From the NCBI GenBank assembly GCA_012861695.1, contig JAAOOA010000468.1, forward strand, positions 124,001 to 188,000: DNA of 64,000 nt, in the 5' to 3' direction. A program made the position numbers and the translations under genes. Below are positions 1-64,000 of this stretch, one piece after another (within the stretch, counting starts at the first letter, position 1; each line of letters starts with the position of its first letter). This DNA comes from Trematomus loennbergii (lineage: Eukaryota; Chordata; Actinopteri; Perciformes; Nototheniidae). A model generated the notes under the pieces. It had not been told where the DNA came from. It saw nothing but the letters and a program-made list of their open reading frames with translations, and made no database searches.

Positions 1-543
1 TCGTGGTTCTATCGGGGCCAACAAACAGGGCTGAGTCGGGCTGAGTTTGCTAAACTAGAGAGAGAATCGCTGGCAAGGGGGCTACAACTACAACAAGATG
101 AACATATTTGACCGTGTTTTAATTGTAATACACGTTTCAAAATTATGCCGAAGTAACAACATACTGATACCGGTTAGTAAAAACCATGAATTAATGCTTT
201 GACAAGTCTGCAGACAGACGGCAGGCGAAAAATCTTTTAAAATGCGCGTTGTCTAAATGGAGAATGGCTAAGCTAATGCAATATATGCTCAGACCGTCCA
301 CACTCACAACAACGGCCTACAGACACAGACAGTCTGTGGTTTGTACTTGTTTAACTTTTGTCTAGTTTCTGAACAGATATGAGGAGCTGTGAGCTCTGAG
401 TGCTAACAGCTAACGGCTGATGTTGTTTTTCTGGGGTTCTCATTGAAGATGACGTCACGGCGCCGCCTACACTGCGTTACTATAGATACTACCCCAGTTC
501 CTAAACTGTAATGGAAGCTCAGCATTAAAGTGAGCTGGGCCTA
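1..543. other. Left-edge non-coding sequence
   Basis: No gene is visible. A palindromic CRE-like TGACGTCA lies near 450-457 in a short GC-richer patch, but nothing downstream on either strand looks like a transcript it would drive. The rest is AT-rich spacer. I see no recognisable repeat family. Confidence 0.4.
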
Positions 544-669
544 TCAAGGCCTAACAAGGCCTAACAAAACCGTACTAAGTCGAGCGAGGCCCTCCGGTGG
601 AAATGCGCCATTAGAGACGGCTTTCTTGGAGCCCTTCTTGGGCGCTTTGACGCTGGCTGCTTCAGGCAT
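544..669 (-). pseudogene. H2B N-terminal fragment (truncated)
   Basis: The reading frame starts at the ATG complementary to 667-669 and opens with a normal fish H2B tail ([18 protein letters not shown], about 18 residues). After that it diverges into unrelated sequence and stops at 544-546. The whole histone fold (alpha-1 to alpha-C) is absent, so no nucleosomal H2B could be made. An H2B-type promoter remains upstream (octamer at 742-749), showing that this is the 5' remnant of a real gene, truncated by deletion or rearrangement. No 3' stem-loop follows. The tail differs from the other H2B genes here (PEAASV instead of PADAPP), so it derives from a distinct H2B lineage. Confidence 0.8.
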
Positions 670-721
670 GATCGACGGTTGAAGGTTGACAAAGTTGAAA
701 TAATTCACAGAGACACAGCGT

Positions 722-785
722 GGTCTATTTATATTCATCCGATGCAAATGTTTCTGTGCTGTTGCTCGCACGGGATTATTTGGGT
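722..785 (-). promoter_or_regulatory. H2B-type promoter remnant with octamer
   Basis: The plus strand shows ATGCAAAT at 742-749 (the octamer, ATTTGCAT on the gene strand) and a TATA-like TTTATATT near 728-735, in the same order and context as the other H2B promoters in the window. The CCAAT position found in those promoters (GATTGG) reads GATTAT here, so it looks decayed. Confidence 0.65.
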
Positions 786-829
786 ACTGAGCATGTGCTA
801 AACAAATCACCCGTTGAGCATAGTTTTTG

Positions 830-2440
830 AGAATAGAAGAGAAACATTGTTTTTAATTGAAATCTAAATAATGAAATAAACCAAAAAATACTTGATACAT
901 TACAGTATATTGTTAGTTCAGATTAAGATCAAATATAAAACGGTTGAAGAACTTTGTCTATTTTAAAAACTGAAAATGATAACCTTAATCAAGAAATATG
1001 ATATCATACATAAACAATCAGATACTATATTACCCAAAGCAATCTAGTGCAAGCCATTCAAACTGGTCCAAAAAGAAAGCATTTCATATATTTCTAGAGA
1101 TTACATGAAGGCTGTCCTGATGCCTTTATAAAAAACCTGTAAATGTCTGAATTGAATCGAGTGTGTGCATTAATGAAAATGTTTTTTAAGTAAAGGGCTT
1201 TCTTGTATTTATTTATGTGATCGATGTATTAAGCTAATGATTCCATGTGGAGAGAAGGGCTTTAAACGTAATAAATAGAATAGGGAAAAGGTACACATTA
1301 GATAGTATATACCCATAGACATTTCCAAAACCTAATGTAAATATTGAAATAACAGAAAAGAGGTGAGAGTGGACAGCAATGCTAACAATATTTTAGACAT
1401 TTGTTTTTGGATATCTGAAGTATAAGCACTAACAGAGCATGTTATAATGACAACTTGGCAGGATATCTTGAATAACTGAGTGTAGAGATAATAACATAAT
1501 TTAAATCTGTCAATGTCAACTAATATAGGTGAATGTAGAATGTTGTAGATCAGGACTCAATGAAACCATATTACATCACATAAAATGTGAGACTTAAAGA
1601 ATGTGGGAAACATAATTAGTTGATAATGTATGGATATGATGTAGAAGATTCAGTGTAAAAATAGAAAGAATGAACGAAAGGGTAGTGAGAAGAGCTGTCT
1701 TTTACTATTATTGGTGGACATCAGCTTGTTGGAGCTGGTTGGTGTAGTTTTTTGATGAAATGCTTGTAATTAATTTCCTCCACAGGTATGAGTGGAAGTT
1801 CACAGGCCCATTATTGAGTTAGGTGTTCATCCTCAAATTCAGGGAAGATAATACAGACCTAGTTCTTTCCATGACATGTTTAGCCTTAAAAGCATACATT
1901 TTGGTGCCTAAAACACCATTATCATTACCTGTAAATCAGTCCTGTTATCTAAACTGATAATGTGTGATATCTGACAAGTTATCTGTTCATGACATGTTGA
2001 TATTTAGATTTGTTATATTTACAAGATTATAGAATTAAAATAAAGAACAAATAACTGAAGTGTTCAAAATTATTTTTCTAACACAGGTATTGTGTGATAT
2101 ACTGGATAGTCACAGAGGATTTTAAACATTTAAAATGTGTAGTTACAAATCATCCAGACGACCTTTTCTTTAAATCTCAGGAATCATTAGATACATAACT
2201 GAAATAGCTTCAAAACCACATTGATTACTGTGGACAATACCCAGTGGCTGACTTGTGACATTGTGGTATTTAGAACAGAATTAATTTGTACATCTTGGAT
2301 GTCGGATTAACAACATTGTCCAATGGGTGACATTTTTAATATCAAGAATCCTAGCAAGAGTTCTGTTGATGGAATTTAAGTTTGATATAATATTAATTGA
2401 CTGAAAAATGTGTGATATTGTTGAAAGGGAACAAGAGTCT
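830..2440. repeat. H4 3'-flank, inverted copy of 17.1-18.66 kb
   Basis: AT-rich, gene-free sequence. About 1.6 kb of it, from roughly 940 up to the H4 stem-loop, reappears in inverted orientation at about 17.1-18.66 kb downstream of the other H4. Small differences separate the copies. No convincing ORF is shared, so this looks like spacer duplicated together with H4 rather than a gene. Confidence 0.7.
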
Positions 2441-2455
2441 TTCAGTAATTTGGGT

Positions 2456-2471
2456 GGCTCTTAAAAGAGCC
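2456..2471 (-). terminator. Histone mRNA 3' stem-loop (H4)
   Basis: On the gene strand the sequence is GGCTCTTTTAAGAGCC: a 6-bp stem and 4-nt loop, followed by ACCCA, the usual cleavage context. It lies about 30 nt after the H4 stop codon. A purine-rich AAAGACTCTTG follows downstream, in the expected place for a U7-binding histone downstream element. Binding by SLBP and U7 snRNP is established for this family. Confidence 0.95.
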
Positions 2472-2503
2472 GTTTTTTTCCAGGTATATCAGGGTGTAGA
2501 TGT

Positions 2504-2827
<324 letters not shown>

Positions 2828-2876
2828 CTATGTCGGCTCGTACAGAACGAATGGATGGAAGCAGCATGACCGGCAG

Positions 2877-2886
2877 TATTTAAATA
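2877..2886 (-). promoter_or_regulatory. H4 TATA-like box
   Basis: TATTTAAATA (a palindrome) is conserved at the same distance upstream of the H4 genes of the cluster. It places the transcription start within the segment CGTTCTGTACGAGCCGACA that precedes the ATG. That leader segment is recognisable again in the histone-leader stack at the 5' end of the LINE near 51.9-52.1 kb. Confidence 0.6.
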
Positions 2887-2989
2887 TTCACTGCGGACCT
2901 AAAAGAAGACGGAGAGCGGGGAAGCTGCTGGGCGGGGCCAACGCTGCAGCCTCCACATGATCTTTCAAAACTTTTGTCTTCCTTCTAAT

Positions 2990-3390
2990 ATTGTTTATAT
3001 AATTCAGTCAGGCTTCCTTATTATATGACAGATTACAAATAATAAACATTAATGCATTTTTTTTTAATTTACATTTGTCCTAGAAAAGCATGAGAAAAAT
3101 GTAAACCTAGTTTTTATTAGTGTATTTTTTTAACATAAATTACATTTTTATCACAAAAAACAATGGACACTTCCATTGTTAAATTTGATCTAGCAAAGAG
3201 TATTTTCAAAAACTAATCATACATTTCATTTATATTGTTGGGGAATGAGTTAAAGACAATATATATATGGAATTGTGCATGTTGAATTTAGTTCTGTATT
3301 TGTTTTAAACCCTGAAATATGTCCCGGGTCAATTTGACCCGAACATTACCAGAGGGTGCGAAATGTGAACATAACACAAGGGTTAAATGA
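2990..3390. other. AT-rich spacer between H4 and LINE fragment
   Basis: No gene. A short hairpin-forming GGGTCAATTTGACCC lies near 3327-3341, inside a patch resembling a fish repeat (compare GATTTGACCCGAAC near 57590). Confidence 0.35.
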
Positions 3391-3394
3391 AATG

Positions 3395-3818
3395 GACTTC
3401 CAAATATATATATATTTGTTTTTAAATAAATGAATACAAATATGGTGGATATATTATATAAAAAAACCTATCACTTATTGAAAGCACCCAAGTTGTTTCT
3501 TCTGCATCCCTTGTATGCAGATATAGAAGACCAGATGCACCGTGGTAATACATCAAACAATAATTAACAGTTGTAACATAACAAAACATATCAGAACCGA
3601 GCTAAGGAGAAGAAAAAGCCTGGACAAGTCACAGACTACCATGGAGCATACTGAGTCTGTGATTGAACAAAGGCTGATCGGACAATTCCCTTTCTGCCGT
3701 TTGAAACACTGTTCTTTTGTGTTTAAGTATGTGTCGTGTGTACATGTTATGTAGTGGTTTGTGTATGTCTATTGACAAATAATTTAAAAGACAGTTTTCA
3801 AAATTAAAATCTTCCAAT
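3395..3818 (+). mobile_element. 3' end of a Tx1-like LINE (copy B)
   Basis: This matches the extreme 3' end of the LINE found repeatedly in the window: the last ORF2 residues (pattern HQTIINS...RTELRRRKSLDKS), the stop region and the short 3' UTR, ending in an A-rich tail near 3800-3818. It is severely 5'-truncated. The same fragment with the same downstream junction sits next to H2B at 36.6-37.08 kb and, inverted, at 53.2-53.6 kb, so the three copies were spread by duplication of the H4-H2B unit and not by separate insertions. Confidence 0.8.
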
Positions 3819-4277
3819 TGAAGTGGTGTATAAAAGGTTGCCTAGAGTTGTCTGGCATGACACCCAAAAAAGTAATTGATAATCTTTCCAGGGTCAATGA
3901 TGAAAGCTTACCCTGATGCTGATATTAAATAGTAAAATAACCACGTGTTGTGTCCTGTTGTAGCCAGAGGGTGCTGTTGGACAGATATATTGCATTGAGA
4001 TGAAAAATAAAGTGGAAGTAAAGCACGGCATGTCTCTACGGCTATTCATTTGTATTCATTTGTACTTACACTGCGAGAGAGAAAAAACAGTCTTTAAATG
4101 ATGCACAAGTTGTGTTTTGCCTGAGCCATTGTGGAAAGTGGTGTGTAAACAAGGCCTCTTTGAACAGTTTACGTATCAAATATGTATTTGAAGTGATTTA
4201 CATATCATGTATGCGAATCATTTATCGTGCATGACACTCAATCAAAACAGAGGAACACATCTATAGACGTAGTGGGT
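3819..4277. other. Spacer between LINE fragment and H2B
   Basis: Gene-free and shared with 37.08-37.48 kb and, inverted, 52.85-53.18 kb. It contains a patch near 3890-3935 with C-box-like ATGATGA and D-box-like CTGA strings, weighed as a snoRNA and rejected. Confidence 0.4.
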
Positions 4278-4293
4278 GGCTCTTAAAAGAGCC
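4278..4293 (-). terminator. Histone mRNA 3' stem-loop (H2B)
   Basis: A perfect 6-bp stem, 4-nt loop histone stem-loop, about 30 nt downstream of the original H2B stop codon, followed by ACCCAC on the gene strand. Confidence 0.95.
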
Positions 4294-4325
4294 TTTGTGT
4301 TGTTGGTATATCAGCAGCAGAGTTT

Positions 4326-4703
<378 letters not shown>

Positions 4704-4756
4704 GATTAGAGAGTGAGGTTGGTCAGACTCGGTGCCACACAGACACAGCGCGGTCT

Positions 4757-4810
4757 ATTTATATCCCCTCGATGCAAATATAGCTGTGCTATTGCTCGCA
4801 CGGGATTGGT
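4757..4810 (-). promoter_or_regulatory. H2B promoter: TATA, octamer, CCAAT
   Basis: On the plus strand: TTTATAT at about 4758-4764 (TATA box), ATGCAAAT at 4772-4779 (octamer, a binding site for Oct-1 in vertebrate H2B promoters) and ATTGG at 4805-4809 (CCAAT on the gene strand). The same arrangement occurs at the 37.9, 52.3 and 26.3 kb H2B genes. Confidence 0.85.
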
Positions 4811-4869
4811 TATCGTCTGCGCATGACTGAGCCCTACGATGTACTTTGATCTGCACCCCCCCCTTTTAT

Positions 4870-6050
4870 GTCTTATCCCTGTAGTTTGGTAGCCGCTGGA
4901 ATGAGCATGTTAAACACTCTTGTCTTTGTCTGATTGAATCAAGGGATCTTATTTAGCTGTGATGTAACACAACCAAGGGTCCTTCTATAATTGAATTAAT
5001 GATATATATATATAAATATATATTTAGTAAAATAGCTATTCACATTTATATTCATATGTTTAAATGTTGTTATAAAATCAACAACAACATATTTATTATG
5101 TAAGTATTTTATGTGTTTTTTTCATTTAAATTATTCTAGTGGGCTGTATTTCCACCTCAAGTAGCACCTCTCCTCAGTGCATTATTTACATTTCTAATTA
5201 GAGCTGAAGTGTCTTTTTTATAATTCAAACTTGTTCATCATTTTAATTGAGCACATGCATTTATTCAGACGTGCTTGATTTTTGGACTGAGCTGTGAAAA
5301 CACTTAGTAAAAATAAGCTTAAACGCCTTTTCAGCGTTTTTGATGCTGAGCATTATTTTTGCTCCAATCAAGTAAAACAAATTATGACTCTTCTCTCCTG
5401 ATTTACCTTTTTAAAATATATTTAATTTAAAGACATTTAAATGTAAACTTCCATATTTAAATAAAGTTAATAATGCAACACTGTTGCAGTGCTTTGTGAT
5501 TAAGTAAAGTGACAAGCTTTTATGGAAATGTCTTCAGTCATTTACTGTAAATTTTTTTGGTAACAATCTTTTATTATTCCCATTTTCATCACTCATATAT
5601 TGTCAAAGATAAGACACAAATGAGTGAACTCCAACCCTTTAGCACTGCATTAAATGCATTTATGAAGGTTAATTAATGTTCTTTGGTTCATGTGGTAATA
5701 TATAGAACAGCGAGAGATTTAAAAATTATATATGAAAGCACGTTGAGCATCGGGAAAAAGGGCTATATAAATGACAGGTATTATTATTATATAGCTAATG
5801 TATCAAATGTCTATGTCCCAGCAGAGTGGCTCTACAAGACAGTTCAAACATCAGAATAATGCGCATGGTAGCCTACCATATGTGTGGGAATTAAATGTGC
5901 AGTAGATATGTGTTCCTTCAGTTGGCCATCATAACAAGGTGAATGATTGATGAACAGTGGGATATTTCTAATAATGGAAGGATAATTCCCCATGAAACCT
6001 TTATAAAACTATAAATAATAAAAGGAAGGCGATCTTTAGTTAGAGGTGAG
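4870..6050. repeat. H2A-H2B spacer, inverted copy at 43.4-44.1 kb
   Basis: AT-rich spacer without a gene. From about 4890 to 6040 it matches the inverted sequence at about 43.44-44.12 kb, with the copy there shorter. It includes a SINE/LINE-tail-like patch near 5735-5795 (GGCTATATAAATGACAGG followed by a TTATTATTAT run). Confidence 0.65.
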
Positions 6051-6053
6051 TGT

Positions 6054-6069
6054 GGCTCTTAAAAGAGCC
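6054..6069 (-). terminator. Histone mRNA 3' stem-loop (H2A)
   Basis: A perfect histone stem-loop about 30 nt after the H2A stop, followed by ACAC on the gene strand. Confidence 0.95.
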
Positions 6070-6099
6070 GTTGGTTTTTGAGAGGATGGTTCCTGTGGT

Positions 6100-6725
<626 letters not shown>

Positions 6726-6730
6726 CATTA

Positions 6731-7965
6731 GGCTTGTTTGAGACGAGCTGCGGCTCGCCTCGAAAGTAGACGAGAATAGCCGATTGCAGCCGGGGGAGGT
6801 CTCAAAAAGCTCGCCTGAAGTCGGACAGCTCGGAGTCGGCTTCTTCGTCTTCTTCTTCTTCTCTCGGTTTTTTGGCGGATTTCAAACAACTTTAAGGTGC
6901 ATACTGCCACCTCCGGAGTCGGCTTGACTCGGTTTGCATTTATAAATGCACACGGCATCAATTGCACGTCTGTCCGTCCTGGGAGAGGGATCCCTCCTCT
7001 GTTGCTCTCCCTGAGGTTTCTTCCATTTCCCCTTTAAACTGTGGGTTTTTCTCTGGAAGTTTTTCCTTGTATGATGTGAAACGTAAGGACAGAGGGTGTC
7101 GTATTGTCATACTGATATTCTGTACAAACTGTGAAGTCCACTGAGACAAATGTAACATTTGTGATATTGGGCTATATAAATAAACATTGATTGATTGATT
7201 GATAAAGAATGGACAAATGTGTTTAATCGTTAATGTCAGATATGTACTAAGTAAATACATTTGTTCCTGCTCAAGATTAGATTCAACTTTATTGTTATTG
7301 CACAGATTACAGGTACTGAGACAACGAAATGCAGTTTAGCTTCTAACCAGGAGTGCATAAAGCAGTAAAGTGAAAAGTAATGTACACAATCTACAGAATA
7401 AAATATAGAATGAATTGAATGATGAATAAACAGTGAGGGGTATGAATACACTATATACACAGTAGCCTAGCCTAGTATGAACAGTGTGTTGTATGAATAT
7501 GCTAAGATATATAAAGTATGACAACGGTAAGCAGTGCAAGTATAGTATACAAATATATAGATATTAATTTAATGATGATAAACATTGTGGAACAATGATG
7601 AAAAATGTGAATGGAAGTGGCAACGTAAAACTGACACAAAACAACAACACACTTTTGCCGAGTCAATGGAGAGTTTCATCTCCAGCACGGGGTAAAACCC
7701 ACCAATGAGCGCTCAGCTCGAGATACCAGCGAGTCGTTTCCCATCAAGCATTTCGCTTCCGCAGCCCGTGGAGAGAAACTGCGCCGCCTCGCCGCGCCTC
7801 GCTCTCAAGTCTGCGGGCGTCTTTGTCCCGCGAGATTTCAACGTCTCATGTAGGCGAGCCTCCAGAGCAAGTCGGACAAAATGACTAACCATCATGCAAC
7901 GCACTAGCAAGACGTTGATCGCAATTGCACAGGTCTGCGCAGGTCTCGCTTGTCTCAAACAAGCC
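6731..7965. mobile_element. TIR DNA transposon, left copy
   Basis: An element of about 1.23 kb with terminal inverted repeats GGCTTGTTTGAGAC... and ...GTCTCAAACAAGCC, flanked by TA dinucleotides (6729-6730 and 7966-7967). No transposase is encoded, so it is non-autonomous. Nested inside are what look like older repeat tails: a LINE-like 3' segment around 6955-7200 and another around 7260-7400. A second copy, inverted and nearly identical, lies at 15326-16558. The family is not certain; the TA duplication would suit Tc1/mariner-type or similar elements. Confidence 0.75.
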
Positions 7966-7968
7966 TAT

Positions 7969-8167
7969 TGTGGTGATTGACATTATCCACCCACAGATCT
8001 ACTGTACTGTATTGTTCCGCACGGACATTTGAGTGAGGCGGACTTAGTGTTTCCGCCGGTATTCTTCTCCTCGTGCATGTTGTGTTGACATGAAGTTCAG
8101 ATGCAAAATAAAGGTCTAGCTTGTTCATTCGATACACCGCCTCCGACTCCCGTCTCTCGGCACCACA
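7969..8167 (+). repeat. Gypsy LTR (truncated copy)
   Basis: A 199-bp LTR with TG...CA ends (TGTGGTGATTG... to ...GGCACCACA). It is the same family as the LTRs at 11015-11213 and 15125-15322. It is followed at once by a primer binding site TTGGTGACCCCGACGT, complementary to the 3' end of tRNA-Trp. Confidence 0.9.
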
Positions 8168-8217
8168 TTGGTGACCCCGACGTTAGTCTCGTTGAAGATT
8201 CCGAGACTGTTCAGAAC

Positions 8218-8848
8218 ATGGCAAATAACGCAGTTTTTTTCAAACTGCCGGAGTTTTGGGAGACAGCTGCAGCTGCATGGTTCGCTCAGGCGGAGGCTCA
8301 ATTCGCCCTCCGCGGAGTTGCTGATGACGCAGCTCGCTATTTTCACGTCGTTTCGGCGCTGGGGAGCTCCACTGCGACCCGGACGGTGGGTTTTATCACA
8401 TCTCCCCCTGCCCTGGATAAATATGCAGCGTTCAAGGCTTTCCTGCTGAAGACGTTCGAGCTGTCACGGTCGGAGCGGGCCCGACGCCTGCTCGCTATTC
8501 ATGGCCTGGGGGACAACAAGCCTTCAGACCATATGGAGATGATGCTCAGCCTGCTGGGTACGGAGGAGCCTAATTTTTTGTTTATCGAACTGTTTCTTTG
8601 GCACATGCCGCCGCATGTGCGGACAGCGCTCGCTAATACGGCTATTACCGAGCCCCGCGCTTTGGCCGAGGAGGCTGACCGGTTCTTCCTGGCAACCCAG
8701 CGTTTACCCCTGAGGTGCTGGCCCCGACACACAGCGGCGCCTTCCCGGGTACAGGCATGCCTCCTAGCAGGAGCTCCAGGGCCGACGTCAGCGACTCCAG
8801 CCCTGGCCTGTGCTATTACCATGCACGCTACGGGGCGAAAGCGAAGAT
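8218..8848 (+). pseudogene. Gypsy gag fragment (CsRn1-type)
   Basis: Starts [15 protein letters not shown] and follows the Gag of the complete Gypsy at 14385-15074. One T is missing after the residues ATQR (about 8703), shifting the frame, and the element ends abruptly at about 8848 before the Gag zinc motif is complete. There is no pol and no second LTR. The break joins directly to a duplicate of the TIR-transposon end. Confidence 0.9.
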
Positions 8849-8897
8849 GTTGATCGCAATTGCGCAGGTCTGTGCAGGTCTCGCTTGTCTCAAACAA
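8849..8897 (+). repeat. Duplicate end of the TIR transposon
   Basis: This about 49-bp segment repeats 7916-7965, the inner end of the left TIR transposon including its GTCTCAAACAAGCC terminus. The truncated Gypsy piece is therefore bracketed by transposon ends: the complete element on its left and this stub on its right. Confidence 0.8.
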
Positions 8898-9190
8898 GCC
8901 CAATGCTTTATAGAGTGGCGAAGTCACGCCCACCTACTTCCGGGTAATGGGACCTTATTTCGGAAAAATTATGCATTGAAGTCAATGGGGAGAGAAAACG
9001 CATCTTTCGATCCCGTTTGAATTGTGCCATGAATTACACATATGATGTTTGTCAATCTTAAAAAATAATTTCCATGTAAAAAAAGTCACAGTTTGTCTTA
9101 AAACTGTTGAAATATAAGACTTTGAAAAATACGCAACTAGAAAGACTACAAATCCCAGAGTCGCGTAAGTGATGTCACAATAGCTAAGAT

Positions 9191-9227
9191 CAGCGCCATA
9201 TAGATAGATTCTATCTATATGGCGCTG
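9191..9227. repeat. Perfect 17-bp-arm palindrome
   Basis: CAGCGCCATATAGATAG, then a 3-nt centre ATT, then its exact reverse complement. It lies 26 bp upstream of the THAP start codon at 9253. Confidence 0.85.
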
Positions 9228-9252
9228 GCTAAGATAAGATAACTTTAACAAG

Positions 9253-9369
9253 ATGCCTGTGTGCTTAGTACCAGGTTGTTATCATACCAGCAATGGGTCT
9301 TGCTCATTCTTTCGCTTCCCGTCTGATGAAAGGACTAGGAGTGTCTGGATCAAGCTAGCTAGTAGCTAG
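9253..9369 (+). pseudogene. THAP-domain N-terminus of a transposase
   Basis: The short frame reads MPVCLVPGCYHTSNGS followed by a CSFFRFPSDE segment and VWIKL. This fits the first half of a THAP zinc finger: paired cysteines near the N-terminus, then the FHRFP-like segment and the conserved W. The C-x2-H second half is absent before the stop at 9367-9369, so this is either exon 1 of a split gene or a truncated remnant. THAP domains bind DNA in P-element and Kolobok transposases and in host THAP proteins. Confidence 0.65.
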
Positions 9370-10557
9370 CACGTTAGTTAGCATTACAGCCGTGTCATTT
9401 TTATTAGCCTTCACATGAAGTAACATGAAGTAACCCAACATGTTAAACAGTAAGAGTAGTAGTCATATTTCGTGAACCCTTTGAATAGTACTGTCACCGG
9501 TGTGATCATTCTATAATACACAATTTAAGCCCAGGGGAGAAATGCTAACGCTAACGCTAGCGATCTTCTCTACTTCATGCTATCTGCACAAATGGTTGAC
9601 ATTAAACATTAAAACGACCGGGCAGTTCAGAGAGAATCGAAGGAAGGCAGGCAGGCAGCTTTGCATGACATTCTTCTGGACGTGTTTCATTGTGCTGATA
9701 GTGAGGGTAGTCAATCGTTTTGTTGACAGTAGTGACGGCCATCTTGGTGACGTGTGTTGTTCTGTGAGACCAGAGATGTAGTTCATTGAGCGTTTCACAC
9801 AAACAAATGTGTTACTTCACAGTTTTACGACACATTTTTTTTTTTTTGACTTGCAAAATGATCTTTTAAATTGACAAACATCATATGTGTAATTCGTGGC
9901 ACAATTCAAACGGGATCGAAAGATAATCTTTCTCTCTCCATTGACTTCAATACATAATTTTTCCGAAATAAGGTCCCATGGAGGTCCACCGGAAGGGGAG
10001 GGACTTCACAAATTACACATATGATGTTTGTCAATTTAAAAGATAATTTTACAAGTCAAAAAAATTAAAATGTGTCGTAAAACTGTGAAGTAATACTTTT
10101 TTTGTGTGAAACCGCTCAATGAACTACATCTGCCGTCTCGCACCACACACCAAGACGGCCGTCACGTTGGCACATTTCACTTCTTTCTTTCAGAATGAGG
10201 CGAAAAGTATTAAAAGAGGTGAAAATCACTCCAAGTCTGGGCATGTTGAGAGCTGTACATACACACAAGGGGAGTTAGTCGGTTCGTAAGAGCCAGCATG
10301 CGGGACCGGGATTCTGGGATTTGTAGTCTTTCTAGTTGCGTATTTTTCATAGTCTTATATTTCAACAGTTTTACGACAAACTGTGACTTTTTTACATGGA
10401 AATTATTTTTTAAGATTGACAAACATCATATGTGTAATTCATGGCACAATTCAAACGGGATCGAAAGATACGTTTTCTCTCTTCATTGACTTCAATACAT
10501 TATTTTTCCGAAATAAGGTCCGATGGACCGGAAGTAGATGGCTTCGCCACTCTATTG

Positions 10558-11014
10558 GTAGATAGGCTGTATTTATGCCATAATGGTGCACAGCTGATAG
10601 AAAGGGACACCTACTGGTTAAAGCACGTTATTGCATTTTATAATTTCATTATTAAAAATGATGGCCACACAACCAAACCTAAATACAGTGTATAGATTCA
10701 GGTGTTTCTATTGGACTAATTCTTACTTTTATGTCAAATTGTTGACATGTTTTATGTATACAAATGTATGTCTTGACTCCTCAGAAACAGATTAGAATGA
10801 ATGTATACTATAAAGAGTATTTTTTGAATACTTTGATCAACTTTAAATGTAATGTTAATCTCAGAAAGGGTCTTATTTCAATTATAAGTTATTAAGCATG
10901 TGAGGGTTTTATTATATATTAACAAACGTTTAATCATCAAACGCTTAGTACAAAGCCTGACTGAATTATATAAACAATATTTAAAGGAAGAGAAAATGTT
11001 TTGAAAGATAATAG
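10558..11014. repeat. Stranded H4 upstream region
   Basis: From about 10660 to 11010 this matches the sequence directly upstream of the H4 promoter at 54.14-54.48 kb and, inverted, 33.87-34.18 kb. It is the natural left neighbour of the H4 at 16704, separated from it by about 5.5 kb of inserted transposon and Gypsy sequence. No gene is seen in it. Confidence 0.75.
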
Positions 11015-11213
11015 TGTGGTGCCGAGAGACGGGAGTCGGAGGCGGTGTATCGAATGAACAAGCTAGACCTTTATTTTGCATCTGAACTTCATGTCAACAA
11101 CAACATGCACGAGGAGAAGAATACCGGCGGAAACCTAAGTCCGCCTCACTCAAATGTCCGTGCGGAACAATACAGTACAGTAGATCTGTGGGTGGATAAT
11201 GTCAATCACCACA
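11015..11213 (-). repeat. Gypsy 3' LTR
   Basis: 199 bp, TG...CA ends, nearly identical to the 5' LTR; they differ at a few positions including one extra base near 11101, so insertion is fairly recent. Confidence 0.92.
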
Positions 11214-11239
11214 CAAGCCCCCCCAGAATTCACCCATAG

Positions 11240-12145
11240 TCAAAATCCTCGTGCCTGGGAGGAAGTACCACCCGACCCCGGCGCGTACGGACCACCGGGG
11301 CCGAGGAGGGGGGCCGCAGGCGAGGGCAGGGGCAGGGGCGCCAACGAGGGCGAGGGCATCCCCACAGGGGGCGGGGGGCGGGCCATGGGAGGGCGGCCCC
11401 GACGTGGGGGCAAAGCCAACTCCAACGGCCTGGAAACGTCCACGTGAGCAGGCTTAACCCGATCAACAGACACAGTCTCAGGCCTGCCACCAACGTCCAC
11501 CACCAGGCTCTTGTCCCCGTGACGTATGACCCTGAACGGACCGTCGTACGGGGGGCGCAGGGGGCCGCGGTGGGCGTCGTGGCGAATAAAAACGAAATCC
11601 GCCGACCGTAATCCGGGGGACACCCGGAAAGCTGGGCTGCTGTGCTGCGACGTTGGGACGGGCGCGAATGTCCCGGCGGCCTCCAGCAGGGAGGAGCGCT
11701 GCCCGGCCGCAGACCAGGGCACAGTGGCGGTGGGAATGAATTCCCCGGGGACCCGTAGCGTCTGGCCGTAAACGAGCTCCGCCGACGAGGACTGCAGGTC
11801 CTCTTTGGGGGCACACCTGAGGCCGAGCATAACCCATGGGAGCTTATCCACCCAGTTGCCGTCTGTCAAGCCGGCACGCAGCGACGCCTTCATGGACCGG
11901 TGAAACCGCTCACACAATCCGTTAGCCTGGGGGTGATAAGCGGTGGTGCGGTGCAGCTTGACCCCCAAACCCACAGCAACAGCGTTCCACAGCTCCGAGG
12001 TGAACTGAGGACCGCGGTCAGAGGAGAGGTCAGACGGGGTCCCGAAACGCGCCACCCACGTGCCGATGAAAGCGCGGGCGACGTCGGAAGCTGACGTCGA
12101 GGTGAGGGGAACGGCCTCGGGCCAGCGGGTCGTCCTGTCCACCAT
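11240..12145 (-). pseudogene. Gypsy integrase C-terminal part, out of frame with pol
   Basis: Continues the integrase core after a one-base lesion near 12150. Visible are [10 protein letters not shown], the second catalytic Asp in [13 protein letters not shown], the catalytic Glu in [11 protein letters not shown], and a proline/arginine-rich C-terminal tail. It belongs to the same polyprotein as 11890-14481. The two frames overlap because of the frameshift, so the integrase could not be made intact from this copy. Confidence 0.88.
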
Positions 12146-14481
12146 CGTAAACAGGTATGTGAAACCGTGAGAGGGGGAAGCGGACCTACGAGGTCGACAT
12201 TGACATGGTCAAACCTCCTCTCAGGAACCGCAAAAAGTTCAAAAGGGGCCCTAGTATGGCGGTGGACTTTGGCCCGTTGACAGGCCACGCATGAGTCGAC
12301 CCAGGACCTCACGTCCTTCTTAAGCCCCTGCCACACGAACTTCTGCGACAACAACCTCACGGACGGCTTCCTACCGGGGTGGGAAAGATTGTGAACCGCC
12401 TCAAAAACGGGTCGGCGCCAGTCCGCAGGGACCAGCGGCCGAGGCTGGCCCGTGGAGACGTCACACCACAGCTTCGCGCCCGAGTCACCGACCGTGACCT
12501 CCTCCAGGCGTAATCCCGTGACCGAGGCCTTGAGGGTTTGGACCCCGTGGTCAGAGGCCTGGTCAGCGCCCATGCGGAGGTAATCGAGGCCCAGCTGCAC
12601 AGCTCCGACAACCGCTCTGGAGAGGCAGTCCGCGACCACGTTAGCCTTGCCAGCGATGTGTCGAATGTCCGTGGTGTACTCGGAGATGTACGAAAGCTGG
12701 CGTTGCTGTCGGGCGGACCACGGCTCGGCCACCTTGGACATGCAGAAGGTAAGCGGCTTGTGATCCACGAACGCCGCAAACTCCCGGCCTTCCAGCAGGA
12801 AACGGAAGTGACGAACCGCCAAATAGAGACCAAGGAGTTCCCTGTCGAAAGCGCTGTACTTGCGCTCCCTGGGAGTCAACTGGCGGCTGAAAAAGGCGAG
12901 CGGTTGCCAGGCGCCGTCGACCCATTGTTCATGCACCGCGCCCACCGCGTAGTCAGACGCGTCGGTGGTGATAGCGATGGGGGCCCCGTGCGACGGGTGA
13001 GCCAACATGGCGGCTTCGCTCAGGGCGGCTTTGGTGGCGTCGAAAGCAACCTCCCTCTCAGCCGTCCAGTCTATGGCCTGGCCGGGGGACTTGTCCTTGA
13101 GGGCCTCGTACAGCGGGCGCATCGTGTGGGCCGCCCGGCGGATAAACCGGTGATAAAACGTCACCATCCCGAGGAACTCCCGGAGCGCCCGAGCTGTAGG
13201 CGGTCGTGGAAAGGCGGACACGGCCTCCACTTTCGACGGGAGGGGGGCGGCCCCACCCTTGTTGATGAGGTGCCCGAGGAACTGGATGGAGGACAACCCG
13301 AACTGACACTTCGCCGGGTTGATAATCAGGCCGTGTTGGTCGAGCCTTGCGAAAAGGACCCGGAGATGTGCCTGGTGCTCTTCGGAGGAGGAGCTGGCGA
13401 CCAGGATGTCGTCTAAATAGACGAAGATGAATGGCATGTCTCTGAGCGCCGAATCCATCAGCCGCTGAAAGGACTGAGCAGCGTTCTTAAGTCCAAAAGG
13501 CATACGCAGGAACTCGAAAAGCCCGAACGGCGTAATCACAGCAGTTTTGGGGACGTCCGAGGGGTGCACCGGAACCTGGTGGTAGCCCCGCACCAGATCC
13601 ACCTTGGAGAAGACCAGCTTGCCCGCCAGGTGAGCAGAGAAATCCTGGATGTGAGGGACCGGGTAGCGGTCTGGCGTAGTGGCGTCGTTAAGGCGGCGGT
13701 AGTCGCCACACGGTCGCCAGCCACCGGCTGCTTTAGGGACCATGTGAAGCGGCGAAGCCCAAGGGCTGCCTGAGCGGCGGATGATGCCCAGACGCTCCAT
13801 GTTGACGAACTCCGACTTGGCGACTGCCAGCATGTCAGGGTTGAGCCGCCGGGCCCTAGCGTATACTGGAGGGCCCACAGTGTCAATGTGGTGCTCTACC
13901 CCGTGCTTGGCGGTGGCAGCGGAAAAGGTGGGCTGCGTCAAGTCGGGAAACTCACTGAGAAGGTGCTGAAACTTGTCACCCTGTGAGAGTGAGCTGGAGA
14001 GCCCGCTGAATGACGCCTCGCCGCGGGTACATGTGAACGAGGCAAATGTCATTGCGTCCACCAGGCGGTTGTTCTTGACGTCCACCAGCAGCCCGTGAGC
14101 GCACAGGAAGTCTGCGCCGAGGAGGGCGAAGGAGATGTCAGCCGTGACGAAATCCCACCTAAACCGCTGACCCTCGAAGCACAGGTCCACTGTCTTTGTG
14201 CCATAGGTGCGAATAGGGGTGTCGTTAGCGGATGTCAAAGGTGGGCCGTGACCCCCACCGGCGGCGTCCTCCACGGTAGCCGGCAGGACGCTCCGCTGGG
14301 CTCCTGTGTCACAAAGGAGTCTGCGACCAGAGAGGGTGTCCCTGATGAACAGGAGCCGGTTGGACGTGCCCACGCTCGCGGCCACTACCGAGCGCAGGCC
14401 TTGGCGTTTCCCGTTACCTTGTAGGTGCAGGGGGGACGGCACATCTTCGCTTTCGCCCCGTAGCGTGCATGGTAATAGCAC
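11890..14481 (-). CDS. pol: Gypsy Pol polyprotein (protease, RT, RNase H, integrase start)
   Basis: Domains in order: aspartic protease with [10 protein letters not shown] (DTG active site), reverse transcriptase with MPFGLKNA and the catalytic YLDDI, RNase H starting [11 protein letters not shown], and the integrase zinc-binding region (HNLSHPGRK... CVACQRAK) leading to VDLVGPLPP, the first catalytic Asp. Near 12150 a missing base sends the frame into unrelated sequence; the rest of the integrase is at 11240-12145. The start overlaps gag by about 97 nt in the -1 frame, as expected for programmed frameshifting. Confidence 0.92.
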
Positions 14482-15074
14482 AGGCCAGGGCTGGAGTCGC
14501 TGACGTCGGCCCTGGAGCTCCTGCTAGGTGGCATGCCTGTACCCGGGAAGGCGCCGCTGTGTGTCGGGGCCAGCACCTCAGGGGTAAAACGCTGGGTTGC
14601 CAGGAAGAACCGGTCAGCCTCCTCGGCCAAAGCGCGGGGCTCGGTAATAGCCGTATTAGCGAGCGCTGTCTGCACATGCGGCGGCATGTGCCGAAGAAAC
14701 AGTTCGATAAACAAAAAATTAGGCTCCTCCGTACCCAGCAGGCTGAGCATCATCTCCATATGGTCTGAAGGCTTGTTGTCCCCCAGGCCATGAATAGCGA
14801 GCAGGCGTCGGGCCCGCTCCGACCGTGACAGCTCGAACGTCTTCAGCAGGAAAGCCTTGAACGCTGCATATTTATCCAGGGCAGGGGGAGATGTGATAAA
14901 ACCCACCGTCCGGGTCGCAGTGGAGCTCCCCAGCGCCGAAACGACGTGAAAATAGCGCGCTGCGTCATCAGCAACTCCGCGGAGGGCGAATTGAGCCTCC
15001 GCCTGAGCGAACCATGCAGCTGCAGCTGTCTCCCAAAACTCCGGCAGTTTGAAAAAAACGGCGTTATTTGCCAT
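14385..15074 (-). CDS. gag: Gypsy Gag (CHCC-type)
   Basis: About 229 residues from [15 protein letters not shown] (start chosen because it is the first ATG after the primer site). It contains a capsid-like helical region and ends with a cysteine/histidine motif of spacing C-x2-H-x9-C-x3-C (LCYYH ... MCRPPC), as known for CsRn1-type Gag, in place of the usual CCHC knuckle. It forms the retrotransposon particle. The truncated copy at 8218-8848 shares most of it. Confidence 0.88.
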
Positions 15075-15105
15075 GTTCTGAACAGTCTCGGAATCTTCAA
15101 CGAGA

Positions 15106-15123
15106 CTAACGTCGGGGTCACCA
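15106..15123 (-). other. tRNA-Trp primer binding site
   Basis: On the minus strand TTGGTGACCCCGACGT follows the 5' LTR directly. It is complementary to the 3' end of vertebrate tRNA-Trp (established primer of CsRn1-clade elements). Confidence 0.85.
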
Positions 15124-15124
15124 A

Positions 15125-15322
15125 TGTGGTGCCGAGAGACGGGAGTCGGAGGCGGTGTATCGAATGAACAAGCTAGACCTTTATTTTGCATCTGAACTTC
15201 ATGTCAACACAACATGCACGAGGAGAAGAATACCGGCGGAAACCTAAGTCCGCCTCACTCAAATGTCCGTGCGGAACAATACAGTACAGTAGATCTGTGG
15301 GTGGATAATGTCAATCACCACA
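15125..15322 (-). repeat. Gypsy 5' LTR
   Basis: 198 bp, TG...CA ends. On its right it abuts the target-site copy ATAG, which is also the outer edge of the TIR transposon. Confidence 0.92.
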
Positions 15323-15325
15323 ATA

Positions 15326-16558
15326 GGCTTGTTTGAGACAAGCGAGACCTGCGCAGACCTGTGCAATTGCGATCAACGTCTTGCTAGTGCGTTGCATGAT
15401 GGTTAGTCATTTTGTCCGACTTGCTCTGGAGGCTCGCCTACATGAGACGTTGAAATCTCGCGGGACAAAGACGCCCGCAGACTTGAGAGCGAGGCGCGGC
15501 GAGGCGGCGCAGTTTCTCTCCACGGGCTGCGGAAGCGAAATGCTTGATGGGAAACGACTCGCTGATATCTCGAGCTGAGCGCTCATTGGTGGGTTTTACC
15601 GTGCTGGAGATGAAACTCTCCATTGGCTCGGCAAAAGTGTGTTGTTGTTTTGTGTCAGTTTTACGTTGCCACTTCCATTCACATTTTTCATCATTGTTCC
15701 ACAATGTTTATCATCATTAAATTAATATCTATATATTTGTATACTATACTTGCACTGCTTACCGTTGTCATACTTTATATATCTTAGCATATTCATACAA
15801 CACACTGTTCATACTAGGCTAGGCTACTGTGTATATAGTATATTCATACCCCTCACTGTTTATTCATCATTCAATTCATTCTATATTTTATTCTGTAGAT
15901 TGTGTACATTACTTTTCACTTTACTGCTTTATGCACTCCTGGTTAGAAGCTAAACTGCATTTCGTTGTCTCAGTACCTGTAATCTGTGCAATAACAATAA
16001 AGTTGAATCTAATCTTGAGCAGGAACAAATGTATTTACTTAGTACATATCTGACATTAACGATTAAACACATTTGTCCATTCTTTATCAATCAATCAATC
16101 AATCAATGTTTATTTATATAGCCCAATATCACAAATGTTACATTTGTCTCAGTGGACTTCACAGTTTGTACAGAATATCAGTATGACAATATGACACCCT
16201 CTGTCCTTACGTTTCACATCATACAAGGAAAAACTTCCAGAGAAAAACCCACAGTTTAAAGGGGAAATGGGAGAAACCTCAGGGAGAGCAACAGAGGAGG
16301 GATCCCTCTCCCAGGACGGACAGACGTGCAATAGATGCCGTGTGCATTTATAAATGCAAACCGAGTCAAGCCGACTCCGGAGGTGGCAGTATGCACCTTA
16401 AAGTTGTTTGAAATCCGCCAAAAAACCGAGAGAAGAAGAAGAAGAAGCCGACTCCGAGCTGTCCGACTTCAGGCGAGTTTTTTTAGAGACCTCCCCCGGC
16501 TGCAATCGGCTATTCTCGTCTACTTTCGAGGCGAGCCGCAGCTCGTCTCAAACAAGCC
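15326..16558. mobile_element. TIR DNA transposon, right copy
   Basis: Same family as 6731-7965, inverted: GGCTTGTTTGAGAC at the left end and GTCTCAAACAAGCC at the right, with TA on both sides (15324-15325 and 16559-16560). Removing it and the Gypsy rejoins an H4 upstream region (ending near 11010) to an H4 promoter (starting at 16561), matching the uninterrupted arrangement at 54.48 kb. It is non-autonomous, with no transposase frame. Confidence 0.8.
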
Positions 16559-16632
16559 TAGTGTGGAGGCTGCAGCGTTGGCCCCGCCTAGCAGCTTTCC
16601 TGCTCTCCGTCTTCTCTTAGGTCCGCAGTGAA

Positions 16633-16642
16633 TATTTAAATA
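16633..16642 (+). promoter_or_regulatory. H4 TATA-like box
   Basis: TATTTAAATA, identical to the other H4 genes. The transposon edge lies only about 75 bp upstream, so distal promoter sequence has been replaced. Confidence 0.6.
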
Positions 16643-16691
16643 CTGCCGGTCATGCTGCTTCTATCCATTCGTTCTGTACGAGCCGACATAA

Positions 16692-17016
<325 letters not shown>

Positions 17017-17049
17017 ACATCTACACCCTGATATACCTGGAAAAACAAC

Positions 17050-17065
17050 GGCTCTTTTAAGAGCC
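17050..17065 (+). terminator. Histone mRNA 3' stem-loop (H4)
   Basis: A perfect GGCTCTTTTAAGAGCC followed by ACCCAC; an AAAGACTTG purine patch lies about 15 nt further on as a possible downstream element. Confidence 0.95.
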
Positions 17066-17069
17066 ACCC

Positions 17070-19100
17070 ACATTACTTAAAGACTTGTTTCCTTTCAGCA
17101 ATATCACACATTTTTCAGTCAATTAACATTATTAAACCTAAATTCCATCAACAGAACTCTAGCTAGGATTCTTGATATTAAAAATGTCACCTGTTGGACG
17201 ATGTTTATCTGACATCCACATGTACAAATCAATTATTTTCTAAATGTCACAAGTCAGCCACTGGGTATTGTCCACAGTAATCAATGTGTTTGAAGCCATT
17301 TCAGTTATGTATCTAATGATTCCCGAGATTTAAAGAAAAGGTCGTCTGGATGATTTGTAACTACACATTTTAAATGTTTAAAATCCTCTGTGACTATCCA
17401 GTATATCACACAATACCTGTGTTAGAAAATAATTTTGAACACTTCAGTTATTTGTTCTTTATTTTAATTCTATAATCTTGTAAATATAACATTTAAATAT
17501 CAACATTACATTACATTACATGTCACTTGTTAGAGGCTTTTATCCAAAGCAACTTACATACTCAATACTGTCAACATGTCATGAACAGATAACTTGTCAG
17601 ATATCACACATTATCAGTTTAGATAACAGGACTGATTTACAGGTAATGATAATGGTGTTTTAGGCACCAAATGTATGCTTTTAAGGCTAAACATGTCATC
17701 ATGGAAAGAACTAGGTCTGTATTATCTTCCCTGAATTTGAGGATGAACACCTAACTCAATAATGGGCCTGTGAACTTCCACTCATACCTGTGGAGGAAAT
17801 TAATTACAAGCATTTCATCAAAAAACTACACCAACCAGCTCCAACAAGCTGATGTCCACCAATAATAGTAAAAGACAGCTCTTCTCACTACCCTTTAGTT
17901 CATTCTTTCTATTTTTACACTGAATCTTCTACATCATATCCATACATTATCAACTAATTATGTTTCCCACATTCTTTAAGTCTCACATTTTATGTGATGT
18001 AATATGGTGTCATTGAGTCCTGATCTACAACATTCTACATTCACCTATATTTTGACATTGACAGATTTAAATGATGTTATTATCTCTACACTCAGTTATT
18101 CAAGATATCCTGCCAAGTTGTCATTATACCATGCTCTGTTAGTGCTTATACTTCAGATATCCAAAAACAAATGTCTAAAATATTGTTAGCATTGCTGTCC
18201 ACTTTCACCTCTTTTCTGTTATTTCAATATTTACATTAGGTTTTGGAAATGTCTATGGGTATATACTATCTAATGTGTACCTTTTCCCTATTCTATTTAT
18301 TAAGTTTAAAGCCCTTCTCTCCACATGGAATCATTAGCTTAATACATCGATCACATAAATAAATACAAGAAAGCCCTTTACTTAAAAAACATTTTCATTA
18401 ATGCACACACTCGATTCAATTCAGACATTTACAGGTTTTTTTATAAAGGCATCAGGACAGCCTTCATGTAATCTCTAGAAATATATGAAATGCTTTCTTT
18501 TTGGACCAGTTTGAATGGCTTGCACTAGATTGCCTTGGGTAATATAGTATCTGATTGTTTATGTATGATATCATATTTCTTGATTTAGGTTATCATTTTC
18601 ATTTTTTTAAATAGACAAAGTTCTTCAACCGTTTTATATTTTATCTTAATCTGGTGCAAGTGAACACCCTTCTTTTTTTAAAGCTGGTTTTGAAATTACT
18701 TATTGGTGGTAGTGACATTAAACTGCCATGCTCACTTGGATCATCTTCCTGTGATCTGGCTTTTACTATTTACATTTTGTTCATTTGAATTTTTGAGCAG
18801 TATTTTTACATATTTTTGTTTGTATTGTACATCACTTCTAACTGGAGGTTATAACATGCTTTACAAATAAAGCTATCTTTGTTTCTTAAGTGCTGCAAAT
18901 ATAATAATGTATGTACAGTGTATATATACGAATGAGAATAGGTTTTATTACCAAGTAGGTTAACACATACAAGGGATTTGCTATTTGGTGCATACAAAGA
19001 AACAGAATGAATAATACCTAGCAAAACAATTAGTTTATATTCATCTTTGAACGGGTGAAAACAATTTCAGAAAATACAATCTCATTCTGAAAAGAATTCA
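17070..19100. repeat. H4 3'-flank spacer
   Basis: To about 18660 this is the inverted counterpart of 940-2440. It contains a 70-bp insertion of a widespread fish repeat at about 17506-17575 (ACATTACATTACATGTCA... CTTTTATCCAAAGC) that is missing from the left copy and also seen at 30188. From 18660 to 19100 it is unique AT-rich sequence with no gene. Confidence 0.65.
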
Positions 19101-19138
19101 GGCAACAGACCGACCTGTTTTCTGTTACGGATCAATCT

Positions 19139-19196
19139 GACCAATGAGCGTACAGCTGCGCTCCAATATAAACTGGTGAGAACTGTGATGGAGTTA
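19139..19196 (+). promoter_or_regulatory. H2A promoter and predicted transcription start
   Basis: CCAAT at about 19140-19145, a second CCAAT-like CTCCAATA running into the TATA box TATAAAC at 19167-19173. Twenty-nine bases downstream, at 19196, begins ACTTTCTTCTTAACGTCG. That string marks the exact 5' boundary of three stacked leader segments at the head of the LINE at 52.0-52.17 kb, which independently supports 19196 as the cap site. Confidence 0.8.
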
Positions 19197-19260
19197 CTTT
19201 CTTCTTAACGTCGAAGAATAATCACATATAAATGTCTGGTCGCAACAAAAAAAAAAAAAA

Positions 19261-19270
19261 AAAAGGTGCA
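19261..19270 (+). repeat. 5' target-site duplication of LINE copy A
   Basis: AAAAGGTGCA, repeated at 20266-20275 on the other side of the LINE. It corresponds to H2A codons 6-8 (AAA GGT GCA). Confidence 0.85.
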
Positions 19271-20629
<1,359 letters not shown>

Positions 20630-20663
20630 TGAACACCCTGATCCCGCTTCAACAAACAACAAA

Positions 20664-20679
20664 GGCTCTTTTAAGAGCC
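20664..20679 (+). terminator. Histone mRNA 3' stem-loop (H2A)
   Basis: A perfect GGCTCTTTTAAGAGCC followed by ACCCAC, about 32 nt after the H2A stop. Confidence 0.95.
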
Positions 20680-20689
20680 ACCCACTTCT

Positions 20690-21955
20690 AACTAAAAAAC
20701 ATTTCCCTCTTCACTACACAACTACTTAATGGCCCAGAACAGTAATCTCCCCCCTTGCCCTATATGTATTGAGGTGTACAACCTATACAACATGTCATAT
20801 TACACCAAGTCACTCAACTAAAAACACCCACATTATAGAGCAATATACACTTGAAACATAACCCTAAATTACTATTATGATATTTGTATTTGTTGGGTTG
20901 TAGTCGTATTTCAACTAAAGCAAACTCCTTTTCACACTTTCCTTCGTACATCCAGCAGGTTAATCACCACATTCTCAAATGAATAGCGGTGGTTTCTACA
21001 TCTGTCTGTCCACATAAATAAAGCCCCAACGTTTGTTGGACCCATCATTAATGTGTAACTCAGTTTACACTACACTATATCAGTATTACTTATTGGCAGG
21101 TGTCTGCAGTTCACCGATCAATAGCGTACTGTAACGTTTCAGCACTCGATTGTATATTTTGCCCACACGCACATTGAAATGAATACAACTGGTTATATTT
21201 CGTTCCAGCCTTTATCCACCAGATGTCAGTGTTCACCAACAAATGTTTGGAGCAGAAAGAAAATAGTGGCTCTATTGTAGTGGAATAAATATGAACACAT
21301 TTGTCTTTCTAACAGTTCTTTATTTATTTTGTATTTTAAGAAATGAGGTACATCTAGGTACATATATTAATGTTATTATCTCTTAGCCAATTAGCAGTTC
21401 TTTAATGTGACCATTGTATATTATACCGTTAGGAGTTAGTTTAGTAGCTCTAAAACATACATGGCACAAACTATTATACAGCACTATTTAAGATTAGATA
21501 AGCATGTAAATAGTAACATCTTGAAGAACATTGTTTAAACTAAACTGTATTTTAGCATCCCACAGTTAGATGCAAGTGTCTTGCTGCAGTGTCCACTCGA
21601 AGTATACACCATTATCGACTATAATGTTCAAACACGAATACTAGTGTGTACACCTGATGTTACTTTAAATATATATACCCATAAACGGGTACATATACAT
21701 ATATCTCAGAATAAATCATTATAAACAAGTTTTTAAAGACCAAAATTATATCAGATTAGTTGTATGGGCTTTTTCTCAACAAACCACTAGGGCCTGCATT
21801 ACAACCCAGTGGTAGTAGCAATATGGATCAACATTGTAGGCTTTTATATACTATGTTATCATAATGTGTTACTTTGTCCCCTTTATAGCATGGGCCAATC
21901 AGTTTATGAAGTATATCTACACATGTATTTCGGACGTTCTGCTCTGTAAGTGTGT
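20690..21955. other. AT-rich spacer between H2A and H3
   Basis: No gene or RNA is recognised. The H2A and H3 genes converge on it. A CCAGATGTCAGTG patch near 21220 resembles the edge of a common fish repeat, but boundaries are not clear. Confidence 0.4.
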
Positions 21956-21963
21956 GATTGTGT

Positions 21964-21979
21964 GGCTCTTAAAAGAGCC
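21964..21979 (-). terminator. Histone mRNA 3' stem-loop (H3)
   Basis: A perfect stem-loop about 30 nt beyond the H3 stop, followed by ACACAA on the gene strand. Confidence 0.95.
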
Positions 21980-22011
21980 GTTGTGTTTTGGTGTTCTGGT
22001 CTCAGGTCAGT

Positions 22012-22530
<519 letters not shown>

Positions 22531-22544
22531 TTATCACGTGATAC

Positions 22545-23400
22545 AGCAGCGCGCCTAGAAAAACTCAAAGTACAAGCGTCAAATAATTTAAGTCATATGA
22601 CTATAAACAAGGAGTTTTCTTTACATTAAATAAAAACGATATAATTAGGATTAAACACTCGATTAGTAAATTATGAATAACATCACTCATCATATATCAA
22701 TTATATTTTTAAAACACTGTTTATGGCTTTACTATTTTCTGCTTGACTAAATGATTGTTATAAATATACACATCCATTATCTATTATTGGTTGACTTTAT
22801 TTTAATAAAAATACATTTGTATTAAAAAGATAATATTGAATGTATTATTTATTAATTTTATTAAATAATCCCTACAATAACACATTGATATTGGTCCTGC
22901 TTTTCTACTGGCCATACTCACATTTATAATATTTTAAAATGACCATATTTTGTAGCTACAGTGATTGTGAGGAATACATTACTTAGAACTAGTAATCCAG
23001 TATATAATAACCCATGTATATGTAAATGTCTAATGTCATATAATTATAATATATTTTCTATAAAACACTTTAGTATTGTATGCTGTCACATAATATAGAA
23101 AGTGATGATAAAGTAAAGCAAACTTTTATCAATGTAGGGTACTTTAGATGTTTCAGTTATGTGATTATTATTTTTGATATAACTGATATATGGGTACGCA
23201 TTTAGCTGTTGGGGGTGTGGTATGAGATCATAATATTAAAATATATGATGATGGAACGTGTTCAATAACACATTGGAGCAGTATGTTGTTTCATTCAATC
23301 ATGTGAAGTTCGAAATACCAAATATGTGAGGAATTTTCCTTCATATAGTTGTATTTATACAAAAATACAATATTACAACTGGAGAGTGCTCTTTTGGTGT
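22545..23400. other. AT-rich spacer between H3 and H1
   Basis: About 860 bp with runs of A/T and no supported gene, repeat family or RNA. Confidence 0.4.
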
Positions 23401-23408
23401 ATGTGGGT

Positions 23409-23424
23409 GGCTCTTAAAAGAGCC
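23409..23424 (-). terminator. Histone mRNA 3' stem-loop (H1)
   Basis: A perfect stem-loop about 26 nt after the H1 stop, followed by ACCCAC on the gene strand. Confidence 0.95.
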
Positions 23425-23450
23425 TTTTGTAGATGAAGTAGATGATCTGT

Positions 23451-24068
23451 TTACTTCTTCGCTGCTTTCCTGGCTGGTGCCTTCTTCACTGCTTTGGCAG
23501 CTGGTTTAACCACCTTCTTCACAGCTTTCTTGGGGGTTGCGGTCTTCTTGGGGGTCGCTGCCTTCTTGGGGGTCGCTGCCTTCTTGGGTGCTGCCTTCTT
23601 GGCCACCTTCTTCGGGCTCTTTGTGATCTTCTTCACGGGGGTTTTCTTGGCTGGAGTAGCAGGCTTCTTCGCCTTCTTGGGTGTTACTGGCTTCTTAGCG
23701 GCGGGTTTCTTCGCTGCTGCTGCTGCCGGCTTCTTGGCTTTGACTGCGGGCTTCTTCGCTACCTTCTTGGGCTTCTCGGCGGGCTTGGCTGCCTTGAAGG
23801 AGCCGCTGGCTCCGGATCCCTTGACCTGCACCAGGGCTCCATTCTCCACCAACTTCTTTACGGCGCGTTTCACCTGGTTGGCGTTGTCGATGCCTTTAAC
23901 GGCCAGCTCCTTCTTCAGGGCGACATAGGAAATCCCTTTACGCTCCTTGGAGGCGGCGACGGCATTCAGCACGAGATCAGCTGCGCTTGGGCCCGCCTTC
24001 TTCGGCTTTGTGGCTCTCTTCTTCGGAGACTTGGCGGGTGCGGCGGCGACGGGAGCGGATTCTGCCAT
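23451..24068 (-). CDS. H1: Linker histone H1, intact
   Basis: About 205 residues from the ATG at 24066-24068: short N-tail ([17 protein letters not shown]), winged-helix globular domain at about residues 25-97 ([17 protein letters not shown] ... [11 protein letters not shown]), and a long lysine/alanine/proline C-tail with repeated (A)TPKK and SPKK motifs, known Cdk phosphorylation and DNA-minor-groove binding sites. It binds linker DNA at the nucleosome dyad. The open frame upstream of the ATG is leader sequence. It is the only H1 in the window, single-copy against several core histone genes. Confidence 0.96.
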
Positions 24069-24210
24069 GTTGCTTTCAAAGTGGATTCTCTGGTCTTGGT
24101 GAGACTGATAGAGAAATCCCAGCAAAGAGCGGAACTTAAACACACCATGAGAACCGTAGAGACTCAATCTCAGCCTGTCTCACAGGAGCAGCAGGCATAC
24201 TGTGCCACTT

Positions 24211-24217
24211 TGTGTTT
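24211..24217 (-). promoter_or_regulatory. H1 box
   Basis: TGTGTTT on the plus strand gives AAACACA on the gene strand, the conserved H1-specific promoter element, about 143 bp upstream of the start codon. No clear TATA box could be fixed between the two. Confidence 0.65.
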
Positions 24218-24289
24218 TCTCTTCACGAACAAATGTAATAAAATCACACCTGGAGGGAACCATATATTGTAAACTTCACCCTAAACGAT

Positions 24290-25016
24290 AGCGAACGAGT
24301 TTATGTTCTTGTAAAAGGGAAATAAACCATTATATATTTGTATATTATTACTGGGAAGACCTGAACCTTCCCAAACTACTGCCGTGTGAGTCGCTAATCT
24401 GTGACTTTCCTCTCTAAATGTCTTCCTAAATACTTTAAAATACTTTGTAATCTCATTCAACCTAGATATATGTTGAGAGTATATGTTTGTTTATAGATTT
24501 AAGGTAAAACACATTAATAGTTTTGATTGAATCTGTATGAAACAGAGGTTCATTTGTACTCTGCAAACACACTCAAAAGAGGCTTAGGTATGTGCTCCTG
24601 CTCTGATGGAGAGTCAGTGCGTTTTGTTTATTTCTGCTTTAGAAATTTCGAAATGTAAGATTATGTACAAGTATTTCTTACACATTCAAGTGAATGCACA
24701 TAAACTCATGTTTATTTATACAACTTATTCTTTACTTTGAACTTTTCTTGTGCAGTAAACCATGTAAGCCTGTTGCATTGTTTTTGAAATATATATTGTG
24801 TCATCATTGATTGTTTATCGCTTTAATAATCCTCACACTTGTATAATCACAATATTATAATTACTGTTTGCTTTCATGTTTATATTGTATTATAATTGGA
24901 GCTGGCTCTGAAAAAGTGGTTAATCAATGCTTTAATCTTTAGATTTTCACCACGATGATACTAAAATATTATTATTTAATCACTTAATTTGCTCACAGTT
25001 AAAAAATCTGAAAAAT
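24290..25016. other. AT-rich spacer upstream of H1
   Basis: No gene seen. Confidence 0.35.
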
Positions 25017-25693
25017 GTTTAACCTGTTGAGCCCTGAGCCTGTTTTTCAGGTCTCAGGCTCGAAAATGACATTCCCAGAACAAATGACCCTATCTTCCCT
25101 TCTAAACGGGTTAAATTAATAATCTTTATCTCTCGCTCTGACATCTGGAAACGGAAAAGCAGGTTTATTGCTTATGGATTATCAGAAATCATTAACTTCA
25201 GCAGCGTTTTTATCGTTTTAATGCCATTGTAGACCACTTTTGACCAACGACACAGGTAAGCCATGTTAGCGTTTTTAGCTACCTAGCGCCACATGTTTTG
25301 ATGTCTGTTTTTGTTTACAAAGTCGCGAGTTCTTATCATAGAGTGATAATGTATGCACCTGCATAATGTATGTACCCATCGATTCTGTGTCATCTCACGA
25401 TGCGAATCGATGTGTTGGATGTGCAGAAAAGATACTTAATAAGGTTTTATGAGTGAGTTTCGGTGCAGTAATCTGTTATCATTTTTCGCTCGTTGCTAAT
25501 TCAGAGGCTCAGCGTTAGCATTGTGGGGTTTTTTTTGAAAAAAAAAAAAAATGATCAGTTAGATTAGTTTCTTCCCGTTACATGGATATAAAACATTCAT
25601 AGTTTATTAAATGAACATGCCCTCAGACACTGTTTCCTGCAAGATGTTGCGGGAGTGCCCCGGGACCGGGGTCTCTCGGGCTTAACAGGTTAA
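25017..25693. mobile_element. MITE with TTTAACCTGTT ends
   Basis: About 0.68 kb bounded by inverted repeats, TTTAACCTGTTGAGCCC at the left and GGGCTTAACAGGTTAAA at the right. No coding capacity. Its left end (the strings around TTTTTCAGGTCTCAGGCTCG) recurs inverted at about 32.43-32.51 kb, so the family is present twice. Superfamily unknown. It directly abuts the LINE endonuclease fragment. Confidence 0.7.
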
Positions 25694-26262
25694 AGATTGT
25701 TCTGTAGTTGGTTACAGAGAAGTGATTTGATACATAAATCCTGTCTATACGGGTTTTAGTTGTTTTGTCATATCTCGTGAAATCCATTCCAAAGGGATTC
25801 AGTGAGCGACAGACATCGATTAGGCCTGCATCGCTGCAGATTTCTTTCAACAGTTTTCCTTCCGCTCTCAGTTTAAAAACAGCTGTAGTACACTTATCTA
25901 TGTCTTCTGTTACTGTATTAAAATCCCCACCTAATATAATGTAATAACCCACTGTTAATAGTTCTCTAAGTTTTCTGAATAATTCTAACTTATTTTTTGC
26001 CTCAGGAGCAGTATAAATATTAATAAGTCGATATTTTTCATTTTTATAAAAACAATCCACCATAAGCAGCCTTCCTGGGATTATGTCCCTTCTTCTAATA
26101 ATAGTTATGTATTTTTCTTTGAAGAAAATGCCAACTCCGTCAGCTCTATTCTCTCTGATGGATATAATACTTTTGCCTTTATGCCACCGTTTACTTTACA
26201 CACATCATCAACATTACTTTTACATGTTGTCATCCAATCTATTTTGATTCTAAAAAAACTCG
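25694..26262 (-). mobile_element. Tx1-like LINE endonuclease fragment (copy E)
   Basis: The minus-strand frame 25623-26063 reads MVDCFYKNEKYRLINIYTAP, then [26 protein letters not shown] and RIDRIYVS. These are endonuclease motifs of the same LINE as at 49.4-50.2 kb, in a diverged copy. The fragment ends about 30 bp from the H2B promoter CCAAT. It lies 5' of H2B, in the place where a divergent H2A is found in other vertebrate clusters. Confidence 0.8.
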
Positions 26263-26293
26263 TTAAGCATGCTCCGTCCTGCTTAGAAGACAA

Positions 26294-26346
26294 CCAATCC
26301 CGTGCGAGCAACAGCACAGTGAAATTTGCATCTGGTGAATATAAAA
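26294..26346 (+). promoter_or_regulatory. H2B promoter: CCAAT, octamer, TATA
   Basis: CCAAT at 26294-26298, octamer ATTTGCAT at 26324-26331 and TATAAAA at about 26340-26346. Everything upstream of the CCAAT box has been replaced by LINE sequence. Confidence 0.85.
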
Positions 26347-26377
26347 AGACCGCTCTGTCACACCTCACTCATTAATC

Positions 26378-26755
26378 ATGCCTGCCGATGCACCCCCGTT
26401 AAAGCGGCCAAGAAGGGCTCAAAGAAAGCCGTCGCTAAGAGCGTCAGCAAGACTGGAAAGAAGAGGAGAAAGTCCAGGAAGGAGCTACGCCATCTACGTC
26501 TACAAGGTGATGAAGCAGGTCCACCCCGACACCGGTATCTCCTCCAAGGCCATGGGTATCATGAACTGCTTCGTGAGCGACATCTTTGAGCGCATCGCCG
26601 GTGAGGCCTCTCGCCTGGCTCACTACAACAAGCGCCGCACCATCACCTCCAGGGAGATCCAGACCGCTGTCCGCCTGCTGCTGCCCGGAGAGCTGGCTAA
26701 ACACGCCGTGTCTGAGGGCACCAAGGCCGTGACCAAGTACACCAGCTCCAAGTAA
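26378..26755 (+). CDS. Histone H2B with recoded N-tail (two compensating deletions)
   Basis: The frame is open for 125 codons. One C is missing near 26396, and two bases (AG) are missing near 26481, so between them the tail is read in another frame: after MPADAPP comes [20 protein letters not shown] and RRGESPGR instead of [10 protein letters not shown]... The normal H2B frame resumes at [12 protein letters not shown] and continues through the whole histone fold to YTSSK. The product would be an H2B with an arginine-rich, altered tail and a normal core. Promoter and stem-loop are intact. Two independent sequencing errors are the alternative. Confidence 0.8.
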
Positions 26756-26782
26756 ACCCAAACCCGACACACTGCAAACAAC

Positions 26783-26798
26783 GGCTCTTTTAAGAGCC
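26783..26798 (+). terminator. Histone mRNA 3' stem-loop (H2B)
   Basis: A perfect GGCTCTTTTAAGAGCC followed by ACCCAAC, 27 nt after the stop. Confidence 0.95.
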
Positions 26799-26809
26799 AC
26801 CCAACCCAT

Positions 26810-27760
26810 CCAAAGAGTTCATCCTGTTATACTCTATAACTACTCTACCAGAAATCTAAATAACTTATTACACTAATGTACAAATGTTATTTATACAGAA
26901 TGCTTGGTAAAGCAAGATAAACCATGATTTTATATCGTTCATTCTTCTCTATACTTGTTTATCATTTCACAATATGAAGGGAATATGGTGGTGGTTATTT
27001 TACTGCAATCCTGAGAGAAAATGCTAAATGGTAATCTTATCTTGGCAAATCTTTAGAGGGGACAAACATTTATTATTAAATGTTGTCCCTCTGCCACCAG
27101 AAACTGAAATGTGCTGTAACAACAATCCAAATGATGTTTCTTGCTGACACTTAAAGCCTCCCTTGAATTATTGATACCGGTAATACAAAGTTATGGGGTT
27201 TAATAAGAGAAGAGAATAATTTCACCAATCGGTAATGTCAAAAACACAAACTTTGCAAATGCTTGTGAAATAAATAAACCATATTACAACATTCATATGG
27301 GCACATACATTTAATATGAACAAGTATGCTATATACCTACATCTTTAACACAAATAAACTCAAATACTTTTATAAGGTGATCTAATTTTACTGCAGAAGA
27401 TCATGATTCATTTGCTAATAGGTATTCATTTTACGTCTTACACTCACACTAAAAGCTGGTGCCATTTAAAGACTGTTTCTGCACACTAACTTATTAATGA
27501 ATTCATTCGTTTGGGTTGTAACGGATGTTAATTCTCATATTTAACTTTTGGGCAAATGTTTAGTGTTGACTAAATTATTCCTTTATTTCAGGGCGAGTTT
27601 TTCACTACAAATTAAATCATAGTTATACATTAGAAAATGACAGGGTTAGGGTTATATTATATTTAATCATATTTATTTTCCCCTAAACTAAACAAAAGTT
27701 CATTTTGAGGAGCCCCTGGATCATCCCCTGTGGAGGAGTGGTTTACATTGTCCAATAGTA
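26810..27760. other. AT-rich spacer between H2B and H3
   Basis: No gene, RNA or recognisable repeat seen; ends at the GC-richer H3 promoter. Confidence 0.4.
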
Positions 27761-27794
27761 AAGCAGCTACAGTGCGCGTGTCTCCCGGCCTGCA

Positions 27795-27834
27795 CCAATC
27801 AGCGCTGCCCTGCTCCGGCAGCTCCTTTATAAAC
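27795..27834 (+). promoter_or_regulatory. H3 promoter
   Basis: CCAAT at 27795-27799 and TTTATAAA at about 27827-27834, some 58 bp before the start codon. Another CCAAT (TCCAATAG) is at about 27752. Confidence 0.85.
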
Positions 27835-27882
27835 CCGCTACTCTCAGTTACACAGCACTCATTCTCTCGCTGTGAACACTGA

Positions 27883-28302
<420 letters not shown>

Positions 28303-28334
28303 ACTGACCTGAGACCAGGACACCCAAACACAAC

Positions 28335-28350
28335 GGCTCTTTTAAGAGCC
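28335..28350 (+). terminator. Histone mRNA 3' stem-loop (H3)
   Basis: A perfect stem-loop followed by CCCTACAC, with TTTCAAAGAGTT downstream as a possible downstream element. Confidence 0.95.
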
Positions 28351-28359
28351 CCCTACACT

Positions 28360-31300
28360 TTCAAAGAGTTACAATCCTACTCATTATGATGATCACACTG
28401 GTTCATATTATTGTTGTTTACTGTACCGTGATGAATGAAACAAGAAACTAAATTGTTCAGGTTGTTGTTTACTGAAGGTACAAAGACATTAATATGTTAC
28501 TAACAGGTCAGTGTAAACGCCAGCTTATGTCAATTATGGATCATTCAAACTATTTAAATGCAAATATGTGATAAAGTTCTAAAACCCAAGAGCCACCAGG
28601 AATACGTATATTCCTTAATATATTTGGGTGAAGGTTGTTTTTAGTTTACTAAAGGTTACCTTTACAACTGTTTCACTTGAGACATGAGAACAGGTGAGTA
28701 ATAATAACAGATTTTTTTGTAACTGCTCTTACAGGTGCTCAAAGTCGCTTTACAGAGATGGTGAAAAGAATTAAATTAAATTAAATTGTCAAATTAAAAC
28801 CAAGCAATATAACAACAGCCACACATTAAAAGCCAGATTGAAGAGGTGAGTTCTTTGAAGGTGGTGAGGTCATTATTGAGTTTTTTATTCTGTCAGTAAA
28901 TTATCCAAATGAAATGTTTTTCATAATTTTAGTCAACCCTAAACAAATTAATTGTACCTTTTTAATAATGACCTTACATGGTCGCCAAAGTTAGATTCGC
29001 TTCAGAAAATCAAATCTGTTATGAGAAAAAAAAAATTGTTTATAGATGGGAACTTGCCATCCTACTGAAAAACAGTCGGATAGAGATTTAAAGGCATAGT
29101 TGTAGTTTAAGTCCAACGTTTAATTTGATTGGTTTATCCTTATTAACTCATATATTATTATTTTAAATGTAATCAAGCCAAGAACCTTTAATTTAACAAT
29201 TTACAACTGAACATTGAATATAAACTTTAATTAATGTAAAGGTATAAACAGTTCTAAAATAATAAAAGGCCATGATATAGTTTGTTACTATACCAATAAC
29301 ACCAAAAGTTCATATTGTGATTAAGGCAAAGTGACCAAATGGATAATTATGGATTACTTTACTGTATTTTGCTTTAGTTAAATTGATCTCCCACCAAGAT
29401 GTTTGATGCATCAGTAAAATAAGAAGCACGTTTTAGATTCATTTCACAACAGAGTCAACTATTTCCCTAAAGATATGACGTCAATCTCATAATGGAACAA
29501 TTGTTATGATGAAGAATATGCTTAAGACTTCCTGATAATAAAAGTATTATTGGTGATTTCTATCATATTGTATTACCTTGAAACATAACTTGTTCACAGA
29601 TATGATAAGTTTGTATTAAAACTGTGGGTATAAAGAGGTGTATTTTGTTATTATTAATATAAACTTTAGACTATTTAAATTACACCATGTTCGTTTCAGT
29701 TTTTTTCAAAAATAGTTCAGATATATTTAGACTTTATAGACACCTATTGACAATACACATTTATTTTATTAAATATCGTCAAAGAAATTGAAAATGACAA
29801 ACAGCTTTGGGGTACATCAGAAGACCTTTATTTGTCCCAGACAGCAAAGTTACATAATACACAATACAGCACTACAATTTTAAAATAAAACATGAATACA
29901 TTCAGGGGGATATAAATATGAGGAGAATGTCCACCCTCAGACAGTCCTCTGTGCCTGGAGCCATCAGGCTGAACAGCCAGGGGCCAAACCTGTAACCCAG
30001 TAACAGTAACTTTACTGTTTGTACAAAGACCTGCACACTTACATGTAAATATATCTAACAATCCGAACCCAAATATCTATTTATCTTAACAGTTACTATA
30101 TAATTTAATTTGTGTATCATTTTTTATCCTTGTGAATCTGTACTGTCCTGTGTTTCACTCTCACTCTGTTTCTGCTTTAATATCCACATTACATTACATG
30201 TCATTTGTTAGATGCTTTTATCCAAAGCGACTTACATACATTCAGTACTGTGGACAATCCCACAGGAGCAATTTGGGGTGAAGTGTCTTGCCCAGGGACA
30301 CAACGACATGCTGACTGCAGTGGGACTCGAACCTGCTATCCCCTGATTTGAAGTCCAGCACTCTACTCACTTAGCCACAGCCGCCCACAAACAGGGATGA
30401 ATAAAGGTCCATCTTATCCTACCTTATTTATGAAATAAGTGTAACATGTAGAAGGAAGTGTGGCAGATAACAAGTAAATATAGAGTTAGATACAGATTCT
30501 TGAACCAGCAAAGATGGAATAACTAAGAAGCAGGCAGTATCAGTAATGATCTCAACGAGGAATGTATCGCACAACAATGTGGAAAGAGATTTTCATGAGG
30601 TAACAAATAAATGAAACAAGAATTAATCAGAACTAAACAGTTTCATAACATCCTGCTCTTACATGTAGAAGTAGTACTAATAAGTGATATTATATATAAT
30701 TATATAACACTCAGTCTGGGACATCCTTATCCACCTTTTCATGATAATGTAAACACTTGAAGGAACATGTTTACTGCATAGCATTTACTTCTAGTTTATT
30801 ACTTCATACAGTGTGGTATTAATATGTTTCTTCCATCATTTATTCTGATTATCTCCATCATTCACTGACTCATTTTTTTATTTTAGTCGGAGAAGACGCA
30901 CTTTATATAATCAGTGTTTCTAAATACACATTATCTTAACAAGAAGATTAAGCTTCCTGTTCTGTTCGAAAATCAATGAGCCTTTTCTCAACAAAGAATA
31001 AAGCTGCCTTTAGGTCCATTAGATCTGCTCAGATGATAGTAGTGATTTACAACTAGAACTTCAATATGATTTATTAAATGTATTTGTCATTTTAATACAA
31101 TAAAGTGATAACATATGAGACATAGGTTTAAAACTTATCTAAATAAATATGTGTGTCCCGGGCCAAGGAGCGTATTGAGCAGGAAAAAAGAAGAGATGGA
31201 ATGATGGAGCAACTGCGCTGTCATATGTGTGGGCTGGACCTGTATAGTTTAATTTACAGGAAAGGAGTGAGCAGAGGGTAGAGTTGTACTAAAGAGATGC

Positions 31301-33180
31301 GTTACCATGGAACCAAACAATTGTGTAGCTGTATTGAAGTCCGAGTGGAAACAGTAATATTTGGAGCGTTATGTTAGAATGAAACAGCCAGGTCGTGTCT
31401 CACAAAAAAAAAGTGTTACTTCACTTCACTTCACTAACTGTAAGCTTGTCACTCAGAGTAACCTACAGTTAACTTAACTGCTGGAGAAGAAAGATCAGGG
31501 GGGGGAGGGGGGGGAGAGAGCTGTGGCTGATGGGCCATTAGGTGTGTAAACACACAGCTGATCACCTGAGAGCTGCCGTTTCATTCAGACTGTTTAAAAA
31601 AAACAACGGTCTGATTTGAACAACTCAATGTGTGAATGTTATAGCAGTAATATTAGACACTAATAATACAGTAAACTATTAACACTGTACATATTATTGT
31701 TTGCCCGTGGGATTAGGATTATCGGTAGTGAGAGCCGTGCTGCATTCTCCTCCGGTCGGATGTGATATAAAAACAAACCGATTATTTTTGCAGTTGTAAA
31801 CTCACGTGGCTTAAACTACATGTATTAGTGCATTCATGTCAATTCGGTGAACATATGATACATTAAATGATCATGAGGATGATTAAAAATGGTTTGTATG
31901 AGCCGGTCTGCATTTCCTGACAAAAAAACATAGCGATGGTTTTGTCCACGCCAACGTGGATTAAACAAGATTATTTTGTTAAATAAAAACATGGTGATGT
32001 TTTGTAAATGATTACATGTCTCTTATTTAGCACAGAATATGATCCTATCCGTGACATATGGATCTTAACCCGGCCAGAGAAATGGTAAAAAAACGCCCAT
32101 TTCCACCCAAATCACCCAGAGGTGGAGTTATTTTTGCTAAACCTCTCAAAAAAAAAGGTCAAATGTCACTTGTTTTGCATCAATCTTGATACAGGGTACT
32201 TATTATATGTTGTATTTTGGATTCCTAAAGCTTTTAGTCTACCTTATCCAATGGTAGTTTTCACTATAAGTAAAAAATAATTTTGGACAGACACTATAAT
32301 TTACAGTTTTTTTACTATGTTCAATCTGAATTTTCTTTAAAATAAAAACATCTATATTGATTCTGATTTTTCTACATCCAACTCACAGGTTTATCATTAC
32401 TTTGAGAAAAAAGATTATTAATTTAACCCTTTTAAAAGGGAAGATATGGTCATTTGTTCTGGGAATGTCATTTTTGAACCTGAGACCTGAAAAACAGGCT
32501 TGGTGTAGAACAAGTTTAAATGATGTATTTATTGGTTGTGATTATATTCTAAATATGTTTGGATTATTTAAAAGTATACAGCTCCCTTTCATTTGAGTGT
32601 TGAGAGCTGTATCCATAAATGCATGTGTGCTCAAAGTGCACCAGATTGATGCATTTAACTTCAACATTAAAAAAAAAAAAATCTTCCCGGGGACCCCCCT
32701 AGAGGAGGTGAGGTCCACCCCCAAATAAAGCAGGTTAAAATAATTAAATTGCATACATGTTCTTTTATTCACTGAAAACAGGTCCCACAGACCCAAACAG
32801 CACACAAAGGTTAAAGGTAAGCATATAATGTTTACTGAAACAAATACCAATAACTGTTTTGCATTGTTTTCTTATGCCCAATTACTTCATACTGTCTTCG
32901 TCTTTTTCGTCCTGCATTTATTGTGCCCCCCTTTGAAAATAACTGGCCCCAGCATGCCCCCCAGTCAAATTGGTCTAGAACCGCCACTGCTGTACTTCAC
33001 TTTAATATGTATGCTGAAAAGCGTATATTATAGCACGATTTTTTGTTGACTAGATTTGAGTGCTTCAAAATGTTGGGTCGCGATTTATTGACAAAGTAAA
33101 AAGTGGGTCTGAGGCCTGACCAGTTTAGAACCACTGCTTTAGAACATATCATTGATTTGTATATCTTGGATGTCGGATAA
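28360..33180. other. Long gene-free spacer with repeat fragments
   Basis: 4.8 kb without a histone gene. Visible inside: an A/T-rich repeat tail with (TTAAA)n near 28770-28790; a repeat-like block near 29818-30070 (starting AAGACCTTTATTTGTCCCAG); a SINE-like fish repeat at 30188-30390; G-runs near 31500-31520; and an inverted piece of the 25.0 kb MITE near 32430-32510. I find no coding frame with family resemblance. Confidence 0.5.
30188..30390. repeat. Widespread fish short repeat
   Basis: Starts ACATTACATTACATGTCA, continues with CTTTTATCCAAAGCGACTTA and ends GGGACTCGAACCTG... TTAGCCACAGCCGCCC. I recognise this as a high-copy teleost repeat but cannot name the family with certainty. A 70-bp piece of it is also at 17506-17575. 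Confidence 0.65.
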
Positions 33181-33330
33181 ACAGCATTGTCCAATAGTTG
33201 ACATTTTTTATGTCAAGTATCCTAGCAAGAGTTCCGTTTGAGATGGATTTAAGTTTGTTATAATAATAATCGACTGAAAATGTGTGAAGTTTCCAAAATC
33301 GAAAGGAAAGACTCTTTAAGCAATTTGGGT

Positions 33331-33346
33331 GGCTCTTAAAAGAGCC
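33331..33346 (-). terminator. Histone mRNA 3' stem-loop (H4)
   Basis: A perfect stem-loop on the gene strand followed by ACCCAAA. Confidence 0.95.
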
Positions 33347-33379
33347 GTTGTTTTTCCAGGTATGTCAGGGTGTAGATGT

Positions 33380-33702
<323 letters not shown>

Positions 33703-33869
33703 TTATGTCGGCTCGTACAGAACGAATGGATAGAAGTGTGACCGGCAGTATTTAAATATTCACTGCGGACCTAAGAGAAGACGGTGAATGGGAAAGCTGC
33801 TGGGCGGGGCCAATGCTGCAGCCTCCACATGATCTTTCAAAACATTTTCTCTTCCTTCTAATATTGTTT

Positions 33870-34200
33870 ATATAATTCAGTCAGGCTTTATACTAAGCGT
33901 TTGATGATTAAACGTTTGATAATATGTAATAAAACCCTCACATGCTTAATAACATTTATAATTTAAATAAGACCCTTTCTGAGATTAACATTACATTTAA
34001 AGTTGATCAAAGTATTCAAAAATACTCTTTATAGGAGACATCATTCTGTTTCTGATGAGTCAAGACATACATTTGTATACATAACACATGTCAACAATTC
34101 GACATAAAAGTAAGAATTAGAATAGAAACACCTGAATCTATACACTGTATTTAGGTTTGGTTGTGTGGCCCTCATGAAATGTACCAAATAGTTAATGGTA
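33870..34200. repeat. H4 upstream region, left arm
   Basis: Matches 54.13-54.48 kb inverted, and 10.66-11.01 kb. It includes AGGTTTGGTTGTGTGGCC and TTTGATGATTAAACGTTTG. No gene seen. Confidence 0.7.
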
Positions 34201-34755
34201 AATATAAAATATAAAGTAACAGACAAATAACCATGGACTTCTTCAATTTATAACATATTTCAGCTCTCACAAAATGTTATAAGTCTAGTCAATTAAAGCT
34301 TTTCATTTACACATTTAAAAGATACTTTTGTAGAGAAAATTATTTATTAGAAAATGGTATTGCCTTATGGAAACATTTTTGACCGATTGTATTTTTTAAA
34401 ATAAAATAAAAACAATATAACTACTGTTTAGCTCTGATAATTATATGCTATCGTATCGAGTCTTTAGCAGGGTTTAGATAGAAACAATTGAGAAGGGTCA
34501 AACTCCTTTTCTGAGAGTATGATTACGATTAAAGAAGTGTTTATTTATCCGGTTTATACTTCTGACAGAAGCATAAAAACAAAACATATTCATGATTTGT
34601 GTCACTTATGAGATTGAAAAATAAGTCGATTTCATTAATCATATAGGGACATGCCTCGAAAGGAAATGTTTGGAATAGGTGTTCAGATGCCTTTGTGTTG
34701 TTGATATATCATAAGAGGTAGATTCACAGTCTACAGTGGAGCCAAATGAAAACAG
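34200..34755. other. AT-rich spacer
   Basis: About 34200-34440 is still shared with 53.89-54.13 kb (inverted). The rest is unique with no gene. Confidence 0.4.
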
Positions 34756-34758
34756 GGC

Positions 34759-35552
34759 ATACAGTGCCATGCAAAAGTATTCACCCCCTTGGCCTTTTTC
34801 TATTTTCTAGCATTAAAGCCAATAATAATTCAATATTTTGATTGGGATTTTATGTCATGAACCCGCAAAGTCAGTCAAGATTGGTGAAGTGAAAATAAAA
34901 AATATCATATTTAAAAAAATGAAAAACTGAAAAGTTGTGTGTGCACATGTATTCACTCTCTTTGCTATTTAGCCCCAACAATGACCTTCAGAGTCAAAAC
35001 ATTATTATATAAAGTTAACTTAACCCGTGTGCAATCAAATGTCTGATTATATCTGTATGTATACACTTGTTGTAGAAGGCCCAAATCTCCCACACCACTT
35101 AACAAGTGGAGTAGAGAGAGGATAATCTGTACATAGGACCACAGTAAGCCGTACACTCCACAGAGCTTGGCTTTATGGAAGAGTCGCCAGAAAGAAGCCA
35201 TTGCTTAAGGAAAAAAATAAGAAAACACGTTTGGAGTTCGCCAAAAGGCATGTTGAAGATTCCCCAAAATTGATGTGCCAAGCTTAGAGACACATACCCC
35301 AAGAGAATTGCAGCTGTAATTGCTGCAAAAGGTGGATCTACTAAGTATTGACTTTGGCTGAATAGTTATGCACGCGAACGTTTTTTCTTATTCATTATTA
35401 TTTCTTGTTTTTTCCACAATGAAAAATATGTTTTGATCATCAAAGATGCATGTTGTGTACATCAATAAAAACAACATCTGCAAAAATCAAATGTTTTTGT
35501 GCAATAAAACAAGAAAAAGGCCAGAGGGGGTGAATACTTTTGCAAGGCACTG
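34759..35552 (-). mobile_element. Tc1/mariner-like element remnant
   Basis: Terminal inverted repeats CAGTGCCATGCAAAAGTATT at the left and the complement of CAGTGCCTTGCAAAAGTATT at the right, each continuing CACCCCC; TA precedes the left end. Inside, at about 35170-35275 on the plus strand, a frame reads LYGRVARKKPLLKEKNKKT then RLEFAKRH, the conserved central part of Tc1 transposase. The rest is decayed and about 0.8 kb long against 1.6 kb for a full element. It is absent from the opposite palindrome arm, so it inserted after the arms formed. Confidence 0.85.
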
Positions 35553-35849
35553 GAATGACACACAGGATGGAGCCAGTATGGAGCCAAGGACACTCCATAG
35601 TGTTACTAAACTGCATGACAATAGTATAACATATTGTATATAAATGGTAAGTTATTGCAGCATTTTATCAAATTCTGAACTGACATTTCTCTTCGATTGC
35701 TTCGAGCAATACAAATACCTCTTGTGTATCCACTGAAATGCAGTTGGCAGGGAAACCTATGTTCAAAGTACATTAGTGCTGACTTAAGAGAACTTAAAGA
35801 TCCATATTCGATAAAGGAAATATTTATAAGAATTAGTGATACTAAAATG

Positions 35850-37075
35850 TGAACAAATCCACAATTTCTCAGGATGTGATAATGGTACAATCCTGTAGAT
35901 TATGGGAAACTATTCAAATTCAAATGTAGAGAATTAAATAAAGCTAAAATAGTAAATATGTTACTCTAATCAAACAGTATATCATTTTAAAACAGATTAA
36001 AGTTAAATCTAAAACGGGTGAAGAAAATATTTCTCATTTAAAACTGAAATTGATTGAACTAAACCAGGAAGTATCACACACAATATCTGAAATATATAAT
36101 AGAGGAAACTTAACTTATGCCATTAACGTTTAAGTTAAATTAAACAAGAAATTAAAATACTTGGTTTGACTGTAATGAAAACTGTGCTGACCTAAATTGG
36201 GAGAATAAACTGATTGAAGTCAAAGAAGTAGTAAAAAAAGGGGAAAATACAAACACAAATTATAAAAAAGAATTAACATCGTTAAAACATTCATACTAGG
36301 AAATATCCTTTTCTTGGCAAACATTTTCCCCCCACCCTCCCAAATAATTAAACAATTAAACAAACATTGCATACATTTGGTGTGGGGCACAACGAGGGAG
36401 GTTACTCAACGTAATTTATTATTTAAAAGAAGGGACTATGGAGGCATGGGAGCCATAGACCTAGATATTAAACTTCAAATTACTTTTGTTAAAATGTTTA
36501 CAGTGGCAATATCAAGGAAAGCACCCTGGGTTGGGGATATATCAAGGTGGAAAAAAAGGAGAGGTAGAGCAAGACATGGCCCATATTACAAATTAGTATA
36601 TGCTGATTCATAAATGAATATACAACTTTAAATGGAATGGACTTCCAAGTATATATATATTTGCTTTAAATAAATGAATACAAATATGGCGGATATATTA
36701 TATACAAAAACCTATCACTTATTGAAAGCACCCAAGTTGTTTCTTCTGCATCCCTTGTATGCAGATATAGAAGACCAGATGCACCGTGGTAATACATCAA
36801 ACAATGATTAAAAGTTGTACCATAACAAAACATATCGGAACCGAGCTAAGGAGAAGAAAAAGCCTCGACAATTCACAGACTACCATGGAGCATACGAGTC
36901 TGTGATTGAACAAAGGCTGATCGGACAATTCCCTTTCTGCTGTCTGAAATACTGTTCTTTTGTGTTTAAGTATGTGTCGTGTGTACATGTTTTTATGTAG
37001 TGGTTTGTGTATGTCTATTATGTATTGACAAAACAATTTGAGTTTTAAAAATAAAAAAGTAAAATCTTCTAATTG
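35850..37075 (+). mobile_element. Tx1-like LINE, internally deleted (copy F)
   Basis: Begins in the region between endonuclease and RT (TTCAAATGTAGAGAATTAAA), jumps from the AACCAGGAA... segment at about 36070 to the post-RT region at about 36140 (GAAATTAAAATACTTGG), and runs to the 3' end at about 37070. So the whole reverse transcriptase is deleted. The C-terminal frame at 36314-36613 reads ANIFPPPSQIIKQLNKH... LVWGTTREVTQRNLLFKRR. Its 3' junction with the H2B spacer is the same as in copies B and G. Confidence 0.82.
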
Positions 37076-37480
37076 AAGTGGTGTATAAAAGGTTGCCTAG
37101 GGTTGTGTGGCATGACACCCAAAAAAAAAAATTAAATATGAAAATAACCACGTGTTGTGTCCTGTTGTAGCCAGAGGGTGCTGTTGGACAGATATATTGC
37201 ATTGAGATGAAAAATAAAGAGAAAGTAAAGCACGGCATATGTCTCTACGGCTAATAATTTGTACTTACACTGCGAGAGAAAAAACACCACATCCTCTTTA
37301 AATCATGCACAAGTTGTGTTCTGCCTGAGCCATTGTGGAAAGTGGTGTGTAAACAAGGCCTCTTTGAACTGTATACGTATCAAATATGTATTTCATGTCA
37401 AGTGATTTACATATCATGTATGCGATGCATGGATCGTGCATGCACTTATTCAAAACAGAGGAACACGTCTATAGAAGTAG
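37076..37480. other. Spacer between LINE fragment and H2B
   Basis: Shared with 3.82-4.27 kb (direct) and 52.85-53.18 kb (inverted); this copy lacks about 60 bp around the C/D-box-like patch. No gene. Confidence 0.45.
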
Positions 37481-37485
37481 TGGGT

Positions 37486-37501
37486 GGCTCTTAAAAGAGC
37501 C
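37486..37501 (-). terminator. Histone mRNA 3' stem-loop (H2B)
   Basis: A perfect stem-loop, about 30 nt after the H2B stop, followed by ACCCAC. Confidence 0.95.
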
Positions 37502-37531
37502 TTTGTGTTGTTGGTATATCAACAGTAGAGT

Positions 37532-37912
37532 TTACTTGGAGCTGGTATACTTGGTCACGGCCTTGGTGCCCTCAGACACGGCGTGTTTAGCCAGCTCTCC
37601 GGGCAGCAGCAGGCGGACAGCGGTCTGGATCTCCCTGGAGGTGATGGTGCGGCGCTTGTTGTAGTGAGCCAGGCGAGAGGCCTCACCGGCGATGCGCTCA
37701 AAGATGTCGCTCACGAAGCAGTTCATGATACCCATAGCCTTGGAGGAGATGCCGGTGTCGGGGTGGACCTGCTTCATCACCTTGTAGACGTAGATGGCGT
37801 AGCTCTCCTTCCTGGACTTTCTCCTCTTCTTTCCAGTCTTGCTGACGGTCTTAGCGACGGCTTTCTTTGAGCCCTTCTTGGCCGCTTTAACGGGGGGTGC
37901 GTCGGCAGGCAT
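37532..37912 (-). CDS. H2B: Histone H2B, intact (left palindrome arm)
   Basis: 126 residues: tail [33 protein letters not shown], histone fold and C-terminal helix ending AVTKYTSSK. Pairs with H2A. Its promoter (octamer, TATA, CCAAT) matches the others. Protein identical to the H2B of the right arm at 52415-52795. Upstream, where a divergent H2A promoter would be expected, a LINE begins within about 200 bp. Confidence 0.97.
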
Positions 37913-37965
37913 GATTAGAGAGTGAGGTTGGTCAGACTCGGTGCCTCACAGACACAGCGCGGTCT

Positions 37966-38020
37966 ATTTATATCCCCTCGATGCAAATACTGCTGTGCTG
38001 TTGCTCGCACGGGATTGGTT
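37966..38020 (-). promoter_or_regulatory. H2B promoter: TATA, octamer, CCAAT
   Basis: TTATAT near 37969-37974 (TATA box), ATGCAAAT at 37981-37988 (octamer), GATTGG near 38012-38017 (CCAAT on the gene strand). Confidence 0.85.
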
Positions 38021-38107
38021 ATCGTCTGCGCATGACTGAGCCTACGATGTACTTTGATCAGATGTAGCCTATCTACTGTATTGGATTGTAAGAAGGGGAA
38101 ACAAGTA

Positions 38108-41100
38108 TTTAAATTAAAAACTGAAATTGATCAATTAAACCAGGAATCATTATATAATATTCATACAACATCTGAAATAGATCAAAGAGGCAACTTGGCT
38201 CAAGCCATTAAAACCAACCAAAAGCAAATTCAAAGTAAATTCATCAAATGTATAAAAATCAAGAAGGTTGTATTGTGTATAATGAAAAACAGAAACGAGA
38301 AGTGATAAGAGATTTATGTTCTGAAGCATATAAAAAAATAGACATTGAAACGGACTGTGTTAAAACTCTTTTGGGAACTATCCCTCCATACAACATCCAA
38401 GAATTTGATTTCCTTCTCTGTGAAATTAGAAAAGACGAGGTGATCCAGGCGGTAAAAGAGCTGAATGTTGGTAAGAGCCCCGGTCCTGATGGCCTGCCCA
38501 CTGAGTTTTATCAACTATTATCTGATGATGTTTTAAACTTACTAACCTCTATGTTTAATGAAGGTCTCAGCAGTGGTTGTTATGGGGACTCATTTTATGA
38601 AGGTGTCTTGACTCTACTATATAAAAAAACGATGAAACTGATATAGATAATTACAGACATTTAACTATAATGAATACTGCTTATAAGATACTAGCAAAAA
38701 TAATAATTAATAGATTAACAGATATACTAGATAAAATAATAGATAAAGAGCAAACATGTGCTATAAAAGGTCGCCTCATGTGGGACAACTTATCAATTTT
38801 GAGAGAAATCATAAATAAACCAAAAGAAGAAAAAATTGTTATTTATTATTGGGCTTGATAAAAAAAAAGCCTTCGACTATTTATCCAGAGATTACTTATG
38901 GTCGGTGATGAAGGCCTACGGATTTCCTGAAGCCTTCATAAACATGATTAAGTGTCTGTATTTTAAGTCTTGTATCTGTGTAAATGTAAACGGTGTATTG
39001 ACAAATGCATTTAATGTTGAAAGAGGGGTTAAGCAGGGCTGCCCTCTAAGCGCAGCTCTGTACGTGCTAGCCATAAATCCATTAATTAAAATAATAAACA
39101 ACGACAGGTTAATATCAGGAACACCAGTTGGCCATGCGCCCAAAATAACTGCCATCGCCTATGCAGACGATGTCACTGTTATTATAAAAAACCAACAAGA
39201 AATGGATGTTCTAACAAACCACCTAAACTTATATGAATTGGCATCAGGAGCTAAATTAAACCACAACAAAACTGAAGGTGTCTGGATCGGCACCGACGAT
39301 GCCAAATGCGACATAAACATTCAAGTGAAAAAAGAAATTAAATACTTGGAATAACTATTTGTAGCGACAACTGTGCTGAACTCAATTGGGAGAACAAACT
39401 AAGTGAAGTCAAAGAACAAGTTAAACAATGGGAATAAAAATACAAATTATAAATCAAGAATAAACATAATAAAATCATTCATAGTTAGCAAGATCCTTTT
39501 TCTAGCAAACATTTTCCCCCCACCAGCCCAAATAATTATGCAATTAACAAACAGTGTGTCAACTTGGTGTGGGTACAACAAGGGAGGTTACTAAACGTAA
39601 TTTGTTATTTAAAAGTAGGGAATATGGAGGCCTGGGAGCCATAGACCTGGGCATTAAACAAAAAATGACCTTTGTAAAAAACATCTCGGCTGCAATAAAT
39701 AGGAAATCACCTTGGGTTGAAGATGGAGAAATGGGATGGCAAAAAAGAAGAGGCAGAGCTAGAAATGGGCCATATTACAAATTAGTTTGTGGTGATTTCA
39801 CAACTGAAGTTCAACATTTAGGGATTGATTGGATCGGACTACCGAATAGAGTAATTTTTAAAATGGTAAACGATTTCAAATATGGAGGTGTTATAAGTAA
39901 ACATACAAAAACCTAACACCAGGGGCCTATACTACGGTGCCGTTTACACGAGGACAAAACAGCTTGTATCTGCATAGTTTCTCTTACGTATAGCCCTATT
40001 ATTTACACGAGGCCGTAACAAACGGACCCCACAAACGATAACGGGTCCCAAGGTGGATAGATTTGCAAACGAAATCTCTGGGGGGTCAAACGAGTCCGTG
40101 TAATCGCCTCTATACGAATATTTCCTGAAAAAACAACAAAACAAACAACAAAATTAAACAGTCCGCTCTGCAATACACCAAAATTGTCTTTACTGCCTAA
40201 TCCAGGCCATTATTGTTCATTGCTCCTGCGCCCGTCGGCGGCAAAAAGAGAAATGTTTGTAGGCCTATTCAGGCTATAATCCACACCAAAAAGGAAACAC
40301 GAGACCGGCGTGTCCCAGAGGAGCGATCTCACCCGGTGTTTGTAGAGAATATCTCTCTTTCTGAGCACGTCCTCTCCACGGAGACGTGCTTCTTGGTCGG
40401 TCGATGCAATATCCACAGATTCGGTTTCTTTCAGTTAACTTCCCCGTTGCATTTATCCATATATTTACATGCTGAGGAAATTACTATATCCCGCTGAATA
40501 CCAGCAATCGCCACACACACTTCCTCCTGTCAGTAGCTACTGCTAGTGCTACTGCTACTGACCATGCTACAGATGTTAGTGCAAAATCTACAGCTCCTCT
40601 ACCACAACCATCAGCAACAAGTGGACATGGAGAATTACATGAACTACATGTTGCTAAATCCACCGCGGGGCATAAACAGAAGGGTAGCCATGGCAACATT
40701 GCTCCGGGGTCTTCTTCACTGCTTTTGGTGTATTTTGTGGCGGAAGTTACAGCGCCACTTACAGTCCCGGCTATGTACTACAGCGTTTTCCAGCGGTCTC
40801 GTTTGAACAGACACGTTAAATGAAACGAATGCATGTGAACGGAAGACTTTTTGAAAACGCATACTGTGTTTTCCGGTCCTACGACGCTGGTTCTCTTTTT
40901 AGCGGGCTAGATCTCCATGGTAACTTATGCTGAGCGGCTAACCTCCTCGGGAGGAGGTTAGGTTGCAGGCTAAGAGATCAACTCACTGAAAGCACCGCCT
41001 GCTGACCAATCAGAGCTCCGTGTGCGGAGTTAAAGCTATCAAGTCATATTACAGGATAGAAATACAGAAAAACTGCCGTTGCAGGAAAGACGGCCGGCAA

Positions 41101-42334
41101 AAATCAACTGACTGTGTGAACGTGAACATTAATAGAATATCCCCTCCCATCTTCAGAGCAATCTGACTATATAACATTAGCGTTAAGAAAGCTTACTTAA
41201 ATATCTGCCACAACATAAGTAACCGGATCAGAGTAACATTAAGTACAGTCCGCGGCACTGTGAGTGCAGACGTCGATGTGTCCCATTATCATTCATAGCA
41301 TATCACATCATAATATATCATATATTTCCTTATTTGAGTCAGCTTCTTGAGCCGTATCTGGCCGTGCAACACTCACAGTGTCACATACTGTATGCAGAAG
41401 TATTATTTTAAGCAACACATTAAGTTGACAAAACACTCGAGTCAAATGTAATTAAAGTCAGATCCACTCGTGTCTTGGACGGGGCAGTGATATCATATCA
41501 TCTTGTCCATGTTTGAGATTGGTTGAATGCTCCAAATACCACCCCTTTCATGTGAACGCGCACCTAACTAGATAGGACACGGCTGGCTTGAGCGATCCAC
41601 TTGATAACCAGCATCGTAGTACAGTTTAGCGAGAGCGCGTATGTTTTGGATTGGGCCAACCGGCTAACTCAAACATATCCAGTTTAGGTTGAACCAGCTT
41701 CGTAGTACAGGCCTCGGACGAAGGTAACGAAGTCTTGAAATTAGTGAAAAGTAAACAGTTATCGGAGAGCATGAGAGACGTGAGGTGGCTGATATCGGTT
41801 AACAGACTTGCGGTCAGAGCTGTAGTCTCGTGAAAACTAGAACATGCCCCATGATTAACTGTGAGGAAGACGAAACTTTACAGCACCTCCTCATGGACTG
41901 CTACAGAGCCGAGGAGGTGTGGTCGCTCCTACGGGGCATCGGTTTGGAGTTCAATGTAGAATATGTCTCAATTATGTATTGCATTCTGGATAAACACAGG
42001 GAACTTTTTCAGCTGGTAATTTGTATAACATGTATGAAAATCTGGAAAACAAGGTGCAAGATGATACTAAATCAGACGATAATAAACAGTGGCACCATCG
42101 TGAAACAAATACTTACTGAACTAAGGAGAAGAAAAACCTGGACAAACCCCAGACTCAGCCATGGGGCATTTTGAGTCTGTGACCGAACTGAGTCTCATTG
42201 GAATATAAACGTGCTCTCTTTATGTTATTTATATATTTATGCATTGTGTGTCGTGTGTATTATTAATGTAACTTTTGTATATCATGTACTGCCAAATCAT
42301 TTAAAATAAAGTTTTCTAAAAAAGAAAAAAAAAA
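38108..42334 (+). mobile_element. Tx1-like LINE, 5'-truncated, with nested DNA transposons (copy C)
   Basis: LINE sequence runs 38108-39920 and resumes 41715-42334, ending in an A-rich tail. It starts between the endonuclease and RT and includes the RT core: GKSPGPDGLPTEFYQ, GVKQGCPLSAALY, and the catalytic AYADDVT (about 39157-39177). It is followed by ANIFPPP and LGAIDLG segments and the ORF2 end near 42172. Several frameshifts and a stop in the RT region (near 38640 and 38858) make it inactive. Its 5' junction (GAAACAAGTATTTAA next to LINE) is the same as the outer junction of the LINE at 52.2 kb, but the 3' flank differs. Confidence 0.85.
39921..41714. mobile_element. Nested DNA transposons inside LINE copy C
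   Basis: The outer element has ends AGGGGCCTATACTACG and, inverted at the right, AGGCCTGTACTACGAAGCTG. It interrupts the LINE between the codons of the AACCTAACACC and GACGAAGGTAACG segments. A second element of about 0.9 kb (roughly 39937-40880, starting GTGCCGTTTACACGAGG) lies within it, with CTACG on both sides as a possible target duplication. No transposase is recognisable in either, and the superfamily is uncertain. Confidence 0.65.
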
Positions 42335-42740
42335 GAAATGACATGTGATATACCATGGGTAGACCAAAAGTAAGTCTTCTCTCTTATTTTTAATATATTT
42401 CTAATCTTGTCACTCTTGAAGGAGTGTGGCACTCACAAAAACGCAAACTTCTTGCAATGTTTCTATTTTTAAATAGAAACATTGCAAGAAGAGTCTATAT
42501 ACAAGTAAATGGAATATGATATATAGATAAATAATTTGCAAGATGCAAACAGATGAATGTTTATGGCTTAGGTGTGTAATAGTGGTATGCCTGTGGTCAT
42601 TCCTCCCTGTACTAAATAAGCCAGCTCATTAGCTTCTGTATTGTGAATTGTTTACAATACTGCTCCAAAATGCTTTGTTTTTTAACCCTCCTATTATTTT
42701 GCTGGCTACTTTCGCCTCATTATTTGTATTAAGCTTTTGG
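42335..42740. other. Spacer between LINE and H2A promoter
   Basis: Gene-free. Contains an inverted pair GCAATGTTTCTATTTTTAAA / TAGAAACATTGC near 42455-42490 that could form a hairpin. Confidence 0.4.
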
Positions 42741-42744
42741 ACCG

Positions 42745-43429
<685 letters not shown>

Positions 43430-43439
43430 TAAAGATCGC

Positions 43440-44148
43440 CTTCCTTTTATTATTTATAGTTTTATAAAGGTTTCATGGGGAATTCTCCTTCCATATATTA
43501 GAAATATCCCACTGTTCATCAATCATTCACCTTGTTATGATGGCCAACTGAAGGAACACATATCTACTGCACATTTAATTCCCACACAGATATGGTAGGC
43601 TACCATGCGCATTATTCTGATGTTTGAACTGTCTTGTAGAGCCACTCTGCTGGGACATAGACATTTAATACATTAGCTATATAATAATAATACCTGTCAT
43701 TTATATAGCCTTTTTCCCGATGCTCAACGCGCTTTCATATATAATTTTTAAATCTCTCGCTGTTCTATATATTACCACATGAACCAAAGAACATTAATTA
43801 ACCTTCATAAATGCATTTAATGCAGTGCTAAAGGGTTGGAGTTCACTCATTTGTGTCTTATCTTTGACAATATATGAACAATGAGTGATGAAAATGGGAA
43901 TAATAAAAAGTGGAACCAAAAATAGAGACAGTTAATGACTGAAGACATTTCCATAACAACATTTAAACATGAATATAAATGTAAATAGCTATTTTACTAA
44001 ATATATATATGTATATATATATATCATTAATTAAATTATATAATGTTGTGTTACATCACAGCTAAATAAGATCCCTTGATTCAATCAGACAAAAACAAAA
44101 GTGTTTAACATGCTCATTCCAGCGGCATTCCATGTTCAGAATAATGTT
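43440..44148. repeat. H2A 3'-flank spacer
   Basis: The inverted, shorter copy of 4.89-6.04 kb, including the TATATAGCC... repeat-tail patch near 43690. No gene. Confidence 0.6.
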
Positions 44149-44163
44149 TTAAATACTTGTTTC
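44149..44163. repeat. 15-bp target-site duplication, left
   Basis: TTAAATACTTGTTTC next to the poly(A) tail (as T12, 44164-44175) of the minus-strand LINE. It is repeated exactly at 52215-52229 beyond the other end of the LINE block. Confidence 0.85.
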
Positions 44164-44389
44164 TTTTTTTTTTTTAGAAAACTTTATTTTAAATTATTAG
44201 GGCAGTACATCAAGTTACATCAATAATACACACATCACACTAAGTATAAATATATAAATAACATAAGGAGAGCACGTTTTACTTATGAGGCTCAGTTAGG
44301 TCACAGACTCAAGATGCCCCATGGCAGAGTCTGGGATTTGTCCAGGGTCTTTTTTCTCCTTAGTTCAGTAAGTATCTGTTTCACTATGG

Positions 44390-44791
44390 TGTTACGTGCC
44401 GCAGTTGGTGCATTTGTGTGTGTCTCTCTCTCTCCCTGATTGTCTCCAGGTGCAGCCTCTCCCCCAGGTGCTCCCAATCCCCAATCAGGGCCTCCATATA
44501 GGACCTGAGGAAGGCTGCAGTCTCTCTCCTTCTCCTCTGGCTGCATGTGTGCAGCAGGGTGTTTCTGTCTCTGTGTGAGACCTGTGTTTTGTTCATCATT
44601 AGGAGATGTGCTCCAGTGTATAGTTGTGTTTCAGTTTACTTTGCAAGTTGGCTGGTGAGCCCTTTTTTGTATCCATTAAAACCTCACTTGGTGGCTTTAT
44701 ATATCAGTTTCCTCTCCTTTTTTCTCTCTCCTGGTCTTTTCATATGTTGTTACTTCCCTCTGGTTCCCCTAGCCCAGTAAGGAACGTAACA
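44390..44791 (+). repeat. 5' LTR of nested element
   Basis: 402 bp, from TGTTACGTGCC to GGAACGTAACA. Confidence 0.92.
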
Positions 44792-44808
44792 TGGGGGCTC
44801 GTCCAATC
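44792..44808 (+). other. tRNA-Pro-type primer binding site
   Basis: TGGGGGCTCGTCCAATC directly after the LTR. The first 13 bases match the complement of the tRNA-Pro 3' end. Confidence 0.75.
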
Positions 44809-45487
44809 TTTGAGACAAAGAGTGAGTATTTGTTTGTTGATATTGTGGTGGTGAGCAGGTGTGTGTGTGTGTGTGTTGTATATAAGTGTAGCATTGGCTG
44901 TGAAGTCTCTTACTGTTTAACAGCTTCCTCAGTTTAGATAGGGGAGTGTCTAGCTGGGCTGAATCAGTCCTTCCTTCAGGCACTCATTTATTATTTTGCC
45001 TTTTTTATTTTCGGGGTAATCCTGGGTTGGGATTTAGTCCCTGTTGGGGGCAGGCGTTTCAGGGTTTCGGCCGCTGATGTTTGCCTTTAAAGTCGCCTCG
45101 AGCCCGGCACGCTCCAGAAGATAGTTAGGTAAGTTGTGGTAGGCAGGATCTGGGGAAGTTTGTTATTTGGAAGACTAGAGTAAATTTTTGTGTAGCATCA
45201 GATATATTTGCCTGTTGAGTGAGGTGATTTAATTGTAGCTGGCGAGTAGTTGCAAATTAGTTTGTGTTTAGTATGGCTCCCTTGTGTTGGGTGAGTCCTC
45301 TCATACTGGTTCTAAATTAGATGCCGGGTTGAAAGTGAGGTTAGTTCGTCTCCAGTGGGAGAAGGAGGGAGCTGGAGATCAGGAAGTCTGAGCTGGAGAT
45401 CAGAAAGTTGGATGCAGACACAGCTTTCAGGATGCGTCAGCTAGAGCTGCAGACAGGTTCAGTGGTATCTCTTCGGGTACACAACCA

Positions 45488-45879
45488 TTGTCATGTTCTA
45501 CTACTGCTTTTGATGTTGGTAGCAACATTCAGCTGGTCCCTGTCTTTCGTGAGTCAGAAGTGGAGACCTTCTTTGGTGCATTTGAGCGCATTGCTGCTGC
45601 TCTGCGCTGGCCAGAAGATGTGTGGGCCATACTTGTACAGTGCAAGCTAGTCGGCAAGGCTCAGGAGGCTTGCTCTCTCTTTCTGTCGAGGATTGTATGG
45701 TGTATGACAAAGTGAAAGGTGCTGTTCTCAGGGCATATGAGCTTGTGCCTGAGGCCTACAGGCAGCGTTTCCGCAGCCTGAAGAAAACTTCTGGCCAGAC
45801 TTATGTGGACTTCGCGAGGGAGAAGAAAATCCTCTTTGACAGGTGGTGTAGAGCTTGTAAAGCGGATGACATTACTTAA
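45488..45879 (+). pseudogene. gag remnant (SCAN-like capsid)
   Basis: Two overlapping frames (45488-45715, 45622-45879) give FRESEVETFFGAFERIAAAL and VYDKVKGAVLRAYELVPEAY, then RQRFRSLKKTSGQTYVDFAR. This pattern of helices is that of SCAN-like Gag capsid domains in fish Gypsy-type elements. Frame breaks and a stop after DDIT make it non-functional. Confidence 0.75.
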
Positions 45880-46089
45880 TGTGTGAGCTAATGATGTTAG
45901 AGGATTTAAAACTGTGTGCCTGAGCGTACGGTAGTCTAAACGAGCAAAGGTACTACCTTCAGCAGGCTGCCACTCTGGCAGACGAGTTTGCACTGATACA
46001 AAGCGTTTTTTTCAGTGATCCTTACCTTAGTAGAGCTCCTGACATTACGTCCCCGTGCCAGTTTCCAGTTAGATCCCAGCTAAAAAGCT

Positions 46090-46131
46090 TGTTTTTTTTG
46101 TCATAACCCTGGTCATTTGATAGCACACTGT
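46090..46131 (+). pseudogene. CCHC zinc knuckle remnant of gag
   Basis: Reads CFFCHNPGHLIAHC, spacing C-x2-C-x4-H-x4-C, the nucleocapsid knuckle. A second, mutated version (CFFCLDPGH then stop) lies near 46308-46337. Confidence 0.8.
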
Positions 46132-46617
46132 GCAGCTTTGAAGCGAAGCAGGCTGCCACTATGGCGGATGTGGAAGGGATTGTGCTATCACACAGTGGTG
46201 TTTTGGCTCAGAGCAATTCTCATCGTGTTGGTTTCCGGAAAGCTTGTAACAGGCGTGCCACACATGCTCATTCTGTTTCTCTTCCAGGACCCAAGAAAAA
46301 GAGATTGTGTTTCTTTTGTCTTGACCCTGGTCACTAGTGGCAGAGTGTGTAGCTCGGAAGAAGCAGGTGGCAGCTTCCAAGCGGTCTGTGGAAAAACCAA
46401 GAGACCAGCACCCAGTTGCAATGCGACAGAGTGGTGAGTTGCAGTTAAGTTCTGCGTCCGTCTGTGACAGTGCTGTGGGTGTTCCCGTTTCTGAAGCGGT
46501 GGCTGTGGACCTGGCTCAGAGCGATGTGGATCTGTGTTCAGTGAGTGATGTGTGTGTTCCATGTGTTCCGGTGTTTGCTGCTTGTGGGCAGTATAACGTG
46601 TGTTTTATGGGGGGGGG

Positions 46618-47019
46618 TGTTATGTGCCGCAGTTGGTGCATTTGTGTGTGTCTCTCTCTCTCCCTGATTGTCTCCAGGTGCAGCCTCTCCCCCAGGTGCT
46701 CCCAATCCCCAATCAGGGCCTCCATATAGGACCTGAGGAAGGCTGCAGTCTCTCTCCTTCTCCTCTGGCTGCATGTGTGCAGCAGGGTGTTTCTGTCTCT
46801 GTGTGAGACCTGTGTTTTGTTCATCATTAGGAGATGTGCTCCAGTGTATAGTTGTGTTTCAGTTTACTTTGCAAGTTGGCTGGTGAGCCCTTTTTTGTAT
46901 CCATTAAAACCTCACTTGGTGGCTTTATATATCAGTTTCCTCTCCTTTTTTCTCTCTCCTGGTCTTTTCATATGTTGTTACTTCCCTCTGGTTCCCCTAG
47001 CCCAGTAAGGAACGTAACA
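46618..47019 (+). repeat. 3' LTR of nested element
   Basis: 402 bp, from TGTTATGTGCC to GAACGTAACA, almost identical to the 5' LTR; preceded by TTTTATGGGGGGGGG. Confidence 0.92.
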
Positions 47020-50000
47020 ATGGTGTTACTGCCGATTACTGTCTGGTTCAGTATCATTTTACGCCTTGTTTTCCACATTTTCATACATGCGATACAAATT
47101 ATCATCTGAAAAAGTTCCCTCTGCTTTATGCCCATCCCCTCATCTAGAATACAAAACATAATTGAGGCATATCTTACATTGAATACTAAACCGATGCCCC
47201 GCAGGAGCGACCACACCTCCTCGGCTCTGTAGCAGTCCATGAGGAGGTGCTGTAAGGTCTCGTCTTCCTCACAGTTAATCATGGGGCATGTTTTAGTTTT
47301 GACATAACAGCTCCATGAGACCACAGCTCTGACCGCAAGTCTGTTGACAGATATCAGCCACCTCACGTCTCTCATGCTCTCCGACAATTGTTTACATTTT
47401 ATTAATTTTAAAACTTCGTTGCCTTCGACAGGTGTGAGGTTTTTATACATTACATTACCTCCATATTTAAAATCGTTTACTATTTTAAAAATTACTCTAT
47501 TCGGGAGTCCGATCCAATCAATCGCTAAATGCTTGAGTTCCGTTGTGAAGTCCCCGTACACTAGTTATAATAGGGTCCGTTTCTAGCGAGGCCTCTTCTC
47601 TTGTTCCATCCCATTCTTCCCTCTTCAACCCAAGGTGCTTTCCTGTGAATTGCAGCGGAGATGTTTTTTACAAAGGTAATCTGTAGTTTAATGCCCAGGT
47701 CTACGGCTCCCAGGCCTCCATATTCCCTACTTTTAAACAATAAATTCCGTTTTGCAACCTCCCTGGTTGTACCCCACACCAAATTGACGCACTGTTTGTT
47801 TAATTGCATAATTATTTGGGTAGGTGGGGGGAAAATGTTTGCCAGAAAAAGGATCTTGCTAAGAATGAAAGATTTGATTATATTTATAATTTGTATTTTT
47901 ATTCTCCCATTGTTTAACTTGTTCTTTGACTTCACTTAGTTTGTTCTCCCAATTGAGTTCGGCACAATTGTCGCTACAAATAGTTATTCCTAGTATTTTA
48001 ATTTCTTTTTTCACTTGAATGTTTATGTCGCATTTGGCATCGTCGGTGCCGATCCAAACACCTTCAGTTTTGTTGTGGTTTAATTTAGCTCCTGATGCCA
48101 ATTCGTATAAGTTTAGGTGGTTTGTTAAAACATCCATTTCCTGTTGGTTTTTTATAATAACAGTGACATCGTCTGCATAGGCGATGGCAGTTATCTTGGG
48201 CGCATGGCCAACTGGTGTTCCTGATATTAACCTGTCGTTGTTTATTATTTTAATTAATGGACTTATGGCTAGCACGTACAGAGCTGCGCTTAAAGGGCAG
48301 CCCTGTTTAACCCCTCTTTCAACATTAAATGCATTTGTTAACACACCGTTTACATTTACACAAACACAAGATTTAAAATACAGACACTTAATCATGTTTA
48401 TGAAGGCTTCAGGAAATCCGTAGCCTTCATCACCGACCATAAGTAATCTCTGGATAAATAGTCGAAGGCTTTTTTTTTATCAAGTCCAATAATAAAAAAA
48501 ACTTTTTCTTCTTTTGGTTTATTTATGATTTCTCTTAAAATTGATAAGTTGTCCCACATAAGGCGACCTTTTATAGCACATGTTTGCTCTTTATCTATTA
48601 TATCTAATATATCTGTTAATCTATTCATTATTATTTTTGCTAGTATCTTATAATCAGTATTCATAATAGTTAAATGTCTGTAATTATCTATATCAGTTTC
48701 ATCGTTTTTTTTATATAGTAGAGACAAGACACCTTCATAAAATGAGTCCCCATACAACCACTGCTGAGACCTTCATTAAACATAGAGGTCAGTAAGTTTA
48801 AAACATCATCAGATAATAATTGATAAAACTCAGTGGGCAGGCCATCAGGACCGGGGCTCTTACCGACATTCAGCTCTTTCACCGCCTGGATCACCTCGTC
48901 TTTTCTAATTTCACCGAGAAGGAAATCAAATTCTTGGATGTTGTACGGAGGGATTATTCCCAACAGAATTTCAACACAGTCCGTTTCAATGTCTATTTTT
49001 TTATATGCTTCAGAACATAAATCTCTTATCACTTCCCGTTTCTGTTTTTCATTATACACAATACAACCTTCTTGATTTTTTATACATTTGGTTGGTTTTA
49101 ATGGCTTGAGCCAAGTTGCCTCTTTGATCTATTTCAGATATATGATTCCTGGTTTAATTGATCAATTTCAGTTTTTAATTTAGATATATTTTCTTTTACC
49201 GTTTTAGTTTTCACTTTCATCTGCTTTAAATGAATGTATTGTTTGATTAATGATTCATATTTAATATGTTTTGCTTTATTGAGTTCCCTACATTTAAATT
49301 TGAAAAAACATTTTAACCTACTTTTTAATGTTTCCCATAATTTGATGTCAGAGTTTGTTAAGCATCTCAATTGTATAATTTTTTGTATTTCCAGTTTTAA
49401 TTCTGTTGAAACACAAGTATTTTTTAGGCACTGTGTGTTCAGTTTCCAGAAGCCTAGTGGAAGGGGCTCCGGAGGACAACGACGTTTGGACCAAAAGATG
49501 ATCCGAAAAGTCACTAAAAATGGTTTTATAGGTTGTAACAGAGAAGTGATTAGATACATACATCCTGTCTATACGGGTTTTTGTCGTTTTATCGTATCTC
49601 GTAAAATCTATTCCTGCCGGGTTAAGTGAGCGACAGACATCGATGAGGCCTGCATCGCTGCAGATTTCTTTCAGCAGTTTTCCTTCCGCCCTCAGTTTAA
49701 AAACAGCTGTACTACACCTATCTATATCTTCCATTACTGTATTCAAATCTCCACCTAATATAATTTTATAACCCATGTTAAAATTTCTCTAAGTTTTCTA
49801 AATATTTGTAACTTATTTGTTGTGTCAGGGGCAGTAAATATTAATAAGTCGATATTTTTCTTTTTATAAAAACAATCCACCATAAGCAGTCTTCCTGGAA
49901 TTATGTCCCTTCTTCTAATAATAGTAATGTCCCTTTCCTTGAAGAAAATGCCAACTCCATCAGCTCTGCTATCTCCGATGGAGATAATACATTCTCCTTT

Positions 50001-50189
50001 GTGCCACATTTTACATACATCGTCAACATCCCGGTGGTATTCAGTCTAAGTTCCTGCGTAAAGAGGAAATCATAGTTAGTGTCCAATAATATTTCATTTT
50101 CCTCTCTCGAAAGTTCTTAGACTGAATACCACGTACATTCCAAGTAGCGACGTTTATGAAGCTCATGTTGGTTTTATATTGTCTCTAAG

Positions 50190-51843
50190 TTAGCCCGTTT
50201 TTCTATTTCGTTCAAGTTTCTGCTTGCAGGTCTTTTTTTTAGAGACCTCAAACGGGGCTTCCCTCTGAGCCTCACTCGGGGGTCTGGATAATCCGGAGTC
50301 GGTGAAAAAGACCCAGAGTGACTCTCAGGGGGCGAGTAGAGGGCATGTTGACTCGCTGACCAGCTGTAAGGCTGTCAGGGCTAGAGTCAGATCCTGGGCT
50401 TTCGCTCACACTCTCATAGTATTTATCATCTTCAATCTCACTGTCAGAGCTGTAATCACTCTCGCGTCACTATCAATGGTTAGTTTACCTTCACCTGACA
50501 GGGGTGGAGAGTCGTCTTCAGGAGATGAAGGGAGAGGGACATCCTTGCTGGCAGGACGACGATCAGGCTGCTGCTGGGCTGAAGGACCAGGACCAGGACC
50601 AGGCTGCTGCTGGGCTGAAGGACCGGGACCGGGAGCTGGCTGCTGGGCTGAAGGACCGGGACCGGGACCGGGCTGCTGGGCTGAAGTACGAGGCTGGGCT
50701 GCAGGTCGAGGGCCGGGAGCGGCTGCTGGGCTGAAGGACCGGGACCGGGCTCGGGGCTGCTGGGCTGCAGGTCGAGGCCGGGACCGGGCTGCTGGGCTGA
50801 AGGACCGGGACCGGGCTGGGCTGCTGCTGGGCTGCAGGATGAGGGCCGGGACCGGGCTGCTGCTGGGCTGCAGGTCGAGGGCCGGGACCGGGCTGCTGGG
50901 CTGAAGGACCGGGACCGGGCTGCTGATGGTCAGCAGGTCGAGGACCGGGTCCGGGCTGGGCTGAGGGACCAGGACCGGGCTGCTGCTGGGCTGCAGGACG
51001 GGGCTGCTGCTGGGTGACTGAAGGAGGACCAGGCTGCTGCTGGGTAACTGAAGGAGGGCCAGGCTGCTTTTGGGCTGCAGGACGAGGCTGCTGCTGGGTT
51101 TTTGCCTTGTTTACATAAGAAGATGGGCAGTTGAAGAAGTTGTGTCCAATCTTTCCACACAGGTTGCAGAGACTGTCTGAATCGCAAGCTTTAGCCTTGT
51201 GGCCCAGTTCATTGCATCTCCAACATTTCACTGTGGTGCATTTTCTGACCTGATGGTCAGCTGAGTTGCAGATGAAACAGGTGACGGATTGCCCTGGATA
51301 AATTATTCTGCCATTATAAGGGCCGAGAGATATCGAATTTGGGAGATTTTGGATCTCACCATCACTGTTTCGATTCATCTTAATTTTGTATTTTCTCACT
51401 CCATACCATATCCCAAATGTATCTACTGGTTTGTATTTGCTGATTATATTTCCATATCTCTTCAAATAGGTCTCAACATCATGGTCTGGAATACGGCCAG
51501 TCCAGAATTTAACAATAATGTTTGAGATGTCCATTTGAATGGAAGATTCGAAAGTCCAGTCTTTCCACTTGGGATCTGAGGATTTAGTTGTGAGAACGTC
51601 AAGGAAACGTCTCAGTGGAGCTTCTAGCAAAAAGCAGAGTTCAAACTCCTTTCTGTTTGGCAGTGCTATGAAGGAATATACTTCATTTGTATTGATCCAG
51701 CAGGTATCAAATAACAGTGATTCTCCAACATATTCACGACTAGGGGGTTCTCCTGAGCCTGTGAAGTTCAGGCGAACCCAAAACTGTCCAAATTTTGAAG
51801 CAAAAGATGGCACGCTTCCAGGGAGAGACTTTTTTTTTTTCAC
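50190..51843 (-). pseudogene. LINE ORF1 (zinc-knuckle RNA-binding protein), frameshifted
   Basis: N-terminal part (51843 to about 51300) reads SFASKFGQFWVRLNFTGSG and continues as an RRM-like or Tx1-type domain. Then come three CCHC knuckles, CFICNSADHQVRKC, CWRCNELGHKAKAC and CNLCGKIGHNFFNC (about 51270-51130). A long run of QQPGPGP-type repeats follows in which the frame slips twice, then an acidic serine-rich tail and a basic end, as seen intact in copy A. The open frame as it stands begins at a GTG after an A-run; no in-frame ATG remains, so the true start was in the histone-derived leader or has been lost. Confidence 0.82.
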
Positions 51844-51844
51844 C

Positions 51845-52168
51845 CTATTTCACCTCCTCCTCCTTTCCTTCCAGTCATTTTGAGTCTGTTGGAACGGGTC
51901 GTTCAGAACGAAACATCAAAACGGTCAACTATAGTTACGGGCATTTTCCAGCACCTGCACCTTTTCCGCGACCAGACATTTTCTATGTGATTATTCTTCG
52001 ACGTTAAGAAGAAAGTCCTCGTCCAGACATTTTGGAGTCTTGGTAGATCGGGTCGTTCAGAACGACGTTAAGAAGAAAGTCCGGTCTTGCCTCTTCCTGA
52101 CATGTTGAGTTAGTTTTTGATCGAGCTACGGAAAAAAAAAAAATATTCTTCGACGTTAAGAAGAAAGT
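51845..52168 (-). other. Stack of captured histone 5' leaders and start codons
   Basis: On the minus strand, five pieces in order. L1 (52168-52144): 25 nt identical to the native H2A leader, then T12. L2 (52131-52081): a leader plus ATGTCAGGAAGAGGCAAGAC (MSGRGKT). L3 (52080-52017): ACTTTCTTCTTAACGTCG joined to an H4-like leader (TTCTGAACGACCCG), with ATGTCTGGACGAGG (MSGRG). L4 (52016 to about 51943): full H2A leader with ATGTCTGGTCGCGGAAAAGG (MSGRGKG). L5 (about 51930-51852): H4-like leader with ATGACTGGAAGGAAAGG. L1, L3 and L4 start at the same base. ORF1 follows directly. Confidence 0.88.
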
Positions 52169-52171
52169 ATT

Positions 52172-52214
52172 ATATAATGATTCCTGGTTTAATTGATCAA
52201 TTTCAGTTTTTAAT
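52172..52214 (-). mobile_element. Stub of the outer, 5'-truncated LINE
   Basis: About 43 bp reading AATTAAAAACTG... AACCAGGAATCATTATATAA on the minus strand. It is the same piece that starts copy C at 38108. It is cut off where the leader stack begins. Beyond it is the 15-bp duplication. Confidence 0.75.
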
Positions 52215-52229
52215 TTAAATACTTGTTTC
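52215..52229. repeat. 15-bp target-site duplication, right
   Basis: TTAAATACTTGTTTC, identical to 44149-44163. Next to it continues the H2A-H2B spacer towards the H2B promoter. Confidence 0.85.
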
Positions 52230-52289
52230 CCCTTCTTACAATCCAATACAGTAGATAGGCTACATCTGATCAAAGTACATCGTAGGCTC

Positions 52290-52362
52290 AGTCATGCGCA
52301 GACGATAACCAATCCCGTGCGAGCAACAGCACAGCAGTATTTGCATCGAGGGGATATAAATA
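52290..52362 (+). promoter_or_regulatory. H2B promoter: CCAAT, octamer, TATA
   Basis: ACCAATCCCG near 52309, octamer ATTTGCAT at 52339-52346, TATAAA at 52355-52360. Confidence 0.88.
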
Positions 52363-52414
52363 GACCGCGCTGTGTCTGTGTGGCACCGAGTCTGATCAAC
52401 ATCACTCTCTAATC

Positions 52415-52795
52415 ATGCCTGCAGACGCACCCCCCGTCAAAGCGGCCAAGAAAGGCTCAAAGAAAGCCGTCGCTAAGACCGTCAGCAAGACTGGAAAGAA
52501 GAGGAGAAAGTCCAGGAAGGAGAGCTACGCCATCTACGTCTACAAGGTGATGAAGCAGGTCCACCCCGACACCGGCATCTCCTCCAAGGCCATGGGCATC
52601 ATGAACTGCTTCGTGAGCGACATCTTCGAGCGCATCGCAGGTGAGGCCTCTCGCCTGGCTCACTACAACAAGCGCCGCACCATCACCTCCAGGGAGATCC
52701 AGACCGCTGTCCGCCTGCTGCTGCCCGGAGAGCTGGCTAAACACGCCGTGTCTGAGGGCACCAAGGCCGTGACCAAGTACACCAGCTCCAAGTAA
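52415..52795 (+). CDS. H2B: Histone H2B, intact (right palindrome arm)
   Basis: 126 residues, [17 protein letters not shown]... to AVTKYTSSK, same protein as 37532-37912 with scattered synonymous changes. Complete promoter and stem-loop. Together with the left-arm copy it is one of only two undamaged H2B genes in the window. Confidence 0.97.
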
Positions 52796-52825
52796 ACTCT
52801 GCTGCTGATATACCAACAACACAAA

Positions 52826-52841
52826 GGCTCTTTTAAGAGCC
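52826..52841 (+). terminator. Histone mRNA 3' stem-loop (H2B)
   Basis: A perfect GGCTCTTTTAAGAGCC followed by ACCCAC, 30 nt after the stop. Confidence 0.95.
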
Positions 52842-53194
52842 ACCCACTACATCTATAGACGTGTTCCTCTGTTTTGAATAAGTGTTATGCACGATCCATG
52901 ATTCGCATACATGATATGTAAATCACTTGACATTAAATACATATTTGATACGTAAATAGCCGTAGAGACATATGCCATGCTTTACTTCATCTTTATTTTT
53001 CATCTCAATGCAATATATCTGTCCAACAGCACCCTCTGGCTACAACGGGACACAACACGTGGTCATTTTTATATTTAATCTCAGCATCAGGAAAGCCGTA
53101 AACGTTCATCATTGACCCTGGAAAGATTATCATTTTTTTTTTGGGTGTCATGTCACACAACTTTAGGCAACCTTTTATACACCACTTCAATTAG

Positions 53195-53870
53195 AAGATT
53201 TTACTTTTTTATTTTGAAAACTTTTTTAATTGTTTTGTCAATACATAATAGACATACACAAACCACTACATAAATATGTACACACGACACATATAATACA
53301 TACTTAAACACAAAAGAACAGTATTTCAGACAGCAGAAAGGGAATTGTCCGATCAGCCTTTGTTCAATCACAGACTCCGTATGCTCCATGGTAGTCTGTG
53401 ACTTGTCCAGGCTTTTTGTTTTCCTTAGCTCGGTTCCGATATGTTTTGTTATGGTACAACTGTTAATTATTGTTTGATGTATTACCACGGTGCATCTGGT
53501 CTTCCATGTCTGCATACAAGGGATGCAGAAGAAACAACTTGGGTGCTTTCAATAAGTGATTTTTTATATAATTTATCCGCCATATTTGTATTCATTTATT
53601 TAAAAACAAATATATATATACTTGGAAGTCCATTCCATTTAAAGGTGTATATTCATTTATGGAATCAGCATATACTAATTTGTAATATGAGCCATGTCTT
53701 GCTCTACCTCTCCTTTTTTTCCACCTTGATATATCCCAACCCAGGGTGCTTTCCTTGATATTGACACTGTAAACATTTTAACAAAAGTAATTTTAAGTTT
53801 AATATCTAGGTCTATGGCTCCCATGCCTCCATAGTCCCTTATTTTAAATAATAAATTACGCTGAGTATAA
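53195..53870 (-). mobile_element. Tx1-like LINE 3' fragment (copy G)
   Basis: The inverted counterpart of the 3' part of copy F: the C-terminal ORF2 region (LLFK... GGMGAIDLDIK, near 53780-53870) and the terminal segment (VIHQTIINSC, TELRKTKSLDKS) with an A-rich tail next to 53200. It is truncated at about 53870 where the H4 upstream spacer begins. Confidence 0.8.
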
Positions 53871-54480
53871 TTATCAGAGCCAAAGAGTAGTTAAAAATAC
53901 ATTCTGTCAAAAATGTTTCCATAAGGCAATACCATTTTCTAATAAATAATTTTCTCTACAAAAGTATCTTTTAAATGTGTAAATGAAAAGCTTTAATTGA
54001 CCAAACTTATAACATTTTGTGAGAGCTGAAATATGTTATAAGTTGAAGAAGTCCATGGTTATTTGTCTGTTACTTATATTTTATATTTACCATTAACTAT
54101 TTGGTACATTTCTGGATTTTTGTATTTAATCATTTTGATGATGGCCACACAACCAAACCTAAATACAGTGTATAGATTCAAGTGTTTCTATTGGACTAAT
54201 TCTTACTTTTATGTCAAATTGTTGACATGCTATATACAAATGTGTGTCTTGACTCATCAGAAACAGAATGAATGTCTCCTATAAAGAGTATTTTTTGAAT
54301 ACTTTGATCAACTTTAAATGTAATGTTAATCTCAGAAAGGGTCTTATTTAAATTATAAATGTTATTAAGCATGTGAGGATTTTATTACATATTATCAAAC
54401 GTGTAATCATCAAACGCTTAGTATAAAGCCTGACTGAATTATATAAACAATATTAGAAGGAAGAGAAAATGTTTTGAAAG
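53871..54480. repeat. H4 upstream region, right arm
   Basis: Matches 33.87-34.44 kb inverted, and 10.66-11.01 kb. It shows the undisturbed join (GAAAGATAATGTGGAGGC) between the upstream region and the H4 promoter. No gene. Confidence 0.7.
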
Positions 54481-54550
54481 ATAATGTGGAGGCTGCAGCG
54501 TTGGCCCCGCCCAGCAGCTTTCCCACTCTCCGTCTTCTCTTAGGTCCGCA

Positions 54551-54936
<386 letters not shown>

Positions 54937-54969
54937 ACATCTACACCCTGACATACCTGAAAAAACAAC

Positions 54970-54985
54970 GGCTCTTTTAAGAGCC
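54970..54985 (+). terminator. Histone mRNA 3' stem-loop (H4)
   Basis: A perfect stem-loop followed by ACCCAAAT; TGAAAGTCAG downstream may be the U7-binding element. Confidence 0.95.
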
Positions 54986-54999
54986 ACCCAAATTACTGA

Positions 55000-56270
55000 A
55001 AGTCAGTTTCCTTTCGATATCGGCAAAAACACATCTGAAGATTTATATGAAACTTAAATTCCATCTCAAAGAAGGTTCTTGCTATAATACTTGATATTAA
55101 AAATTGTTACCTATTGGACAATGTTTTTTATCCGACATCCAAGATGTACAAATCAATTTATGTTCTAAATACCACAGGGTTTTGACACAAGTCAGACTGG
55201 GTAATGTCCAAAGTAATACGTATAACATGTCTAATATTAGCTAATGTAAGGTGCTTTTTGACTTTGGAAAGCTCTCAAATAAATACCATCAATCAATAAT
55301 TAAGTCCAAATGTATTTCCATGGTCAGGAAAGGGATTTCTCAGACATCGTTATTGGTTGTCTGAATTGCAATTAATGTATTGTCACACTTTAACATTAAT
55401 GAAAAAAGGCTTATTTATATCGACTCGAATCCTGTTTAAATCAAATGACTATGTTAGACATTGATTTGTCCTATCTGAGCTATATATGTATTCAGGAGAG
55501 GCCTGGTTCTAAGATTGGACTGTCAAGACCTGCAGCAGTTAACTATTGGACACAGTTCATAAACGTTACTATAAACATGAGAATCCAACACAATACAATT
55601 GTCTGAAAACATTTCTTTTCACAGAGCACATCATTGCAATTTTTGATTGATCAAATTCATGTTTTACCTTTATAAACATATTGTATTTGTCTTGATTTAA
55701 TGGCATCAACCATATTCCCTCTGCTTTTTTTGATAAACACAATAATTAGCATAATCTTGTATTGTATGTTTTAGTGTATGTATAATTGTTGATATTTCGC
55801 TACGTTTATTTTGAAGAAGTATCTATTCTATGCTTTAATGGCCCATACTTTGTCTAGGATGTTGAGTTGTATTGTAGTTTTTCTTTTATTTCCAATTCTG
55901 TTATTAATTATTTGTATTTTAATGTCTCCAATCTTTAATTCAGTTTTTAGAAACCCCTGTTACAGAGGATCCAGAGGAGAGTTGCTGTTCTACCATGATT
56001 GGAAACAATCTCAAATGTTGCATTCCTAAAAGACACTTTTTTTCTACCAGCTGCTATTGACAGTTATTTCTCTACTTGTATAGATGTGTACTGTTGTCAT
56101 ACATATTCATTCACTGCCATATATGCATCCATTTTTGTCCACCAGACTGCTACTTTTATATATTCATTGTTGTGCCTTTTTTTTATTTGTATTTTGTGTA
56201 TGTATTTATATAAAGATACATTTATATATTTGTATCTTTGGGACGGTGGGACACAGCATTACGGTGTCCA
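55000..56270. other. Spacer leaving the histone cluster
   Basis: Homology to the H4 3' flanks fades at about 55.2 kb. From there to 56.27 kb the sequence is AT-rich and unique, with a repeat-tail-like piece near 55235-55300 (GCTCTCAAATAAATACCATC). No gene found. Confidence 0.4.
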
Positions 56271-56614
56271 ATGTCTAAGTCCAATTAAAACAATGTTGAA
56301 TGACATTTGGAAATTGAATCTGCATGGAAAGCCTCTGTTTTACAACACCTAATACAAATGTTGTCTTATGTTCAGACACAAACTTTTCCAAATCCTTTCT
56401 GACTTTTTGTTTGTCTGTCTCTGTAACTCCTATTGAAAAAGATGCGGGTTGTAAAATCATCACAATTTGAAAAAGCTGCTTATATCTCTGTGTTGCAAAC
56501 CCGTTGTTTTAAGAGTAAAAGTATTACGGTCATATTAGTTTCACATTTTGCAACCCTGTCTCCTACAAATTACGTTCCCACAGAACTAAACTGCATTCTC
56601 AATTACGTTTAGCT

Positions 56615-56805
56615 AGAAACGTATTTTCTCCACGTTACGTTTGTTATGAACGTATCTCAAATACGTTTATTTTCTACATATCTTCTAGAAACATATTTTC
56701 TCCCACACGTTACGTTTGTTATGAACGTCTCTCAAATACGTTTATTTTTTACATATCTTCAAGAAACATATTTTCTCCCACGTTACGTTTGTCCATCATT
56801 GTACC
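56615..56805. repeat. Tandem repeat, about 72-75 bp period
   Basis: Three units, each with AGAAAC(G/A)TATTTTCTCC, ACGTTACGTTTGTTATGAA and CTCAAATACGTTTATTTT. Mirrored in the right arm at about 63.75-63.93 kb. Confidence 0.8.
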
Positions 56806-57146
56806 ATATGTTTTTATAAGATTGCAAAAGGAGTGAGAAAACTCAGGAGTCCAGAACCATTTCCAAAGCTTTTGTCACTTTTACTGTCCTTTAAACTCAG
56901 CATTCACCAATGCACAATTATCTACATATAACAAGAAATATGCTGCACGTAGCACCCAACAGAAGTTTTGATGGAAACCCCAAAATGTACATCTATTTGT
57001 ATGTATAGGTTCAAATGTTGATATATCAACCATGTTTTACAGCTCAGAAAAATAAGGTTGAAAGAAGAGTTTGGAAAATGCAATGAAAGTGGTGATCAGC
57101 AATTTCATATGTTCAAATGTCTACTGTGAAGGATAACATAAAGCCT

Positions 57147-57530
57147 TAAAGGTGGGGTAGGTAAGTTTGAGAAACCGGCTCGAGATACACTTTTGTTATA
57201 TTCCATGGAATGCTCTTAACATCCCGATAGCAATGAATATCTGAAGTGCTTTGACAAAAAATCCATAAAAATGTCATCTGTGGAAGCCGTAATACTGTAA
57301 AAAGCACGACCAATCATTTGAGCGGCCCGGCTAAAATAACTGGATGGCCTACCTGCCTGTCAGCCTTCCATCTGTGCACAAACTTATCTCGTGCCCTCAT
57401 TGGTCATGTGCGCGTTCGTGTGTGTTGGAGGAGGGGCTCTGTAAGGAAGTGGCAGATTTTCTCCGGTTGTGTATTTTCAAATTCTAGCGACTCGAGCCTG
57501 GTTTCTCAAACTTACGTACCCTACCTTTAA
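57147..57530. mobile_element. MITE, left arm copy
   Basis: Inverted ends TAAAGGTGGGGTAGGTAAGT and the complement of TTAAAGGTAGGGTACGTAAG, both running into TTTGAGAAACC. No coding capacity. A shorter copy lies at 63111-63400. Confidence 0.75.
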
Positions 57531-57599
57531 TGCAATCGAATGTAAAACAAAAAAGTTATGATTGATGAAAGTAGTAAATCAGTCAGATTTGACCCGAAC

Positions 57600-58115
57600 A
57601 CAACAGGAGGGTTAATTGTTTGAGTTTTGTCCCTTTTATTTATATTTCTGATAAAGCGACACTGAAGAAAGCTGTTATTGAGTACACCTGAATATCATTT
57701 TTTATAACAGGCTGAAAATGATTATCTGTACTTTGTATGTATTGTGGGTTTGACCATCAGGGGGCTTTGGCATAATGGAAATGCATTGTCCATATTTTCC
57801 TTTTCTCACAGTCTTTTTCATACATTTTATTCATTAAATATAAATATATTGTTGGGAAAAAGCAACAGTGAAAGAACATAAGGACAAGTAGACATTGTTT
57901 ATTCTGTTTGTGTTTTTATTCATCTTCCACTGTTTAATTTGTTCAACATACATCAGTAAAGTCTTGCTGTTCAATGATATGTACAAAGTCACTTCTTCAA
58001 CACAATCGTTTGGTGTGATTGACCGTTATTATCTGATACAACTATCAGCTGTCAGCAACAACCATGAAGACAAAAGAGTGATTACAGATTTGAAACCTTC
58101 AATTACTTTCGTTCT
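57600..58115. other. Spacer before TRIM pseudogene
   Basis: AT-rich; no gene or repeat family recognised. Confidence 0.35.
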
Positions 58116-58119
58116 GAGA

Positions 58120-59505
58120 GTTTGCTGAACTCAACTCTGTCACCATGAGGACCACCAGGACCATACAATGCAACTCCGGCGTGGAGAGGCTCAGTGAATC
58201 TGGTCTCCACTCGGTGGAGGAGGGTCATGGTTTCAGAGAGTCTGTAGAAGCACAGGATACCTGCATCGTGATCCAGGTACACTCCTACTCTGGAGGACTG
58301 AGGACCTGAGATTTCAGACTCAAATGCACAAAGCATAGTGTGATCGTCACCCCGATGTAATGCATAGCTGTGGAGCTCATTGAATCCAAATGTAATGTCC
58401 CCATGTCCACTTTCCTGGAGTCTAAAAACTCAAATGTAGGACCATGATTAAAGCAAAACACTTTCCAGGACAGGCTGTCGTCCATAAAAAGACTGTCTCT
58501 GCTGATGCTCTTGTACGAAAGTGCAATAGTAGCTGCTCCCCAAATCTCCATCTCGAAGTAACAGCGTCCAGTCAGACTTGGCGGCTCAGGGCCTGCCAAC
58601 CTTTGGTGAATCTTTCTACGTTACTTCGATGCAAAGTTCTTATCCCCAATGTCACTAATCTGTTCCCCGTGGATAATCTCAATCTGTTATTTACTGTGTT
58701 AGGGTCCATGGTGACTCTACGAGCATATTTAAGGCATTCAGCTCTGGTCTCTGGCTCTGGATTGGTCAGTGAAACATCCTCAGTCTCATCTTTGAGATTT
58801 CTGTCTCTCTCAGAGCATCCGTAATTCTATCTCTGAGTTCTGAGACGCTGCTTTCACCTCCTCAAACTTTGGCGTGGGAGGACGTCGCTGCTGGTTAGTC
58901 GTATAGATTTCAACAGGTCCTCCAGTCAGTGTTCTTTAGTCGATGAGCTTGGAGATAGACCTTCTCAGGTCGCAACTTTTCCCCTCAGATCGGTGATCCC
59001 TGCTCCAGCTTCTCCTGAAGATCTTTGCCTCGCCTCACTCCAGTTTCCTGCTCGGTTTTGATCTGCTGCTTCACATCAGATCTTCTCTTCTCGAGGAGAC
59101 GGGTCAGCTCAGTGAACATCTTCTCACTGTCCTCCACTGCTTTATCAGCAGAGCAGTTGATGGCCTCCACCTCCTGTCGAAGTACCTTCACATCTTCCTC
59201 ACCCTCCTGGATTATTTTCTGGATATCAAGTGAAGTACGTCTAATCTCACCGTGCATCTCAGTTGATTCCATAGGCAGGAGTCCCGTCTTCAGTTCCTCC
59301 ACCAGACATGCTAACATGGTGTTTTTCAACAGGTCAGGTCTGCGTCTGAAGGTCTGCTTACACTCAGGACAGCTGACTGGTGGTTTCTCTTTATCCCAGA
59401 AGCACTGAAGGCAGTCCATGCAGTAGCTGTGTCCACAGGGAATAGTCACCGGATCCTCAGTACGTCCCAACATATCTTACAGGAGATGGACCAGCTCGAT
59501 TTCTT
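58120..59505 (-). pseudogene. TRIM-like RING/coiled-coil/B30.2 pseudogene
   Basis: RING finger: SISCKICWDVL, one missing base (near 59455), then DPVTIPCGHSYCMDCLQCFW and VSCPECKQTF, a full C3HC4 set across two frames. No B-box follows; the frame goes on with a coiled coil (EDVKVLRQEVEAINCSADKA, KMFTELTRLLEKRRSDVKQQ). After about 58985 the middle part is full of stops. At 58.6-58.1 kb B30.2/SPRY pieces appear (LTGRCYFEMEIWG, SRVGVYLDHDAGILCFYRL). TRIMs of this type are E3 ubiquitin ligases, expanded in fish. Frameshifts, a lost start and the missing B-box make this copy dead. Confidence 0.88.
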
Positions 59506-59519
59506 CTTCCCATTTCACC

Positions 59520-61400
59520 TCCTTGCAGTAACTGTGTGAGAGATTCTGAGAAATGCCTGTGCTGTGCCTTAAGTACAACGCTGGTCTGGTTGTTCCCTTT
59601 TCATTGGTTAATCTTCACCAATAGGGATGGTTACGCCCATCTTGCATATCATTAAGGGGGAGGAACAGGGCCACCAGAGGGGACGAAGAGAGTTATCAAG
59701 CTTTCATACAACTCATGCTTAGAACAAATACTAGATTGTCTATCTACATGGGGAGACAATTCACTGAGTTTTATTTAACTGTTAGGCTAAGTTACAATGC
59801 AAAGATAGGCAATTCATTCCTAGAAGAGGCTCTGAAGCATTTTCTCTTGAAATGCAACTCTCCTTAGCATTAATATCAACACGGTTTCTATTTTAAAAAG
59901 GGATTAAATATAATATAAATATATATATAACTTTGTTGCTTCTTACCAACAATATCTTTATAGTTGATGAGGAAGACTAAGAAATGGAAGAAGGGAATTT
60001 GGCCAAGCCATTTCCATTATCCAATATTATGCCAAACAGTCCTGATGTGCAATCCATAATACATAGCACAGATAGTCATTCTCAGCCTAGGTACGTATAC
60101 AAATATGTAACAACAATATCTTTATAGTTGATGAGGAAAATGTATGAGAAAGACTAAGAAATGGAAGAAGGGAATTTGGCAAAGCCATTTCCATTATCCA
60201 ATATTATCCATAATACATAGCACAGATTCTCAGCCTAGGTACGTATACAAATATATGACCATTATACTTAATAACAGTGTCGCTTTATCAGAATAACAAG
60301 AAAAAGGGACAGAAATTCAAACAGAATTGTCAATATCAATAAATAAGTACTGTGGAATCTGCTGCATGTGCATCAAGCAGTATTCAACACAAAGAGAACG
60401 GACCTCCACTATGTGTGCATAGACATTACATGGAGTTCATGGTGTACCTACAAGTGTTTTTTTAGTAAGCAGTAGTATAACAAGTCTACATCCAGTTGTA
60501 AGAAAATAGTAGTAATGTTTCCTCAGAGTAAAACTATTTAAATCTCTTTACATGTAGTACACTTCATCTTCTACACACAGTGGTATAGGACAGTTTATGG
60601 TGAAAAACAGCAGGGACAAAGTGAAACTGAAAAATGAATTAACATGGGAAAATCAAGTCAGTTTTACAATCAGATGTATAATTATATTTTTAGAAAGTAT
60701 TTGCTGTACAGCTCTTACTCGTAACAGTGTCTTTTGTACGGGTAAAGCTGTGATTCCTATAAGGTGGAAGTGATATCTTATGTCTTTACTAATTATTTAT
60801 CACTTCGGTTGGTCTTGGTTGGTTTCCCTAGCTACATTTACCATTTTCTGTAATTTTATTTATTCCTAACATTGTGATCTTCAAGTTGAAAAATCGAAAT
60901 ACTTTCCAGCAGATTCTTATACACCATTTTTCAGAGTGTGTTAACAAGTCTGAAATGATTGAGATTCCCAAGATGTGCTTAAAGAATACGGATACTTTAA
61001 TACAACTTCCTTACAAATATCAGTAAAACTTAAATACACAAAAGCCTCATCAATTTTCATCAATCAACCAATGAAATGCCTTTCTCATGAGGGTCTTCTG
61101 CTTGTGGCTGGGCAGGTTTTGTACAGTAGCTTCTGTTGAACAGCCTGTTTAACGACTCTCTCCATGATAAAGAAAAGTCTTAATGGGTACCAGAACTGTC
61201 CCATTGTCTTTCAAAATGGATGTAGATTTCTTTCAGGTCGTTGGACCGCTCAAGTCGTTATTGGGCCGGAGTGCTTTAGGTTTGCTATTGGTGATCATCG
61301 TATTTCATCCATCTGTTGGTGCTATATGCTGCACATTTATCATGATATATGGATAAAAGTGCACTGGCAACTGCTTGTGTTTTCTGCAAGTAAAGAGTAA
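59520..61400. other. Spacer with short tandem duplication
   Basis: No gene. 59946-60108 and 60109-60258 are tandem copies of one segment (AACAATATCTTTATAGTTGA ... CAGCCTAGGTACGTATACAA), differing by small indels. Confidence 0.6.
61232..61310. repeat. Dispersed direct repeat, first copy
   Basis: TTCAGGTCGTTGGACCGC ... AGTCGTTATTGG ... GCTTTAGGTTTGCTATTGGT. A second copy in the same orientation lies at about 62262-62326. Confidence 0.75.
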
Positions 61401-61403
61401 GGT

Positions 61404-61690
61404 GACTTTCCATCCATCCATCCATCTTCTCCCGCTTTTCCGTGGTCGGGTCGCGGAGGTAGCCGTTGCAGCAGAGAGCCCCAAACTCTCCTTTCCCTGG
61501 CCACATCAACCAGCTCTGACTGGGGGATCCCAAGGCGCTCCCAGGCCAGCGAAGACATATATCCCACCCCTCGGTCTCCTCCCAGCTGGACGTGCCTGGA
61601 ACACCTCCCTCGGGAGGCGCCCAGGTGGCATCCTTACTAGGTGCCCGAACCTCCTCAACTGGCTCCTTTCTACGCGAAGGAGGTGACCTT
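61404..61690 (-). mobile_element. 3' fragment of a fish non-LTR element
   Basis: Begins with a TCCA tetranucleotide tail (TCCATCCATCCATCCATC) and continues with TTCCGTGGTCGGGTCGCGG and GGGAGGCGCCCAGGTGGCAT. This is a very common teleost LINE 3' end; I do not assign the clade. Only about 290 bp remain. Confidence 0.7.
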
Positions 61691-61725
61691 AACTTTTTAA
61701 TTCCTTCTGTATCTCCTTCAGACAT

Positions 61726-62400
61726 TTTGTCTATATAATTTATATGCTTAGCTTATTACCAACAAAAACATGTATGGTAGGGGACAAAGAATGGGTTGTG
61801 AGCTCAAAATAGACATATCCAGTATTGATGTTTGCACTTTTCATTTGAATAGCCCCTATTGAAACAGACACAGTGTGGCTTGCAGATAACATATTTACAA
61901 TATATATCTAGATAGATATAGAAATGTGTCGGCCTTCATTCCATTAATTCAGAAATGTTCAAAACTCAGCCAATCTGAGACCCTTTCAGACAGAAGAGGA
62001 GTCGTTTACTGAGAACTTTGCTGGAGTTTCTTTAGAGTCGTTCAGCGTCTCTCACTGCCTCGCTAACCAGTTCTTTGACTCTTCAAACTTGTCCTCACTT
62101 CCAAACTCTTCTACCCTTCCAACCTTATGTTTCTGTGCTGGGATGCAAGCTAGCTATTTACACTTTTGAAAGTATGAATAAAAACAGAGGTACCTTTTTT
62201 GGTTTCTATCCAGGTCACTCAACAGTCGTTTGTTTGGAAATGCTGTTGGAGTTTCTCAACTTTTCAGGTCGTTGGACCGCACGAGTCGTTATTGGATTGG
62301 TGCTTTAGGTTTGCTATTGGTGATCAATCTGAGACCCTTTCAGACAGAAGTGGTTTACATGATGAATAAAACAACAGAAAGTATTTTCTTCATGTCTTCA
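61726..62400. other. Spacer with dispersed repeat pieces
   Basis: No gene. Contains the second copy of the 61.23 kb repeat, and AATCTGAGACCCTTTCAGAC twice (near 61973 and 62326). Confidence 0.5.
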
Positions 62401-64000
62401 TTTCAGGGTATCACAAAACTGCAGTCAAAATGTAAAACCAATATGACCGTAATACTTTTACTCTTAAAACAACGGGTTTGCAACACAGAGATATAAGCAG
62501 CTTTTTCAATTGTGATGATTTTACAACCCGCATCTTTTTCAACAGGAGTTACAGAGACGGACAAACAAAAAGTCAGAAAGGATTTGGAAAAGTTTGTGTC
62601 TGAACATGACACATTTGTATTAGGTGTTGTAAATAGAGGCTTTCCATGCAGATTCAATTTCCAAATGTCATGTTGCTGCAGCGTTTACAGTAGAGATTAG
62701 TTCTGACCAAGGACATACCAGACAATCCACCAAGTTATTCCCAATGTATCGTCATTTGGCAACAGAGAAAATCATTAAAAAACACAATAAAGCTTCCTAA
62801 ACTGTGAAGGCTTCCTTTTTTATCATCACAGGTTCATTTTTCTGCTTATTCTATAACATAACAACATGAGCAGTCTCATTCTGAGTCATTAAGAGAATAA
62901 CAACAAGATCAATGAATGAAAATTCAATCACAAAATGAATATACTGTATGTTTCTTTATATTTCGTTAATTTTAGTTTCAACATTGTTTTAATTGGACTT
63001 AGAGGAATTGTTATCGATAACCCCAATTATCCCATTCCCAAATAAAATCAAATCTGACTGATTTACTACTTTCATCAATCATAACTTTTTTGTTTTACAT
63101 TCGATTGCATTAAAGGTAGGGTACGTAAGTTTGAGAAACCAGCTCGAGTGCGCTAGAATTTGAAAATACACAACTGGAGAAAATCTGCCACTTCCTTACA
63201 GAGCCCCTCCTCCAACACACACGAACGCGCACATGACCAATGAGGGCACGAGATAAGTTTGTGCACATGACATTTTTTTATGGATTTTTTGTCAAAGCAC
63301 TTAAGATATTCATTGCTATTGGGATGTTAAGAGCATTCCATGGAATATAACAAAAGTGTATCTCGAGCCGGTTTCTCAAACTTACCTACCCTACCTTTAA
63401 GGCTTTATGTTATCCTTCACAGTAGACATTTGAACATATGAAATTGCTGATCACCACTTTCATTGCATTTTCCAACTCTTCTTTCAACCTTATTTTTCTG
63501 AGCTGTAAAACATGGTTGATATATCAACATTTGAACCTATACATACAAATAGATGTACATTTTGGGGTTTCCATCAAAACTTCTGTTGGGTGCTACGTGC
63601 AGCATATTTGTTGTTATATGTAGATAATTGTGCATTGGTGAATGCTGAGTTTAAAGGACAGTAAAAGTGACAAAAGCTTTGGAAATGGTTCTGGACTCCT
63701 GAGTTTTCTCACTCCTTTTGCAATCTTATAAAAACATATGGTACAATGATGGACAAACGTAACGTGGGAGAAAATATGTTTCTCGAAGATATGTAAAAAA
63801 TAAACGTATTTGAGAGACGTTCATAACAAACGTAACGTGTGGGAGAAATATGTTTCTAGAAGATATGTAGAAAATAAACGTATTTGAGATACGTTCATAA
63901 CAAACGTAACGTGGGAGAAAATACGTTTCTAGCTAAACGTAATTGAGAATGCAGTTTAGTTCTGTGGGAACGTAATTTGTAGGAGACAGGGTTGCAAAAT
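62400..64000. repeat. Right arm of the large inverted repeat
   Basis: Inverted counterpart of 56275-57600, split by about 330 bp of unique sequence at 62660-62990. It includes the MITE copy at 63111-63400 and the tandem repeat at about 63755-63935, and is cut by the window end. A 62-codon frame at 62512-62700 (ILQPASFSTGVTETDKQKVR) is also open in the left arm (56275-56463). Confidence 0.85.
63111..63400. mobile_element. MITE, right arm copy
   Basis: Same ends as 57147-57530, about 95 bp shorter in the middle. Confidence 0.75.

What the first reader, a model, noticed from the sequence alone, without database searches (positions are those of the whole stretch)
51845..52168. A LINE whose 5' end is a stack of captured histone mRNA leaders
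Seen: ahead of LINE ORF1, on the minus strand, lie five segments. Four of them end in a start codon followed by MSGRG-type codons of H2A or H4, and all show histone leader sequence. Segments L1, L3 and L4 start with the identical base and string (at 52168, 52080 and 52016). In the native H2A at 19.2 kb this string starts 29 bp after the TATA box. Inference: each boundary is the cap site of a chimeric transcript (histone leader + first codons + LINE), reverse-transcribed in full and inserted again just after the start codon of another histone gene. Repeating the cycle stacks leaders like growth rings. It would give the element an S-phase histone promoter for free. I know of Tx1-group LINEs specific for other multicopy genes but of none described as histone-specific.
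Basis: partly seen in the sequence, partly recalled or inferred. Interest (0 to 1): 0.96.

Follow-up and report, generated by a model that had tools for sequence, protein, structure and literature searches.

The report
LINE wearing stacked histone gene leaders
A fish jumping gene carries at its front end a stack of start pieces matching H2A and H4 histone genes, which likely record repeated landings in histone genes whose promoters it borrowed for the next jump.

Summary
On the minus strand, 52168-51845 joins histone 5' pieces ahead of a LINE ORF1. Three units begin with the same 18 nt (52168, 52080, 52016), the string that starts 29 nt after the TATA box of the H2A gene at 19.2 kb. Random 324-bp pieces away from histone genes share no 12-mer with histone 5' regions (0 of 1000); the stack shares 46. 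Unit ends fall at codons 5-9 of H2A/H4 and at one leader site. A truncated copy of the same LINE sits in H2A at codon 5/6 with a 10-bp target duplication. In other fish, 4 of 53 ORF1 hits carry histone sequence. Best reading: serial insertion just behind histone cap sites, each followed by transcription from the host histone promoter. Cap sites are predicted, not mapped. The stacked copy itself lies between H2A and H2B, one 41-nt piece is unexplained, and serial template switching is not excluded. Genome-wide specificity and S-phase expression are untested; the genome search did not complete (12 tries). Seven literature searches listed no histone-targeting LINE.

The parts
52144..52168 (-). 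S1a: first 25 nt of the H2A (19.2-kb type) leader, starting at the predicted cap site; its last 7 nt AAGAATA may be a target duplication
   Evidence: 25/25 identical to 19196-19220
52081..52143 (-). S1b: T-run, leader-like stretch, ATG and MSGRGKTG codons of an H2A; ends 4 nt before the GG|AAAA of KTGGK-type H2A
   Evidence: only the codons match window H2A genes (17 nt at 94%)
52017..52080 (-). S2: 18 nt of the H2A leader fused (shared TCG) to an H4-like leader, ATG, MSGRG; ends exactly at GG|(AAAA)
   Evidence: 18/18 to 19196; 37/49 to the H4 gene at 33690
51954..52016 (-). S3: H2A leader, ATG, MSGRGKGAG; ends after AAAAGGTGCAGG, which contains the target duplication seen at 19.2 kb
   Evidence: 47/49 columns to 19196-19243
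51913..51953 (-). 41-nt filler of unknown origin
   Evidence: no match in the window beyond 10 nt
51845..51912 (-). S4: H4-like leader starting within a few nt of the predicted H4 start, ATG, degenerate codons MTGRKGGGG
   Evidence: local score 39 against H4, shuffle maximum 27
50563..51840 (-). LINE ORF1, 425 codons open, with ZCCHC3-type RNA-binding domains, zinc knuckles and a proline-rich tail
   Evidence: Pfam PF23057, PF23058, PF00098
44176..50166 (-). LINE ORF2 (endonuclease and reverse transcriptase, frameshifted) and 3' UTR, interrupted by an LTR-like insertion of about 2.6 kb
   Evidence: Pfam PF03372, PF00078 on its pieces; repeats
44388..47019 (.). insertion inside LINE A flanked by 404-bp direct repeats
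   Evidence: 44388-44791 and 46616-47019, 99.75% identical
52214..52229 (-). left target duplication GAAACAAGTATTTAAA of element A
52169..52213 (-). 45-nt stub of a second LINE ORF2 between the duplication and the stack
   Evidence: 52222-52169 is identical to 38105-38158
44148..44163 (-). right target duplication GAAACAAGTATTTAAA after the A12 tail
19167..19243 (+). H2A gene (KGAG type): TATA 19167, predicted cap site 19196, ATG 19232, codons MSGR
19261..20274 (+). truncated copy of the same LINE inserted in that H2A gene, sense, flanked by AAAAGGTGCA (19261-19270 and 20265-20274)
   Evidence: 19283-20247 is 94.4% identical to element A
20275..20704 (+). rest of the interrupted H2A gene with its histone 3' stem-loop at 20659-20704
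38106..42333 (+). LINE copy D: same H2B-side flank and stub as element A but running on into ORF2, without the stack; interrupted at 39921-41718

Best explanation
The 324-bp front end of this fish LINE is a stack of 5' pieces matching H2A and H4 genes, likely laid down one at a time as LINE RNAs that began at histone cap sites were copied into the next histone gene close behind its own cap site. Proposed cycle: the LINE endonuclease nicks the lower strand just after a G that precedes an A-rich run (GG|AAAAG at codons 5/6 of H2A and H4; CG|AAGAATA in the H2A leader), so the LINE is inserted in the sense direction. The histone promoter then makes a chimeric RNA of histone leader, first codons and LINE. 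That RNA is copied to its 5' end and inserted into the next histone gene, which adds the next leader outside the old one. Shown: the stack, the shared starts, the H2A insertion at 19.2 kb with its target duplication, and histone-joined gene models in other fish. Inferred: that the starts are cap sites, the order of events, the nick site, and use of histone promoters. Untested: S-phase timing and genome-wide target preference.
For: Three units start at the same base, the predicted start of the 19.2-kb H2A (29 nt after TATA, TTACTTT). S2 and S4 begin their H4 part within about 5 nt of an initiator-like CCATTC in native H4 leaders (by eye). Units end at codons 5, 8 and 9, beside GG|AAAA; the in-window H2A insertion has exactly this site, duplication AAAAGGTGCA, sense orientation. 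S1a and S2a fit one leader nick, with and without a 7-nt duplication (sequence). GGAAAAG occurs 14 times in the window, 5 in H2A/H4 tails plus 1 in S3. 46 shared 12-mers against 0 in 1000 controls. Other fish: goby P0003 MSGRGKEAV|MSRAGPG, tilapia P0004 ORF1|[10 protein letters not shown], tilapia P0008 ORF1|VLRDN, cichlid P0012 with antisense H3; 4 of 53 ORF1 hits. Histone genes here carry the 3' stem-loop of replication-dependent histones (13 hits).
Against: The stacked copy itself lies in the H2A-H2B spacer with a duplication GAAACAAGTATTTAAA. Only one stacked copy was seen. 49 of 53 ORF1 hits and 56 of 56 ORF2 hits show no credible histone piece (both hit lists come from capped candidate sets). 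The histone joins in other fish are gene models: splicing across an intact neighbouring histone gene could give P0003, P0004 and P0008. S1b's leader and the 41-nt filler match nothing. S2 needs a hybrid leader. The S4 ATG is not in frame with ORF1, and all six ATGs of the stack reach early stops. The 5' joins at the ends of S1b and S2 lack target duplications. GGAAAAG is not unique to histone genes: 8 of its 14 places lie outside H2A/H4 and the stack. Template switching has hot spots of its own (PMC2104539), so clustered joins do not rule it out. Frequent 1-base frameshifts suggest sequence errors.
Confidence: 0.62

Rival explanations
1. Serial template switching in one event: the reverse transcriptase ran off the 5' end of the LINE RNA and jumped onto one abundant histone mRNA after another.
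For: Double switches during LINE reverse transcription are reported for Magnaporthe and mouse, at hot spots in Magnaporthe (PMC2104539, passages). Unit starts at RNA 5' ends fit run-off. The ORF2 stub between the left duplication and the stack looks like one such jump.
Against: Each jump would have to land within the first ~70 nt of histone mRNAs; five of five landings do, about 1 in 10,000 if landings were even along a ~450-nt mRNA (my arithmetic, and evenness is an assumption). The landing points match the site where the LINE is really inserted in H2A. In the cited tripartite case a 3' fragment of the second RNA was added.
Confidence: 0.2
2. The stack arose by recombination, gene conversion or tandem duplication among histone 5' ends and LINE copies in the cluster, with no RNA step.
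For: The cluster is full of inverted and direct duplications. D and A are about 96-97% identical over the first ~1400 columns and 83-90% after that, gaps left out, so mosaic copies exist.
Against: Units derive from different genes (H2A, H4) and share only their first 18-25 nt; no matched unit includes the TATA box upstream of the predicted start, which recombination has no reason to avoid.
Confidence: 0.1
3. Assembly or read artefact in a repeat-rich histone cluster.
For: Several core histone genes carry single-base frameshifts, as expected of unpolished long reads.
Against: The stack is 324 bp, well inside one long read, and its junctions fall at meaningful positions; the 19.2-kb insertion is independent of it.
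Confidence: 0.05

Closest known systems
Target-specific Tx1-clade LINEs (Keno in U2 snRNA genes; Tx1L)
   Same: Apurinic-type endonuclease LINE found in fish, inserting into a multicopy gene family; Keno is described as U2-specific (PMC6136364, PMC4640811, passages)
   Different: Targets listed in 2015 are rRNA and tRNA genes, spliced-leader exons, transposons, microsatellites and telomeric repeats, with U2 for Keno (PMC4640811, passages); here the target is the start of protein-coding histone genes, and leaders accumulate. Clade placement not settled.
Drosophila HeT-A/TART telomeric LINEs
   Same: A promoter in the 3' UTR drives the neighbouring element (PMC10313855; PMC5537684; passages); HeT-A RNA is most abundant in S phase (PMC11698117, passage). 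From recall: HeT-A 5' ends carry stacked 'tags' of the upstream element (Traverse 2010; title seen in a reference list, text not held)
   Different: HeT-A borrows from another HeT-A at chromosome ends, and its 5' UTR is also said to hold a promoter; this element would borrow from host histone genes.
R2 in 28S rDNA
   Same: No promoter of its own, thought to be co-transcribed with the gene it interrupts (PMC2881922, passage)
   Different: From recall: R2 has a restriction-like endonuclease and a self-cleaving 5' end that removes host sequence; here host leader is kept and stacks.
Chimeric retrogenes made by LINE template switching (MINE)
   Same: LINE cDNA fused at its 5' side to other cellular RNAs (PMC2104539, passages)
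   Different: Here about five joins, all at the 5' ends of histone transcripts and near the LINE's own insertion site.

Membership tests
Tx1 clade / L1 group LINE | ORF2 with apurinic-type endonuclease and reverse transcriptase | tested here: met
   PF03372 and PF00078 on window pieces
Tx1 clade / L1 group LINE | ORF1 with CCHC zinc knuckles (a feature of the group from recall) | tested here: met
   PF00098
Tx1 clade / L1 group LINE | reverse transcriptase falls inside the Tx1 clade | tested here: inconclusive
   a relative (P0054, 45% identical to the ORF2 read-through) is nearest in the PDB to L1 ORF2p (1.4e-69) before R2 (7.3e-23); no labelled Tx1 sequence was at hand and no tree was built
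Tx1 clade / L1 group LINE | insertion at one site of a multicopy sequence | tested here: inconclusive
   codon 5/6 of H2A in one direct case and three fossil joins at codons 5-9; at least one copy (A) is elsewhere
HeT-A-like element with 5' tags | 5' end carries pieces of the upstream transcription unit from its cap site on | tested here: inconclusive
   units start at a predicted but unmapped cap site
HeT-A-like element with 5' tags | head-to-tail telomeric arrays | tested here: not met
   copies in the window lie among histone genes, in both orientations
Template-switch chimeric retrogene | flanking target duplication around the whole chimera | tested here: met
   GAAACAAGTATTTAAA on both sides of element A; it also fits the ring model
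Template-switch chimeric retrogene | joined RNA taken from its 3' end or from scattered internal points | tested here: not met
   the pieces that could be matched are the first 18-70 nt of histone transcripts

The most novel reading that the evidence does not exclude
A family of fish LINEs that is aimed at the start of H2A and H4 genes, has no fixed promoter, and lives on the promoter of whichever histone gene it last broke; each life cycle adds that gene's leader to its own 5' end, so the element carries a readable itinerary of its hosts and would be born in S phase.
Probability: 0.42. Interest if true: 0.88.

Novelty: new variant of a known kind. Interest (0 to 1): 0.77.

Why it matters
It would be a non-LTR retrotransposon aimed at protein-coding, cell-cycle-regulated genes instead of RNA genes. 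It would give a natural record of successive insertions in one molecule, and a parallel to HeT-A in which host genes supply both the promoter and the tags. LINE integration is thought to prefer replicating cells (from recall), so tying LINE RNA to S-phase histone promoters would make that link directly testable.

Tried and rejected
Own-genome search for other stacked copies: the same request was sent 12 times and never answered. Viral contigs: the 18-mer gave 0 hits; the ORF1 profile gave 74 pattern hits, none confirmed.

Idea that the S4 ATG opens ORF1: rejected as written, since it reads MTGRKGGGGEIG-stop and is out of frame across an A11 run; a slip in that run cannot be excluded. Idea that A is a simple nested insertion into a D-like copy: kept only as one option, because A's 3' part is 83-90% like D while the flank is 97.7%. 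Idea that tilapia P0004 proves insertion inside H4: weakened, because a gene model spliced into an intact H4 gene could give the same join.

Rows dropped before counting: a 21-residue chance match of P0046 to antisense H2B (E 0.21) and internal SGRG/GRGK strings in P0013, P0016 and P0023, a 13-residue match in P0095 (E 0.033) and GRGK strings in P0068, P0069, P0073 and P0075. P0042, a TRIM protein with only an ORF1 tail, is among the 53.

Literature for a histone-targeting LINE: searches; I saw the listings only (titles and starts of abstracts; for some only 20 of 597, 20 of 107 and 15 of 54 papers), plus passages of 11 papers. None reports one. PMC5599702 passages concern mapping; PMC6136364 passages report ERV1 and Gypsy pieces in histone clones, not a LINE. 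PMC3235214 passages gave nothing on 5' tags.

Full report
WHAT IS THERE. The window is a fish histone gene cluster: H1, H2A, H2B, H3 and H4 genes and 13 histone 3' stem-loops. Several copies of one LINE lie among the genes in both orientations. The fullest copy, element A, runs on the minus strand from 52168 to an A12 tail at 44175-44164, with ORF1 at 51840-50563 and a frameshifted ORF2 from 50166. An insertion at 44388-47019, flanked by 404-bp direct repeats 99.75% alike, interrupts it. ORF1 carries ZCCHC3-type RNA-binding domains and zinc knuckles. ORF2 pieces carry an apurinic-type endonuclease and a reverse transcriptase.

THE STACK. Read on the minus strand: S1 (52168-52081) starts ACTTTCTTCTTAACGTCGAAGAATA, then a T-run, a leader-like stretch and ATG with MSGRGKTG codons. 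S2 (52080-52017) starts ACTTTCTTCTTAACGTCG, runs into an H4-like leader and ends in MSGRG. S3 (52016-51954) is the whole H2A leader of the 19.2-kb type and ends in MSGRGKGAG. A 41-nt piece of unknown origin follows, then S4 (51912-51845), an H4-like leader with degenerate first codons. Alignment to seven histone leaders of the window gave local scores of 50, 38, 85 and 39 for S1-S4, against maxima of 24, 26, 28 and 27 in 300 dinucleotide shuffles each; the filler scored 14, below the shuffle mean of 15.6. The stack shares 46 12-mers with nine histone 5' regions; 1000 random 324-bp pieces away from histone genes share none.

STARTS. The 18-mer ACTTTCTTCTTAACGTCG occurs four times: at the starts of S1, S2 and S3, and at +19196 in the H2A gene. 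There it lies 29 nt after TATAAA in TTACTTT, an initiator-like context; the H2A genes at 6483 and 42987 have ACTTT 31 nt after TATAAA. No matched unit includes the TATA box. That is what RNA 5' ends predict. The cap site itself is inferred, and at two of the three starts the first A could belong to the sequence before it.

ENDS. S2 ends GAGG; three of four H4 genes in the window continue AAAAGG at that point. S3 ends after AAAAGGTGCAGG. S1 ends ACCGG, 4 nt before GG|AAAA of KTGGK-type H2A. The H2A gene at 19.2 kb is broken by a truncated copy of the same LINE (94.4% identical to A) in sense orientation, flanked by AAAAGGTGCA on both sides: the site inferred from S3. The left duplication there is preceded by a long A-run instead of GG, which could be the scar of an earlier insertion at the same spot (inference). 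The two leader joins, GTCG in S2 and GTCGAAGAATA in S1, fit one further nick, G|AAGAATA, with and without a 7-nt duplication. Duplication or deletion at a LINE target according to where the top strand is cut is an accepted scheme (PMC2881922, figure-legend passage). The motif GGAAAAG itself is not special to histones: 14 places in the window, 5 in H2A/H4 tails, 1 in S3, 8 elsewhere.

THE STACKED COPY'S OWN SITE. Element A as a whole is flanked by GAAACAAGTATTTAAA at 52229-52214 and 44163-44148, in the spacer between H2A and H2B. Between the left duplication and the stack lies a 45-nt stub of another LINE ORF2. Copy D shares flank and stub (786 aligned columns, 97.7%) but runs on into ORF2; D and A agree at 96-97% over the first ~1400 columns and 83-90% beyond, gaps left out. 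A template jump or a nested insertion with later recombination could both explain the stub; I do not decide between them. In either case the RNA that made A most simply began at the start of S1.

OTHER FISH. The ORF1 searches gave 42 and 48 hits, 53 distinct proteins, each from a capped candidate set. Four carry histone sequence: P0003 from the goby Mugilogobius chulae begins MSGRGKEAV before the ORF1 start seen in its sister P0033; P0004 and P0008, named for Nile tilapia (and, in another record, ferret, presumably contamination), both list a longest contig of 4,403,427 bp and pass from the ORF1 end into H4 at KGGKGL and VLRDN; P0012 from Maylandia zebra starts with antisense H3. These are gene models, so insertion inside the histone gene is not proven; neighbourhood is. 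Forty-nine of 53 show none. Of 56 ORF2 hits none has a credible histone piece; the eleven closest (36-49% identity) lie on contigs of 2.5-5.4 kb, where a histone neighbour may be out of reach.

HOW IT LIKELY WORKS. Insertion just behind a histone cap site places the LINE under a histone promoter. The chimeric RNA is copied to its cap and inserted again near the start of another histone gene, which adds a ring. Five or six rings are visible. All six ATGs of the stack reach a stop within 15 codons, so deep stacks may hamper ORF1 translation and be rare. Serial template switching, with known hot spots (PMC2104539, passages), is the main rival; it does not by itself explain why the joins fall at the LINE's own insertion site.

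SETTING. Target-specific Tx1 and R1 clade LINEs, R2 co-transcription and HeT-A promoter sharing are the nearest known cases (passages). HeT-A 5' tags are recalled; the paper's title was seen only in a reference list and its text is not held. The listings of literature searches show no histone-targeting LINE; they cover open-licence papers only and were seen in part.

Noticed in passing
window 51913-51953: 41-nt filler between S3 and S4 with no match over 10 nt in the window; perhaps another leader or the LINE's old 5' UTR.
   Followed up: partly
window 3383-4046, 36403-37253, 52957-53867: LINE 3' pieces sit just downstream of three duplicated H2B genes in convergent orientation, apparently fixed before the duplications.
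   Followed up: partly
window 39921-41718: Insertion of about 1.8 kb in LINE copy D with inverted terminal sequence seen by eye (AGGGGCCTATACTACG / CGTAGTACAGGCCTC), probably a DNA transposon.
   Followed up: no
window 7969-16560: Long LTR-type element beside H2A; its ORFs look gypsy-like by eye, with a 2.1-kb piece repeated inverted at 6726-8850 and 14441-16563.
   Followed up: no
window 4327-4703, 16704-17013, 33383-33690, 42987-43363, 54626-54933, 20304-20602: Otherwise near-perfect H2A, H2B and H4 genes carry frameshifts; unpolished long-read sequence is likely.
   Followed up: no
window as a whole: Besides the unnamed P0001 (95% over 62% of ORF1), the only matches near 90% identity are short ones in Gymnodraco acuticeps (P0042, 89% over 9%) and Dissostichus eleginoides (P0100, 90% over 6%), which hints at a notothenioid host.
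   Followed up: partly
window 19244-19264: A-run of about 20 before the left target duplication in the broken H2A gene, where S3 reads GGAAAA; possible scar of an earlier insertion at the same site.
   Followed up: no
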